From positions 1 through 40,636 of IMG/VR virus record IMGVR_UViG_3300047480_000890: a stretch of 40,636 nucleotides of DNA; one strand, given 5' to 3'. Under the pieces are notes generated by a model, which saw nothing but the letters and a program-made list of their open reading frames with translations, made no database searches and was not told the origin of the DNA. The first letter of the stretch is position 1, and each line of letters starts with the position of its first letter. This DNA is from a virus. Both the position numbers and the translations under genes were made by a program. This document shows positions 1 to 40,636 of the stretch, one piece after another.

Positions 1-67
1 TTTGAATATGTTAGCAAATGGATGCTGACTGTTTTTCAACTTAACTTGTTTTTCAATGGAGTTTTCT

Positions 68-397
68 ATGTTTAAAGTCGCTGGTGTTTCTTCTCTCAAA
101 GGTGAAGTCAAGGTTCGTTTTGCCAATGACATGACTCGTGTTAAAGTGTTGGCTAAGAATGGTCACACTGACATCGAGCTCATGGATTTGCCTGAGCCCA
201 TGGACAAGCCTGCTGTGGTCAGTTTCTTGAAAGGCACAGACCTTTACAAGAACCCAAAATTCCAAGCCGCAATCGATGCTGCTGACGCCAAGTACAACGG
301 CGCAAAAACTGTTAAGGTCACTAAGGCCAAAGCTACCAAGCCCAGCATTGAAGCTATCAAAGCTCGTGCTGACGCCAAAGAAGCAGTTGCAGAGTAA
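68..397 (+). CDS. Conserved phage hypothetical protein, 109 aa
   Basis: A small protein without signal peptide or membrane segment. It starts MFKVAGVSS and has a lysine- and alanine-rich C-terminal third (KVTKAKATKP...). The ATG at 68 is preferred to the ATG at 56 because a GGAG lies 6 nt upstream of it; the upstream ATG overlaps that ribosome-binding site. A strong terminator follows at 421-447, so this gene ends a transcription unit. The basic tail could bind nucleic acid, but nothing in the sequence identifies a function. Confidence 0.8.
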   Translation: MFKVAGVSSLKGEVKVRFANDMTRVKVLAKNGHTDIELMDLPEPMDKPAVVSFLKGTDLYKNPKFQAAIDAADAKYNGAKTVKVTKAKATKPSIEAIKARADAKEAVAE

Positions 398-420
398 GTG
401 GGTTCTTGTTAATGCAGGTT

Positions 421-447
421 TAGGGCACTTCGGTGCCCTATTTTTTT
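421..447 (+). terminator. Rho-independent terminator
   Basis: Perfect 7-bp stem AGGGCAC / GTGCCCT with a TTCG tetraloop, followed by A and seven T. It sits 25 nt after the stop of the preceding gene. Confidence 0.9.
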
Positions 448-470
448 GTACACTTTTTTGTTGGTAAGGC

Positions 471-478
471 GTTAAATA
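471..478 (+). promoter_or_regulatory. T4-type late promoter box
   Basis: GTTAAATA resembles the T4 late box TATAAATA. If transcription starts about 6 nt downstream, the mRNA begins near 484, just before the AGGAG ribosome-binding site of the gene at 497. Confidence 0.55.
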
Positions 479-496
479 CTTGCATAGGAGCAAGAT

Positions 497-823
497 ATGA
501 AAAAACTCTTTACATTACTGGCTTTATTGGCTGTTTCTGCAAGTGTGTGGGCCAACGGTTATCATCCCTTTCACTACAAACAGCCGCAATTTCGAATTCA
601 ACACCACCATCATCACGGACATTGGCGCCCCGCACATCACGGAGGATGGGAATGGGTAGTGCCCATGGCCATAGGCGGTATTATTGTTTGGCAAGCTACA
701 AGACCTCCCGAACCTCAAGTAGTAATACAACAACAGGTCATAGTTGAAAACAATTGCAGTCCATGGACTGAAACCCAAAATGCCGACGGTACTGTAACCA
801 AAACAAGGACTTGTTTAAAATGA
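497..823 (+). CDS. Exported histidine-rich membrane-associated protein
   Basis: The N terminus MKKLFTLLALLAVSASVWA is a typical Sec signal peptide with cleavage after VWA. The mature part is rich in histidine (residues about 35-50, including HHHHH), then has a short hydrophobic segment (VVPMAIGGIIVW, about 55-66). The C-terminal domain holds two cysteines (NCSP and RTCLK) that could form a disulfide. It is probably periplasmic or membrane-anchored; the His cluster could bind metal, which is inference. The ribosome-binding site AGGAG lies 7 nt upstream, behind a late box. The stop TGA overlaps the next start as ATGA. Confidence 0.82.
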   Translation: MKKLFTLLALLAVSASVWANGYHPFHYKQPQFRIQHHHHHGHWRPAHHGGWEWVVPMAIGGIIVWQATRPPEPQVVIQQQVIVENNCSPWTETQNADGTVTKTRTCLK

Positions 824-957
824 TAGAATATATTTTAATTGCTGTAGCTTGGTTGGTGTTTGTGGCAGTTGGTGCATGGTGGTTTTTAGACTATAAAAAG
901 ACCATTGGCTTTGAAACACTCAAACACGATAAAGCACATGGTAAGGTAGTGCTGTAA
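820..957 (+). CDS. Small single-span membrane protein, 45 aa
   Basis: The product starts MIEYILIAVAWLVFVAVGAWWF: residues 3-22 form one transmembrane helix, followed by a short charged tail ending GKVVL. Its ATG overlaps the stop of the preceding gene (ATGA) and its TAA shares one base with the next ATG, so it is translationally coupled on both sides. Function unknown; the group of three genes here (exported, single-span, two-span) may act together at the inner membrane. Confidence 0.75.
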   Translation: MIEYILIAVAWLVFVAVGAWWFLDYKKTIGFETLKHDKAHGKVVL

Positions 958-1457
958 TGAAACTGTCAGAACGGCAAGAAAGTATATTATTATACTCTGT
1001 TGTTTTTGTTTTATTAACGGCTAACATTTACTTTGAACAATGGGGCCTGGCCTTTGCTCTTATGCTGATGATGTTTTTTGTTGAAATCGCACCGTTGTTT
1101 ACTCGTCGCAAGGTAGAAGAATTTAATTATACTAAGTTAGCAGCAGCACTGAATCAACATCGCAGTGACACAATTAAAGCAGAAAGAGCACAAACTCAAT
1201 CAAATCAAAGTCTGGCAGCATCACAGTCCCAAACTAAACAAGACACAAAAGACAATAAGAAATCTGAAGCAGCAGCATTGGCACTGGCAGTAGGTAAAAC
1301 TCTAGCCAAAAATGACAGAGTTAAAGCACTAGGTAAAATGGCTTTGAACACTGCAGCAGACAGAATTGAACAAGAAGTAAAAGAACAATTAAAGTCTGAC
1401 AAAAAATCAAAAGACGAAAATGAAGAAGAGTCAGAAGTTGACAAAGAATCAAAATAA
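957..1457 (+). CDS. Two-span membrane protein with long charged coiled tail, 166 aa
   Basis: Two hydrophobic segments at about residues 9-26 and 30-45 are followed by a roughly 115-residue, Ala/Gln/Lys/Glu-rich cytoplasmic-type tail that looks coiled-coil or disordered and ends in a very acidic-basic stretch. No enzyme motif is visible. It is coupled to the gene before it (TAATG). A late box follows in its 3' end and serves the tmRNA rather than this gene. Function unknown. Confidence 0.75.
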   Translation: MKLSERQESILLYSVVFVLLTANIYFEQWGLAFALMLMMFFVEIAPLFTRRKVEEFNYTKLAAALNQHRSDTIKAERAQTQSNQSLAASQSQTKQDTKDNKKSEAAALALAVGKTLAKNDRVKALGKMALNTAADRIEQEVKEQLKSDKKSKDENEEESEVDKESK

Positions 1458-1460
1458 ATA
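1453..1460 (+). promoter_or_regulatory. T4-type late promoter box for the tmRNA
   Basis: AATAAATA. With a start about 6 nt downstream, the precursor RNA would begin near 1466, leaving roughly 74 nt up to the CCA of the tmRNA acceptor piece, a normal acceptor-piece length. Confidence 0.55.
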
Positions 1461-1715
1461 TATACTGTAAGTTATTGCTGTATGAAGGAATAAGAACAAT
1501 TGACTGGACGCGGGGGGCAGTTCCCCGCCCGGTCCACCAGAAGTAATATTGGATAGCGATGTAGCCGTAAGGTCAAGAGATAACTTCAAAGATTCGCTTA
1601 TAAACTGTATTCCAGTATTACTCCTAATGGGCCGGAAATAGGTTCGACAGGCGATCTAGTATTTGCCCGGACAGCACGGTAGATGACGACCGTAAATCGC
1701 ATAAATCTAGTAAAT

Positions 1716-1805
1716 GCAACAGCATCTACAAAAGGTAGCTTCAAGTTCAGCGGAAAAGGCGTCAAGCTTGCTTCTGCACGCCGTGAAGCTGTAATGGCCT
1801 GATAG
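1716..1805 (+). other. tmRNA tag-peptide reading frame (28 codons)
   Basis: After TAAAT the resume codon is GCA. The frame runs 28 codons, starting ATASTKG and ending SARREAVMA, then TGA and an in-frame TAG, the tandem stop typical of tmRNA tags. Bacterial tags are usually 8-15 residues ending in ALAA or AVAA; this one is long and basic and ends AVMA. Starting one codon earlier (AAT) cannot be excluded. Confidence 0.75.
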
Positions 1806-1845
1806 CCATACCAGGGGCAGTTATGCCTTTTTACCCAAAATAACC

Positions 1846-1870
1846 AAAAAGGCCGCAAGGCCTTTTTGTT
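1846..1870 (+). terminator. Rho-independent terminator of the tmRNA
   Basis: Nine-bp stem AAAAAGGCC / GGCCTTTTT with GCAA tetraloop, directly after the tmRNA coding piece. Confidence 0.9.
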
Positions 1871-1921
1871 TGTCAACTTAACAGTGACATTGGCGTTAAA
1901 CATATATAAGGGTTAATGTTT

Positions 1922-2098
1922 ATGTCCGAACCAAAAACACTCTGCGGAGACACCAGTAAACCTGGCAAATACGAGCAGGAAATTTTATTTCCTCGTCATA
2001 TTACAACTCAAACCATTAAACTCTGTCCAGACTGCGACAAAAAACGCATAGGACCTTGTGTGACCTGTGCGGCCAAACATAGATTTTACACAGTGTAA
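1922..2098 (+). CDS. Small zinc-ribbon-like protein, about 58 aa
   Basis: The protein has CPDC and CVTC pairs near its C terminus plus an upstream LCGD cysteine, a pattern that fits a small zinc-binding ribbon. Two starts are possible: ATG 1916 and ATG 1922; 1922 is preferred because AAGGG lies 9-10 nt upstream. The stop codon lies inside the Pho-box-like sequence of the next gene. Role unknown; the tight packing between tmRNA and pstS says little about function. Confidence 0.65.
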   Translation: MSEPKTLCGDTSKPGKYEQEILFPRHITTQTIKLCPDCDKKRIGPCVTCAAKHRFYTV

Positions 2099-2126
2099 TA
2101 TTTCTGTAATCTGATTTGAATTAAAT
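2093..2126 (+). promoter_or_regulatory. Pho-box-like site and -10 upstream of pstS
   Basis: Two direct heptamers, GTGTAAT and CTGTAAT, are separated by the 4-nt AT spacer ATTT (2093-2110), which is the 7-4-7 layout of a PhoB half-site pair (consensus CTGTCAT). A possible -10 TTAAAT lies 10 nt downstream (2121-2126), the usual distance. The same TTAAATATT could instead be a late box. Confidence 0.5.
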
Positions 2127-2156
2127 ATTTTTGCATATCAAGGAGAAAATGCAAAA

Positions 2157-3164
2157 ATGAAAAAACTATTACTGACACTACTGGCGGCCATTGCCGTTTC
2201 AGCACAAGCAGCAGACATCACTGGAGCAGGAGCAACATTTCCTTATCCCATTTATGCTAAATGGGCCGAAGCTTATCAAAAGCAAACCAGTGTTCAATTA
2301 AACTACCAAAGCATTGGCAGCAGTGGTGGTATCAAACAGATCAATGCCAAGACTGTGACTTTTGGAGCCACTGACGCTCCTGTTAAAGGCGAAGACCTGG
2401 ACAAGCTCAACCAAGTACAGTTTCCAGCAATTATCGGTGGCACAGTGCCAGTGGTTAACTTAGAAGGTTTTCGACCTGGCGAACTTAAAATTACAGGCAC
2501 TGTACTTGCTGAAGTATTCATGGGCGACATTCAAAAATGGAATGATCCAAAACTGCAACAGTTAAATCCCGGCAAAAAATTACCTGACATAAACATTACA
2601 GTTGTGCATCGTGCTGATGGTTCCGGCACAACTTTTAACTTTACTGACTACTTGTCATCAGCCAGCGAAGATTGGGCTAAAAAAGTAGGAAAAGGTGCAG
2701 CAGTAAAATGGCCAGCAGCTAGTTCAGTTGGCGGTAAAGGCAACGAAGGTGTTGCTGCTAATGTCAATAGAATCAAAGGCAGTATTGGTTATGTGGAATA
2801 TGCTTATGTAAAGAAAAACAACATGACTTTTATGCAGCTGCAAAACAAAACAGGTAACTTTGTCAGTCCCGACGACTTGACATTTGCTGCAGCAGCTGCT
2901 GGTGCTGACTGGTTCTCAGTTCCAGGCATGGGCATCAGTATTGTTAATCAACCAGGCAAGGACACTTGGCCAATTACCACAGCTAGTTTTATTGTCATGT
3001 ACAAAGATCCCAAAGATCCCACAACCAGCAAAGAAGTTATCAAGTTCTTTGACTGGGCATTTAAGAACGGTAAGAAAATGAGTGAGGATCTAGACTATGT
3101 GCATTTGCCAGAATCACTGCAAAATATGATTAGGCAAAAAGTTTGGAGCCAAATCAAGCACTAA
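2157..3164 (+). CDS. pstS: Phosphate ABC transporter substrate-binding protein PstS
   Basis: Periplasmic phosphate-binding component of the PstSCAB importer; with no pstCAB here, it would have to feed the host permease. A signal peptide (MKKLLLTLLAAIAVSAQA) is followed by hallmark PstS motifs: GAGATFPYPIY, IGSSGGIKQI, FGATDAPV, the anion-binding HRADGSGTTFNF (about 155-166) and GKGNEGVAANV. At 335 aa it is full length. AGGAG lies 11 nt upstream; the ATG at 2150 hits a stop after three codons. Phage pstS genes are known from T4-type cyanophages, where the host PhoB can induce them; the Pho-box-like repeats upstream suggest the same here. A late box follows the stop codon. Confidence 0.95.
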   Translation: MKKLLLTLLAAIAVSAQAADITGAGATFPYPIYAKWAEAYQKQTSVQLNYQSIGSSGGIKQINAKTVTFGATDAPVKGEDLDKLNQVQFPAIIGGTVPVVNLEGFRPGELKITGTVLAEVFMGDIQKWNDPKLQQLNPGKKLPDINITVVHRADGSGTTFNFTDYLSSASEDWAKKVGKGAAVKWPAASSVGGKGNEGVAANVNRIKGSIGYVEYAYVKKNNMTFMQLQNKTGNFVSPDDLTFAAAAAGADWFSVPGMGISIVNQPGKDTWPITTASFIVMYKDPKDPTTSKEVIKFFDWAFKNGKKMSEDLDYVHLPESLQNMIRQKVWSQIKH

Positions 3165-3170
3165 TAAATA
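3163..3170 (+). promoter_or_regulatory. T4-type late promoter box
   Basis: AATAAATA overlapping the pstS stop codon. The next coding start is 96 nt downstream and lies behind a terminator, so this box would drive a short non-coding transcript. Confidence 0.45.
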
Positions 3171-3171
3171 A

Positions 3172-3253
3172 CTAGTGCGTACGATAAATCGGTTAGAAGA
3201 TAAGCTAACACTGGAATCCGTAACCAGTACTAGGGCCCCCCGGGCCCTATTTT
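3172..3253 (+). ncRNA. Candidate small structured RNA
   Basis: Between a late box and a strong terminator lie about 60 nt with no reading frame. They can fold into a multibranch form: closing stem CTAGT (3172-3176) with ACTAG (3229-3233), a small CGA/TCG hairpin, GTTAG/CTAAC (3192-3209) and ACTGG/CCAGT (3210-3228). The shape is vaguely cloverleaf-like but lacks tRNA consensus bases. The outer stem competes with the terminator stem. Tentative. Confidence 0.3.
3231..3253 (+). terminator. Rho-independent terminator
   Basis: Perfect 8-bp stem TAGGGCCC / GGGCCCTA with a CCC loop, then TTTT. Confidence 0.88.
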
Positions 3254-3265
3254 ACTAAGTACTGT

Positions 3266-3583
3266 ATGAAAAAACTTTTAATAGTGTTGATGTTGTTGCC
3301 AGCGGTGGTTTTTGCTGATACAGGAAAAAGAGTTCCTTTTACTGCTCATTGTTTTAACTACAATGACTTCATAAAACAAATGGAATTTTTTGAGGAGCTG
3401 CCCATAATGGTTGGTGTCAGCGATGATCCCAAAAAAGACACGGTCATTATCAGTGTTACTTACAACAAACAAGAAGATACTTTTAGTGTAGTGCAGTTCA
3501 ACAAAGAAGTTGGTTGTTTTTTAACATCCGGTAAGAACATGAAATTCAATCTAAAAGGTCTAATCAAACAAGAAATTAAGTAA
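3266..3583 (+). CDS. Small exported (periplasmic) protein, 105 aa
   Basis: A clear signal peptide (MKKLLIVLMLLPAVVFA) is followed by an 88-residue mature domain with two cysteines (HCFNY and GCFLT), which could pair as a disulfide in the periplasm. There is no recognised family. No Shine-Dalgarno is visible; instead ACTAAGTA-CTGT precedes the ATG, almost the same as AATAAATA-CTGT before the gene at 33144, so the mRNA may be leaderless. The stop codon forms the first arm of a hairpin (3578-3599). Confidence 0.78.
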   Translation: MKKLLIVLMLLPAVVFADTGKRVPFTAHCFNYNDFIKQMEFFEELPIMVGVSDDPKKDTVIISVTYNKQEDTFSVVQFNKEVGCFLTSGKNMKFNLKGLIKQEIK

Positions 3584-3599
3584 TACCAAAGTATTACTT
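3578..3599 (+). repeat. Stop-codon hairpin of a stem-loop/promoter cassette
   Basis: Perfect 9-bp stem AAGTAATAC / GTATTACTT with CAAA loop. The TAA stop of the preceding gene lies in the 5' arm and the next promoter's -35 begins in the 3' arm. The TAATAC core recurs at 8942, 10882 and 20875. Confidence 0.7.
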
Positions 3600-3626
3600 G
3601 TAGTTAATCCCAGTTTGTGTTATAAT
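3598..3626 (+). promoter_or_regulatory. Sigma70-type promoter, extended -10
   Basis: TTGTAG, 17-nt spacer, TATAAT preceded by TGT (extended -10). The start codon of the SWIM gene is 32 nt downstream with GGGG as ribosome-binding site. Confidence 0.75.
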
Positions 3627-3657
3627 AATAGCACTGTGAAAACAAATTGGGGTAAGA

Positions 3658-4011
3658 ATGAAATTCTATCAAGAAACTACAGACTACAAAGACGACATCG
3701 CAAACGGTGTGTACCTGCTGAACGACAGCAAGAGTCTTATGTATGCTTATGTGGCACCCAACACTAAAACTGTCAAAGAATTTAAAAATCCCATTAGGAT
3801 CGATATCCGTGGTAGGCAGTTTCGTGAAGTCGAAAACACTTTCAAATATACTATTCCAAATGAAGCCGTGAAAAACCCCCGTTGGGAAGTAAAAGGCAGC
3901 AAAGGCGATGTTTACATTGTTGAACAGAGTGAAAATGGTCTCAGCTGTAGCTGTGCAGGTTTTAAATTTCGTGGTAAGTGCAAGCATTTAGATAAAATTT
4001 TTGATAAGTAA
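3658..4011 (+). CDS. SWIM zinc-finger protein, 117 aa
   Basis: The C terminus carries a SWIM-type zinc finger: C97-x-C99-x8-C108-x-H110 (CSC...CKH). SWIM fingers bind DNA or proteins and occur in recombination factors and MuDR-type transposases. The N-terminal 90 residues are a small alpha/beta region without recognised motif. The gene is first behind an early-type promoter, so it may act early in infection, perhaps on DNA. Start chosen for GGGGTAAGA just upstream. Confidence 0.82.
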   Translation: MKFYQETTDYKDDIANGVYLLNDSKSLMYAYVAPNTKTVKEFKNPIRIDIRGRQFREVENTFKYTIPNEAVKNPRWEVKGSKGDVYIVEQSENGLSCSCAGFKFRGKCKHLDKIFDK

Positions 4012-4031
4012 ATTTATAAAGGACAAGAGCT

Positions 4032-4427
4032 ATGACGGTTGAAATTGTATTTCCACAATCAACAGAATCTTACGACGATCGTGTCACGCGATTGTCAAAT
4101 TTGAATCTAAGTACAAATATTTTGAATCACTGGGGACTTAATTCACTCAATGAATTACAACCATATTTGAATAATTATAACGATACTCTTATACAAATAG
4201 ATATGGAAAATGGTGCCACAGATAGTTTCAATGAATCTGGTAATTTAGTTAGAACATGGCCATCGGAATCGGCCAAAAACAGTGCAAATACACAAATTAA
4301 TGCTTATAAGTCTAATATAAGTGCTAATATATATTTTGCCAGTAACGGTGCTGTAATGGGTAAAATAACTCTAGTAGAATATTTAGATAACTTTTTGAAC
4401 AATTCAAGTGTAACTATCAGTCCTTGA
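4032..4427 (+). CDS. Hypothetical protein, 131 aa
   Basis: Asn/Ser-rich soluble protein beginning MTVEIVFPQSTESYDD, with no signal peptide, membrane helix or known motif. The ribosome-binding site is AGGACAAG. Its TGA stop lies inside the -35 box (TTGACA) of the ligase promoter. Codon use is more AT-rich than its neighbours. It may be a structural or accessory protein; unassigned. Confidence 0.7.
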   Translation: MTVEIVFPQSTESYDDRVTRLSNLNLSTNILNHWGLNSLNELQPYLNNYNDTLIQIDMENGATDSFNESGNLVRTWPSESAKNSANTQINAYKSNISANIYFASNGAVMGKITLVEYLDNFLNNSSVTISP

Positions 4428-4452
4428 CAAAAATGATAAAAGACCATATAAT
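4424..4452 (+). promoter_or_regulatory. Sigma70-type promoter for DNA ligase
   Basis: TTGACA, 17-nt spacer, TATAAT (a second overlapping TATAAT sits at 4452-4457). The ligase ATG is 30 nt downstream. Confidence 0.85.
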
Positions 4453-4482
4453 ATAATGTAATCAACTCAACAGTTAAATTGT

Positions 4483-5796
4483 ATGGATAAACCCTATCAA
4501 GTAATTGCCGATCTCGAGCGTCATGCCAGTCGCTTGAACAAAGAAGCAATCATTCTTGTTCAAGCTGAGGCCGGCAACAATGAATTTTTTGAAGGTTGCA
4601 GGCTAGCACTAGACAGCACTGTGACCTTTGGCCTTAAACAAATTCCCGAGAAAAAAGATGCGGACGGCCCTGGCCTATCTTGGGATAGTTTTACTGTCAT
4701 TATTACTGGCTTCGTTAATCGTGAAGTCACAGGCAACCTTGCTCGCGATACCGTTACCAAAATGATGCAGTCAGCTACCCGAGCTGAATGGAACAATTGG
4801 TATCGCCGTATTTTAATCAAAGACCTTCGTTGTGGTACTAGCGAAAAAACAATTAATAAAGTTGTAGAAAAGAAATGGCCCCAATATGCAGTTCCTATTT
4901 TTAGTTGCCAGCTTGCTCATGATAGTGCTAATCATGAAACCAAGGTTGCTGGACGAAAACTTATCGAAGTCAAACTCGATGGCGTTCGCGTTATTACTAT
5001 TGTTTATCCTGATGGCCGTGTTGACCAATTCAGTCGCAACGGTAAAGAGCTGGTAAACTTTGAACACATCAAACAACAGTTAAAAGAAACTGCAGCCGCA
5101 ATGACTGAACCTTGGGTATTGGACGGTGAAGTTATGAGCAGTAGCTTTCAAGACTTGATGACTCAGGTACATCGCAAAAGTGATGTAGCTGCAGGTGATG
5201 CTGTACTTAACCTGTTTGACTGGTTGCCGCTTGCACAGTTTGAACAGGGTGGTTGGGACAAGAGCCAACTAGAACGCAGTAAAGCATTAAAAATGTGGTA
5301 CGGCTTTTACAAAGATAAACTGCCCAATGTGCGTGTACTAGATTGGGAAGACATTGACCTAGATTCTAAGAATGGTCAAGCAAAGTTCAAAGAGATCAAT
5401 GCCAAAGCCATTGCGGGTGGCTATGAAGGCATCATGATCAAAGATCCCCAAGGTGCATATGAATGCAAACGGTCGGTTAATTGGCTGAAACTTAAACCTT
5501 TTATTGAAGTAAGTTTGGAGATCATCGATGTTGAAGAAGGCACTGGTAGAAACTTGGGAAGACTTGGGGCTTTGGTGGCTGCAGGGGTCGACGACGGAAG
5601 AACTATTCAAGTCAATGTTGGTAGTGGTCTTAGCGATAGTGATCGAATTGAGTTTTGGAGCAATCGCAGTGATCTCATTGGTCAAATAATTGAGGTTAGA
5701 GCAGATGCTGTTACACAAAATCAAGATGGCAGTTATAGCCTTCGTTTTCCGCGTTTCCTCAGATTCCGCGGGTTTGAAATTGGCGAGAAAATTTAA
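4483..5796 (+). CDS. 30: ATP-dependent DNA ligase (T4 gp30-like)
   Basis: Seals nicks in replicating phage DNA by lysine adenylylation, transfer of AMP to the 5' phosphate and phosphodiester formation. The nucleotidyltransferase motifs are in order: motif I EVKLDGVR with catalytic Lys164, SRNGKEL (Ia/III region), DGEVM, EGIMIKDP (IV) and WLKLKP (V), followed by an OB-fold domain with NLGRLGALVA and the terminal VRADAVTQ/SLRFPRFLRFR. At 437 aa it is a little shorter than T4 gp30 (487 aa). It has its own strong early-type promoter. The only clear replication or repair enzyme in this half of the window. Confidence 0.95.
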   Translation: MDKPYQVIADLERHASRLNKEAIILVQAEAGNNEFFEGCRLALDSTVTFGLKQIPEKKDADGPGLSWDSFTVIITGFVNREVTGNLARDTVTKMMQSATRAEWNNWYRRILIKDLRCGTSEKTINKVVEKKWPQYAVPIFSCQLAHDSANHETKVAGRKLIEVKLDGVRVITIVYPDGRVDQFSRNGKELVNFEHIKQQLKETAAAMTEPWVLDGEVMSSSFQDLMTQVHRKSDVAAGDAVLNLFDWLPLAQFEQGGWDKSQLERSKALKMWYGFYKDKLPNVRVLDWEDIDLDSKNGQAKFKEINAKAIAGGYEGIMIKDPQGAYECKRSVNWLKLKPFIEVSLEIIDVEEGTGRNLGRLGALVAAGVDDGRTIQVNVGSGLSDSDRIEFWSNRSDLIGQIIEVRADAVTQNQDGSYSLRFPRFLRFRGFEIGEKI

Positions 5797-5797
5797 T

Positions 5798-6031
5798 ATG
5801 GAAAAACAAGCAATCAAAGAATTAATGTATGGTGGCATCAGCGAGCTTATGAAGAACCGACGCTACTTTTATAAAAGCTCTGTGGGTATGCAGTACTGCC
5901 ATTGGACTGAAGAAGGCAAAGCCGCATTGGACAGCTACATTGATCAAATCACCAAGTTTATTTCGGACGCTGAAGAAGCTGATTTGGAACATAGAGCCAA
6001 AGAACAAACACTGGCAGCATTAAAGTCCTAA
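5798..6031 (+). CDS. Small conserved phage protein, 77 aa
   Basis: The product, MEKQAIKELMYGGISELMKN..., is short, mostly helical and soluble, with a basic patch (NRRYFYKS) and an acidic C-terminal helix. It begins one base after the ligase stop (TAATATG), so it is probably co-translated with ligase. The longer in-frame extension upstream lies wholly inside ligase and was rejected. No known function. Confidence 0.75.
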   Translation: MEKQAIKELMYGGISELMKNRRYFYKSSVGMQYCHWTEEGKAALDSYIDQITKFISDAEEADLEHRAKEQTLAALKS

Positions 6032-6033
6032 CA

Positions 6034-6062
6034 TTGACTTTTAATTGCAGAACAGATATAAT
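6034..6062 (+). promoter_or_regulatory. Sigma70-type promoter at the head of the small-gene array
   Basis: TTGACT, 17-nt spacer, TATAAT. The first downstream ATG is 6081 with AAGGA upstream. It probably drives the small-gene array that follows. Confidence 0.78.
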
Positions 6063-6080
6063 ACTGTAAAGGATATTGCG

Positions 6081-6224
6081 ATGAATACCATAACAGAACT
6101 GGCCTTTAAAATTAACAGTGAAGACCTGCGAATGGTCTGTGCAACTGTGGCCTTTATTGCCATGTGTTGGGTTGTAACCAAAATTTTTGTAATTTTACAA
6201 AAGGATAAAAGTTCCAATGAATAA
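6081..6224 (+). CDS. Small membrane protein, 47 aa
   Basis: One hydrophobic helix (about residues 18-37, VCATVAFIAMCWVVTKIFVI) is flanked by an amphipathic N terminus and a short polar tail ending KDKSSNE. AAGGATATTGCG precedes the ATG. Its end overlaps the next gene by 8 nt. Early small membrane proteins of phages often act on host envelope or replication functions, but there is no direct evidence here. Confidence 0.7.
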   Translation: MNTITELAFKINSEDLRMVCATVAFIAMCWVVTKIFVILQKDKSSNE

Positions 6225-6447
6225 GAAACTTTTGAATAAAGCATACTACAATGGTATCCGTGAAGGCATTGAGCAGTACGCATATTGGCAGGACGGGGTC
6301 CAGTATGTAGGCACCACTGGCAGGACTCTCAAGGACGCATTGAAACATATTGATGCCGAAGAACAACGTGCTCTGGAGTTACTGGAGGATCGTAAAGAGA
6401 TTGCCAGTAATTTAGGTTACAGCCGTATAGGATTAGGTAATGTATGA
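6217..6447 (+). CDS. Small conserved phage protein, 76 aa
   Basis: Soluble, charged protein (MNKKLLNKAYYNGIREG...). The segment around WQDGVQYVGTTGRTLKDALKHIDAEE looks like a small strand-helix unit followed by a helix. It overlaps both neighbours (8 nt before, 4 nt after as ATGA), which places it at the head of the translationally coupled array. Function unknown. Confidence 0.72.
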   Translation: MNKKLLNKAYYNGIREGIEQYAYWQDGVQYVGTTGRTLKDALKHIDAEEQRALELLEDRKEIASNLGYSRIGLGNV

Positions 6448-6689
6448 ACAAACGAATTCAAGAACTTGCTGAACAGGCTGGTTTAGTTAAAATATTTGAT
6501 GAACATGCCAGTGAATATGGGAACGGTATGTTTGAAAATACTGCTTATCCTGAGTTAGAAAAATTCGCCAAGTTGATTGTCAAGGAATGCCTTGATCAAT
6601 GTTACTACCGTGGCATGAATGATGAACTGTATGCTGGCCAGCTGCGAGCTGCAGAATTTATTGAACAACATTTTGGAGTTGAAGAATGA
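6444..6689 (+). CDS. Array paralogue 1 (MNKRIQELAEQAG...FIEQHFGVEE), 81 aa
   Basis: First member of a family of 57-95 aa proteins in this array. It has three shared blocks: an N-terminal helix MN(K/E)RI.ELA.QAG, a central KFAKLIVKEC helix, and the C-terminal EQHFGVEE; the parts between vary in length and sequence. The GGAG that encodes the end of the protein is the ribosome-binding site of the next gene. Such small repeated ORFs occur in other environmental T4-type phages; their role is unknown. Confidence 0.78.
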   Translation: MNKRIQELAEQAGLVKIFDEHASEYGNGMFENTAYPELEKFAKLIVKECLDQCYYRGMNDELYAGQLRAAEFIEQHFGVEE

Positions 6690-6886
6690 ATGAACGAATT
6701 CGAGAACTGGCTAATCAGGCTGGGTTTCATGTTGCGCCGTATGAAGGCATCAATGACAACAATATGATTAAAAAGTTCGCTGAGCTGATTGTAGGGGAAT
6801 GTACTGACAGGATTCGCTTCTGTATCAAGAACGATATTGATTTTATTGCCGAACATGTTGAAAAACATTTTGGAGTTGAAGAATGA
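6686..6886 (+). CDS. Array paralogue 2, 66 aa
   Basis: Shares MNERIRELANQAG, KKFAELIVGEC and VEKHFGVEE with its neighbours. The first 36 nt match the next gene almost exactly (ATGAATGAACGAATTCGAGA...), so this pair looks like a recent duplication. Start and stop overlap the neighbours as ATGA. Unknown function; the two helices joined by a variable loop could form a small dimer. Confidence 0.78.
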   Translation: MNERIRELANQAGFHVAPYEGINDNNMIKKFAELIVGECTDRIRFCIKNDIDFIAEHVEKHFGVEE

Positions 6887-7116
6887 ATGAACGAATTCGA
6901 GAACTGGCTAATCAGGCTGGTGCGGAAGTAAAGATTATTCATGGTGATATGCTTTATATTTCTAAAGCAGATTTAGACTTGGAAAAGTTCGCCGAGTTGA
7001 TTGTTCGGAATTGTATTGTAGACTTTTACAGAAATTACCTAGATACCACTAGTGATGAAGATATCACCAAGCAGGTTGATAGATATGTAAAACAACAATT
7101 TGGAGTTGAAGAATGA
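6883..7116 (+). CDS. Array paralogue 3, 77 aa
   Basis: Same N-terminal block as paralogue 2 (MNERIRELANQAG), then an inserted variable stretch, LEKFAELIVRNC, a second variable segment and KQQFGVEE. At DNA level the block AAGTTCGCCGAGTTGATTG is nearly identical to that in five other members, which points to shared recent descent or gene conversion. ATGA overlaps on both sides. Confidence 0.78.
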   Translation: MNERIRELANQAGAEVKIIHGDMLYISKADLDLEKFAELIVRNCIVDFYRNYLDTTSDEDITKQVDRYVKQQFGVEE

Positions 7117-7346
7117 TTTACTGCACTTCCTGTAAACATCATGTTAGGTATTACCCTAATGGAATAGTTTGGTGTGGGAACCCAAAGAACGGTATTGATT
7201 TGTCTGATGGAAGTGCTAAACTCCATTATGCCAGTTTAAATAGAAAAGATGAAACTGGCTGTGGTGAGAAAGCGTTATGGTGGGAAGAAAAGGTGGAGAC
7301 AAAACCAACCAGTTGGTGGGAAATGTTTTGGAGTATGAAGAAATGA
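7113..7346 (+). CDS. Cysteine-rich zinc-binding-like protein in the array, 77 aa
   Basis: Not a member of the paralogue family. It has C4-x2-C7-x-HH near the N terminus, then WCGNP and a further Cys (TGCGE), the spacing of a small zinc ribbon, and a Trp-rich C terminus (WWEEK, SWWEMFW). It is placed between paralogues and ends in DNA resembling their shared tail (GGAGTATGAAGAAATGA), so the array seems to host foreign genes between coupling sequences. Function unknown. Confidence 0.75.
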   Translation: MIYCTSCKHHVRYYPNGIVWCGNPKNGIDLSDGSAKLHYASLNRKDETGCGEKALWWEEKVETKPTSWWEMFWSMKK

Positions 7347-7618
7347 ACGAACGATGGATTGGTATTGCAATGAAGGCCCACGCCCAGACCGGCAATGAGT
7401 TTGACCTGAATCATAAACCACTGGATGCTTTCTTAGCAAAGTTCGCCGAGTTGATTGTGCAGGAGTGTGCTCAATTACTATTTGCCGAATCAGAAAGACT
7501 TTACTCATATTCAAGTGAATGTGACAATATGCATGATAGTGATGAAGCCGAAGTTTGTGCAGAAAAGTGTATTGATAACATTAAAATGATTGAACAATAT
7601 TTCGGAGTTGAAGAATGA
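7343..7618 (+). CDS. Array paralogue 4, 91 aa
   Basis: Begins MNERWIGIAMKAHAQTG, carries AKFAELIVQECAQ in the middle and ends IEQYFGVEE. The segment between the last two blocks is longer than in other members and acidic with several Cys. The ATG at 7343, overlapping the previous stop, is chosen over an upstream in-frame ATG at 7277, which lies inside the preceding gene and would spoil the family N terminus. Confidence 0.77.
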   Translation: MNERWIGIAMKAHAQTGNEFDLNHKPLDAFLAKFAELIVQECAQLLFAESERLYSYSSECDNMHDSDEAEVCAEKCIDNIKMIEQYFGVEE

Positions 7619-7833
7619 AAGTCTATCTACTTTATTACGATACAGATTACGGTAGTCGTGAAGAATGGAATACATTCTACACCCCATGTGAAGTGTTTGA
7701 TTCCGAACAAAAGCGTCAGGCTCGCATTGATTTTATTAAAGCACAAAGCGAAGATTACACAGACGATGATTGTTTCCACAAAGTGGATACAGTGATTATG
7801 ACAGACGCTATGGCACAGGAGTGGGAAGAATGA
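7615..7833 (+). CDS. Small unrelated protein inserted in the array, 72 aa
   Basis: The product, MKVYLLYYDTDYGSREEWNTFY..., is a soluble, strongly acidic alpha/beta protein with no match to the paralogue family. It uses the GGAG of the preceding paralogue as ribosome-binding site and itself ends GTGGGAAGAATGA, so translation passes on by the same stop-start overlap. Conserved small proteins of this kind are common in T4-type phages; no function can be given. Confidence 0.73.
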   Translation: MKVYLLYYDTDYGSREEWNTFYTPCEVFDSEQKRQARIDFIKAQSEDYTDDDCFHKVDTVIMTDAMAQEWEE

Positions 7834-8117
7834 ACGAACGAATTAAAGAACTTGCTAAACAGGCTGAATTTTATGCTTGGGAAGAACTTGCTAAAGTTCC
7901 GGGCCCGGCGGAAATGGCCATTAGTAAAAGAGTATTTGACGGATCATTTAGGCTAAAGTTCGCCGAGTTGATTGTTCGGGAAATGTGTGGCTTAATGGAA
8001 CAAGCCGAAGATGATGCCTATCATTGTTTTGATCCCAGTGAGCGACCAACTGAACGCATTGAATGGTTGCGAGATTGGCAAGAAAGATTTACGAAACATT
8101 TCGGAGTTGAAGAATGA
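7830..8117 (+). CDS. Array paralogue 5, 95 aa
   Basis: MNERIKELAKQA at the start, LKFAELIVREMCG in the centre, and TKHFGVEE at the end; the longest family member, with an insertion between the first two blocks. The start at 7830 is set by the ATGA overlap and the family N terminus; the longer in-frame version from 7770 lies in the preceding gene. Confidence 0.77.
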   Translation: MNERIKELAKQAEFYAWEELAKVPGPAEMAISKRVFDGSFRLKFAELIVREMCGLMEQAEDDAYHCFDPSERPTERIEWLRDWQERFTKHFGVEE

Positions 8118-8293
8118 ACGACCGTATGTGGGAAATTGCTGAAGCGGCTAAAGATCAAGGTCCTAACTTTCATTACTACGACCCTGTGTTCTTGATTGAG
8201 TACACTAGATTAGTTGTATTAGAATGTTCCTTACAATGTAATCATAACGAAGATATGGATTTGATTGAAAAACATTTCGGAGTTGAAGAATGA
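8114..8293 (+). CDS. Array paralogue 6, short and divergent, 59 aa
   Basis: A 59-residue member: MNDRMWEIAEAAKDQG, a degenerate central block (YTRLVVLECSL instead of KFAELIVREC) and the intact end LIEKHFGVEE. Stop-start overlaps on both sides and the family signature at both ends make it a real gene despite its size. The eroded centre suggests it is drifting, while the tail, needed as the next ribosome-binding site, is kept. Confidence 0.75.
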   Translation: MNDRMWEIAEAAKDQGPNFHYYDPVFLIEYTRLVVLECSLQCNHNEDMDLIEKHFGVEE

Positions 8294-8538
8294 ACGAACG
8301 AATTAAAGAATTTGAGAAACAGGCCACTACTGTTGTGGAAGGATGGTCAGATGAAAATGGTACAACAAGGTACTATGAATTCAACAAAGAAAAGTTTGCT
8401 GAGTTGATTGTTCGGGAATGTATGGATTTAGTAAAAGGGTTCACGGTGGAAGACGAAGTAGGATGTTTGGATTACATTGAATTCCTGGAGTACGAAGCAA
8501 GTGAAGTTTTGAAAAAGCATTTCGGAGTTGAAGAATGA
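8290..8538 (+). CDS. Array paralogue 7, 82 aa
   Basis: MNERIKEFEKQATTVVEG, EKFAELIVRECMDL and LKKHFGVEE in the expected order. It is flanked by ATGA overlaps. The central DNA block (AAGTTTGCTGAGTTGATTG) differs from the array consensus only at synonymous sites. Function unknown. Confidence 0.78.
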   Translation: MNERIKEFEKQATTVVEGWSDENGTTRYYEFNKEKFAELIVRECMDLVKGFTVEDEVGCLDYIEFLEYEASEVLKKHFGVEE

Positions 8539-8666
8539 AAGACCCAAAGTTTGGTTATAGTTGGATATGGTTGCTACCATTCTACTACATTGCTCAACTT
8601 TACTTTTATATTCTTGAAAAGTGGTTCCCTAAAACATACAAGAAACATTTCGGAGTTGAAGAATGA
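8535..8666 (+). CDS. Chimeric 43-aa membrane peptide ending in the array tail
   Basis: The first 34 residues (MKDPKFGYSWIWLLPFYYIA...) form a hydrophobic single-span segment unrelated to the paralogues, yet the peptide ends KKHFGVEE exactly like them. It looks like a membrane-peptide gene fused in frame to the shared 3' tail, which supplies the ribosome-binding site for the gene at 8663. The ATGA overlaps support expression. Confidence 0.7.
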   Translation: MKDPKFGYSWIWLLPFYYIAQLYFYILEKWFPKTYKKHFGVEE

Positions 8667-8944
8667 GATCAAAATTTGATATAGTTGATCGCAATGTAGA
8701 ACACAATATTGTTTTCATTGAGGATGACTGTGACGCTAATGGCGATGCTATAATGACAGTTACCAATGATGCCGAAAATGTGCTCGAATACTTTCAAAGA
8801 CTTTACGGCAAAAATGTTCGCATTGTATACCGTGACACTGAAATGGAGTGGTGGGAAATTGTAACCAATCACAAAACTTGGATGGGCTCTATCATTAGCT
8901 TCAAACCCTGGCATGGCCTTGCTTGGGATATTCTTAAAAAGTAA
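8663..8944 (+). CDS. Small hypothetical protein, 93 aa
   Basis: Soluble acidic N-terminal half (MRSKFDIVDRNVEHNIVFIEDDCD...) and Trp-rich C-terminal half (MEWWEIVTNHKTWMGSI...WHGLAWDILKK). It uses the GGAG of the chimeric peptide before it. It ends the first part of the array; its TAA lies in a terminator hairpin followed by a new promoter. No family recognised. Confidence 0.75.
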   Translation: MRSKFDIVDRNVEHNIVFIEDDCDANGDAIMTVTNDAENVLEYFQRLYGKNVRIVYRDTEMEWWEIVTNHKTWMGSIISFKPWHGLAWDILKK

Positions 8945-8963
8945 TACTCAAGTACTACTTTTT
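8936..8963 (+). terminator. Terminator hairpin enclosing a stop codon
   Basis: AAAAAGTA / TACTTTTT stem with an inner short stem and TCAA loop, followed by a T-run. The TAA stop of the gene at 8663 lies inside. A promoter follows within 10 nt. Confidence 0.72.
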
Positions 8964-8969
8964 TTTGGT

Positions 8970-8998
8970 TTGACAATAATTCCTGTTTTTGCTATAAT
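8970..8998 (+). promoter_or_regulatory. Strong sigma70-type promoter
   Basis: TTGACA, exactly 17 nt, TATAAT with extended TGC before the -10. It drives the second part of the array from 9029, whose ATG has AAGGGGC upstream. Confidence 0.88.
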
Positions 8999-9028
8999 AT
9001 ACACATAGTAAGAAATAAGGGGCAGACG

Positions 9029-9247
9029 ATGACAACTGTAGCACAAATGATCGAATGGATGAAGACACTCCCCCAGGACGCAGAAGTCGAGTGTGGTGTC
9101 GAGGAGAGCAAGGGCTACGACACTTGGATGGCTATGAAGCCTGTGGATATCTCTGATTGCTATGTTATTGACTACACTAGCGAAGAAGACCGCGCCAAGT
9201 ATCCTGCTATGGCTGGCAAGACCATTGTTATGATCCGAGGAGAATGA
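9029..9247 (+). CDS. Small conserved phage protein, 72 aa
   Basis: MTTVAQMIEWMKTLPQDAEVECGVEESKG...: a short N-terminal helix followed by strands. The opening resembles the widespread phage type in which V..MIEWLKTLPQDA precedes a small beta domain. It is the first gene behind a strong promoter; GAGGAGA at its end forms the ribosome-binding site of the next gene. Base composition is more GC-rich than the array. Function unknown. Confidence 0.8.
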   Translation: MTTVAQMIEWMKTLPQDAEVECGVEESKGYDTWMAMKPVDISDCYVIDYTSEEDRAKYPAMAGKTIVMIRGE

Positions 9248-9248
9248 G

Positions 9249-9443
9249 ATGAACACAAAAGAAATGATCGAAGAGGTCATGACCGAGTATTACAACGGAG
9301 GGTTCATCGACTCCTCCGGAGCAAGAGAGAACTTGGAAGAATTGGTCAAGAAGGTTGTGAAAGAATGTTGCCATAAGTTGGAGAATGATGGCATGGTTGA
9401 AGTGGCTATGGAAATGAAAGAACATTTCGGAGTTAAAGAATGA
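9249..9443 (+). CDS. Divergent array paralogue 8, 64 aa
   Basis: MNTKEMIEEVMTEYYNGG lacks the usual N-terminal block, but LEELVKKVVKECCHKL matches the central block in layout and MKEHFGVKE the C terminus. So only the 3' part is clearly related. GAGGAGAATGAG precedes the ATG and the stop overlaps the next gene. Confidence 0.75.
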   Translation: MNTKEMIEEVMTEYYNGGFIDSSGARENLEELVKKVVKECCHKLENDGMVEVAMEMKEHFGVKE

Positions 9444-9667
9444 ACGAACGAATTGAAAAACTTGCTGAACAGGCTGCAGCCTATGCTTGGGAACAAATAG
9501 ACCTGGGTGCTAACTTTGACGAACAACCTCGATACTTTGCAGAAAAGTTCGCCGAGTTGATTGTGGCAGAATGTGCTAATGAACTGCTAAAATGGCGACA
9601 AGAACCTTTCCCAATGGATGCTGAATCGGCTGCACGAATCATCAAACAACACTTTGGAGTTAAATGA
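9440..9667 (+). CDS. Array paralogue 9, 75 aa
   Basis: MNERIEKLAEQAAAYAWEQ, AEKFAELIVAEC and IIKQHFGVK, a complete member whose tail has lost the final Glu-Glu (GGAGTTAAATGATGA). The AAYAWE segment also occurs in paralogue 5, which suggests exchange between members. Confidence 0.78.
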   Translation: MNERIEKLAEQAAAYAWEQIDLGANFDEQPRYFAEKFAELIVAECANELLKWRQEPFPMDAESAARIIKQHFGVK

Positions 9668-9834
9668 TGACTTTAATCTACGATGACTTTGACGAAGTTT
9701 ATATTTGGGTAGACAGCCAAGACCACAATGTGGAACTCAGTCCTGAATACGATGACGAAGCATCAGCAAGGCAATGGTATGGTAAAGTTGCTGCTATTAT
9801 GCTTGCGGAATTTGGAACTAAACGCCATGACTGA
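9667..9834 (+). CDS. Small hypothetical protein, 55 aa
   Basis: MTLIYDDFDEVYIWVDSQDHN..., an acidic soluble protein with a C-terminal helix (ASARQWYGKVAAIMLAEFG). Two consecutive ATGs occur (9664 and 9667); the second is preferred because it keeps the 7-nt spacing from GGAG seen at every array junction. The end overlaps the next gene by 8 nt. Function unknown. Confidence 0.68.
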   Translation: MTLIYDDFDEVYIWVDSQDHNVELSPEYDDEASARQWYGKVAAIMLAEFGTKRHD

Positions 9835-9913
9835 TTATAAGTTAAAAAATTATGTGTGGCTAGCCATTATTGCATTGTATGCTATTGTAGCCATTGTTAT
9901 AAACCTAGGGTAA
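9827..9913 (+). CDS. 28-aa membrane peptide
   Basis: MTDYKLKNY followed by a single hydrophobic helix (VWLAIIALYAIVAIVI) and NLG. It overlaps the preceding gene by 8 nt and ends 6 nt before the next ATG. A longer in-frame version exists upstream but would overlap the preceding gene almost entirely. The very short length makes this a moderate call. Confidence 0.5.
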   Translation: MTDYKLKNYVWLAIIALYAIVAIVINLG

Positions 9914-9919
9914 TACACT

Positions 9920-10147
9920 ATGGCCGAGTACCTACTAGTGTTTTATTTGGTAGCGGCTGACTACAGCAGCATGCAGTTGCGTTATGCCATGGGACCAATG
10001 ACTAGAAATACCTGTATTAATTTGACATTGAAAACTCCTGAACTGGCAAAGATTTATGAAGTTGAAGATACCATTTACTTGTGTACAAGGATCAAAGACT
10101 TCAAACAATATTACCCCACTGTCAAATTTAATGTAAGGTATTTGTAA
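9920..10147 (+). CDS. Small hypothetical protein, 75 aa
   Basis: MAEYLLVFYLVAADYSSMQLRYAMGPM...; a hydrophobic start that may be a strand rather than a membrane helix, then three cysteines or near-cysteine positions (NTCIN, LCTRI). AGGG lies 10 nt upstream and its stop overlaps the next ATG (TAATG). Unassigned. Confidence 0.68.
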   Translation: MAEYLLVFYLVAADYSSMQLRYAMGPMTRNTCINLTLKTPELAKIYEVEDTIYLCTRIKDFKQYYPTVKFNVRYL

Positions 10148-10260
10148 TGGATGTTTACGATCAGCTAAAGCTAATTTTAACAGCAGTCTTCATTACAGTC
10201 ATTTATGTTGAATTTGAAACTATCAAAAAACTTTTAAGGAAAATGTATGTTACCCGATAA
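10147..10260 (+). CDS. 37-aa membrane peptide
   Basis: MDVYDQLKLILTAVFITVIYVEFETIKKLLRKMYVTR: one hydrophobic segment (about residues 8-21) and a basic tail. TAATG overlap with the gene before and 14-nt overlap with the gene after support it. Function unknown. Confidence 0.55.
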   Translation: MDVYDQLKLILTAVFITVIYVEFETIKKLLRKMYVTR

Positions 10261-10534
10261 CTGGACCGAATATACCGTAGATCAACGCAATGCTTGGTTG
10301 CGTGACGCACTGAAACAAGACCTTAACATTACTTTTACCAAAGTAGACGGCACTGAACGCACCATGCCCTGCACACTGAGAGCAGATGCACTGCCACCAC
10401 AGCCTGTGGTAGAAAACAAAAAACCAAAAGCACCTAAACCTGAAACACTGTCTGTTTGGGTGCTGGATAAAAACGAATGGCGTAGTTTTCGAGTAATGAA
10501 TGTCACTTCGGTTGAACGGCTTGTGGCTTTTTAA
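10247..10534 (+). CDS. DUF2693-like SH3-barrel phage protein, 95 aa
   Basis: The pattern ITFTKVDGTERTMPCTL...VWVLDKNEWRSFRV is that of the DUF2693 family common in T4-type phages, small proteins predicted to form an SH3-like barrel. An N-terminal helix (VDQRNAWLRDAL) precedes the barrel, and a Pro/Lys-rich linker lies at about residues 50-66. The usual role is unknown; a nucleic-acid or protein-binding adaptor is plausible. A promoter begins right after the stop. Confidence 0.78.
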   Translation: MLPDNWTEYTVDQRNAWLRDALKQDLNITFTKVDGTERTMPCTLRADALPPQPVVENKKPKAPKPETLSVWVLDKNEWRSFRVMNVTSVERLVAF

Positions 10535-10544
10535 TCAAACTGTA

Positions 10545-10573
10545 TTGACCTTAATGAACTTTTACAATACAAT
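10545..10573 (+). promoter_or_regulatory. Sigma70-type promoter for the wHTH gene
   Basis: TTGACC, 17-nt spacer, TACAAT. The 50-nt leader contains an ACTGC/GCAGT hairpin (about 10579-10599) that could be an operator for the regulator it precedes. Confidence 0.68.
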
Positions 10574-10623
10574 AGATCTTAACTGCTAATAACAAGCAGT
10601 AACTTTTAAAAGGAACTTAAATT

Positions 10624-10884
10624 ATGTTTTCACAAGAATCTAAAACTCAAAAACTTCTTAATGCTTTGCAAAACGGCGAAGCAATGACGGCTAGCCAAAT
10701 CGCCAAGCGTTTCAGCATTGGCAACCCCAGCGCAGAAGTCAGCCGCATTCGTCATGCTGGCTTTGCTGTATACGCTAACCAGCGCAAAGCAGGCAACGGT
10801 GTTCGTGTTACCGAGTACCGTTTGGGAACTCCTAGCCGCGAAGTTGTAGCTGCTGGCTATCGTGCTTTGGCCCTGGGTCTATAA
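10624..10884 (+). CDS. Winged helix-turn-helix DNA-binding protein, 86 aa
   Basis: Residues about 10-45 (QKLLNALQNGEAMTASQIAKRFSIGNPSAEVSRIRHAG) fit a winged HTH: helix, TASQIAKRF helix, then recognition helix PSAEVSRIR. The wing carries YANQRKAGNGVRVTEYRLG. Many T4-type phages have this small protein; a transcriptional role is likely but targets are unknown. AAAGGAA precedes the ATG. A long leader and its own promoter suggest independent control. The stop codon begins a 16-bp palindrome and a terminator follows. Confidence 0.82.
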   Translation: MFSQESKTQKLLNALQNGEAMTASQIAKRFSIGNPSAEVSRIRHAGFAVYANQRKAGNGVRVTEYRLGTPSREVVAAGYRALALGL

Positions 10885-10926
10885 TACCTAGGTATTAATT
10901 GCAAAGGCACTTTGGTGCCTTTTTTC
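10882..10926 (+). terminator. Stop-codon palindrome plus Rho-independent terminator
   Basis: TAATACCTAGGTATTA (10882-10897) is a perfect palindrome starting with the stop codon. It is followed by AAGGCAC-TTTG-GTGCCTT and six T (10904-10926), a strong terminator. Confidence 0.88.
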
Positions 10927-10949
10927 ATTTATAAATATAATATAACCAG

Positions 10950-10978
10950 TTGCAACTATATCTCAATTCTGCTATAAT
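10950..10978 (+). promoter_or_regulatory. Sigma70-type promoter, extended -10
   Basis: TTGCAA, 17-nt spacer, TATAAT with TGC before it. The metallophosphoesterase ATG is 31 nt downstream. Confidence 0.85.
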
Positions 10979-11008
10979 ATTGGCATAGATTCAAATTGAG
11001 TAAGACCA

Positions 11009-11881
11009 ATGAAATTTTCTGTTATCAGCGACCTACACTTAGAGTTTGCAGACCTTGAACTACCTGGCGGAGAAGTTTTAATTCTCTCGGGCGATGTCTG
11101 TGAAGCCAAACATGTTAAAGCCGAATATGATGTTAACAACATCATGAATCCCGGCGGGCCTGCCAACGGCAATTTCAAACGGTCGGATCGTTATACTCGT
11201 TTCTTTCACGAAGAATGCAGCAAGTATGATCGTGTTGTTTATGTTATGGGCAATCACGAGCACTATGGTGGTAGGTTTGATAAGACCCGTGACTATCTCG
11301 CAAGTGTGCTGCCTAAGAACATTGAGCTGTTGGAAAAGTCATATACCGAAATTGACAATGTCGTTGTAGTAGGTGCCACACTGTGGACTGATTTGAATAA
11401 AAATGATCCAATTACTGCTTGGACCTTAAAATCCAGCATGAATGATTATCGTGTAATTCAAAACTTCTACAAGGAAAAAAACTTGTATTACAAGTTAACT
11501 CCTGAACAAACCAAAGCAGATCACATGGCGGCTCGTCAGTACATCAGTGACATTGCTGATAAATTTGCAGACAGGCCCGTGGTTGTGGTAACGCATCACA
11601 GTCCCAGCAGACTCAGCACTAAACCAAAGTATCAAGATGACTATCATATGAACGGTGGTTACAGCAGTAGTTTGGAAGACTTGATTGAGCGTCATCCAAA
11701 CATTATCGCCTGGCATCACGGACATACACATGATATATTTAAATATCAAATCGGTAATACTTGGATTATGTGTAATCCAAGAGGCTATGTCGGCTACGAA
11801 GAACGGGCAAAATCATTTAAGGTGCAAGGATACTCTGTAGTTAACGGAAAAGTAAAGTTTAGTGAATCTGAGTGGGTTTAA
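11009..11881 (+). CDS. Calcineurin-like metallophosphoesterase, 290 aa
   Basis: Di-metal phosphoesterase with the full motif set: D8-x-H10 (SDLHLEF), SGD (D29), GNHEH (82-85), THHSPS and GHTH near the C terminus (HHGHTHDIF). The fold is shared by phosphoprotein, nucleotide and nucleic-acid phosphoesterases; the substrate cannot be read from sequence. T4-type phages carry such enzymes as nucleotidases or regulatory phosphatases. It stands alone behind an early-type promoter, with a convergent endonuclease gene overlapping its 3' end by 23 nt. Confidence 0.92.
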   Translation: MKFSVISDLHLEFADLELPGGEVLILSGDVCEAKHVKAEYDVNNIMNPGGPANGNFKRSDRYTRFFHEECSKYDRVVYVMGNHEHYGGRFDKTRDYLASVLPKNIELLEKSYTEIDNVVVVGATLWTDLNKNDPITAWTLKSSMNDYRVIQNFYKEKNLYYKLTPEQTKADHMAARQYISDIADKFADRPVVVVTHHSPSRLSTKPKYQDDYHMNGGYSSSLEDLIERHPNIIAWHHGHTHDIFKYQIGNTWIMCNPRGYVGYEERAKSFKVQGYSVVNGKVKFSESEWV

Positions 11882-12557
11882 CTAATCTGCCTTTAACCCA
11901 ATCTAAGCCAGGGCTATTAACTGCCATTTTGTTTTGACTCCCATTGTTCCACCAATGGGATCCTTTTGCAGAATGTCTACCTTTGCCACCCGCAAATGCT
12001 TTAGAAGTTAGTCTACCAAATTGAAAATTTTCTGGGATATTTGTCGGTAAAACCATTATTTCTTTTGTACCGTTGTTGACCCAAATTTTTTCTTTTTGTA
12101 TTTTTGCTCCTAATATTGCACCAATGTTATTAAATTTTAGTCTTCCTAACACAAATGATGCATCCGGTGGTTCAGGCCTAAAAGTTTGTTTTGTTCCATT
12201 ATTCCACCATCTACAAGTCTTGCCGTATTCTGACAATTTTGGAAGCCATTTCTTAAACCCTTCAGTTGCCGAAGTATCTCCACCGTCATTTCCAGTCTCT
12301 GGTTTTAAATTGGCCCATTCTTTAGATTCTACTATATTATTTTTTATACTAAATTCGACGGCGGCCTTTTTACATAAGTCCTCATCAGTAAAAAATCCAA
12401 GAATTTCTGTTGAAATGTCTTCACCGTATTTTTTTAAATGGCGTAACCAAACTGTTCCGGAACCTTTATAGACGTATGGATCTCTGGTGGTTTTACCAAA
12501 ATATTTTAACTTAGTAAGATTATGTGTTTTAATATACAAGGTAGTTGGTTTAAACAT
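11859..12557 (-). CDS. GIY-YIG homing endonuclease with repeated DNA-binding modules
   Basis: N-terminal GIY-YIG nuclease core in its phage variant (LYIKTHN...KLKYFGKTT...YKGSG, then HLKKYG and the E of the DEDL/AAVEF helices). The C-terminal two thirds hold repeats of a WWNNGTK...P....F..GRL module (four copies, about residues 120-232), a layout typical of DNA-binding modules of phage homing endonucleases. It is on the strand opposite its neighbours, lies between the phosphoesterase and tRNA-Arg, and has no good ribosome-binding site. The start MFKPTT at 12557 matches where such proteins begin; an in-frame extension reaches 12584. Confidence 0.78.
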   Translation of the reverse strand: MFKPTTLYIKTHNLTKLKYFGKTTRDPYVYKGSGTVWLRHLKKYGEDISTEILGFFTDEDLCKKAAVEFSIKNNIVESKEWANLKPETGNDGGDTSATEGFKKWLPKLSEYGKTCRWWNNGTKQTFRPEPPDASFVLGRLKFNNIGAILGAKIQKEKIWVNNGTKEIMVLPTNIPENFQFGRLTSKAFAGGKGRHSAKGSHWWNNGSQNKMAVNSPGLDWVKGRLVKPTQIH

Positions 12558-12564
12558 ATAAATA
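12557..12564 (+). promoter_or_regulatory. Perfect T4 late box TATAAATA
   Basis: Exact TATAAATA on the + strand, 74 nt upstream of the tRNA. It overlaps the start of the minus-strand endonuclease, so it may be chance or may drive the tRNA late. Confidence 0.4.
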
Positions 12565-12600
12565 TTTAGCATGGACATACACACAAATAACCAAAATTCT

Positions 12601-12630
12601 TTGACCCAACGGTAGGCTTTGTGTTATAAT
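12601..12630 (+). promoter_or_regulatory. Sigma70-type promoter for tRNA-Arg
   Basis: TTGACC, 18-nt spacer, TATAAT with extended TGT. The tRNA begins 8 nt after the -10, i.e. at the transcription start. Confidence 0.8.
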
Positions 12631-12637
12631 AGATTAT

Positions 12638-12712
12638 CTGGCGTTAGTATAATGGATAATACAATCGGCTTCTACCCGATGAATGTGGGTTCGATTCCTG
12701 CACGCCGGACCA
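12638..12712 (+). tRNA. tRNA-Arg(UCU)
   Basis: Full cloverleaf: acceptor CTGGCGT/ACGCCGG, D arm GTAT/ATAC, anticodon stem ATCGG/CCGAT with loop CTTCTAC (anticodon TCT), T arm with loop TTCGATT, discriminator A and encoded CCA. It reads AGA codons, which are frequent in the phage genes here but typically rare in betaproteobacteria. A hairpin CTGATAT-TTTT-ATATCAG (12719-12736) follows and may terminate transcription or guide 3' processing. Confidence 0.95.
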
Positions 12713-12746
12713 AGATAACTGATATTTTTATATCAGTAAAATTACT

Positions 12747-12754
12747 AATAAATA
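12747..12754 (+). promoter_or_regulatory. T4-type late promoter box
   Basis: AATAAATA in the sequence TACTAATAAATAACT. Transcription from near 12760 gives a 14-nt leader containing AAGGA before the barrel-protein ATG. Confidence 0.6.
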
Positions 12755-12773
12755 ACTTTTTTAAGGAAAAACA

Positions 12774-13301
12774 ATGAAGAAAATTCTAGCTATTCTAGCC
12801 CTTACAGTTGGCAGCTCTGCTTTTGCAGCTAACTATGTCAGCGTTGATGTTGACCATGTCAGTGCAAGTGCCGGCGGTACTAACAGTGTTGCCCAATATG
12901 TTCGTGCAGGAACTGAAGTCAGTGGTATTCAACTGGGCGTTCAAAGTCGCACTGCCCGTTTGAACGGTGGTGGTGTTCTTAGCAGCCTGGAAGTTACTGG
13001 TGGTAAGAGCTTGGGTTTGGTTACCCCATTTGTTGGTGTTGGCCGTGACAACGGTACCAATGCTTACAACTATGGCCTAGTAGGCGCTACTGCTGGTATG
13101 CCCGTTGGTCCAGGTTTTGCCATGGCTGGTGTAAAGACTCGCGTTGGTTCAACCGAAACTAATCGTACCAAGCAAACCGTTGGTTTTGCTACTTACAGCG
13201 TTCCAGTTGCTAAGAATGTCAGCGTTAATTTGAATCTCAGCAAAAGCTATCAAGACATCAAAGAAAACGCAGTTGGTCTAGGACTTGGTTTTAGTTTCTA
13301 A
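12774..13301 (+). CDS. Outer-membrane beta-barrel-like protein, 175 aa
   Basis: Signal peptide MKKILAILALTVGSSAFA, then alternating hydrophobic/polar Gly-rich strands (VSVDVDHVSAS, SGIQLGVQSRTA, SLEVTGGKSLGL and so on) and a C-terminal strand ending GLGLGFSF with the terminal Phe that the BAM complex recognises. The size fits an 8-stranded barrel. A late box and AAGGA precede it. A phage-encoded barrel could mask or replace a host receptor (superinfection exclusion) or alter permeability; this is inference, and no specific family is recognised. Confidence 0.78.
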   Translation: MKKILAILALTVGSSAFAANYVSVDVDHVSASAGGTNSVAQYVRAGTEVSGIQLGVQSRTARLNGGGVLSSLEVTGGKSLGLVTPFVGVGRDNGTNAYNYGLVGATAGMPVGPGFAMAGVKTRVGSTETNRTKQTVGFATYSVPVAKNVSVNLNLSKSYQDIKENAVGLGLGFSF

Positions 13302-13305
13302 ACTG

Positions 13306-13334
13306 TTGACAAACTCTACAAAAGAGCCTATACT
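13306..13334 (+). promoter_or_regulatory. Sigma70-type promoter overlapping a terminator
   Basis: TTGACA, 17-nt spacer, TATACT. The -10 lies inside the stem of the terminator at 13325-13350. Confidence 0.7.
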
Positions 13335-13350
13335 TGTATAGGCTTTTTTT
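13325..13350 (+). terminator. Rho-independent terminator abutting a start codon
   Basis: Nine-bp stem AGCCTATAC / GTATAGGCT with a TT loop and seven T, ending directly at the ATG of the next gene. Confidence 0.85.
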
Positions 13351-13824
13351 ATGACCGAACAATCTAATACAGCAAAAGGAAGAACTAGTTTTGACGCTAA
13401 TGTCAAAGGTGACCTTGTGCATTTTTTCAATCGCAATGTTACACCCTATGGCACTGAGTCGTCGGCACCTAGTTTTGACCTAGTACCAGTTACAGAGCAA
13501 AAAGACCTAATGGTCAATGCTGCCAGAATGCATGCTCGTCAGGAGTATGACAGGATAATGGCCTTGGTCACAGTACTGCAACAACAGGCTGCAGAAATTA
13601 AACAGAGATTAGATCTAACAGATGCAGTACATGCAGCAGTATACGACTTTAAATTGTATCCCGGGCAGTACTATTGGTTAATATGGGACAGTGCTAAAAA
13701 CATAACTAGACTGGCCATAATGGGCCCTGAAGATTGGGCCACAGCACCACCTCAACACTATGAATATCTTAAACGCATACAGTGGTTGGGTGATTACACT
13801 TGGAGAGAAGTAGATGGAAGATGA
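13351..13824 (+). CDS. DUF2452-like phage protein, 157 aa
   Basis: The core VTEQKDLMVNAARMHARQEYDRIMALVTVLQQQAAEI, then the C-terminal YYWLIWD...RLAIMGPEDW...YEYLKRIQWLGDYTWREV, match DUF2452, a family seen in phages and bacteria. It has a long helical middle and a small beta end. There is no Shine-Dalgarno: the ATG follows the T-run of a terminator, and the promoter within that hairpin would give a leader of about 10 nt. It overlaps the next gene by 11 nt. Function unknown. Confidence 0.8.
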   Translation: MTEQSNTAKGRTSFDANVKGDLVHFFNRNVTPYGTESSAPSFDLVPVTEQKDLMVNAARMHARQEYDRIMALVTVLQQQAAEIKQRLDLTDAVHAAVYDFKLYPGQYYWLIWDSAKNITRLAIMGPEDWATAPPQHYEYLKRIQWLGDYTWREVDGR

Positions 13825-14287
13825 TGATTACTTATGGGAAATTATGAAACCACCAGCTAATGCTGCAATTAAGGGTTCAAGGGGTACAGCATATGGTGCT
13901 GCTACTCCAAGTTATACTTACAGTATTGATTCCAGTACCACAGCAGGATTTAATGGCACCACTGGAGTTCTTGCCAGTGGCACAGGTACTAATGCTATTT
14001 GGACAGCTACTACACCGCATACAATAACAGGCACAGGCACAGGCACACCTTATATTTTAAACCAAAGCGGAAAAATGGTATTACAGGGCCAAGAAGCCGA
14101 CATTAACATAAATGGTAAAAGTTTAAAAACTTGGATGCAAACAGTAGAACAGCGTTTGGCCATACTTGAACCAAATCCCAAATTGGAAGCTGAATGGGCT
14201 GAACTCAAAGAGTTAGGTGATAGATATAGAGCTTTGGAAAAAGAAATCAATGAAAAAATGAAGACATGGAACATTCTCAAAGATTAA
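13814..14287 (+). CDS. Probable virion-associated protein with coiled C terminus, 157 aa
   Basis: The N-terminal part is Gly/Thr/Ser-rich with short repeats (TGTGTGTP), like a fibre or trimeric surface protein. The C terminus (MQTVEQRLAILEPNPKLEAEWAELKELGDRYRALEKEI...) is a charged coiled coil shared by proteins of environmental T4-type phages. The ILEPN...EWAEL region is the recognisable part. A structural role is inferred. It overlaps the DUF2452-like gene. Confidence 0.72.
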   Translation: MEDDDYLWEIMKPPANAAIKGSRGTAYGAATPSYTYSIDSSTTAGFNGTTGVLASGTGTNAIWTATTPHTITGTGTGTPYILNQSGKMVLQGQEADININGKSLKTWMQTVEQRLAILEPNPKLEAEWAELKELGDRYRALEKEINEKMKTWNILKD

Positions 14288-14288
14288 C

Positions 14289-14510
14289 ATGAAGCTGGAT
14301 TGCGTCTCGGGTGATTACCAAGTATCGTGGACTGGACACGCAGATCGGGCGCATAAAGCTAAGAATTGGTGTTATGAACAGTTCGGTGCCGGTTGGGGAG
14401 AAGTTTACAGTACAGGCCCAGGTGGATCGGGCGTGGCATTTTGGAAATTCACATTTAAACGACTATATCACGCACAATGGTTTATGTTGCGATGGAGTGA
14501 GCTAGGCTAA
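14289..14510 (+). CDS. Small Trp/Phe-rich phage protein, 73 aa
   Basis: MKLDCVSGDYQVSWTGHADRAHKAKNW... with the ending FWKFTFKRLYHAQWFMLRWSELG. The last half resembles the next gene product (WQFTFKDEIQATLFALKWAH), so the two are probably paralogues of a small strand-helix fold. It begins one base after the previous stop. Function unknown. Confidence 0.72.
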   Translation: MKLDCVSGDYQVSWTGHADRAHKAKNWCYEQFGAGWGEVYSTGPGGSGVAFWKFTFKRLYHAQWFMLRWSELG

Positions 14511-14525
14511 AATTCAATTTTGTGT

Positions 14526-14531
14526 TATAAT
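14526..14531 (+). promoter_or_regulatory. Extended -10 box five bases before a start codon
   Basis: TGTTATAAT then ACACT then ATG. No convincing -35. A weak AAAAT/ATTTT hairpin including the previous stop precedes it. The layout repeats at 15991. Confidence 0.6.
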
Positions 14532-14536
14532 ACACT

Positions 14537-14716
14537 ATGACTACAATTACAGTTGACGGTACAAAAACCAGCACTTTTAGTGCAATAATGTGGGCAAGCA
14601 ATGAATTTGGTTCTGACTCATTTAGCGTAACCAGTCCATTTCCGGGCCAGCAATGGCAGTTCACATTCAAAGACGAAATACAAGCTACTTTATTTGCACT
14701 AAAATGGGCACACTAA
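14537..14716 (+). CDS. 59-aa phage protein, probable leaderless mRNA
   Basis: MTTITVDGTKTSTFSAIMW...PGQQWQFTFKDEIQATLFALKWAH: two short strands, a loop and a C-terminal helix. It shares the (K/Q)FTFK....A..F.L.W pattern with the gene at 14289. No ribosome-binding site lies upstream; the -10 TATAAT ends 5 nt before the ATG. The next gene starts at the base after its stop. Confidence 0.72.
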   Translation: MTTITVDGTKTSTFSAIMWASNEFGSDSFSVTSPFPGQQWQFTFKDEIQATLFALKWAH

Positions 14717-14965
14717 ATGGCCTCTAGCATAAAAATCAGCGCAGACAATTGGGCTAAGTTAAAATATCGTCTCAAAGAAGAATATGCCCAGCCCAGTCTT
14801 TTTTTGATTCGATATGTAATGATAAGAGAACTGGGTTTTTCATTTAGACTTCATCAAGAATGGCGTAATAAACATAACTTGGTAGAAGTTTGTTATTTGG
14901 ATTTTCATGATGATCATCTTGAAACAATTTTTAGATTAAAGTATTCGGAGTATCTAAATGGCTAG
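14717..14965 (+). CDS. Hypothetical protein, 82 aa
   Basis: MASSIKISADNWAKLKYRLKEEYAQPS..., a basic, aromatic, soluble alpha/beta protein. It begins directly at the end of the preceding stop codon, so it probably depends on translational coupling, and it overlaps the next gene by 8 nt. No family recognised. Confidence 0.7.
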   Translation: MASSIKISADNWAKLKYRLKEEYAQPSLFLIRYVMIRELGFSFRLHQEWRNKHNLVEVCYLDFHDDHLETIFRLKYSEYLNG

Positions 14966-15233
14966 TTTAACAGACTACTTTGAACGCAAGGCCTACATGC
15001 CCAAATATTTTCTCGGAGATCGTGTATTTGGACACTGGAATAAAATTCCTTTTGTGGGAAAAGTTGGCGTAGATATTATTAGATCAACTACAGAAGGACC
15101 AGTAATCGCAGTAATTTTAGACTTGCCTTTACTGTATAACGGCCTGTACTATACAACAATTATAGTAGCACACAAAGACATAAAACTGTTGAAAAACCTT
15201 GATCTTGAGCAAGAGAAAAGCCGGTCAAAGTAA
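14958..15233 (+). CDS. Hypothetical protein, 91 aa
   Basis: MASLTDYFERKAYMPKYFLGDRVFGHWNKIPFVGKVGVDII...: the segment YFLGDRVFGHWNKIPFVGKV...PVIAVILDLPL...YTTIIVAHKDIKLL reads like a small beta-barrel (KOW/SH3-like, 'GDRV...G.V' layout). This is a fold impression only. Its stop overlaps the late-type box of the DD-peptidase gene. Confidence 0.7.
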   Translation: MASLTDYFERKAYMPKYFLGDRVFGHWNKIPFVGKVGVDIIRSTTEGPVIAVILDLPLLYNGLYYTTIIVAHKDIKLLKNLDLEQEKSRSK

Positions 15234-15236
15234 ATA
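15229..15236 (+). promoter_or_regulatory. Late-type box four bases before a start codon
   Basis: AGTAAATA-ATTG-ATG: degenerate late box placed so that transcription would begin at or near the start codon. Confidence 0.4.
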
Positions 15237-15240
15237 ATTG

Positions 15241-15984
15241 ATGCGAAAAATTCTTGTAACGATATTATCACTGTTTATTTTTTCTACATCACAGGCTGCA
15301 CAGCCGCCTAGTGTGTTGGTATATAATCTTACCACAGACACAGTGGTTGAACAAGCCAATGCCAACGAAGTCAGACCTATTGCCAGCATTACTAAACTAA
15401 TGACTGCTGTTGTAGCATTGGACTATTATAACTTAGATCAAAAAATTAAAATTAACAAACAGAAAACGGAACAGGTAAATGTTTTATTAACAAGCTTGTT
15501 GGTACGCAGTGACAACTCGGCAGCTGAAGCATTAGCTAAAAGTTATCCTGGCGGCAGATCTGCTTTTATTGCTGCAATGAATGGTAAGGCAAGACAACTA
15601 AATTTGGAACATACTAAATTCATTGACCCTAGTGGATTAGGCGTGTTTAATCTCAGTACAGCTAACGAATTAGTAGACTTATTAGTTCATGCTTATCGTT
15701 ATAACTTTATTAGGGCCGTAGCTAATCAACCTGAAATCTACACCGTAGTAAAAACTAAATACGGATATAAAGAACGGCCTGCGTATACCAGTACCAGTAA
15801 AAACTTACTGTCAGAATTCGATAATATAGTACTAACCAAAACTGGTTATACTAGCCGAGCAGGTAGATGCATAATTTTAATGGTTGAAAAAGCAGGCCAA
15901 ATGCAAGCTATTGTTATTTTAGGGGAACCCACCAAAAAACATCGTGACAATTTGGCAAGACAGCTGATAGCACAAAATTCCTAA
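15241..15984 (+). CDS. Peptidase S11 family D-Ala-D-Ala carboxypeptidase/endopeptidase
   Basis: A penicillin-binding-type serine peptidase that trims or cuts peptidoglycan cross-links in the periplasm. Signal peptide MRKILVTILSLFIFSTSQA, then the three S11 motifs in order: SITK (catalytic Ser49, Lys52), SDN (90-92) and KTG (200-202). At 247 aa it has only the catalytic domain and lacks the C-terminal domain of DacA-type enzymes, so it is closest to PbpG/PBP7-like endopeptidases. ATG 15241 is chosen over TTG 15238. No Shine-Dalgarno is visible. Possible roles are lysis assistance, envelope remodelling or resistance to superinfection. Confidence 0.92.
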   Translation: MRKILVTILSLFIFSTSQAAQPPSVLVYNLTTDTVVEQANANEVRPIASITKLMTAVVALDYYNLDQKIKINKQKTEQVNVLLTSLLVRSDNSAAEALAKSYPGGRSAFIAAMNGKARQLNLEHTKFIDPSGLGVFNLSTANELVDLLVHAYRYNFIRAVANQPEIYTVVKTKYGYKERPAYTSTSKNLLSEFDNIVLTKTGYTSRAGRCIILMVEKAGQMQAIVILGEPTKKHRDNLARQLIAQNS

Positions 15985-15990
15985 TACTGT

Positions 15991-15996
15991 TATAAT
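15991..15996 (+). promoter_or_regulatory. Extended -10 box five bases before a start codon
   Basis: TGTTATAAT then ACATT then ATG, the same geometry as at 14526. No clear -35. Confidence 0.6.
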
Positions 15997-16001
15997 ACAT
16001 T

Positions 16002-16559
16002 ATGAGCAAGATGAGCCGTAGTCCTGATCGACACAGTTTCCAAAAGCGCAGCTATGAACGAAAAATAGCTGCGGCAGAATCGCAGGAAAGTGTAGATTCA
16101 GCAAAACAAATGTTAGAACTATACAAAACTTGGAATGAACAAGACATGGAGTTAGAAGCTAATCCAGACTGGCAAAAAAATAACATGAGTTATGATCTCT
16201 GCACTACAGATTGGATTCTTGCCAAAGTTCGTGCCAGCGAGACTTACAGTCAAAATTTATATGCTGCCATGTGCAACAACAGTTTTCAGCGACTAGATGT
16301 TTGGCCAATTCTCAAAGACGAATACTGGTCATGCAGTTGGCGCAGTGCAGGTGGCATTATTGCCGACATGCGACAACAAGGCGATTACATTGATTGGTAC
16401 TGTTCGGGAATGGGCGGGCTTAATCAAGACTACGAAGGCAACGAATCTGATGAAGATTGGCAAAAGCGTACAAGCTATGTACCGGAGTGTACAGTGACTG
16501 AAGAAATTGAACAAGATTTAAACAAACTAGGATGGAGAGTAATTCGAGATGACAACTAA
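16002..16559 (+). CDS. Conserved phage protein, 185 aa
   Basis: Highly charged N-terminal helix region (MSKMSRSPDRHSFQKRSYERKIAAAES...) and a Trp/Cys-rich core YDLCTTDWILAKVRASETYSQNLYAAMCNNSFQR...KDEYWSCSWRSAGGIIADMRQ..DYIDWYCSG. The core is a well-conserved block of T4-type phages from water; no function is established. Leaderless expression is possible. The ATG at 16011 is an alternative start. It overlaps the MazG-like gene by 11 nt. Confidence 0.8.
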   Translation: MSKMSRSPDRHSFQKRSYERKIAAAESQESVDSAKQMLELYKTWNEQDMELEANPDWQKNNMSYDLCTTDWILAKVRASETYSQNLYAAMCNNSFQRLDVWPILKDEYWSCSWRSAGGIIADMRQQGDYIDWYCSGMGGLNQDYEGNESDEDWQKRTSYVPECTVTEEIEQDLNKLGWRVIRDDN

Positions 16560-16941
16560 CCCGTTTAAGGATCAAGAAACATTTATGCGAGCCTGTGACC
16601 AAGGTGTGCCTGGCTCGTTGGATCAATATGAAATGTATTGCAATCTCATTCGTGAAGAATTTGAAGAACTTCAGGCAGCTAACGACGATGTAGAAGCCTT
16701 AGATGCACTGATTGATATCCTGGTTGTGACTATTGGTGCTATTCACTCCATGGGTGCTGATGCTGAAGGTGCTTGGCAAGAAGTAATGCGTACAAACTTT
16801 GCTAAGATTGATCCAGTTACTGGCAAAGTTCGCAAGCGTGAAGATGGCAAAGTATTGAAGCCCGAAGGTTGGCAACCGCCTAATTTAAAGCCCTATACTG
16901 AAAAAGGTCTAGGCAATGGTTATGTTCCAGAATCTTATTAA
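16549..16941 (+). CDS. mazG: MazG-like nucleotide pyrophosphohydrolase, 130 aa
   Basis: All-alpha NTP pyrophosphatase: the metal-binding EExxE appears as REEFEEL (E36, E37, E40) and the second acidic pair as EALDALIDILVV (E49, D56), the layout of MazG, HisE and dUTPase-2 type enzymes. The C-terminal tail (DPVTGKVRKREDGKVLKPEGWQPP) is typical of phage versions and binds substrate. It may hydrolyse dNTPs for host DNA turnover, or (p)ppGpp as proposed for cyanophage MazG. Overlap with the gene before suggests one transcript. Confidence 0.88.
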   Translation: MTTNPFKDQETFMRACDQGVPGSLDQYEMYCNLIREEFEELQAANDDVEALDALIDILVVTIGAIHSMGADAEGAWQEVMRTNFAKIDPVTGKVRKREDGKVLKPEGWQPPNLKPYTEKGLGNGYVPESY

Positions 16942-16950
16942 GGAGTAAAA

Positions 16951-17622
16951 ATGGAATTAGCAATTTATCGTTCAGCAAGTCAAATCAATCAAGCAATGGC
17001 TCGTGTTTACAAACACATGAGTCTAGCTGTCGCCACCAGCATGATCATCAGTTATTTTGTTGGTACTACACCAGAATTACTTGAGTTTTTCTTTACTGGT
17101 GCTATGAAATGGATTGTGATTTTTTCTCCCCTTGCGGCAATTCTAGCATTTAGCTTTGCTGCAGAGCGATTCAGCACACAGGGACTACAAGTGTTTTTAC
17201 ATGGATTCGCTGCACTGATGGGCTTGAGCTTTAGCACTATCTTTGCTGTCTACACCATGGGATCAATTGTGTCAGCGTTCATGGGCGGAGCAATTTTGTT
17301 TGGTACTATGAGTTTTTATGGCTACTTTACCAAACGAGATCTAACTAGTATCGGACAGTTCTTGTTTGTGGGTTTGATTGCAATTTGTCTTGCCAGCATT
17401 GTCAATATCTTTATTGGCAGCACGGTAATGCAGATGGTGATCTCAGCATTGGCTATTATCTTTTTGGGACTGACTGCCTACGACACACAGACCATCAGAG
17501 AACTGGTAAGCCGTGATACTGAAACTGGTCGCGAAGAGGTAATAGGTGCGCTAACACTGTACCTAGATTTTATTAACTTGTTTTTAAGCCTACTTCAACT
17601 GTTTGGCGGAAAGAAAGAATGA
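16951..17622 (+). CDS. Bax-inhibitor-1/YccA family membrane protein
   Basis: A polytopic inner-membrane protein with about seven hydrophobic helices and the family signatures: N-terminal amphipathic ...RVYKHMSLAVATSMIISYFVG, central AFSFAAERFS, and the end GLTAYDTQTIRELV with the conserved aspartate, followed by LTLYLDFINLFLSLLQLFGGKKE. Bacterial members (YccA, YbhL) modulate the FtsH protease or act as calcium leak channels. At 223 aa it is full length. AAGGAG lies 6-7 nt upstream. It overlaps the next gene (ATGA). A phage copy could shield phage membrane proteins from FtsH; this is inference. Confidence 0.93.
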   Translation: MELAIYRSASQINQAMARVYKHMSLAVATSMIISYFVGTTPELLEFFFTGAMKWIVIFSPLAAILAFSFAAERFSTQGLQVFLHGFAALMGLSFSTIFAVYTMGSIVSAFMGGAILFGTMSFYGYFTKRDLTSIGQFLFVGLIAICLASIVNIFIGSTVMQMVISALAIIFLGLTAYDTQTIRELVSRDTETGREEVIGALTLYLDFINLFLSLLQLFGGKKE

Positions 17623-18458
17623 GAAATTATTGGAGTTGCACACCTTTTGCCGACTGGATTCGTGGTACCCACAAACTTAAAATGGGTACTGGCGAACAAT
17701 GGCAAGAATGGGAAACTAAAGCCCGTGCAGCCCACCCTGTTCGCTGGTGGATTGCCGAAGAAGGTCTTGATCGCATTCAAGATGTTTTACTGTATATTCC
17801 TGATAAAATCTATGCTGTCAAATATTACATCAATAATCGTTGGATTACTAGGACTCATGCTCTTACCTCTAACCCTAGGGATATTCCTCGTGGCGAGTGG
17901 CGTGATGTGGGCAATCGTTTTCTTCCTTGCTTATTCAATGAACTTGTTAATTATGTTGAGGTAGAACTAGCGTGGTGGCATTTGGCATGGGAAGACAAAG
18001 AGCAACGAGAAAAATACAATGCTCCGTGGTGGCGTTTTGGTTGGTGGAATCTTCGTGTTTGGCGTTGCCCACAAGCCGGCTTAGATAATCTTAAATGGCA
18101 AAGTGAATTAGTTTGGAAAGAAGACGAGTGCGAACCTGGCAGTGCCAATATCGGTAAACCCACTCACCAAGCTAAAGCTGCTAAAGAAATTTTGGAACTG
18201 TACAAGTGGTGGACAGAAGTTTACCCAAATCGGCCAGATCCCCACGATGCCAGTGGTTGGACAGAATACTGTAATCGCATGCGAGAAGAAAAAGGTGAAG
18301 GCCTACGCTGGATTGGTGTTCAATCTAACAACAAAGAAACTGAAGCATTGGGCCGTAGAGCGCTGAAACTCAGCCACAAAATCGAACAGCAGTATATGAA
18401 AGAAGACGAGCAAATGATGATTCGTTTAATTAAAATTCGCGAAAGCCTTTGGACTTAA
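17619..18458 (+). CDS. Conserved Trp-rich phage protein, 279 aa
   Basis: MRNYWSCTPFADWIRGT...VRWWIAEEGLDRIQDVLLYIPDKI and a middle region rich in Trp (AWWHLAWEDKEQREKYNAPWW, split by charged residues), then a helical C terminus. The N-terminal FADWIRGT...WIAEEGLD block is recurrent in marine and freshwater T4-type phages. No signal, no clear membrane span and no enzyme motif. Translationally coupled to the Bax-inhibitor-like gene. Confidence 0.8.
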   Translation: MRNYWSCTPFADWIRGTHKLKMGTGEQWQEWETKARAAHPVRWWIAEEGLDRIQDVLLYIPDKIYAVKYYINNRWITRTHALTSNPRDIPRGEWRDVGNRFLPCLFNELVNYVEVELAWWHLAWEDKEQREKYNAPWWRFGWWNLRVWRCPQAGLDNLKWQSELVWKEDECEPGSANIGKPTHQAKAAKEILELYKWWTEVYPNRPDPHDASGWTEYCNRMREEKGEGLRWIGVQSNNKETEALGRRALKLSHKIEQQYMKEDEQMMIRLIKIRESLWT

Positions 18459-18461
18459 TAA

Positions 18462-18827
18462 ATGAACAGTGATCTTTTGGTAGAATTCGTCATGTTTTTT
18501 CTCAACATGGTATGGTGGATTTTTATTTTCAGTTTGTGTGTTGCTGTGTTTAAATATTTTGCTGTCGAAAAACCACAAGAACAGGAAAGACTAAAAGACT
18601 TTTACGAAAAAGTTGGCGAAATTGTACATCGTGTAAGTGTGGAAAAACACGGTGAAATCTATTACTGGTACGACAACGACGACGGAGAGTTCTTGGGACA
18701 AGGGAAAACTGACCAGGAATTGATCAATCATGTCAAAAATCGTTTTCCAAATCATTTGTTTTTGTTTACTAATAACGAATACATCAAAGCGCCAGACTGG
18801 CAGTTTACAAAATATAAAGCACAGTAA
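18462..18827 (+). CDS. Membrane-anchored protein, 121 aa
   Basis: The N terminus (about residues 7-30, VEFVMFFLNMVWWIFIFSLC) is a membrane helix; the remaining 90 residues are a soluble alpha/beta domain (RVSVEKHGEIYYWYDNDDGEFLGQGKTDQEL...) exposed to the cytoplasm or periplasm. It starts 3 nt after the previous stop. The soluble part resembles small phage proteins with a WYD.DD..FL.QG motif; function unknown. Confidence 0.77.
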   Translation: MNSDLLVEFVMFFLNMVWWIFIFSLCVAVFKYFAVEKPQEQERLKDFYEKVGEIVHRVSVEKHGEIYYWYDNDDGEFLGQGKTDQELINHVKNRFPNHLFLFTNNEYIKAPDWQFTKYKAQ

Positions 18828-18828
18828 A

Positions 18829-19323
18829 ATGGATGAGGACAACATTCGCAGTAGTCTACTAGAATGGATGATAAATTTTGTTGAACGACCAAACAGCCTA
18901 TTGGGTGATTGGCCTCCTTGTCCTTACGCAAGAAAAGCAAGACTAGACAACAGATTTAAAATACTGTTTGACTACAGCAAGGATTTCTCCGATAGTATTG
19001 CTTACGGCAAAATTGTGTTAGATAGCAACGATGTAGTGGCTATTTGTTTTGATCATAAAAATATTGATGCAATTTATCTTCAAGATTTGATAAAAAATAA
19101 AAATACACTGTTAATGCAGGATGATTATGTTATATTAGAAGATCACCCCGATATACCGGAATTGGTAAATGGTGTATCTATGAATTTTGGAAAATGTGGC
19201 CTACTGTTAATGCAACGGCTAAGTAAACTTAATGATGCTAGCAAACAGCTAAAAGAAAAAGGTTATTATAATCATTGGGATCAATCAGCTGTAGATAATG
19301 TAGTTTCCTGGAGACAAAAATAA
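18829..19323 (+). CDS. Conserved protein with WPPCPYARKAR motif (possibly DUF1415-like), 164 aa
   Basis: After a short N-terminal helix comes SLLGDWPPCPYARKARLDN (about residues 23-41), similar in position and pattern to the LCPFA motif of DUF1415 proteins, which are of similar length. The C terminus has HPDIPELVNGV...LLLMQRLSKLNDASKQLKEKGYYNHW. The start at 18829 directly follows the previous stop; the longer in-frame extension lies inside the preceding gene. It is the first of three AT-rich genes that end in an amidinotransferase, so a joint pathway is likely. The family assignment is tentative. Confidence 0.7.
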   Translation: MDEDNIRSSLLEWMINFVERPNSLLGDWPPCPYARKARLDNRFKILFDYSKDFSDSIAYGKIVLDSNDVVAICFDHKNIDAIYLQDLIKNKNTLLMQDDYVILEDHPDIPELVNGVSMNFGKCGLLLMQRLSKLNDASKQLKEKGYYNHWDQSAVDNVVSWRQK

Positions 19324-19327
19324 TTTT

Positions 19328-19753
19328 ATGGAATTCGGTCGTATAGACTTAGACAAAACCACTTATAATATAACATTAAACGCTCATTTACTAAACCCAG
19401 TTGCAATAAAAGAAATTAATCGGGTTTATGCAGAATACTGTTTATATAAAAAATTTAAAAGTGTTATACCAATGATAGCTGGTAGATTTGCCATTCCTAA
19501 TACCGAAACATTTGGTTACTTTGAGCAAGACCAACTAATAGCATGGAGCATGTATAGGATTTGGGACGATAAAAATATAGTAGCAGATCATCATGCATGG
19601 AACTATAGAAATCCCCAGTTAAGAATGGGAATTCGTAGTTTACAAAATGAATGTGCAATATATAGAAATAGAGGTTATCAATACATGTATTTTGAATCAA
19701 TTGAACCCTACATGTATAATTTACAAGGGTTTGAGATATTAGGATCATTATGA
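19328..19753 (+). CDS. GNAT-like acyltransferase-like protein, 141 aa
   Basis: The order of elements (strand FGYFEQDQLIAWSMYRIWD, then DHHAWNYRNPQLRMGIRSLQNECAIYRNRGYQYMYFESIEPYMYNLQGFEILG) resembles the C-terminal half of GNAT proteins: a strand, a helix with an Arg/Gly-rich turn that would hold the CoA pyrophosphate, and a final strand and helix. The canonical Q/RxxGxG/A motif is not clear, so this is a fold-level guess. It overlaps the amidinotransferase by 4 nt, evidence for a shared pathway. Confidence 0.6.
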   Translation: MEFGRIDLDKTTYNITLNAHLLNPVAIKEINRVYAEYCLYKKFKSVIPMIAGRFAIPNTETFGYFEQDQLIAWSMYRIWDDKNIVADHHAWNYRNPQLRMGIRSLQNECAIYRNRGYQYMYFESIEPYMYNLQGFEILGSL

Positions 19754-20877
19754 AATATTCTGTTTATCAACATTGGGATCCATTAAAAGTCTGTATGGTT
19801 GGCAAAAGCTATGCTCCTGAATTCTACAGTTTTATTACAAATAGCAGAGTTCGTAATGTTATGGAACGCATAGCACAAGAAACAGAAGAAGATTATCAAA
19901 AATTAATTAGATTATTGAAATCATTTAATGTTCAAATACTACGACCCCAAGTTCCTGTAAACTACGAAGATTGCTTGGTATTGGATAAAATAATTCCTCC
20001 ACCAATGACCCCTCGAGATTACAGTGCAGTAATAGGCAACGACTTGTATTTTATGAATCACTTATACGAGGATATAAAAGGATCAGATTGGCCAAATACA
20101 ATTCCTAAAACTAAAAAAGAAATAATAGACTCCACCTTACCAGACAGTATTAAAAAAGAAATTTTAACAGAAGTTAATAGCACTAGAACAAATCATAATG
20201 GATTTTACAGCAATTGTTTAGAAAATCTTAAAGATAAATTTAATCTAATAGATACTGTTAATAATGTAAGTGCTGCAATGACAACAAGGATTGGCAAGGA
20301 TCTTTATTTCGGTACTGAATATTATAATGCTAATTTAGAAGAACTGAAAAAAAGAAATACTAAGTTATTTCCAAATTATAGATGTCATATTATTAATACC
20401 GGCGGTCACAGTGACGGAACATTTTGTCCTGTGGTTCCTGGACTAATTGTAAGTTTACGAGATATACCTACATACAAAACTACATTTCCCGACTGGGAAG
20501 TAATTTACTTGCCCGGACAAAGTTGGAATCAGATTAGGTCTTTTATGGATTTAAAACGAAAAAATAAAGGCAAATGGTGGGTTCCTGGAGAAGAACTAAA
20601 TGATGATTTTACTTCCTTTGTAGAATCTTGGTTAAATCATTGGGTAGGTTTTGTAGAAGAAACTGTGTTTGATGTTAACATGTTGGTAATTGATGAAAAG
20701 AATGTAGTCTGCAATAATTATAACGAAACAGTATTTGCAGCATTTGATCGTTATGGCATAACACCGCATGTTGTTAACTTTCGGCACAGGTATTTTTGGG
20801 ATGGTGGCCTACACTGCATTACCAGTGACCTGCACAGAGAAGGCACAATGAAAGATTATTTCCCGGAGCGAGGCTAA
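19750..20877 (+). CDS. Amidinotransferase (AGAT/arginine deiminase superfamily), 375 aa
   Basis: The protein has the superfamily's beta-propeller landmarks: YSVYQHWDPLKVCMVG at the start, NTGGHSDGTFCPVVPGL with the catalytic His/Asp region, VFDVNMLVIDEKNVVCNN, and near the C terminus GGLHCITSDLHR, where Cys356 is the expected nucleophile that carries the amidino group. Family members move an amidino group from arginine to an amine, giving a guanidino product and ornithine. The acceptor here is unknown. It is fully sized and apparently intact. Coupled to the GNAT-like gene. The stop is inside a TAATAC hairpin. Confidence 0.88.
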   Translation: MKYSVYQHWDPLKVCMVGKSYAPEFYSFITNSRVRNVMERIAQETEEDYQKLIRLLKSFNVQILRPQVPVNYEDCLVLDKIIPPPMTPRDYSAVIGNDLYFMNHLYEDIKGSDWPNTIPKTKKEIIDSTLPDSIKKEILTEVNSTRTNHNGFYSNCLENLKDKFNLIDTVNNVSAAMTTRIGKDLYFGTEYYNANLEELKKRNTKLFPNYRCHIINTGGHSDGTFCPVVPGLIVSLRDIPTYKTTFPDWEVIYLPGQSWNQIRSFMDLKRKNKGKWWVPGEELNDDFTSFVESWLNHWVGFVEETVFDVNMLVIDEKNVVCNNYNETVFAAFDRYGITPHVVNFRHRYFWDGGLHCITSDLHREGTMKDYFPERG

Positions 20878-20890
20878 TACTTTGGTATTA
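20875..20890 (+). repeat. Stop-codon hairpin of a stem-loop/promoter cassette
   Basis: TAATAC-TTTG-GTATTA, beginning with the stop codon of the amidinotransferase gene and followed at once by CTTG and a promoter, as at 3581. Confidence 0.7.
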
Positions 20891-20891
20891 C

Positions 20892-20920
20892 TTGTGCAAA
20901 ATTCTCAATGGTGCTATAAT
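20892..20920 (+). promoter_or_regulatory. Sigma70-type promoter, extended -10
   Basis: TTGTGC, 17-nt spacer, TATAAT with TGC before it. The next ATG is 30 nt downstream. Confidence 0.75.
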
Positions 20921-20949
20921 TAAAACCTTGCAACAAATATAGGTGCCCT

Positions 20950-21348
20950 ATGTCAATGCACTTGCATCATCCCAGTCTTAGCCTTGGTGGTAAGAAAAAA
21001 GGCAAGCAAAAGTTTCGCTCCGCTGAAGAAGCGCAACGAGCTAGGAAACTGGCTGAGGACTGGGAATCTCTTAAACAACGACATGGCGTGCCTAACAAGG
21101 AGAAACCGGTGGCTAAGATTTTTGAACCTCTACATACCGCTTACAAACTGTCAGCGCCTCCGGGACGAGAAACTGTTCGTGTTGGTCGCAGTGTACCTGA
21201 TAACCATTTGGGTGCAGTTTCCAGCAGGCCTCGTCAACAATATACCGGTGACAAAATGATTGGTATTGGCACTCTGCATAAAAGCAATGCAGTGCCTATT
21301 TTCAGTGACGAAGAAGCAAAAGAGCAAGCAAGGATGCGGCGTGGTTAA
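20950..21348 (+). CDS. Conserved basic phage protein, 132 aa
   Basis: The opening MSMHLHHPSLSLGGKKKGKQKFRSAEEAQRARKLAEDW and the tail with SVPDNHLGAVSSRPRQQYTGDKMIGIGTLHKSNAVPIFSDEEAKEQARMRRG (interrupted by a helical linker) are a recurrent pair of blocks in environmental T4-type phages. It is very basic and probably partly disordered. Possibly a nucleic-acid-binding or head-associated protein; not assigned. It is transcribed from its own early-type promoter. Confidence 0.8.
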   Translation: MSMHLHHPSLSLGGKKKGKQKFRSAEEAQRARKLAEDWESLKQRHGVPNKEKPVAKIFEPLHTAYKLSAPPGRETVRVGRSVPDNHLGAVSSRPRQQYTGDKMIGIGTLHKSNAVPIFSDEEAKEQARMRRG

Positions 21349-21350
21349 AT
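21343..21350 (+). promoter_or_regulatory. Possible late box before infA
   Basis: GGTTAAATAAC overlapping the stop of the gene before; transcription would begin just upstream of AAGGAGAG. Confidence 0.4.
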
Positions 21351-21376
21351 AACAGTTTAAGGAGAGTTTGACCAAA

Positions 21377-21595
21377 TTGGCTAAAGAAGAAGCGATGAAA
21401 ATGCAGGGCAAAGTAATAGAAGTTCTAGGAAATGCCATGTTTAGAGTACAGTTAGACAGCACCGAACATTTAGTTACAGCGTATGTTGGTGGAAAAATGC
21501 GAAAACACGATATCAAAATTATTGCTGGAGATCGTGTAACATTAGAAATGAGCCCCTATGATCTTACTAAAGGGCGCATCATGTATAGGCAATAA
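21377..21595 (+). CDS. infA: Translation initiation factor IF-1
   Basis: IF-1 binds the 30S A site during initiation. The protein aligns with bacterial IF-1 from end to end: [12 protein letters not shown] for [57 protein letters not shown], so the OB fold and its basic, RNA-facing residues (KMRK, KGR) are kept. Starting at TTG 21377 gives 72 residues, the same as E. coli IF-1; TTG 21368 would add three. There is no ATG before the conserved N terminus. AAGGAGAG lies upstream. It is one of several translation-related genes in this phage (tmRNA, tRNA-Arg). Confidence 0.92.
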
Positions 21596-21598
21596 ATA
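21591..21598 (+). promoter_or_regulatory. T4-type late box five bases before a start codon
   Basis: AATAAATA-CTTGC-ATG. If initiation is about 6 nt downstream, the mRNA begins at the A of the ATG. Confidence 0.6.
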
Positions 21599-21603
21599 CT
21601 TGC

Positions 21604-22164
21604 ATGACGCAAGATATACAATATTTTATAGATTTAGTTGAAAGCAAAGGCAAACATCTAGAACTTAATAAGTTGCCTTATGGTCGCAGTGCATTAGAGC
21701 CTGTAATGAGTAAAAAGACCATTGACTACCACTATGGTAAATTAGCACAGGGCTATGTTGACCGTTTCAACAAAGGCGAAGGTGATCCCACTTTTAATGA
21801 AGCCGGCGCATTTTTACACAATATCTTGTTCAGTCAGTTTCAACACCCTAAACCCAGTAATCAACCCCGGGGTGCTAGCTTAAATCTTATCAATAAAAAA
21901 TACGGTACATTCAAAGAATTTAAAGAAAAATTTGCTGCGGAAGCCATGAAGATTCAGGGTTCAGGTTGGGTTTACATGAGCCGCACAGGTGAAATCAAAA
22001 CCATAAAAAACCACCAAATTAAAAACGATATTGCACTGTTGATTGACTGGTGGGAACACTCTTGGAGTTTAGACTATGGTGCTGACAAAAAACGATACTT
22101 AGATCGCATATGGCAATTGATCAATTGGGACCGTGTTAATATAAGAATCTACGCAGGAAAATAA
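21604..22164 (+). CDS. Fe/Mn-type superoxide dismutase, 186 aa
   Basis: Dismutes superoxide. All four metal ligands are recognisable: His in DYHYGK (N-terminal hairpin), His in AFLHN, and Asp and His in the signature [18 protein letters not shown] and LINWDRVN also match. The paired His of the usual YHYGKHH is replaced (YHYGKLA). The second-sphere Gln expected at AQVWNH in iron enzymes is absent, while a Gln in NHQ near the manganese-type position is present, which hints at manganese or mixed use. No Shine-Dalgarno is seen; a late box ends 5 nt before the ATG. Confidence 0.9.
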
Positions 22165-22165
22165 T

Positions 22166-22492
22166 ATGTTAATTTTAACAGAAAATGCTGTTGCTAAAAT
22201 CCGTGATTTACTGGCAGAAGAAAACAATCCCAATCTTAAACTACGCACTTTTGTACAAGGTGGCGGCTGTTCAGGCATGCAGTATGGGTTTACTTTTGAT
22301 GAAGATCAAAATGACGACGATTTTGCTATCGAAGAAAACGGCGTTACTGTACTAGTAGACAGTGCCAGCATGATGTATTTGGATGGTGCCAGCATTGACT
22401 ACAAAGAAGATGTCATGGGCAGCAGCTTTACTATCAATAACCCAAATGCAGAAACAACCTGCGGCTGCGGCAGCAGTTTCGCGCCATATTAA
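22166..22492 (+). CDS. erpA: A-type iron-sulfur carrier (ErpA/IscA-like), 108 aa
   Basis: Carries and inserts Fe-S clusters into apoproteins. The three conserved cysteines are present: C35 or so in [10 protein letters not shown], and the pair in TTCGCGSSF at the C terminus. [19 protein letters not shown] is the ErpA-type signature. Full length. It follows the SOD gene by one base, so it is likely co-transcribed. Similar A-type carriers occur in cyanophages and pelagiphages. It may help maintain Fe-S enzymes, such as the radical SAM protein encoded here. Confidence 0.93.
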
Positions 22493-22504
22493 AGTCGTAG
22501 ACCC

Positions 22505-22512
22505 GCTAAATA
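22505..22512 (+). promoter_or_regulatory. T4-type late box before the fibre operon
   Basis: GCTAAATA, lying in the loop of a long imperfect inverted repeat (AGTCGT..ACCCG / CGGGT..ACGACT, about 22493-22535) that ends at the ATG. Confidence 0.5.
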
Positions 22513-22535
22513 AGTAAAACGGGTTTAAAACGACT

Positions 22536-23354
22536 ATGCCTTTACTAGCAAATATCAATGTAGGATCAGCACCTAACGACGGTACAGGGGATACCATTAG
22601 GGATGCCTTTACCATTGTAAATGAAAACTTTCAATTTATTGAATCATTCTTCCCTAATACAGATGTTGCCAATTTAACTGCTAATATTACCAGTACTGGA
22701 ACCAGTACATTTAACAATATTAATGCTGCTACAGTTGGTAATACTGGTACAGTATTCACCGGAGCAAGCCTAAGTGCTGCAACTATAGGCAACAGCGGGT
22801 CAACTCTTACAGGTTCGACTGTTAATGCTGCAACAATAGGAAATACAGGTGCCGCAGTTATTGCCGGTACTGTTAGTGCTGCAACTATAGGTAATACAGG
22901 CTCAGCATTAACTGGTACTTTAACAACTGCTAGCCAGCCAAATATTAATTCAATAGGAACAAGTGTATCATCAAATGTTGCAATTATAGGCAACGTTAAT
23001 TTATCTACTACTACTATAACCGGCGTCAGAGCTGTACAACACACTTTTCTTTCAGCGGCTGGCGGAACTTACTATATTGGTATGGATGCAGCAAACACAC
23101 AATGCGTTAATTTCTTTATGAATGCAAATGTTAATGTATCCTTGCTGGGCACTATTGAAACAGGTACACAAAGAGACTTTTATTTTATTAACAACAGTGG
23201 CAGTACGCAGTATGCTGATATTTTTGTTTATGGTAACCGAACTAATAAAGGTACAAACTCAATATCCATAACAAGCAATACAGTAACACTAATTAAAATG
23301 GTTGCCACAGATACAACACTGGACAATGTTGTTGCAATAATTTCTAACACATAA
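22536..23354 (+). CDS. Tail-fibre-like repeat protein, 272 aa
   Basis: The N terminus (NINVGSAPNDGTGDTIRDAFTIVNENFQFIE) is the common start of fibre or head-decoration proteins in T4-type marine phages. Residues about 60-125 hold four tandem copies of a 16-17-residue repeat (AATIGNTG..LTG..V), typical of beta-solenoid fibres. The C-terminal 130 residues form a compact beta domain. It is first of three structural genes in a row. It probably recognises or decorates the virion surface; exact position unknown. Confidence 0.8.
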   Translation: MPLLANINVGSAPNDGTGDTIRDAFTIVNENFQFIESFFPNTDVANLTANITSTGTSTFNNINAATVGNTGTVFTGASLSAATIGNSGSTLTGSTVNAATIGNTGAAVIAGTVSAATIGNTGSALTGTLTTASQPNINSIGTSVSSNVAIIGNVNLSTTTITGVRAVQHTFLSAAGGTYYIGMDAANTQCVNFFMNANVNVSLLGTIETGTQRDFYFINNSGSTQYADIFVYGNRTNKGTNSISITSNTVTLIKMVATDTTLDNVVAIISNT

Positions 23355-23355
23355 T

Positions 23356-26172
23356 ATGGCCGGCACAGCACCTATTTGGATTACCCCTGCAGGAGATTTA
23401 GGAATTATTCCAGAATTGGAATATTATGAAATTCCTTTGGATGCTTATAATCCAGCTGGCGGCGCTGCAGTAACATTTACAAAAGTGTCGGGTGCTTTAC
23501 CCGATGGTCTAGAATTATACGATGACGGAAGAATTTTAGGAATACCTGTATTAGGACAAATACGGGGAGTGCCTGCTGCTGTCAATAAAGTAACTACCAG
23601 CACATTTACAATACGATGTAAAAATTATTTGAATCAAGTCAGTGATAGAACTTTTACACTTACAGTAGCAGGGTTGACTCCTCCTATAATTGAACCAACA
23701 AATCAAAATTTAGGAACTTACCTTGATGGCAATTATGTTAGTATTCAATTGACCTCTGTTGAACCCAATACTTTACTGACGCCTGTGTTTAGTGTAATAG
23801 CAGGATCTTTGCCTGATGGATTATCGTTGACTTCATCGGGGTTGATCAGTGGATATATAAGACCAATTGAAAGCAGTCAAACTACAGATGATCAAGGTTT
23901 TGATGCCAGTGCTTTTGATATTTTTGGATTTGATTTTTCTGGTATAAATGTCAGTAGAAATTTTCAATTCACTGTGCAGGTCGACGATGGAGTGAATTTT
24001 GATACACAAATATATAACTTATTTGTTTTAGCAAGACAAAGTTTAACAGCAGACAACGACATTCAAACTGTTGACAGTTCTTACATTACAGCAGATGTAA
24101 CAACTTTATACACTCCTGTTATCTATACAGAAGCAGGAAGCTTGGGATCTATTAGACAAAATACAAGATTTGCTTATCAAATTGAAGCCGAAGACTATGA
24201 TGCAGATGCAATAACTTATCAATTGGTCAGCGGCACATTGCCTACTGGATTAACTTTAAACACTGCCAGTGGATGGATAACTGGTTTAGTGCCATACGGT
24301 ACGCTTAACAGTCAAACTTATAGTTTTAGTATAAGAGTTTATAAAACTGGTAATCCTAGTTATGTAAGTGCTGCTAAAAATTTCAGTTTAAAAATATTAG
24401 GACAAATTTCCGACACTGTAAATTGGCTTACAGAGTCTGATTTAGGCACAATAGACAATGGTGCTATCAGTGATTTATATGTTTTAGCATCAACAGTCAG
24501 CGGCAGATTTTTACAATATAGTTTAATTACCACCGGCGGTTTACCAATTGGATTAGAATTACAAAAAGATGGTACCATAACTGGTAGAGTTAGTTTTGAA
24601 GTTTTTAGTTTAGACGGCGGAACAGTGACTTTTGATAGCGGCCTAACAACATGGGATCAATCATATACATTTACTGTAGCTGTCTATGACACTGACAACT
24701 ATATCTATGAAGAAAAAGAATTTACAATAAGTGTTTTCGTGCAAAACGATCAGCCTTATGAAAATCTATACTGCCAGCTATTGCCCAATAGAAGTCAGCG
24801 AGAACTATTTTATAATATTGTAAACAACGGTGATATAATTCCAACTAGTTACTTGTACAGACCGAGAGATCCGTGGTATGGTAAAAATTCCTTACGCAGA
24901 GTTTTATTACAAACTGGTTTAAATCCCAAAGAAATTGCAGATTATATTGCTGCAATGACTTATAACCACTACTGGAAAACTTTACAGTTTGGTAATGTTA
25001 AAACTGCAAGAGCACAAGACAGCAGTTTTAACACAATCTATGAGGTTGTATATTTAGAACTTATAGACAGTGTATTAAACGACCAAGGCCTTGGCCCAAA
25101 TTTATCTATTTCATGGCCCACAAACAACGAAGGAATTACTTCTGTTTATCCAAATAGTTTTCCTAATATGTATCAAAGAATTGGCGATAATATTGGATAT
25201 GAAAATCGCAGTGTTTTGCCTGCTTGGATGACCAGCACTCAAACTGATGGTTCTGTTTTAGGTTTTACAAGAGCGTTTGTAATATGTTACACACAACCAA
25301 ATAAATCCTTAGAAGTGGCCTATAGAGTCAATGAAGTCATTGAAGATTTTGGTCTTATTGATTTTACCATTGACAGATATGAATACGACAGTGTGCTCAG
25401 TGATAATTTTCAAAAAAATAATGCCACAGGAACTGGAACGATTACCAGCAATACAGCTAGCAATTTAGTTGTTGGAGCAGGCACAGCATTTACTGCTGAA
25501 CTATATCCTGGTAAAACAATTTTTGTAAACAATGTCACATTAGGTATTGTCAGCACAGTAAGTAATGCTACGGCGTTGATTCTTACAGCAAATGCCAACA
25601 GTAATGTAACTGCTAACAGTTTCACTTACGACACTAATGTCTTTATCGTAAATAATTTTGTTTCGGGCACAGGTAATATCTCTGCTAACACCAACAGTAA
25701 GTACATTCAAGGCATAGTTACGAACATAACCGGTACGGGATTAATTACAGCCAACATTAACAGTATTACTGTGACAGGAACTGGGACAGCTTTTAACCAA
25801 GAATTATCAGTGGGCAAACAACTTTATTACAGTGGTAATAGTATAGGTACTATTACCAGTATAAGAAGCAATGCAATTCTTACAATTGATAGCCCTGTAA
25901 ACTCAAATTTAACCGCAGTTGCGTTTACCGCAGATGGCACAACTACTTTGTTTACAACAGAATTGCATTTAGGTGATACCATTGTTGTAAATACCAATGT
26001 AAGATTGGGAACTGTAGCTAATATTCACAGTAATACTAATGTGGAATTATACAGTAACAGTTTAAGTACTGTAAGCAATGTCAACTATAGTCACAGTGAT
26101 AGAGATCCTTATACCACCCCTACTACAGGAGATAAATATCTCAAGTATCCCCAAATTGGAGTATTGTCATAA
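23356..26172 (+). CDS. Large virion protein with Ig-like (He_PIG) domains, 938 aa
   Basis: Four putative Ig-type domains are marked by the pattern F..VSG.LP.GL.L...G.I.G: GALPDGLELYDDGRILG, GSLPDGLSLTSSGLISG, GTLPTGLTLNTASGWITG and GGLPIGLELQKDGTITG (residues about 45-420). A middle unique region follows (SQRELFYNIVNNGDIIPTSYLYRP...), then a C-terminal set of degenerate repeats around GTGTAF..EL..GK.....N..LGTV. Such adhesive Ig domains are common on phage capsids and tails and bind cell-surface sugars. Starts one base after the preceding stop. Confidence 0.85.
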   Translation: MAGTAPIWITPAGDLGIIPELEYYEIPLDAYNPAGGAAVTFTKVSGALPDGLELYDDGRILGIPVLGQIRGVPAAVNKVTTSTFTIRCKNYLNQVSDRTFTLTVAGLTPPIIEPTNQNLGTYLDGNYVSIQLTSVEPNTLLTPVFSVIAGSLPDGLSLTSSGLISGYIRPIESSQTTDDQGFDASAFDIFGFDFSGINVSRNFQFTVQVDDGVNFDTQIYNLFVLARQSLTADNDIQTVDSSYITADVTTLYTPVIYTEAGSLGSIRQNTRFAYQIEAEDYDADAITYQLVSGTLPTGLTLNTASGWITGLVPYGTLNSQTYSFSIRVYKTGNPSYVSAAKNFSLKILGQISDTVNWLTESDLGTIDNGAISDLYVLASTVSGRFLQYSLITTGGLPIGLELQKDGTITGRVSFEVFSLDGGTVTFDSGLTTWDQSYTFTVAVYDTDNYIYEEKEFTISVFVQNDQPYENLYCQLLPNRSQRELFYNIVNNGDIIPTSYLYRPRDPWYGKNSLRRVLLQTGLNPKEIADYIAAMTYNHYWKTLQFGNVKTARAQDSSFNTIYEVVYLELIDSVLNDQGLGPNLSISWPTNNEGITSVYPNSFPNMYQRIGDNIGYENRSVLPAWMTSTQTDGSVLGFTRAFVICYTQPNKSLEVAYRVNEVIEDFGLIDFTIDRYEYDSVLSDNFQKNNATGTGTITSNTASNLVVGAGTAFTAELYPGKTIFVNNVTLGIVSTVSNATALILTANANSNVTANSFTYDTNVFIVNNFVSGTGNISANTNSKYIQGIVTNITGTGLITANINSITVTGTGTAFNQELSVGKQLYYSGNSIGTITSIRSNAILTIDSPVNSNLTAVAFTADGTTTLFTTELHLGDTIVVNTNVRLGTVANIHSNTNVELYSNSLSTVSNVNYSHSDRDPYTTPTTGDKYLKYPQIGVLS

Positions 26173-27375
26173 ATGACCAGTGCAATTAATTATACCAACA
26201 TAGACGCAACTTTTCCTGTAGCTGGACAAGATAACAGCAGCCAGGGTTTTAGAGATAACTTTCAAAATATCAAAACCAATTTTCAGTATGCTGCTGCTGA
26301 AATTTCCGCTTTACAAGCCAATGCTGTAATAGCAGGACAGAACAATAATTTAGCTGGCTCATTGTTAGCAAATGCAGCAGTTTCAGGACTAAGGGAAGTT
26401 GATTACGATCATGGCACAGTAACTTCTGGCACTTTAACTTATAATTGGTACAATGGTAGTTTTCAAATTGTCAATTTAGGCGCAAGTTTAACAGTTACAT
26501 TAAGTAATTTCAGCAGTGTAACTGATAAAACAATTAGTGTAAGACTAGGTGTTGTAGTCCCTAACACTGCTTATACCGTGACATGGCCCGCTAGTGTAAG
26601 CCAAAACATCAGCACATTAGATCGTCAATCTGGACAAGTAACAAGATTTGCTAATACCGGTTATTATATATTTGAACTTGTTACCAGCGACGGTGGTACT
26701 ACATGGAGTATCAGTGAATCAACAAGAAATCGCAATGAATTCCAAGGTAATGTAAACTTTACAACCGTGGTCAGCAATGCCGCAGTAGCAGGCGTAACTA
26801 TTACAGTAGCTAATGTTGGCGGTGCTGTTCAAGGCAACATCTATGCAAACAATGTCATTGTTGATACCTTAATCAGCAGCGGCAACAGTGCTACCTATAC
26901 AGGCAACTTAACTGCTAATAATCTTATTGCCAATACTGGAATTTACGGTAATATATTAACTGCTGTTCAATCTAACATTACGCTATTAGGTACACAAACT
27001 TCATTAACAGTTAGCGGCAATGCCAACGTTGGTAATTTAACTGTGACTGGTATGACTGACATGTGCGGTGGTTCAGCTTACGGTGTTCAATATGCTAACA
27101 TTACAAATGGTGGGTCAACACAAATTTGGAGTAATATTGGTTTTGCTATTTTGCGTCCAAATGCGGGAACTATAAGCAGTCATACTATTATTATGCCTGC
27201 AACACCAATGAATGGACAAGCAATCAAAATTGCTTTTGCTAACACAGTTACAACATTGACACAAAGTGGTTCCGGTAGCCAAACCGTAAACGGCGCATTT
27301 ACCACTGCCAACACCAGTTTTGGTGGCGAATGGGTTTATCATGACAGTACAGATGCTTGGTATAGAGTCGGTTAA
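26173..27375 (+). CDS. Tail-fibre-like structural protein, 400 aa
   Basis: The N terminus INYTNIDATFPVAGQDNSSQGFRDNF marks a family of fibre/decoration proteins in T4-type phages; it resembles in layout the start of the 272-aa protein (NVGSAPNDG...RDAF..VN.NF). The rest is Gly/Asn/Thr-rich with many short strands (GNLTANNLIANTGIYGN, SGNANVGNLTVTG) and a compact C-terminal domain ending WVYHDSTDAWYRVG. It directly follows the Ig-domain gene. A virion surface fibre is likely; not verified. Confidence 0.8.
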   Translation: MTSAINYTNIDATFPVAGQDNSSQGFRDNFQNIKTNFQYAAAEISALQANAVIAGQNNNLAGSLLANAAVSGLREVDYDHGTVTSGTLTYNWYNGSFQIVNLGASLTVTLSNFSSVTDKTISVRLGVVVPNTAYTVTWPASVSQNISTLDRQSGQVTRFANTGYYIFELVTSDGGTTWSISESTRNRNEFQGNVNFTTVVSNAAVAGVTITVANVGGAVQGNIYANNVIVDTLISSGNSATYTGNLTANNLIANTGIYGNILTAVQSNITLLGTQTSLTVSGNANVGNLTVTGMTDMCGGSAYGVQYANITNGGSTQIWSNIGFAILRPNAGTISSHTIIMPATPMNGQAIKIAFANTVTTLTQSGSGSQTVNGAFTTANTSFGGEWVYHDSTDAWYRVG

Positions 27376-27413
27376 TCAAACTGTTTGATTTCTGCCAATA
27401 TAGACGCTATACT
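27374..27413 (+). promoter_or_regulatory. Stop-codon hairpin with overlapping sigma70 promoter
   Basis: AATCAAA-CTG-TTTGATT (27374-27390) includes the stop of the fibre gene in its 5' arm and the -35 TTGATT in its 3' arm. After 17 nt comes the -10 TATACT (27408-27413). The next ATG is at 27432. Confidence 0.75.
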
Positions 27414-27431
27414 AGTGTCAAAGTCTAACAC

Positions 27432-27554
27432 ATGAGCGAAGAACTTTATCAACAATTGGCAAAAGTTTTACAACTAATGGCCACTGGCAGAATTTATGCA
27501 GCCCGTGAACTATTAGAAAAACTGTTAGGCGTAGACTACAAGGATCAAGCATAA
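27432..27554 (+). CDS. Small helical protein, 40 aa
   Basis: MSEELYQQLAKVLQLMATGRIYAARELLEKLLGVDYKDQA: two amphipathic helices joined by a Gly turn. A promoter lies just upstream and the stop shares one base with the next ATG (TAATG). No ribosome-binding site stands out. Unknown function. Confidence 0.65.
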   Translation: MSEELYQQLAKVLQLMATGRIYAARELLEKLLGVDYKDQA

Positions 27555-27790
27555 TGCACCCATTAAGTCCTGACTTAAGTCAAATGTCAGACGCAGACCT
27601 GCAAAAGAAACACAGTGAGCTAATGACCAAATTAAATGCTGCTTACAGAATGAACAACGGTTCTTTGTTACATCAACTGCAAATGATCATGGACGACTAC
27701 ACACAAGAGATCAATCGCAGACAACAAAAACAACTTGAAGAAATTCTTAAGAAAAACGACAAGTTTGATAAAATAATCGATATCAAGTGA
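27554..27790 (+). CDS. Conserved T4-type helical protein, 78 aa
   Basis: MHPLSPDLSQMSDADLQKKHSELMTKLNAAYRM... is a recurrent small protein of T4-type cyanophages and relatives: a PDL.QM.D.EL..K..EL...L..A.R. helical hairpin with a charged C terminus. Coupled to both neighbours by overlaps. Its role is not established; the conserved neighbourhood with the GroES-like gene suggests assembly or morphogenesis. Confidence 0.8.
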   Translation: MHPLSPDLSQMSDADLQKKHSELMTKLNAAYRMNNGSLLHQLQMIMDDYTQEINRRQQKQLEEILKKNDKFDKIIDIK

Positions 27791-28302
27791 ACTACAACAG
27801 CTACGGCGAATTAATTGTTGATGAGCATGATTTGTTTGATTTGTTATATACAAATCCCAATCTAGATTTGACTAAATTCCAAGTACAAGACCCCACACAG
27901 TTTAATCTAGCAGTAAAAAATCTACATGCAGAGTTCGAAAAACTTAAAACATACCAACCCGTAGACTATGCCGGTATCGAAGACTTTGATCTAGCACATC
28001 AACGCAAATGGTTCATGCCCGACAAATACAAAACCATGGACATTGCTGAATGGGTATTGGCACAGTGTACAAATCAAGAACAACTGCAACGAGCAGGCCA
28101 AGAACTGTTGATGTTTCAAGATCGTAACTTGTTTGATTTATTAAAATTTATGAAGTATTTGGTTGACACCATGCGTGAACACAATATAGTTTGGGGTGTG
28201 GGCCGTGGGTCTAGTGTGGCCAGTTATGTGCTATACTTGATAGGTGTTCATAAAATTGACAGCATATATTATCAATTAGACATAGAAGAATTTCTTAAAT
28301 AA
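27787..28302 (+). CDS. DNA polymerase III alpha (DnaE)-like fragment, 171 aa
   Basis: The C-terminal segment WGVGRGSSVASYVLYLIGVHKIDSI followed by YYQLDIEEFLK matches the GRGSSAGSLVAY...ID..KY.L.FERFL stretch of the DnaE palm region. The full polymerase (about 1100 aa) is not here: there is no PHP domain and no second catalytic aspartate region. The protein starts at GTG within the overlap GTGA. Similar short DnaE-like proteins are found in T4-type marine phages. A polymerase activity is unlikely; binding or regulation of the host replisome is possible. Confidence 0.78.
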   Translation: MNYNSYGELIVDEHDLFDLLYTNPNLDLTKFQVQDPTQFNLAVKNLHAEFEKLKTYQPVDYAGIEDFDLAHQRKWFMPDKYKTMDIAEWVLAQCTNQEQLQRAGQELLMFQDRNLFDLLKFMKYLVDTMREHNIVWGVGRGSSVASYVLYLIGVHKIDSIYYQLDIEEFLK

Positions 28303-28321
28303 TAGCACACAAGGATAAATT

Positions 28322-28543
28322 ATGGCAAAAGGCATTTATAGAACAGCACTAGGTAAGACTGTAAACATGGATCAGCTTAGATTGCAACATGAAAACCAAA
28401 AAGCAGTCGGGAACATGAACGCCAACGCAAGAGGCGATATTGTTGCGCCAGATGGCACTGTGGTAAAAGGTCGCAATCAGCGTATGCAGGAACACTACCA
28501 ACATCGTGCTCCTGTAGACTTAACTAAAATTCGAAAGAGGTAA
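28322..28543 (+). CDS. Conserved T4-type basic protein, 73 aa
   Basis: MAKGIYRTALGKTVNMDQLRLQHENQKAVGNMNANARGD followed by a PDGTVVKGRNQRMQEHY block: a basic, Asn/Gly-rich protein that recurs in T4-type phages next to structural or assembly genes. The sequence suggests little fixed fold. AAGGA lies 7 nt upstream. Function unknown. Confidence 0.8.
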   Translation: MAKGIYRTALGKTVNMDQLRLQHENQKAVGNMNANARGDIVAPDGTVVKGRNQRMQEHYQHRAPVDLTKIRKR

Positions 28544-28549
28544 ACTAAT

Positions 28550-28972
28550 ATGGCAATGCCAAATCCCTTTGACCAAAAAATTGGTTATAAATTCACTAAC
28601 AAAGTAAAAAAATTAATTCCTTTAAATGACCATGTGCTGGCCACAGACATGAATTTTGGACAGCGCACACTCAGCAGTGGAATTATTTTGATGGGCGACG
28701 ATGCCAAAACAGACGGCATTAGACCTCGTTGGTGCCGAGTTTATGCTGTGGGACCAAAACAAGAAGATGTAGTACCAGGACAGTGGATTTTAGTAGAGCA
28801 CGGACGCTGGACTAGAGGCATCGAAGTTGAAATTGACGGCGAACAGTTTACGGTTCGTAGAATTGACGCAGCAGCTATCATGATGGTCAGTGATGAAGAA
28901 CCCAATGCTGACGACAACATCAGCACCGCAGTTCATGCTGAAAGAAAGTCAAGAGAATATTATGGAGAATAA
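28550..28972 (+). CDS. GroES-like co-chaperonin (gp31-type), 140 aa
   Basis: The order PLNDHVLATDMNFGQRTLSSGIILMGDDA...PRWCRVYAVGPKQEDVVPGQWILVEHGRW...VEIDGEQFTVRRID is the GroES beta-barrel, with the mobile-loop part (SSGIILMGDDAKTDG) that contacts GroEL. T4 gp31 replaces GroES so that GroEL can fold the large capsid protein; the same role is inferred here. It is longer at both ends than host GroES. The C terminus overlaps the next gene by 11 nt. AGAGG precedes the start. Confidence 0.85.
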   Translation: MAMPNPFDQKIGYKFTNKVKKLIPLNDHVLATDMNFGQRTLSSGIILMGDDAKTDGIRPRWCRVYAVGPKQEDVVPGQWILVEHGRWTRGIEVEIDGEQFTVRRIDAAAIMMVSDEEPNADDNISTAVHAERKSREYYGE

Positions 28973-29132
28973 ATCTTGGACACTGACTGTTGATGCAGAC
29001 CCTGACAGTCCCGAAGACATGATGCTGACTTTTCCCGATGACTTAATGGCGTCTACAGGGTGGCAACCTGGCGATGTTATCATATGGCAAGATAATCAAG
29101 ACGGCACCTGGACTTTGACAAAAAAAGCATAA
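28962..29132 (+). CDS. AbrB-like small protein, 56 aa
   Basis: MENKSWTLTVDADPDSPEDMMLTFPDDLMASTGWQPGDVIIWQDNQDGTWTLTKKA (read in parts): the LTFPDDLM...GWQPGDVI.W.....G.W.L pattern is that of swapped-hairpin AbrB/MazE folds. Such proteins may bind DNA, but basic surface residues are few here. The start lies inside the end of the GroES-like gene. A longer in-frame version was rejected as it lies in that gene. Confidence 0.75.
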   Translation: MENKSWTLTVDADPDSPEDMMLTFPDDLMASTGWQPGDVIIWQDNQDGTWTLTKKA

Positions 29133-29133
29133 C

Positions 29134-29385
29134 ATGGGTTTTCAAATTCGTTGGGATAAAACGCAAATTTTAAATCATCTTGGCAGAATGGCCGGTGAGA
29201 TTAATAACCCTTTTAACGATGGATTCACTACATGGGAAATTAAAAAAGACCTATTAGACATACAATTTGCTTTAGATGAAATGTTGAATCAAATGCCCAC
29301 ATACGCAGGCGAAGCAGCACACAAAGAAGAATTAGCCAAACAACAAACTTGGAAAGTATTAAATGAAAAAACAAATAGCAGATAA
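29134..29385 (+). CDS. Conserved phage protein, 83 aa
   Basis: MGFQIRWDKTQILNHLGRMAGEINNPFNDGFTTWEIKKDLLDIQFALDEMLNQ...: small helical protein without motif. It begins one base after the preceding stop and overlaps the next gene by 23 nt. A widespread small T4-type ORF type; unknown role. Confidence 0.75.
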   Translation: MGFQIRWDKTQILNHLGRMAGEINNPFNDGFTTWEIKKDLLDIQFALDEMLNQMPTYAGEAAHKEELAKQQTWKVLNEKTNSR

Positions 29386-29572
29386 CGGTAGCCACGCTAC
29401 TTTTATGGAATTAAAACCCATTAACGAAACCACCCATAAAGGGTGGTTGAACTTTAGAATTACAACAACTTACGCAGACAGTAAAAATCCCATGGAAGAA
29501 CATGTAAAATATGATGTCTGTTTAGATCCCCAAGCAATTAAGAACTTAAAGGAGTTTGTAAATGCAAGTTGA
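29363..29572 (+). CDS. Hypothetical protein, 69 aa
   Basis: MKKQIADNGSHATFMELKPINETTHKGWLNFRITTTYAD...: a single small beta sheet followed by a helix (DPQAIKNLKEFV). It overlaps both neighbours. The AAAGGAG inside its end is the ribosome-binding site for the gene at 29562. Function unknown. Confidence 0.72.
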   Translation: MKKQIADNGSHATFMELKPINETTHKGWLNFRITTTYADSKNPMEEHVKYDVCLDPQAIKNLKEFVNAS

Positions 29573-29735
29573 TATTCAACCCCGAGATACCAGTCGAGGA
29601 CATTTTTATGTTAGCCTTGCAAAAAGCCTACTGCGAATTGCTGCAGGAATTTTTTTAATTGACGGGAATTTTTATGTAGCAGGATCACTGTTTGTACTAG
29701 CAGAAGGCCTGGGTATCATTGAGGAGATTGTATAA
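29562..29735 (+). CDS. Small membrane-associated protein, 57 aa
   Basis: MQVDIQPRDTSRGHFYVSLAKSLLRIAAGIFLIDGNFYVAGSLFVLAEGLGIIEEIV: a polar start, then two short hydrophobic stretches (about 25-33 and 37-50) that may form one or two membrane helices. AAAGGAG lies 8 nt upstream; TAATG overlap with the next gene. Unknown function. Confidence 0.7.
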   Translation: MQVDIQPRDTSRGHFYVSLAKSLLRIAAGIFLIDGNFYVAGSLFVLAEGLGIIEEIV

Positions 29736-29956
29736 TGCCCGAAGTAGAAGTGTGGACCACAGTTGATGTAGACTTAGATAAATTTGACACCGATGACCTT
29801 GTTGAAGAGCTAGAGCGTCGTGGCACAGGACTAGAAGTTGCATTTCCGGCAAGCACAGACTTGCTGACAGCGATTTATCTCAAACGCAGAACAGGACAAG
29901 ATTACCAACGCGAACTAGATGAACTCATTTATCTAGCTCTTGGAAAAATTGTATGA
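29735..29956 (+). CDS. Small acidic phage protein, 73 aa
   Basis: MPEVEVWTTVDVDLDKFDTDDLVEELERRG...: begins with a strand and an acidic helix that recur in phage proteins (V.V.V..DL..FD..DLVEEL..RG), then a helix with LKRRTGQDYQRELDELIYLALGK. Its TGA overlaps ATGATATTT, which looks like the old start of the cytidylyltransferase gene now 770 nt downstream. Function unknown. Confidence 0.77.
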   Translation: MPEVEVWTTVDVDLDKFDTDDLVEELERRGTGLEVAFPASTDLLTAIYLKRRTGQDYQRELDELIYLALGKIV

Positions 29957-29973
29957 TATTTAATTACTTTTGA
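29953..29973 (+). pseudogene. Remnant start of the cytidylyltransferase gene
   Basis: ATGATATT here matches the second ATG of the intact gene (ATGATATT at 30728) and sits at the expected ATGA overlap with the gene before. The frame ends after six codons. It seems to have been cut off by insertion of the endonuclease gene at 30015. Short, so tentative. Confidence 0.4.
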
Positions 29974-29989
29974 CTTTCTACTTGTACGA

Positions 29990-29997
29990 GATAAATA
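29990..29997 (+). promoter_or_regulatory. T4-type late box of the inserted endonuclease gene
   Basis: GATAAATA. A TAGTAG/CTACTA inverted repeat (29999-30015) surrounds the AGAGG ribosome-binding site between this box and the ATG at 30015, so translation may be damped. Confidence 0.6.
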
Positions 29998-30014
29998 CTA
30001 GTAGAGGTTCTACT

Positions 30015-30728
30015 ATGAGTAAAAAACTTACAACCGAAGAATTTAAAAAAAGAGCAATAGAGATACATAACGGATTTTATTCATATGAAAATACCATTTA
30101 CAAAAGTATGAAAGAAAAAGTATCGATAAGTTGTCCGAAACATAGAGAATTTTGGCAAAATCCGGCTGACCATTTAATGAATCACGGTTGCCCGAAATGT
30201 AAGGCAGATAAAGCGTCGTGTGATATAAATGACATTAAGCAATTATTTGAGCGAATCCATAAAGAAAAATATTCTTATGATTTTTCAACTTATAAACGAA
30301 ACAGCATAAAAATGAAAATGCTTTGTCCGCAACACGGAGAATTTTGGCAAAAACCCGAACTACATAAAAATGGGTCAGGGTGTAAAAAATGCACCGCTTC
30401 TGGCGGGCCAGGCAAATATTGTGAATCTATTTTTTTAAAAAAACCTGAATTAAAATATAAGCAAGGAACATTATATTTTATTCAATTAACGGATTCTAAC
30501 GGTACAATATTTTTTAAAATTGGCATTACAATATCAATGAAAAAACGATTTTATAATTTCATAAAAAATCATAACGGTCATATTGTATGGACTTATAATG
30601 ATACTTTATATAAATGTTTTGAAAAAGAACAAAAGTTATTAATCGAAAATAAAGAATTTAAATATGTCCCCCTTAATTTAACTGTAGGTGGAAAACACGA
30701 ATGTTTTTTAAAGGAAATTCATATATGA
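30015..30728 (+). CDS. Probable homing endonuclease: zinc modules plus GIY-YIG/T5orf172-like domain, 237 aa
   Basis: Two repeats of the type ISCPKHREFWQNPADHL..HGCPKC and MLCPQHGEFWQKPELH..GSGCKKC (residues about 36-65 and 95-125) are Cys/His modules common in free-standing phage endonucleases. The C-terminal domain GTLYFIQLTDSNGTIFFKIGIT.SMKKRF resembles the GIY-YIG-related T5orf172 nuclease fold. The gene is AT-rich, has its own late box, and separates a gene from what looks like its old neighbour. The start MSKKLTTEEF at 30015 is preferred to 29970 because of AGAGG. Confidence 0.75.
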   Translation: MSKKLTTEEFKKRAIEIHNGFYSYENTIYKSMKEKVSISCPKHREFWQNPADHLMNHGCPKCKADKASCDINDIKQLFERIHKEKYSYDFSTYKRNSIKMKMLCPQHGEFWQKPELHKNGSGCKKCTASGGPGKYCESIFLKKPELKYKQGTLYFIQLTDSNGTIFFKIGITISMKKRFYNFIKNHNGHIVWTYNDTLYKCFEKEQKLLIENKEFKYVPLNLTVGGKHECFLKEIHI

Positions 30729-31192
30729 TGATATTCGAACGAATTCACGAATTAAAACGACAAGGAAAAAAAATCGGTATTACTTTTTCAACCTTTGACC
30801 TTGGTCCACATGCAGGGCATATCGCGATGCTTTCTGAGGCTAAAAATCACTGTGACTATTTGATTGCAGGACTGCAAACCGATCCAACCATTGACAGACC
30901 GGACAGCAAGAACCCGCCAGTTCAAAGCATTGTTGAACGACAAATTCAATTAAGTGCTACTAGATATGTAGATGAAATTGTTGTTTACCAAACTGAAAAA
31001 GATTTGGAAGACATTTTACTGACACTGCCCATTGATGTTAGAATTTTGGGTGTTGAATATGCAGACAAACCATTTACTGGTAGAGATATCTGTATTGACA
31101 GAGGCATTGAACTTGTGTATAATAAGCGTGATCACAGTTTTAGCAGCAGCAGTCTGCGTAAACGAGTAGCGGAGGCACAGACAAGAAAATGA
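30725..31192 (+). CDS. Nucleotidyltransferase, glycerol-3-phosphate cytidylyltransferase-like, 155 aa
   Basis: A small HIGH-superfamily nucleotidyltransferase: GITFSTFDLGPHAGHIAMLSEA carries the HxGH signature (HAGH, about residues 29-32), and SFSSSSLRKRV near the end matches the second nucleotide-binding motif (ISSTxLR). TagD-type enzymes make CDP-glycerol; related ones make CDP-ethanolamine or ADP-heptose, so the substrate is open. The ATG at 30725 overlaps the endonuclease stop (ATGA); 30728 is an equal alternative. The Tyr/Arg core and length (about 130-155) are normal. Confidence 0.88.
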   Translation: MMIFERIHELKRQGKKIGITFSTFDLGPHAGHIAMLSEAKNHCDYLIAGLQTDPTIDRPDSKNPPVQSIVERQIQLSATRYVDEIVVYQTEKDLEDILLTLPIDVRILGVEYADKPFTGRDICIDRGIELVYNKRDHSFSSSSLRKRVAEAQTRK

Positions 31193-31482
31193 ACAACGGC
31201 GGTAAAGGTTCGGCACCAAGACCATTCAGTGTAGACCATAATACTTTCAGCAATAATTGGGACGCTGTTTTTGGTAAGAAGAAACAGACAGTTGAAAAAC
31301 CTAACTGTTACTGTTATAATTGTCTTAAGGATTATATAGAGCCAGGACAGATTTTTCCCTATGTAACATCAAGAATGATTGTTTGCCCTGAATGTGGTAA
31401 TAAGCGATGCCCCCATGCTACAAATCATAACTTGCCCTGCACTAACAGCAATGAGCCAGGTCAACCAGGAAGTAGATACTAA
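31189..31482 (+). CDS. Zinc-ribbon phage protein, 97 aa
   Basis: Two CxxC pairs (CYNC at about 43-46 and CPECGNKRCPHA at about 66-77) form a zinc ribbon, followed by NHNLPCTNSNEPGQPGSRY. The C-terminal CP.CGNKRCPHAT.HNL.CT.SNEPGQPGS pattern is well conserved in environmental phages. Probably a small DNA/RNA- or protein-binding adaptor. Its stop overlaps the ATG of the truncated clamp-loader start at 31482. Confidence 0.83.
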   Translation: MNNGGKGSAPRPFSVDHNTFSNNWDAVFGKKKQTVEKPNCYCYNCLKDYIEPGQIFPYVTSRMIVCPECGNKRCPHATNHNLPCTNSNEPGQPGSRY

Positions 31483-31595
31483 TGAAAGAACTTTGGACAG
31501 AAAAATGCTCTCTGTGCATAAATAATTTATGCGGAGAATTTTATGTCCTACAAAAAACCCCAGGCAGAAAAGATAGAAACATCCGAATTGTGTAA
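31482..31595 (+). pseudogene. Orphaned 5' end of the clamp-loader gene (MKELWTE)
   Basis: The frame begins MKELWTEK, the same first seven residues as the intact clamp loader at 32213 (MKELWTERYRP), then runs into unrelated sequence and stops after 37 codons. It sits at the natural TAATG junction with the gene before. The two copies differ at synonymous sites (GAACTTTGGACAGAA against GAGTTATGGACGGAA). It is best read as the original start cut off by the endonuclease insertion. Confidence 0.7.
31517..31524 (+). promoter_or_regulatory. T4-type late box of the inserted endonuclease gene
   Basis: CATAAATA within a GCATAAATAATTTATGC inverted repeat, 19 nt before the endonuclease start, which has GCGGAG upstream. 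Confidence 0.65.
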
Positions 31596-32241
31596 TTATG
31601 GCTGCGGCACCAAAGCCAACTATAAGTTTTGGAATGGAAAAATTTGTTGTTCAAACAGTCACAATTCATGTCGCGGAAAACGTGATGCTTTTTCTAAATT
31701 AGATCACAGTCAACGAACTGCTAAATCATTAGCAACTCGTGTAGAAAAAGGCATTACTAAAAGTTCACAGATAAAAGGCGGGGAGACCAGACGGAATAAT
31801 GGGCATTACGAAAAACTAGCAGGAGTAATGCAAGAACACTGGGCTAACAATCCGTGGAATAACAATGCACAATGCCCACTGATAAACTATAAAACTACCG
31901 CAGTAAATTATCAAGGATCATATGAATACGAGTTCCTTGAAGAGTTAGAATTATTGTATGGAATAGACTGGATTGTACAAAACGTACGCCGAGGGCCATC
32001 TATATGGTACATAGATCCAATTAGTAAAAATAAAAAGCTTTATATGAGCGATTTTATTATAGATAATACTGTATACGAGATAAAATCGACTTGGTCTTGG
32101 GATAAAAACGGTAATGATCAAAACCTCCGAGAAAAGAATAAAGCAAAGTTGACAGAATGCGTAGCGCAAGGCTATAATGTAGTATTAGTATTAAATCATA
32201 AAAGGATAGAGTATGAAAGAGTTATGGACGGAACGGTATAG
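31543..32241 (+). CDS. Probable PD-(D/E)XK-type homing endonuclease, 232 aa
   Basis: N-terminal zinc finger (CNYGCGTKANYKFWNGKICCSNSHNSCRGK; four or more Cys) and a C-terminal domain with YQGSYEYEFLEELELLYG, YMSDFIIDNTVYEIKSTWSW and KAKL..CVAQGYNVVLVLN. The D...E-x-K set (SDFII, YEIKS) is the core of very-short-patch/EDxHD-like nucleases used by some phage homing enzymes. It has its own late box and ribosome-binding site. Its last 29 nt overlap the clamp-loader start and recode it. Insertion next to a conserved replication gene is typical of such elements. Confidence 0.8.
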   Translation: MSYKKPQAEKIETSELCNYGCGTKANYKFWNGKICCSNSHNSCRGKRDAFSKLDHSQRTAKSLATRVEKGITKSSQIKGGETRRNNGHYEKLAGVMQEHWANNPWNNNAQCPLINYKTTAVNYQGSYEYEFLEELELLYGIDWIVQNVRRGPSIWYIDPISKNKKLYMSDFIIDNTVYEIKSTWSWDKNGNDQNLREKNKAKLTECVAQGYNVVLVLNHKRIEYERVMDGTV

Positions 32242-33136
32242 ACCCAAAACAGTAGACGAATATGTGTTTACTGACCAAGCAGTTAAAGAACAAGTAGAAG
32301 GATGGATTGAAGAAGGTGCTTGCCCGCATCTACTGCTGCATGGACCAGCAGGCACCGGCAAGACTACACTGGCCAAAGTATTGGTCAATCAACTGGGCAT
32401 TGATAACTTTGACTTTCTACAAGTCAACGCCAGTCGTGACAACGGTGTAGACTTTCTTAAAACTAAAATCGAAGGCTTTGTCAGCACACTGCCATTTGGG
32501 CACTTAAAGATTGTGCTGTTGGACGAAGCAGACTACTTAAGTCCCAACGCACAGGGTCTACTGCGTGGCTTAATGGAAACTTATCAAGCACAGGCTAGAT
32601 TTATTTTAACTTGTAACTTGGTGCATAAGATCATTACTCCCATTAAAAGTCGTTGTGTGGATCTGCAGATTAACAAAACAGATCAAACAGAATTTACTGC
32701 AAGAGCAGCCACAGTGTTAGTTACTGAAGAAGTTGAATTTGATTTAGATACACTAGACAGCTATGTCAAAGCCACTTACCCTGACCTTCGTAATTGTTTA
32801 AAGTTAATCCAGCAAAACAGCAGTACTGGTAAACTGCTGAGTGCTAGAGAAGAACAAAGCAGTACAGCAGACTACAGACTGACAATGGTAGAGCTGTTCA
32901 AACAGCGTAAAATCCGCGAAGCTAGAAAACTACTGTGTGAACAAGCTCGCCCTGAAGAAATGGAAGAAATCTTTCGTTGGATGTATGATAACTTAGACTT
33001 GTGGAGTAAGACTGACGAAGGTCGTGACGAAGCTATTATGATTATCCGCAAGGGCATTGTGTGGCACAGTCAGTGCGGAGATCCTGAAATCAACTTAAGT
33101 GCTACTATCACTGAGCTAGCAGGAATCGACAAATAA
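32213..33136 (+). CDS. 44: Sliding-clamp loader small subunit (gp44/RFC-like), 307 aa
   Basis: AAA+ ATPase that opens and loads the sliding clamp with gp62. Walker A GPAGTGKT (44-51), Walker B IVLLDEADYLS, sensor 1 FILTCN and the SRC motif (KSRCVDLQ) are intact; the C-terminal helical collar follows. Length is close to T4 gp44 (319 aa). The N terminus MKELWTERYRPKTVDEYVF is typical. The start lies within the endonuclease gene before it, 29 nt from that gene's end; upstream is the duplicated start described at 31482. Confidence 0.94.
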   Translation: MKELWTERYRPKTVDEYVFTDQAVKEQVEGWIEEGACPHLLLHGPAGTGKTTLAKVLVNQLGIDNFDFLQVNASRDNGVDFLKTKIEGFVSTLPFGHLKIVLLDEADYLSPNAQGLLRGLMETYQAQARFILTCNLVHKIITPIKSRCVDLQINKTDQTEFTARAATVLVTEEVEFDLDTLDSYVKATYPDLRNCLKLIQQNSSTGKLLSAREEQSSTADYRLTMVELFKQRKIREARKLLCEQARPEEMEEIFRWMYDNLDLWSKTDEGRDEAIMIIRKGIVWHSQCGDPEINLSATITELAGIDK

Positions 33137-33139
33137 ATA
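33132..33139 (+). promoter_or_regulatory. T4-type late box four bases before a start codon
   Basis: AATAAATA-CTGT-ATG, partly overlapping the clamp-loader stop. Confidence 0.55.
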
Positions 33140-33143
33140 CTGT

Positions 33144-33386
33144 ATGATTCCAGGAATGTTCACACAGAAGAAAAAGAAGGTAGTAGATCCCAATGCTCCG
33201 CCACGCCCTACACTGTTAGGACATGAAAAAGAAATGAAAACATGGCGTGATCAGTTTTCTAAACTTGCTCAAACAAATACAGATCAAGCACTGGAACTGG
33301 CTTATCTCCGTAGAAAAATCAACAGACTCGAAAGCCAATTGGAAGCTACAATTGGTGTTGTACAAAGACTTCAACAACGAAAATAA
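33144..33386 (+). CDS. Basic coiled-coil phage protein, 80 aa
   Basis: MIPGMFTQKKKKVVDPNAPPRPTLLGHEKEM... then a coiled coil ALELAYLRRKINRLESQLEATIGVVQRLQQRK (read in parts). It resembles a small conserved protein often found near the clamp loader in T4-type marine phages. No Shine-Dalgarno; the late box is 4 nt upstream, so a leaderless mRNA is likely. Function unknown. Confidence 0.78.
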   Translation: MIPGMFTQKKKKVVDPNAPPRPTLLGHEKEMKTWRDQFSKLAQTNTDQALELAYLRRKINRLESQLEATIGVVQRLQQRK

Positions 33387-33389
33387 TAT

Positions 33390-33974
33390 ATGCAAAATAA
33401 AATCATATTAACAGACGTTGACGGCGTCTTGTTAGACTGGGAGTATAGCTTTGATGTTTGGATGCAGCAACATGGTTTCAACAAAGTCGACGGTGGTAAT
33501 TTAAAATACAATATCGGAACACGATACGGTATTGACTATGAGCAAGGCAGAAAACTAATTAAGATTTTTAATGAATCTGCACACATGGGATTTTTACCGC
33601 CCTTGCGTGATGCCATGTACTATGTAAAACGACTGCACGAAGAACATGGTTATGTCTTTCATTGTATTACTAGTTTAACTAAAGACGAAAACGCACAAGA
33701 ACTACGCAAAATGAATCTTCGTAAACTATTCGGCGAAACAGCGTTTGAAAAATTTGTGTTTTTAGATACTGGTGCGGATAAGGACGATGCACTAGAGCCT
33801 TATAGAAATAGTAGTTACTATTGGATTGAAGATAAAATAATCAATGCTAAAGTTGGTCATAATTTAGGACTTAGAAGTCTGCTTATGGAACACGGACATA
33901 ATATGGATGCTTACGTTCCATTTCCTATAGTTAAGAATTGGCGTCAAGTATACGATATTGTTGTCGGTCAATGA
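33390..33974 (+). CDS. HAD-family 5'-nucleotidase-like protein, 194 aa
   Basis: HAD motif I TDVDGVLLDW with nucleophile Asp9 and acid Asp11; motif II CITSLT; motif IV WIEDKIINA with an acidic residue before Lys. The size and helical cap match deoxynucleotidase-like phage HAD proteins. It probably removes phosphate from nucleotides or a small metabolite; the substrate is not known. Its 3' end overlaps the convergent radical SAM gene by 7 nt. Confidence 0.82.
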   Translation: MQNKIILTDVDGVLLDWEYSFDVWMQQHGFNKVDGGNLKYNIGTRYGIDYEQGRKLIKIFNESAHMGFLPPLRDAMYYVKRLHEEHGYVFHCITSLTKDENAQELRKMNLRKLFGETAFEKFVFLDTGADKDDALEPYRNSSYYWIEDKIINAKVGHNLGLRSLLMEHGHNMDAYVPFPIVKNWRQVYDIVVGQ

Positions 33975-34996
33975 CCGCAGTATTCATCGCATTTAAATAA
34001 TCTGCCTTCATTGTAGGTTTTTTTAGACCAACTCTGTTCAACTTTATTAAGCCATTGTAAACTTTTTTCTAAACCTATTTGAATGGCATTATTATTTTCT
34101 ACTAACTCTTTTAAAAACATGTTATCTCCTTGCCAAGGAAACTTATATTCTAATTTAGGATAAAATCCCAACCAACAACATGGGTAAACTTCTCCTGTTG
34201 CCGTTATATAAATTTGACTCAATTTTTTGGCATAACAATCTACCTTAGATTTAATAGGTATAGTTTTGTATTTTTCTAGTCTTACTTCAGGCAGATCCCC
34301 TTTAAAGGACCACTGTTTCCAAGTTTCTACTGTTTGTGGATATTCAAAATTAACCATTAAAGGTTTGTTGCCAAGGCTGTATAAAAAATTTCCTTGTTTG
34401 TCATAAACGGGCCCAGAATCCCTGCCGTCATCTAAGATATCAAATCTTTTAAAACCTAATTCTCTGCTCATTTGTCTACAAGCTTCAATTTGATGCAGAT
34501 TGTGCTCAAACTTTATCATTCTCCACACTGCTGATCCACCTGCGGCAATAAATTTTTTTGCATTATTAATCACAGTTTGCCAATTTGTATTGCGTCTATA
34601 CTTAGTGTGTGTATCTTCTAAGCCATCTATGGCAAAACCAATTTCAACATTTTTTAATTCGCCTAGTTGTTCCCAAAGATAAGGTCTTCCTCCGGAAGCA
34701 TTGGTGCTGATTTCAATTTTGATTGTGGGATTACACAAAATAAAATATTCAACAATATCTAAATTATCCTTAGCAGTAATGAAGTCTCCAAAATTACCAT
34801 TAATCAAAATATGATTTAACTGCCTTACAAAATCGGGAGTAAAAATTCTTTTGACCTGCGGCAGCGTCATGTCTGTTTGGGGATAGCCTAGGTCTTCATC
34901 ATAGCCCGCAGTATTACGGGGGCAAAGTGGGCATGCAGCATTACAGCGTGTACTGATTTCCAAGTGTACACTACGGATGTGTTGGTAGTCGATCAT
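33968..34996 (-). CDS. Radical SAM protein with SPASM-like C terminus, 342 aa
   Basis: The 4Fe-4S radical SAM motif C18-x3-C22-x2-C25 (TRCNAACPLCPRN) is followed by a TIM-barrel region (LINGNFGDF, IEISTNASGG, EIGFAIDGLEDTHTKYR) and a C-terminal Cys set (CYAKK, CCWLGF, CDEYCGH) that would bind a second cluster. SPASM enzymes modify peptides or other small targets. Peptide substrate, if any, is not visible beside it. No Shine-Dalgarno: a late box, TGTAAATA, ends 5 nt before the ATG on this strand. Last gene of a - strand group with PhoH and a methyltransferase. Confidence 0.9.
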   Translation of the reverse strand: MIDYQHIRSVHLEISTRCNAACPLCPRNTAGYDEDLGYPQTDMTLPQVKRIFTPDFVRQLNHILINGNFGDFITAKDNLDIVEYFILCNPTIKIEISTNASGGRPYLWEQLGELKNVEIGFAIDGLEDTHTKYRRNTNWQTVINNAKKFIAAGGSAVWRMIKFEHNLHQIEACRQMSRELGFKRFDILDDGRDSGPVYDKQGNFLYSLGNKPLMVNFEYPQTVETWKQWSFKGDLPEVRLEKYKTIPIKSKVDCYAKKLSQIYITATGEVYPCCWLGFYPKLEYKFPWQGDNMFLKELVENNNAIQIGLEKSLQWLNKVEQSWSKKTYNEGRLFKCDEYCGH

Positions 34997-35001
34997 ACTG
35001 T

Positions 35002-35009
35002 TATTTACA
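35002..35009 (-). promoter_or_regulatory. T4-type late box five bases before a start codon, - strand
   Basis: TGTAAATA-ACAGT-ATG read on the - strand, upstream of the radical SAM gene. Confidence 0.6.
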
Positions 35010-35026
35010 ATCGACTACCATGCAGG

Positions 35027-35842
35027 TTATATCTCCCGATATACTCGCAACACTTCTTTAACAGCAGGATGCCTTTGGATATCTCTTCCGGTTAATTCTA
35101 CTCCTGCTATATACTGACAATTTTTATAGTCCTCAACCAGTGCTTTGAAGTCTAATAGACCATTGTCGGGGTCTGTTCGGTCCGCTTGACGAGTGTCGCC
35201 GGTCACGACCATCTTGCTATTTTCACCTAAACGAGTCAACAGCATTTTCATTTGATTTGGTGTCGCGTTTTGCATTTCGTCTGCAATAATCCACGCATTT
35301 TTAAATGTCCGTCCTCGCATGAATGCCAGTGGAGATATCTCTATAATTTGTTCGTCTAGCATTCGGGCTACTTCTTTCTTGTCATAGTACTCTAACAGCA
35401 CATCAAACAAGGGTCTTGTCCAAGGTTCCATCTTTTGATTAAGATCCCCGGGCAAAAATCCATGCTGTTCGTCATCTACTCCCACAGCAGGTCTGGTCAG
35501 CACTATTTTAGTAATACTGCCCTCTCTCAAGGCTCTTATGCCCGCTAACATAGCCAACATGGTTTTACCAGTGCCAGCAGGTCCAGTGGCAAAGATAATT
35601 AATTTGTTAGTGTCTGTAAGAAGGTTTATATAAGTTTCTTGATTGAGTGTTTTTGGTAATAGTTGAACAGCTCGTTTCCGTGTATTGTAATATGTGTTAA
35701 TACTGACAATGTTGTTTTCTACTTTTTGTTCTGGTTGGTAGAGCAACCTACTCTTACGCTTTGACAATATGTCCTCCAAATGTGTAAGTGTGGACTTGAG
35801 CAGCGGACTCATGACCCAGTCCACAATACTATTTAAAACCAC
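35027..35842 (-). CDS. phoH: PhoH-like P-loop ATPase
   Basis: PhoH-family NTPase: Walker A FATGPAGTGKT (87-94), Walker B WIIADEMQNATPNQMKMLLTR and the conserved VVTGDTRQ. It is common in T4-type marine phages and often used as a marker gene; the biochemical role (RNA handling, phosphate stress) remains unclear. The longest frame starts at GTG 35842; an in-frame ATG at 35812 is also possible, and a TTTAAATA-GTATT-GTG sequence inside the 5' end suggests a third start near 35824. Full length at 261-271 aa. Confidence 0.93.
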   Translation of the reverse strand: MVLNSIVDWVMSPLLKSTLTHLEDILSKRKSRLLYQPEQKVENNIVSINTYYNTRKRAVQLLPKTLNQETYINLLTDTNKLIIFATGPAGTGKTMLAMLAGIRALREGSITKIVLTRPAVGVDDEQHGFLPGDLNQKMEPWTRPLFDVLLEYYDKKEVARMLDEQIIEISPLAFMRGRTFKNAWIIADEMQNATPNQMKMLLTRLGENSKMVVTGDTRQADRTDPDNGLLDFKALVEDYKNCQYIAGVELTGRDIQRHPAVKEVLRVYREI

Positions 35843-35892
35843 ATATTGTCAGCAAACCGCTGTTATTATTTTTTGCAAAACAAGACTAAGTA

Positions 35893-36615
35893 TTAGGCTG
35901 TCTTGCTGTAAACAAAGTACAGTCTATCGTTAGCATCTTGTTTAAATGTTTCTAGCTTAAGATTATACTTGTCAGCAAATTCTTTAACTATACTAAACGA
36001 CCATGGAAAAATATCAACATAAGGACCAGTTTTATGAGGAATTCCTGGATTGGCTCGTAGAACGAATAGCCCTCCTGCCTTTAGTATACTAACACACTTA
36101 GCAAACCTTGCTTCAATTTCGTCTCTGCTGTTAAAGTTAATACTGCCTAGCGCAATTATCACATCGTGTTCGCCCACATAATCTAAAATATCTACCATAT
36201 AATCTGCACAATTATTGTAGGGATCAATACCAATTAAATTTTTTATTCTTCCTTTGAATGGGTGATATCCGCAGCCTACATCTAATACACTTTTGGGATT
36301 CAATTTATTAACTTCTTCAACTAGTTGCCAACCTGTGTAGTCATAGTCATTGGTTCGTGGTTTCCAGATCTCAGCAAAAAATCTATGAATGTACCGCTCA
36401 CTGAGATCTTGCGTTATGTCTTTTAGTGTACCTATGTAGTCGCAGGGTAAACTTAATTCTGCTTCAACTGCATCTTTAAACTTTCTATATCGTGCTGGTG
36501 TCCATGGTAGTTGATTCACTACAGTTTGTTCGTCGATAGAAATATTTTGATACTTAGGTAAATTAAACGCAGACTGTAAATTTTTTTGTAGGAGTGTAAA
36601 AATTTTCGTATTCAT
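35893..36615 (-). CDS. SAM-dependent methyltransferase, class I-like, 240 aa
   Basis: SVLDVGCGYHPFKGRIKNLIGIDPY shows motif I (DVGCG) and the acidic end of strand 2 (GIDP). It is followed by VDILDY, HDVIIALGSINF (motif IV region) and AGGLFVLRANPG. The N-terminal 70 residues are helical and not of the fold. The substrate is not predictable; DNA-methyltransferase motifs (DPPY/NPPY) are absent, so a small-molecule or protein target is more likely. Upstream of PhoH on the same strand, 51 nt apart. Confidence 0.85.
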   Translation of the reverse strand: MNTKIFTLLQKNLQSAFNLPKYQNISIDEQTVVNQLPWTPARYRKFKDAVEAELSLPCDYIGTLKDITQDLSERYIHRFFAEIWKPRTNDYDYTGWQLVEEVNKLNPKSVLDVGCGYHPFKGRIKNLIGIDPYNNCADYMVDILDYVGEHDVIIALGSINFNSRDEIEARFAKCVSILKAGGLFVLRANPGIPHKTGPYVDIFPWSFSIVKEFADKYNLKLETFKQDANDRLYFVYSKTA

Positions 36616-36634
36616 TGTAATTTTTTTCGTTTAG

Positions 36635-36667
36635 ACTAAATATTTTTGTGTAGAAACACAAATTTTT
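36635..36667 (+). promoter_or_regulatory. Divergent intergenic region: late-type box and hairpin
   Basis: ACTAAATA (36635-36642) directed to the + strand, then TTTGTGT-AGAA-ACACAAA (36645-36662) with a T-run. It separates the - strand group from the TctC gene. Whether the hairpin is a leader structure or terminator is unclear. Confidence 0.4.
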
Positions 36668-36698
36668 CAAGTAAAGTATTTAATCTATAAGGAACCCT

Positions 36699-37655
36699 AT
36701 GAAACAATTTTTAGCACTACTAGCACTGGTACCTGCCTTGGCTTTTGCTTGGCAGCCCACAAAACCCATTACTGTTATTTTTCCAAACGGGCCCGGCGCC
36801 GGCAATGAAATCTCTTTTAGAATTGTAGCTGATCAAATTGAACGCACTACAAATGTAAAATTTGTCAGTGAATACAAGCCTGGTGCAGACGGCAATTTAG
36901 CTGGTAATTATTTTAATACAGCGACACCAGACGGACACACAGTTATGGTGCCAGCATGTCAAAGCAACTGGGTTACTCCTGATATTTGGTACAGTAAAAT
37001 GGTCAAGTATGATGCACAACAATGGGAACCTGTGGCCAATATAGCAAGAAGTCCACTGGCGTTTTGGGCCAATCCAAAAAGCACTGTGAACACTCCTGAA
37101 GACCTAATTAAACTAATCAAAGAAAAAAAGCGCCCAGTAAATATTGCCATCGGTGGTGGTGGCCATAAGTTAGCAGTAGAATATCTAACCACACACCTTA
37201 ATGTGCCTGGGGGCGACTTAGTTGCTACCCCTATGTACAAAGGACCGGCTCAAGCACTGTTAGATGTAATGGGAGGATCTGCAGAATTTGGCGTAACTCC
37301 TGTAGCAGTGGGCTGGCCGCATGTGCAAGCGGGGAAACTAAAATTAATTGGCATTGCAGATACTGTAAAACTACCCGGCTTAGAACAATACCCTTTAATG
37401 ACCTCAGTGGTACCTAACCTCAGTATTCACGGTTGTTGGAATTTAGTATTGCCTCCAAATACTTCCCAGGAAATTCAAACATGGTATGCAAATAATTTTG
37501 TTCCTGTTATAAGAAACAAAGTTTCAGCTGAAAAATTTCGAGACAATATGATGTATATAACTAATAGTGAGCATTCTCCACAGGGTGTAAGAGCTAGTAT
37601 GTATAGACTAAGACAACAGTGGCAACCTATTGCTCGTAGAATTACTCCCGAATGA
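36699..37655 (+). CDS. Tripartite tricarboxylate transporter substrate-binding protein (TctC/Bug family)
   Basis: Periplasmic binding protein that delivers carboxylates (citrate, aromatic or amino acids) to a TctAB-type permease. Signal peptide MKQFLALLALVPALAFA, then WQPTKPITVIFPNGPGAGNEISFR, the family's first ligand-binding strand and loop (W.P.KPI.....P.GPG...D..R), VNIAIGGGGHK, FGVTPVAVGWPHVQAGKLKLIGIAD. At 318 aa it is full length. The Bug family is strongly expanded in Betaproteobacteria, so the gene points to such a host. Phage examples are unusual. Overlaps the next gene by 4 nt. Confidence 0.93.
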   Translation: MKQFLALLALVPALAFAWQPTKPITVIFPNGPGAGNEISFRIVADQIERTTNVKFVSEYKPGADGNLAGNYFNTATPDGHTVMVPACQSNWVTPDIWYSKMVKYDAQQWEPVANIARSPLAFWANPKSTVNTPEDLIKLIKEKKRPVNIAIGGGGHKLAVEYLTTHLNVPGGDLVATPMYKGPAQALLDVMGGSAEFGVTPVAVGWPHVQAGKLKLIGIADTVKLPGLEQYPLMTSVVPNLSIHGCWNLVLPPNTSQEIQTWYANNFVPVIRNKVSAEKFRDNMMYITNSEHSPQGVRASMYRLRQQWQPIARRITPE

Positions 37656-38275
37656 AATATATTTTTGTTGCTGGTGCTCCAGGCAGTAAATGGAGCAGTG
37701 TGGTTAAAAACATCTACTATAGTTATAGAATAGATCGCAGTGATTATAGAGATGAATGGACTTACTACCATGACGCTTCAGGAACTTTAGAACTAATGCA
37801 TTTAGGTGCATATTTTGATCCTGGTATGGAATGCAACATACCTGAAGATCTAAACAACTATACCAAGCAAGAACTCGAAGCTATGTTTGACACTCCGTTT
37901 AGCAAAGATGGAATAGGTACCCGCATTATTAAAAGCCATATTTTCAGTAATCATATTCCCTACATCAAGAAACTGTTTCCCACCACGCCCATGATACTGG
38001 TACATAGACCAGATGATGCTTGTTTGGGTTGGTGGGTAAAATGCGGTCATTTTGATATCACTTATCCCAAGTACAATGATTATTACAAAAATCTCAAAGA
38101 AATGGCTAAAATAATTAAACAACAAAACAAAGGTATAATTGATGCTTGGTGGCAGTATAAAGGAATTTATGTGCAAAATAATAGAGAATTAGCAAGAGCC
38201 GTAAATATAGATGAACCGCCTAAAGAATATCAACAAGACTACGCAGTATCGGATGTTAGAGTTAAAGTCATATGA
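37652..38275 (+). CDS. Sulfotransferase-like P-loop protein, 207 aa
   Basis: FVAGAPGSKWSSVVKN carries a phosphosulfate-binding loop (GAPGSKWSS, residues 7-15); IIKSHIFSNHIPYIKKLFPTTPMILVHRPDDACLGWWVKCGHF matches the strand-helix-strand with the R...S-type 3' phosphate motif. It could transfer sulfate from PAPS to a sugar or small molecule. Other T4-type phages hold similar sequences beside a 2OG oxygenase, as here. The gene overlaps both neighbours by 4 nt, so the TctC gene, this gene and the oxygenase form an operon. Confidence 0.78.
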   Translation: MKYIFVAGAPGSKWSSVVKNIYYSYRIDRSDYRDEWTYYHDASGTLELMHLGAYFDPGMECNIPEDLNNYTKQELEAMFDTPFSKDGIGTRIIKSHIFSNHIPYIKKLFPTTPMILVHRPDDACLGWWVKCGHFDITYPKYNDYYKNLKEMAKIIKQQNKGIIDAWWQYKGIYVQNNRELARAVNIDEPPKEYQQDYAVSDVRVKVI

Positions 38276-38925
38276 AATCGAATTGGGAAATAACACGACA
38301 ACGCAGTAAGTACCATTTTAATACAAACAGCTGGGATTCAAAATGGGACAGTGTTGAACAAGTAGGTAAATTACAAAATAACTGGGCTGGTGTCTTAGAG
38401 CAAACCGTTGCTGTTGCGGTACCTGTAACTTGGCGTACCAGAGGTAAAAATAACGATTCCCTGAAAAGACAAGAAATAGAATATGATCAAGAAGAATACG
38501 ATTTAGAAAATCAAGGTTACGGCAAAAATTATATAATAAGTGATTTAACATACGATTTAGATCCAATTTTTAAAAATATAGTTGATAAGTTTAATTTAGA
38601 AAAATGTATGGCCCGCATACACATCCAACGCCCAGGTCAAATTTGGAATTTACATTTAGACAAATTAGAAAAATGGATGCCTGACGACCCCACACAAGTA
38701 GTAAGATATTTTATACAGTTAACAGATTGGCAACAAGGACATTTTTGGAGCTTTGGTAATTACACATGGTGGGGGTGGAAAGCAGGAGATGTTGTTACTT
38801 TTGACTGGTTAAATGTGCCCCACAGCACTGCCAATGCTGGGCATACAGCAAGAGCAACTCTGCAGATTACTGGTGTTAAAACTAAGAAAACTGAAGAATA
38901 TTTAAAAACACTAGCGCATAAATAA
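38272..38925 (+). CDS. 2-oxoglutarate/Fe(II) oxygenase-like protein, 217 aa
   Basis: The C-terminal half has the cupin core: MARIHIQRPGQIWNLHLDKLEKW (HxD, with His and Asp), VRYFIQLTDWQQGHFWSFGN, the distal His in NVPHSTANAG, and Arg in TARATLQITG for 2-oxoglutarate. Layout fits the aspartyl/asparaginyl beta-hydroxylase-like group. Substrate unknown. Following a sulfotransferase-like gene suggests successive modification of one compound, possibly a sugar or peptide on the cell surface. Coupled upstream by a 4-nt overlap. Confidence 0.83.
   Translation: MKSNWEITRQRSKYHFNTNSWDSKWDSVEQVGKLQNNWAGVLEQTVAVAVPVTWRTRGKNNDSLKRQEIEYDQEEYDLENQGYGKNYIISDLTYDLDPIFKNIVDKFNLEKCMARIHIQRPGQIWNLHLDKLEKWMPDDPTQVVRYFIQLTDWQQGHFWSFGNYTWWGWKAGDVVTFDWLNVPHSTANAGHTARATLQITGVKTKKTEEYLKTLAHK
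38917..38924 (+). promoter_or_regulatory. T4-type late box five bases before a start codon
   Basis: CATAAATA-ATATT-ATG, overlapping the stop of the oxygenase gene. Confidence 0.6.
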
Positions 38926-38929
38926 TATT

Positions 38930-39460
38930 ATGGCTGCTAACATTAAGAAAATATTAGATAACACCAAAGAAATCTACATGACCGACAGTAGTTTAGAAAC
39001 ACTGTTAGACTATGAGCGTGTACTGGACGATTTGGATTTGTATGCTTTTGACAACTGGAAACGAGGCGAACTAGTTGAAGGCCCAGTGTACGAAAAATAT
39101 TTTGTAACCTGTACTTTTATGTACGACTACAAAAACATGCCGGATCCTGCAGGTGGTGAAAGACTGTTAAACTACGGTTGTGAAATTACCTACAAAAAAG
39201 ACACATTAGAATATCCAATTGCTGTAAAAAGTTACACTGATTTCAAGCCCGGTACAAAGATGCCTAGAATGGTCAGCAAACCAATTTGGTTAGTGACTAT
39301 TACTATGCCTAAACAGTTAATGAGTGACATCGAACAGGGCAGCATTGAATTAGAAAACGGACTGTTAGATCAAGAAGACATTGAACAAGCATCGGAAGAA
39401 GGTCAAACAGATGATGTATTTCAGCAAGACATGGAGCAACAAAATGCACCAGCCGTCTAA
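38930..39460 (+). CDS. Conserved T4-type virion-region protein, 176 aa
   Basis: MAANIKKILDNTKEIYMTDSSLETLLDYERVLDDLDLYAFDNWKRGELVEGPVYEKYFV..., followed by TCTFMYDYKNMPDPAGGERLLNYG, is a strongly conserved block in marine T4-type phages. A PAGG.R.L..G region and an acidic, Gln-rich C terminus follow. Such a gene usually lies near late structural genes, and it starts from a late box with no Shine-Dalgarno. It overlaps the next gene by 17 nt. No established function. Confidence 0.82.
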   Translation: MAANIKKILDNTKEIYMTDSSLETLLDYERVLDDLDLYAFDNWKRGELVEGPVYEKYFVTCTFMYDYKNMPDPAGGERLLNYGCEITYKKDTLEYPIAVKSYTDFKPGTKMPRMVSKPIWLVTITMPKQLMSDIEQGSIELENGLLDQEDIEQASEEGQTDDVFQQDMEQQNAPAV

Positions 39461-40004
39461 AATATTTGAAGGCCTTGAGCAAGGTGATTTAAAAAGATTA
39501 ATTAGCCCAGAACTGCACATTGATGAATTCAAAAGCAAAATGGGTACAGATCAAGACATCATTGTTTTGAGTTTTAAAGTCCGTGAAAAAGAACCTGCCA
39601 CTTCATTAATGTCGTTTTTTGAAACAGGCTATGAATTTGTACTAGATGCTGATGTAAGCTCAGGCGTCATGGATGACGGCGAATATATTGTATTTGTTGA
39701 ACTTGAACGCAGTATAGATGCACCAGATCAAATCATGCAGTTAATCGACGACACGTTAAATTTAACCGACCAAGACATTGCTGATTGGAAATTTCAATAC
39801 AGAAAAAATTCTAAAAAGTATGATCTAAACTTAGACAATATTGCTAATGTAGTTCCTTTAACTCCTGAATTTTACAGCAAGCAATTCAAAGACACAGATG
39901 ACGAAATTACTGCAATGAAAGAAGCAGCAAGAGTGCCCATCTATAGAACTGCACCAGTCAACGAATGGACCGAACAACTTCGAGTTGCCGCAGGCCTGAA
40001 GTAA
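39444..40004 (+). CDS. Conserved T4-type protein, 186 aa
   Basis: MHQPSKIFEGLEQGDLKRLISPELHIDEFKSKMG..., followed by DIIVLSFKVREKEPATSLMSFFETGYEFVLDADVSSG; a two-domain small protein that follows the 176-aa protein in related phages. The ATG at 39444 is preceded by GGAG and lies inside the end of the gene before. A longer in-frame version from 39381 was rejected because it lies in that gene. The C-terminal region (PLTPEFYSKQF, then APVNEWTEQLRVAAGLK) is also conserved. Function unknown. Confidence 0.8.
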   Translation: MHQPSKIFEGLEQGDLKRLISPELHIDEFKSKMGTDQDIIVLSFKVREKEPATSLMSFFETGYEFVLDADVSSGVMDDGEYIVFVELERSIDAPDQIMQLIDDTLNLTDQDIADWKFQYRKNSKKYDLNLDNIANVVPLTPEFYSKQFKDTDDEITAMKEAARVPIYRTAPVNEWTEQLRVAAGLK

Positions 40005-40636
40005 TAGACATTATAGTTGTTGCTTATCGCAATGATATATTTCTATTAGAAATTCAAGCAAGGTCGATTTCTCTTTATATAGACCCCAGTAGAATAGCTA
40101 ACATTTATGTTTGCATAAATGACGATGATCATTTTTGTGAATCAGTGGACAAAAGTTGGTGGGGAACACTATCTAACAAAGTAACTGTTTTACCAAGAAA
40201 CTTTTTTGGCATTGCTGACAGTTTGGATGGTTGGGAAAGTCAACAGCTTTATAAATTACTACTAGCCAATCAAGCAGAATCGAGTTGGAGTCTATGTTTA
40301 GATTCAAAAACTTGGTTTGTTAATCAGTTAGATTGGATGAAATGGTTTGACGAATTTGGAAAAGTAAATTTACGAAGTTTTCCGACTATACCAGTTTTTA
40401 GGCCTGCACAGATATTTGTTGAACAATATTTTAATATTACTAGCCCACAGGTAATTGGGCCAGGCGGCGTACCTTTTATGTTTCATACTGAAACTGTCAA
40501 GTCTTTAGTCAGTACTATTCCGGATTTTTTTAATTTTTTCTGCAAACATATGAAATACCCTTACTTGTTAACAGAATTTATGTTATATTCGGGTTTCGTC
40601 AAACAAAGGTACGGCAACCATTCTACGCTTTATAGC
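39965..40636 (+). CDS. Glycosyltransferase-like protein, 5' part, cut by the window end
   Basis: A frame with no stop runs from ATG 39965 (40 nt inside the gene before) to the end of the window: 224 codons. It reads MDRTTSSCRRPEVIDIIVVAYRNDIFLLEIQ, then IYVCINDDDH, SWSLCLDSKTWFV and GPGGVPFMFHTETVKSL. The opening strand VIDIIVVAYRND and a CLDSK block in the place of a DxD-type motif fit a nucleotide-diphospho-sugar transferase of the DUF6492-like kind. The remaining 3' end is missing, so the family is a guess. It could act on virion or envelope sugars. Confidence 0.6.
   Translation, partial: MDRTTSSCRRPEVIDIIVVAYRNDIFLLEIQARSISLYIDPSRIANIYVCINDDDHFCESVDKSWWGTLSNKVTVLPRNFFGIADSLDGWESQQLYKLLLANQAESSWSLCLDSKTWFVNQLDWMKWFDEFGKVNLRSFPTIPVFRPAQIFVEQYFNITSPQVIGPGGVPFMFHTETVKSLVSTIPDFFNFFCKHMKYPYLLTEFMLYSGFVKQRYGNHSTLYS

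Follow-up and report, generated by a model that had tools for sequence, protein, structure and literature searches.

Mobile endonuclease ORFs with a replacement C-terminus have been described in fungal mitochondria, namely in atp6 of Allomyces and in atp6, atp9, cox2 and nad3 of Glomus (PMC3630166), and these are the closest in design to the phage cassettes described here, which are their mirror image. In both, an endonuclease ORF interrupts a gene and supplies a foreign copy of the part that was severed, and the displaced native part is a dead fragment that is closest to the relatives. However, the fungal ORFs replace the 3′ end and are read in phase with the gene, whereas the phage cassettes have no replacement 3′ end, but carry a 5′ end that has a start codon and a ribosome-binding site of its own, and encode nucleases of other families. 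The seg and mob genes of phage T4 (PMC2988022) likewise have no intron or intein, are present or absent among relatives and lie near replication genes, and the hairpin with a late-promoter motif before our nuclease resembles that of I-TevI (PMC2988022). The T4 seg and mob genes, however, sit between genes and cut far off, whereas the present cassette lies within the split coding sequence, which it repairs. Intragenic insertion of a nuclease without intron or intein is also seen in the ShiLan element (PMC11855218), in which a phage methylase conceals an out-of-frame HNH nuclease and the host frame stays open through the insert; the phage gene studied here is instead restarted after it. Synthetic Cleave-and-Rescue (home-and-rescue) drives combine a nuclease with a recoded, cleavage-resistant copy of the targeted segment of an essential gene (PMC7951863). 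These are engineered with Cas9, whereas the phage cassettes are natural, replace the 5′ segment alone and have a resistance that we infer. Within an open-access library of the literature, no account was found of a phage endonuclease that brings a replacement 5′ end.

The window analysed, i.e. the whole 40,636-nucleotide stretch of the IMG/VR virus record IMGVR_UViG_3300047480_000890, contains a gp44 gene, identified as the clamp loader by PHROG 168 (E 5e-75), the start of which had been proposed from the letters alone to have been duplicated and recoded by insertion of a homing endonuclease. A degenerate pattern for MKELWTE, ATGAARGARYTNTGGACNGA, matched the window exactly twice, both times on the + strand (31482 and 32213), and matched none of 100 shuffles; the positions given by the sequence-only reading were exact. 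The first copy lies at a TAATG junction, where the stop codon TAA of a zinc-ribbon gene (31480–31482) overlaps the orphan ATG, and the second is the opening of the 307-aa gp44 frame, within the last 29 nt of the endonuclease ORF (31543–32241). The orphan frame runs for 37 codons. Within codons 1–7 the copies differ synonymously (GAA/GAG, CTT/TTA and ACA/ACG), and at codon 8 they differ in the amino acid, K versus R. The context of the Shine–Dalgarno-like AAAAGGA before the second copy is similar in two other occupied loci, L004 and L096. As 6-of-9 residue matches by themselves are no rarity when proteins are screened loosely, the weight of the gp44 duplication comes from its position, its DNA identity to empty alleles and its recurrence; a genome-wide screen for duplicated starts at 5-of-9 residues was too noisy, with 598 matches upstream versus 559 downstream. 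The features of both cassettes in the window are collected in Table 1.

Table 1. Features of the nucleotidyltransferase and gp44 cassettes (window coordinates)
Feature	Position	Strand	Basis
Orphan native nucleotidyltransferase start ATGATATTTAAT, internal deletion, then left half-site remnant TTTGAC...	29953..29983	+	L001 and five other occupied loci
HEG1, free-standing endonuclease with DUF723/DUF4379-like zinc fingers and T5orf172 GIY-YIG-like domain	30015..30728	+	PHROG 681
Replacement of first ~36 nucleotidyltransferase codons, FDLGPHAGH replacing FDLLHAGH	30728..30836	+	Mosaic identity to L001
Nucleotidyltransferase gene (CTP_transf_like), working form	30728..31192	+	Pfam PF01467, E 2e-8
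Zinc-ribbon-like gene, 3′ end normally abutting gp44	31189..31482	+	ORF; adjacency in empty L001, L002, L006 and L011
Orphan native gp44 start (left half), MKELWTEK then foreign sequence	31482..31506	+	22 nt identical to L001; remnants in other occupied loci
Leader hairpin just upstream of endonuclease start codon, containing ATAAATA (31518–31524)	31511..31537	+	Fold -10.9 kcal/mol, z -3.1
Endonuclease gene, free-standing, encoding a Cys-rich N-terminal region, a helical linker and a PD-(D/E)XK-like nuclease domain at the C-terminus	31543..32241	+	Family alignment, AlphaFold2 model
AAAAGGA, Shine–Dalgarno-like, for replacement gp44 start, within endonuclease ORF	32200..32206	+	Sequence
Replacement (recoded) gp44 codons 1–9, right end of cassette	32213..32239	+	Codon comparison with L001
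gp44 clamp-loader gene, working form	32213..33136	+	PHROG 168

Comparison with empty, i.e. endonuclease-free, alleles distinguishes the native copy from the foreign one. In the IMG/VR contigs of loci L001 and L002, gp44 is 98% identical to that of the window and the zinc-ribbon gene is joined directly to it (...GGAAGTAGATACTAATGAAAGAACTTTGGACAGAAACATACAGACCC). The direct succession of zinc-ribbon gene and clamp-loader start that had been predicted for relatives without the endonuclease was found, with MKELWTE(T/K)YRP, in L001, L002, L006 and L011, and none of about 90 endonuclease-free gp44 loci had a second start or a start remnant at the gene boundary, so that neither of the two outcomes named beforehand as refuting the proposal was observed. 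The window orphan is identical with the native L001 start at 22 of 22 nt. The working start, by comparison, differs from L001 at codons 3, 4, 6, 8 and 9 (five of the first nine), and near identity is regained in codons 10–24, where a single codon differs. Of the replacement block, GAG TTA TGG ACG is common to L004, and the closest other gp44 starts are those of the HEG-free loci L059 and L060, at 24 of 27 nt. As the orphan equals the L001 native start and the working start is divergent, the former is the old native start and the latter the newcomer, in agreement with the earlier proposal that the element brings its own gp44 start, located inside the 3′ end of the endonuclease gene. The same comparison puts the insertion point between native codons 8 and 9. 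Extra DNA before gp44 in L007 was also considered as a cassette, but was rejected because it consists of two ordinary small genes.

A scan with a nuclease alignment placed the same family in eight distinct loci (the window, L004, L082, L087, L088, L091, L095 and L096), and in all eight the nuclease lies directly upstream of gp44, a left start remnant LW(T/V/I)E stands just before it and a complete gp44 start overlaps its 3′ end by 4–47 nt; seven of these orphans were detected by an automatic motif screen and that of L095 (LWIE) by eye. A wider scan with the eight-member alignment, for which expectations were set down beforehand, added six full-length members (L264, L265, L267, L268, L271 and L274), every one of which has gp44 directly downstream, an ATAAATA and a non-canonical working site. 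Their orphans fitted the strict pattern in four cases and in all six if one substitution was allowed (TGG to TGC in L267, GAA to CAA in L271). The insertion splits the same short motif exactly in all full-length members, and the orphan ATG has been lost in about half of the occupied gp44 loci. Two decayed copies were also found: L280 retains the orphan, the nuclease C-terminus and the working start, and L284 is without its left side. The more distant relatives L283, L285 and L286 had no gp44 match nearby. The family was absent from 50,697 phage records, where the sole match had 18% coverage, and from GTDB genomes, so that no isolate is known; the source phages of the cassettes are uncultured.

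The cassette is present or absent at a fixed site in a manner that does not follow the gp44 tree. In a tree of 47 sequences, the window groups with the empty L001 and L002, and L004 with the empty L003, and the eight occupied loci need six gains or losses, at least four of which are forced by supported branches. The nuclease gene has a dN/dS of about 0.11, indicating purifying selection and thus a gene kept as a protein, a value that rests on the window/L082 pair, as synonymous sites between the window and L004 are saturated.

The endonuclease ORF is complete, with 232 aa in its own frame outside any intron or intein. Annotation from sequence is weak (phrog_15137, E 1e-5; Pfam DUF7487 below cut-off) and Foldseek gave no match below 1e-3 for the AlphaFold2 model (pLDDT 82.7), the predicted C-terminal domain of which nevertheless resembles TnsA (Z 8.7), Vsr (5.8) and I-Bth0305I (5.2), Z values under about 9 being moderate support. 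The candidate residues E128, D170, E179 and K181 are invariant in the eight-member family alignment and provide the acidic pair and E/Q-x-K of the PD-(D/E)XK fold, so that there is moderate support for the C-terminal domain as a nuclease of this type. It would thus share its predicted catalytic fold with I-Bth0305I, of the PD-(D/E)XK, EDxHD, Vsr-like homing endonucleases, although sequence identity is low and TnsA scores higher. The N-terminal Cys-rich region, left uncovered by the structure matches, is probably zinc-binding.

If the replacement start serves to prevent recutting, its sequence at the site should be altered, and the motif LW[TV]EKYRP was indeed non-canonical in the working copy of 13 of 14 occupied loci, as against 21 of 88 empty gp44 loci (Fisher p 1e-6, which overstates independence, since loci were treated as independent but cassettes share ancestry). 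The 88 empty loci are what remained of 90 (23/90 before) once two mis-assigned duplicate contigs had been taken out by hand. The decayed L280 and L284 have canonical motifs at the site (n=2), as expected if alteration is demanded by an active nuclease only. The earlier claim that the copies differ at synonymous positions holds for codons 1–7 of the window, but is too narrow, as an amino acid change at the putative site is usual too. Nor does it fit L091, where the copies agree over their first 20 nt and differ at the centre of the site (Y to W). L096, in turn, keeps the canonical peptide with purely synonymous changes. Together, L091 and L096 indicate that recoding of the left half as a means of resistance is not universal. 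The replacement start is probably cut-resistant.

The same architecture also occurs 1.2 kb upstream in the window, where HEG1, a nuclease of DUF723/T5orf172 type (PHROG 681, E 4e-39; PHROG 559, E 3e-17; Pfam domains below their cut-offs), lies in a nucleotidyltransferase gene. The upstream remnant consists of ATGATATTTAAT and TTTGACTTTCTACTT, i.e. a left half-site with its interior deleted. Identity of the working gene to L001 per 15-codon block is 0.56, 0.62 and 0.78 and then 0.84–1.0 with one 0.78, whereas L001 and L004 share 0.91 and 0.84 in the first two blocks, and from this mosaic profile the working start in the window is foreign. The HEG1 arrangement was found in six distinct loci (the window, L183, L184/185, L186/187, L188, on the same contigs as L108/L109, and L120), and the region of the FD-x-x-HAG catalytic motif was altered (WD or LGPH) in all six compared with 6 of 77 empty loci (p 2e-6, subject to the same shared ancestry). 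In L123, of which L148 is a relative, an unrelated GIY-YIG nuclease splits the nucleotidyltransferase gene after codon 21; a native-like 63-nt orphan remains and the working start is divergent, the orphan matching natives at up to 48 of 63 nt and its own working copy at 43 of 63. The empty L110 has the altered first 30 codons of the occupied L120 with 98–100% DNA identity (4001–4100 in each), between flanks of about 70–90% identity, and is a resistant-looking empty allele that may have arisen by cassette loss or conversion. T5orf172-type nucleases also occur in the isolated phages D181, phiAC-1, PA-SR01, XaC1 and VSt472; no orphan start was found in the three of these covered (D181, phiAC-1 and VSt472), so the arrangement is not general for the T5orf172-type superfamily.

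We consider it highly probable that a mobile cassette with a free-standing homing endonuclease has entered gp44 between codons 8 and 9 and brings a replacement start. This reading is directly supported by the fixed insertion place, the empty alleles, the patchy distribution, the native orphan, the foreign start and the reappearance of the design at a second gene, where the nucleases are unrelated. The cassette would comprise a late-promoter-like hairpin leader, the nuclease gene, a ribosome-binding site and replacement gp44 codons 1–9 overlapping the nuclease 3′ end. Its nuclease would cut cassette-free gp44 at the DNA for LW(T/V)EK-YRP, and repair from a cassette-bearing genome would copy the cassette into the cut gene, leaving the old left half of the start behind as the orphan; gp44 would then be initiated at the cassette's start, the altered sequence of which would block recutting of the rejoined site. 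Cleavage, cut position and resistance are all points that we infer from the pattern of sequences. The original idea of an endonuclease entering gp44 with the gene restored has largely held up, and extends beyond one site to three nuclease families and two genes.

An ordinary intergenic free-standing homing endonuclease that cuts elsewhere, the replacement start being hitch-hiking donor DNA without protective effect, would agree with the T4 seg and mob nucleases, whose cut sites lie hundreds to thousands of bp away from the nuclease genes (PMC2988022), and co-conversion of flanks would import donor sequence, as the similarity of the replacement block to the HEG-free L059/L060 starts could suggest. 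We nevertheless think it unlikely, given the exactly split motif, the excess of non-canonical working sites over empty alleles in two unrelated cassettes and the canonical sites of the decayed copies. Very unlikely, in our view, is a target-site duplication at insertion with later divergence of the copies: the insert is flanked by two copies and those of L091 share their first 20 nt, but in the window it is the dead copy, not the live one, that equals the empty relatives, about 36 codons of the working nucleotidyltransferase copy are foreign, the L123 orphan matches natives at least as well as it does the working copy of L123, and recoded codons are common to the window and L004. Finally, a group I intron (or intein) with its nuclease, in which the orphan would serve as exon 1 and gp44 would be restored by splicing, would explain the interruption of a conserved motif, as orphan and downstream codons would give MKELWTEK-YRP, yet it is scarcely credible, because the second start already opens a complete, in-frame gp44, so that splicing is unneeded, and the orphan ATG is so often gone. 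The window and ten relatives had no Rfam intron match at the gathering threshold, and a group I intron-encoded endonuclease was rejected, as catalytic intron RNA was not found around the ORF.

The leader of the cassette may bear on its expression. In the window and in L004 the nuclease start follows an ATAAATA-containing hairpin, and the leader of L088 folds stably as well. Of 16 cassettes, 15 have ATAAATA in the 70 nt before the nuclease start, compared with 2.4% of random stretches, and in the HEG1 cassette of the window it lies at 29991. The late promoter used by T4 nucleases lies inside hairpins of this kind, where I-TevI binds an operator resembling its site and so represses itself (PMC2988022). 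The distance from the orphan half-site to ATAAATA is 26–27 nt in five of eight gp44 cassettes, and that to ATAAATA or GTAAATA is 23–26 nt in all six HEG1 cassettes, whereas sequence upstream of the half-site erodes. That the orphan half-site might serve as an operator for nuclease self-repression is a testable idea and not a result, since a fixed insertion site would give the fixed spacing too. A broader view, in which such cassettes form a natural and recurrent home-and-rescue system, unrelated nucleases targeting near-start motifs and carrying a resistant start while the orphan acts as an operator limiting nuclease expression, is possible, but we hold it to be doubtful.

These cassettes indicate that a replication gene can harbour a selfish nuclease in its coding sequence with no need of splicing, through a near-start cut combined with a replacement start, and they would be a natural counterpart of engineered rescue gene drives, with the resistant-looking empty allele L110 and the dead element L280 available for study. 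In addition, the arrangement predicts homing sites from sequence alone, and annotators should be aware that a short orphan ORF ahead of a phage endonuclease may be a gene start that was displaced.

Several further observations were made in the same material. The gp44 of L092 has an intein-like insertion after KVVLLDE (around 2170–2400), and a tblastn gap at around 4000–4600 suggests a similar insertion in L268, where one gp44 gene may host an intein and a start-replacing cassette together. L004 and L005 are one occupied gp44 region that appears twice, in opposite orientation, on the 117-kb contig IMGVR_UViG_3300032288_004815 (85122–96036 and 21631–32545), probably an assembly artefact or an inverted repeat. 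In the window, a further probable homing endonuclease, GIY-YIG and SegA-like by eye with no Pfam match, lies at 11859–12584 (− strand); its 3′ end overlaps that of a phosphoesterase-like gene (11009–11881), possibly as a 3′-end counterpart. The window also contains a permuted tmRNA gene at 1445–1893 (+ strand; Rfam RF04321, 86 bits, with an ARAGORN tmRNA call too) and a tRNA-Arg(TCT) at 12638–12712. Several small ORFs with near-identical (R)MNERI(R/K)EL starts at 6680–9470 are likely a local gene-family expansion, and PstS-like phosphate-binding (2157–3164) and Bug/TctC-like solute-binding (36699–37655) genes, both recognized by eye, are probable host-derived metabolic genes.
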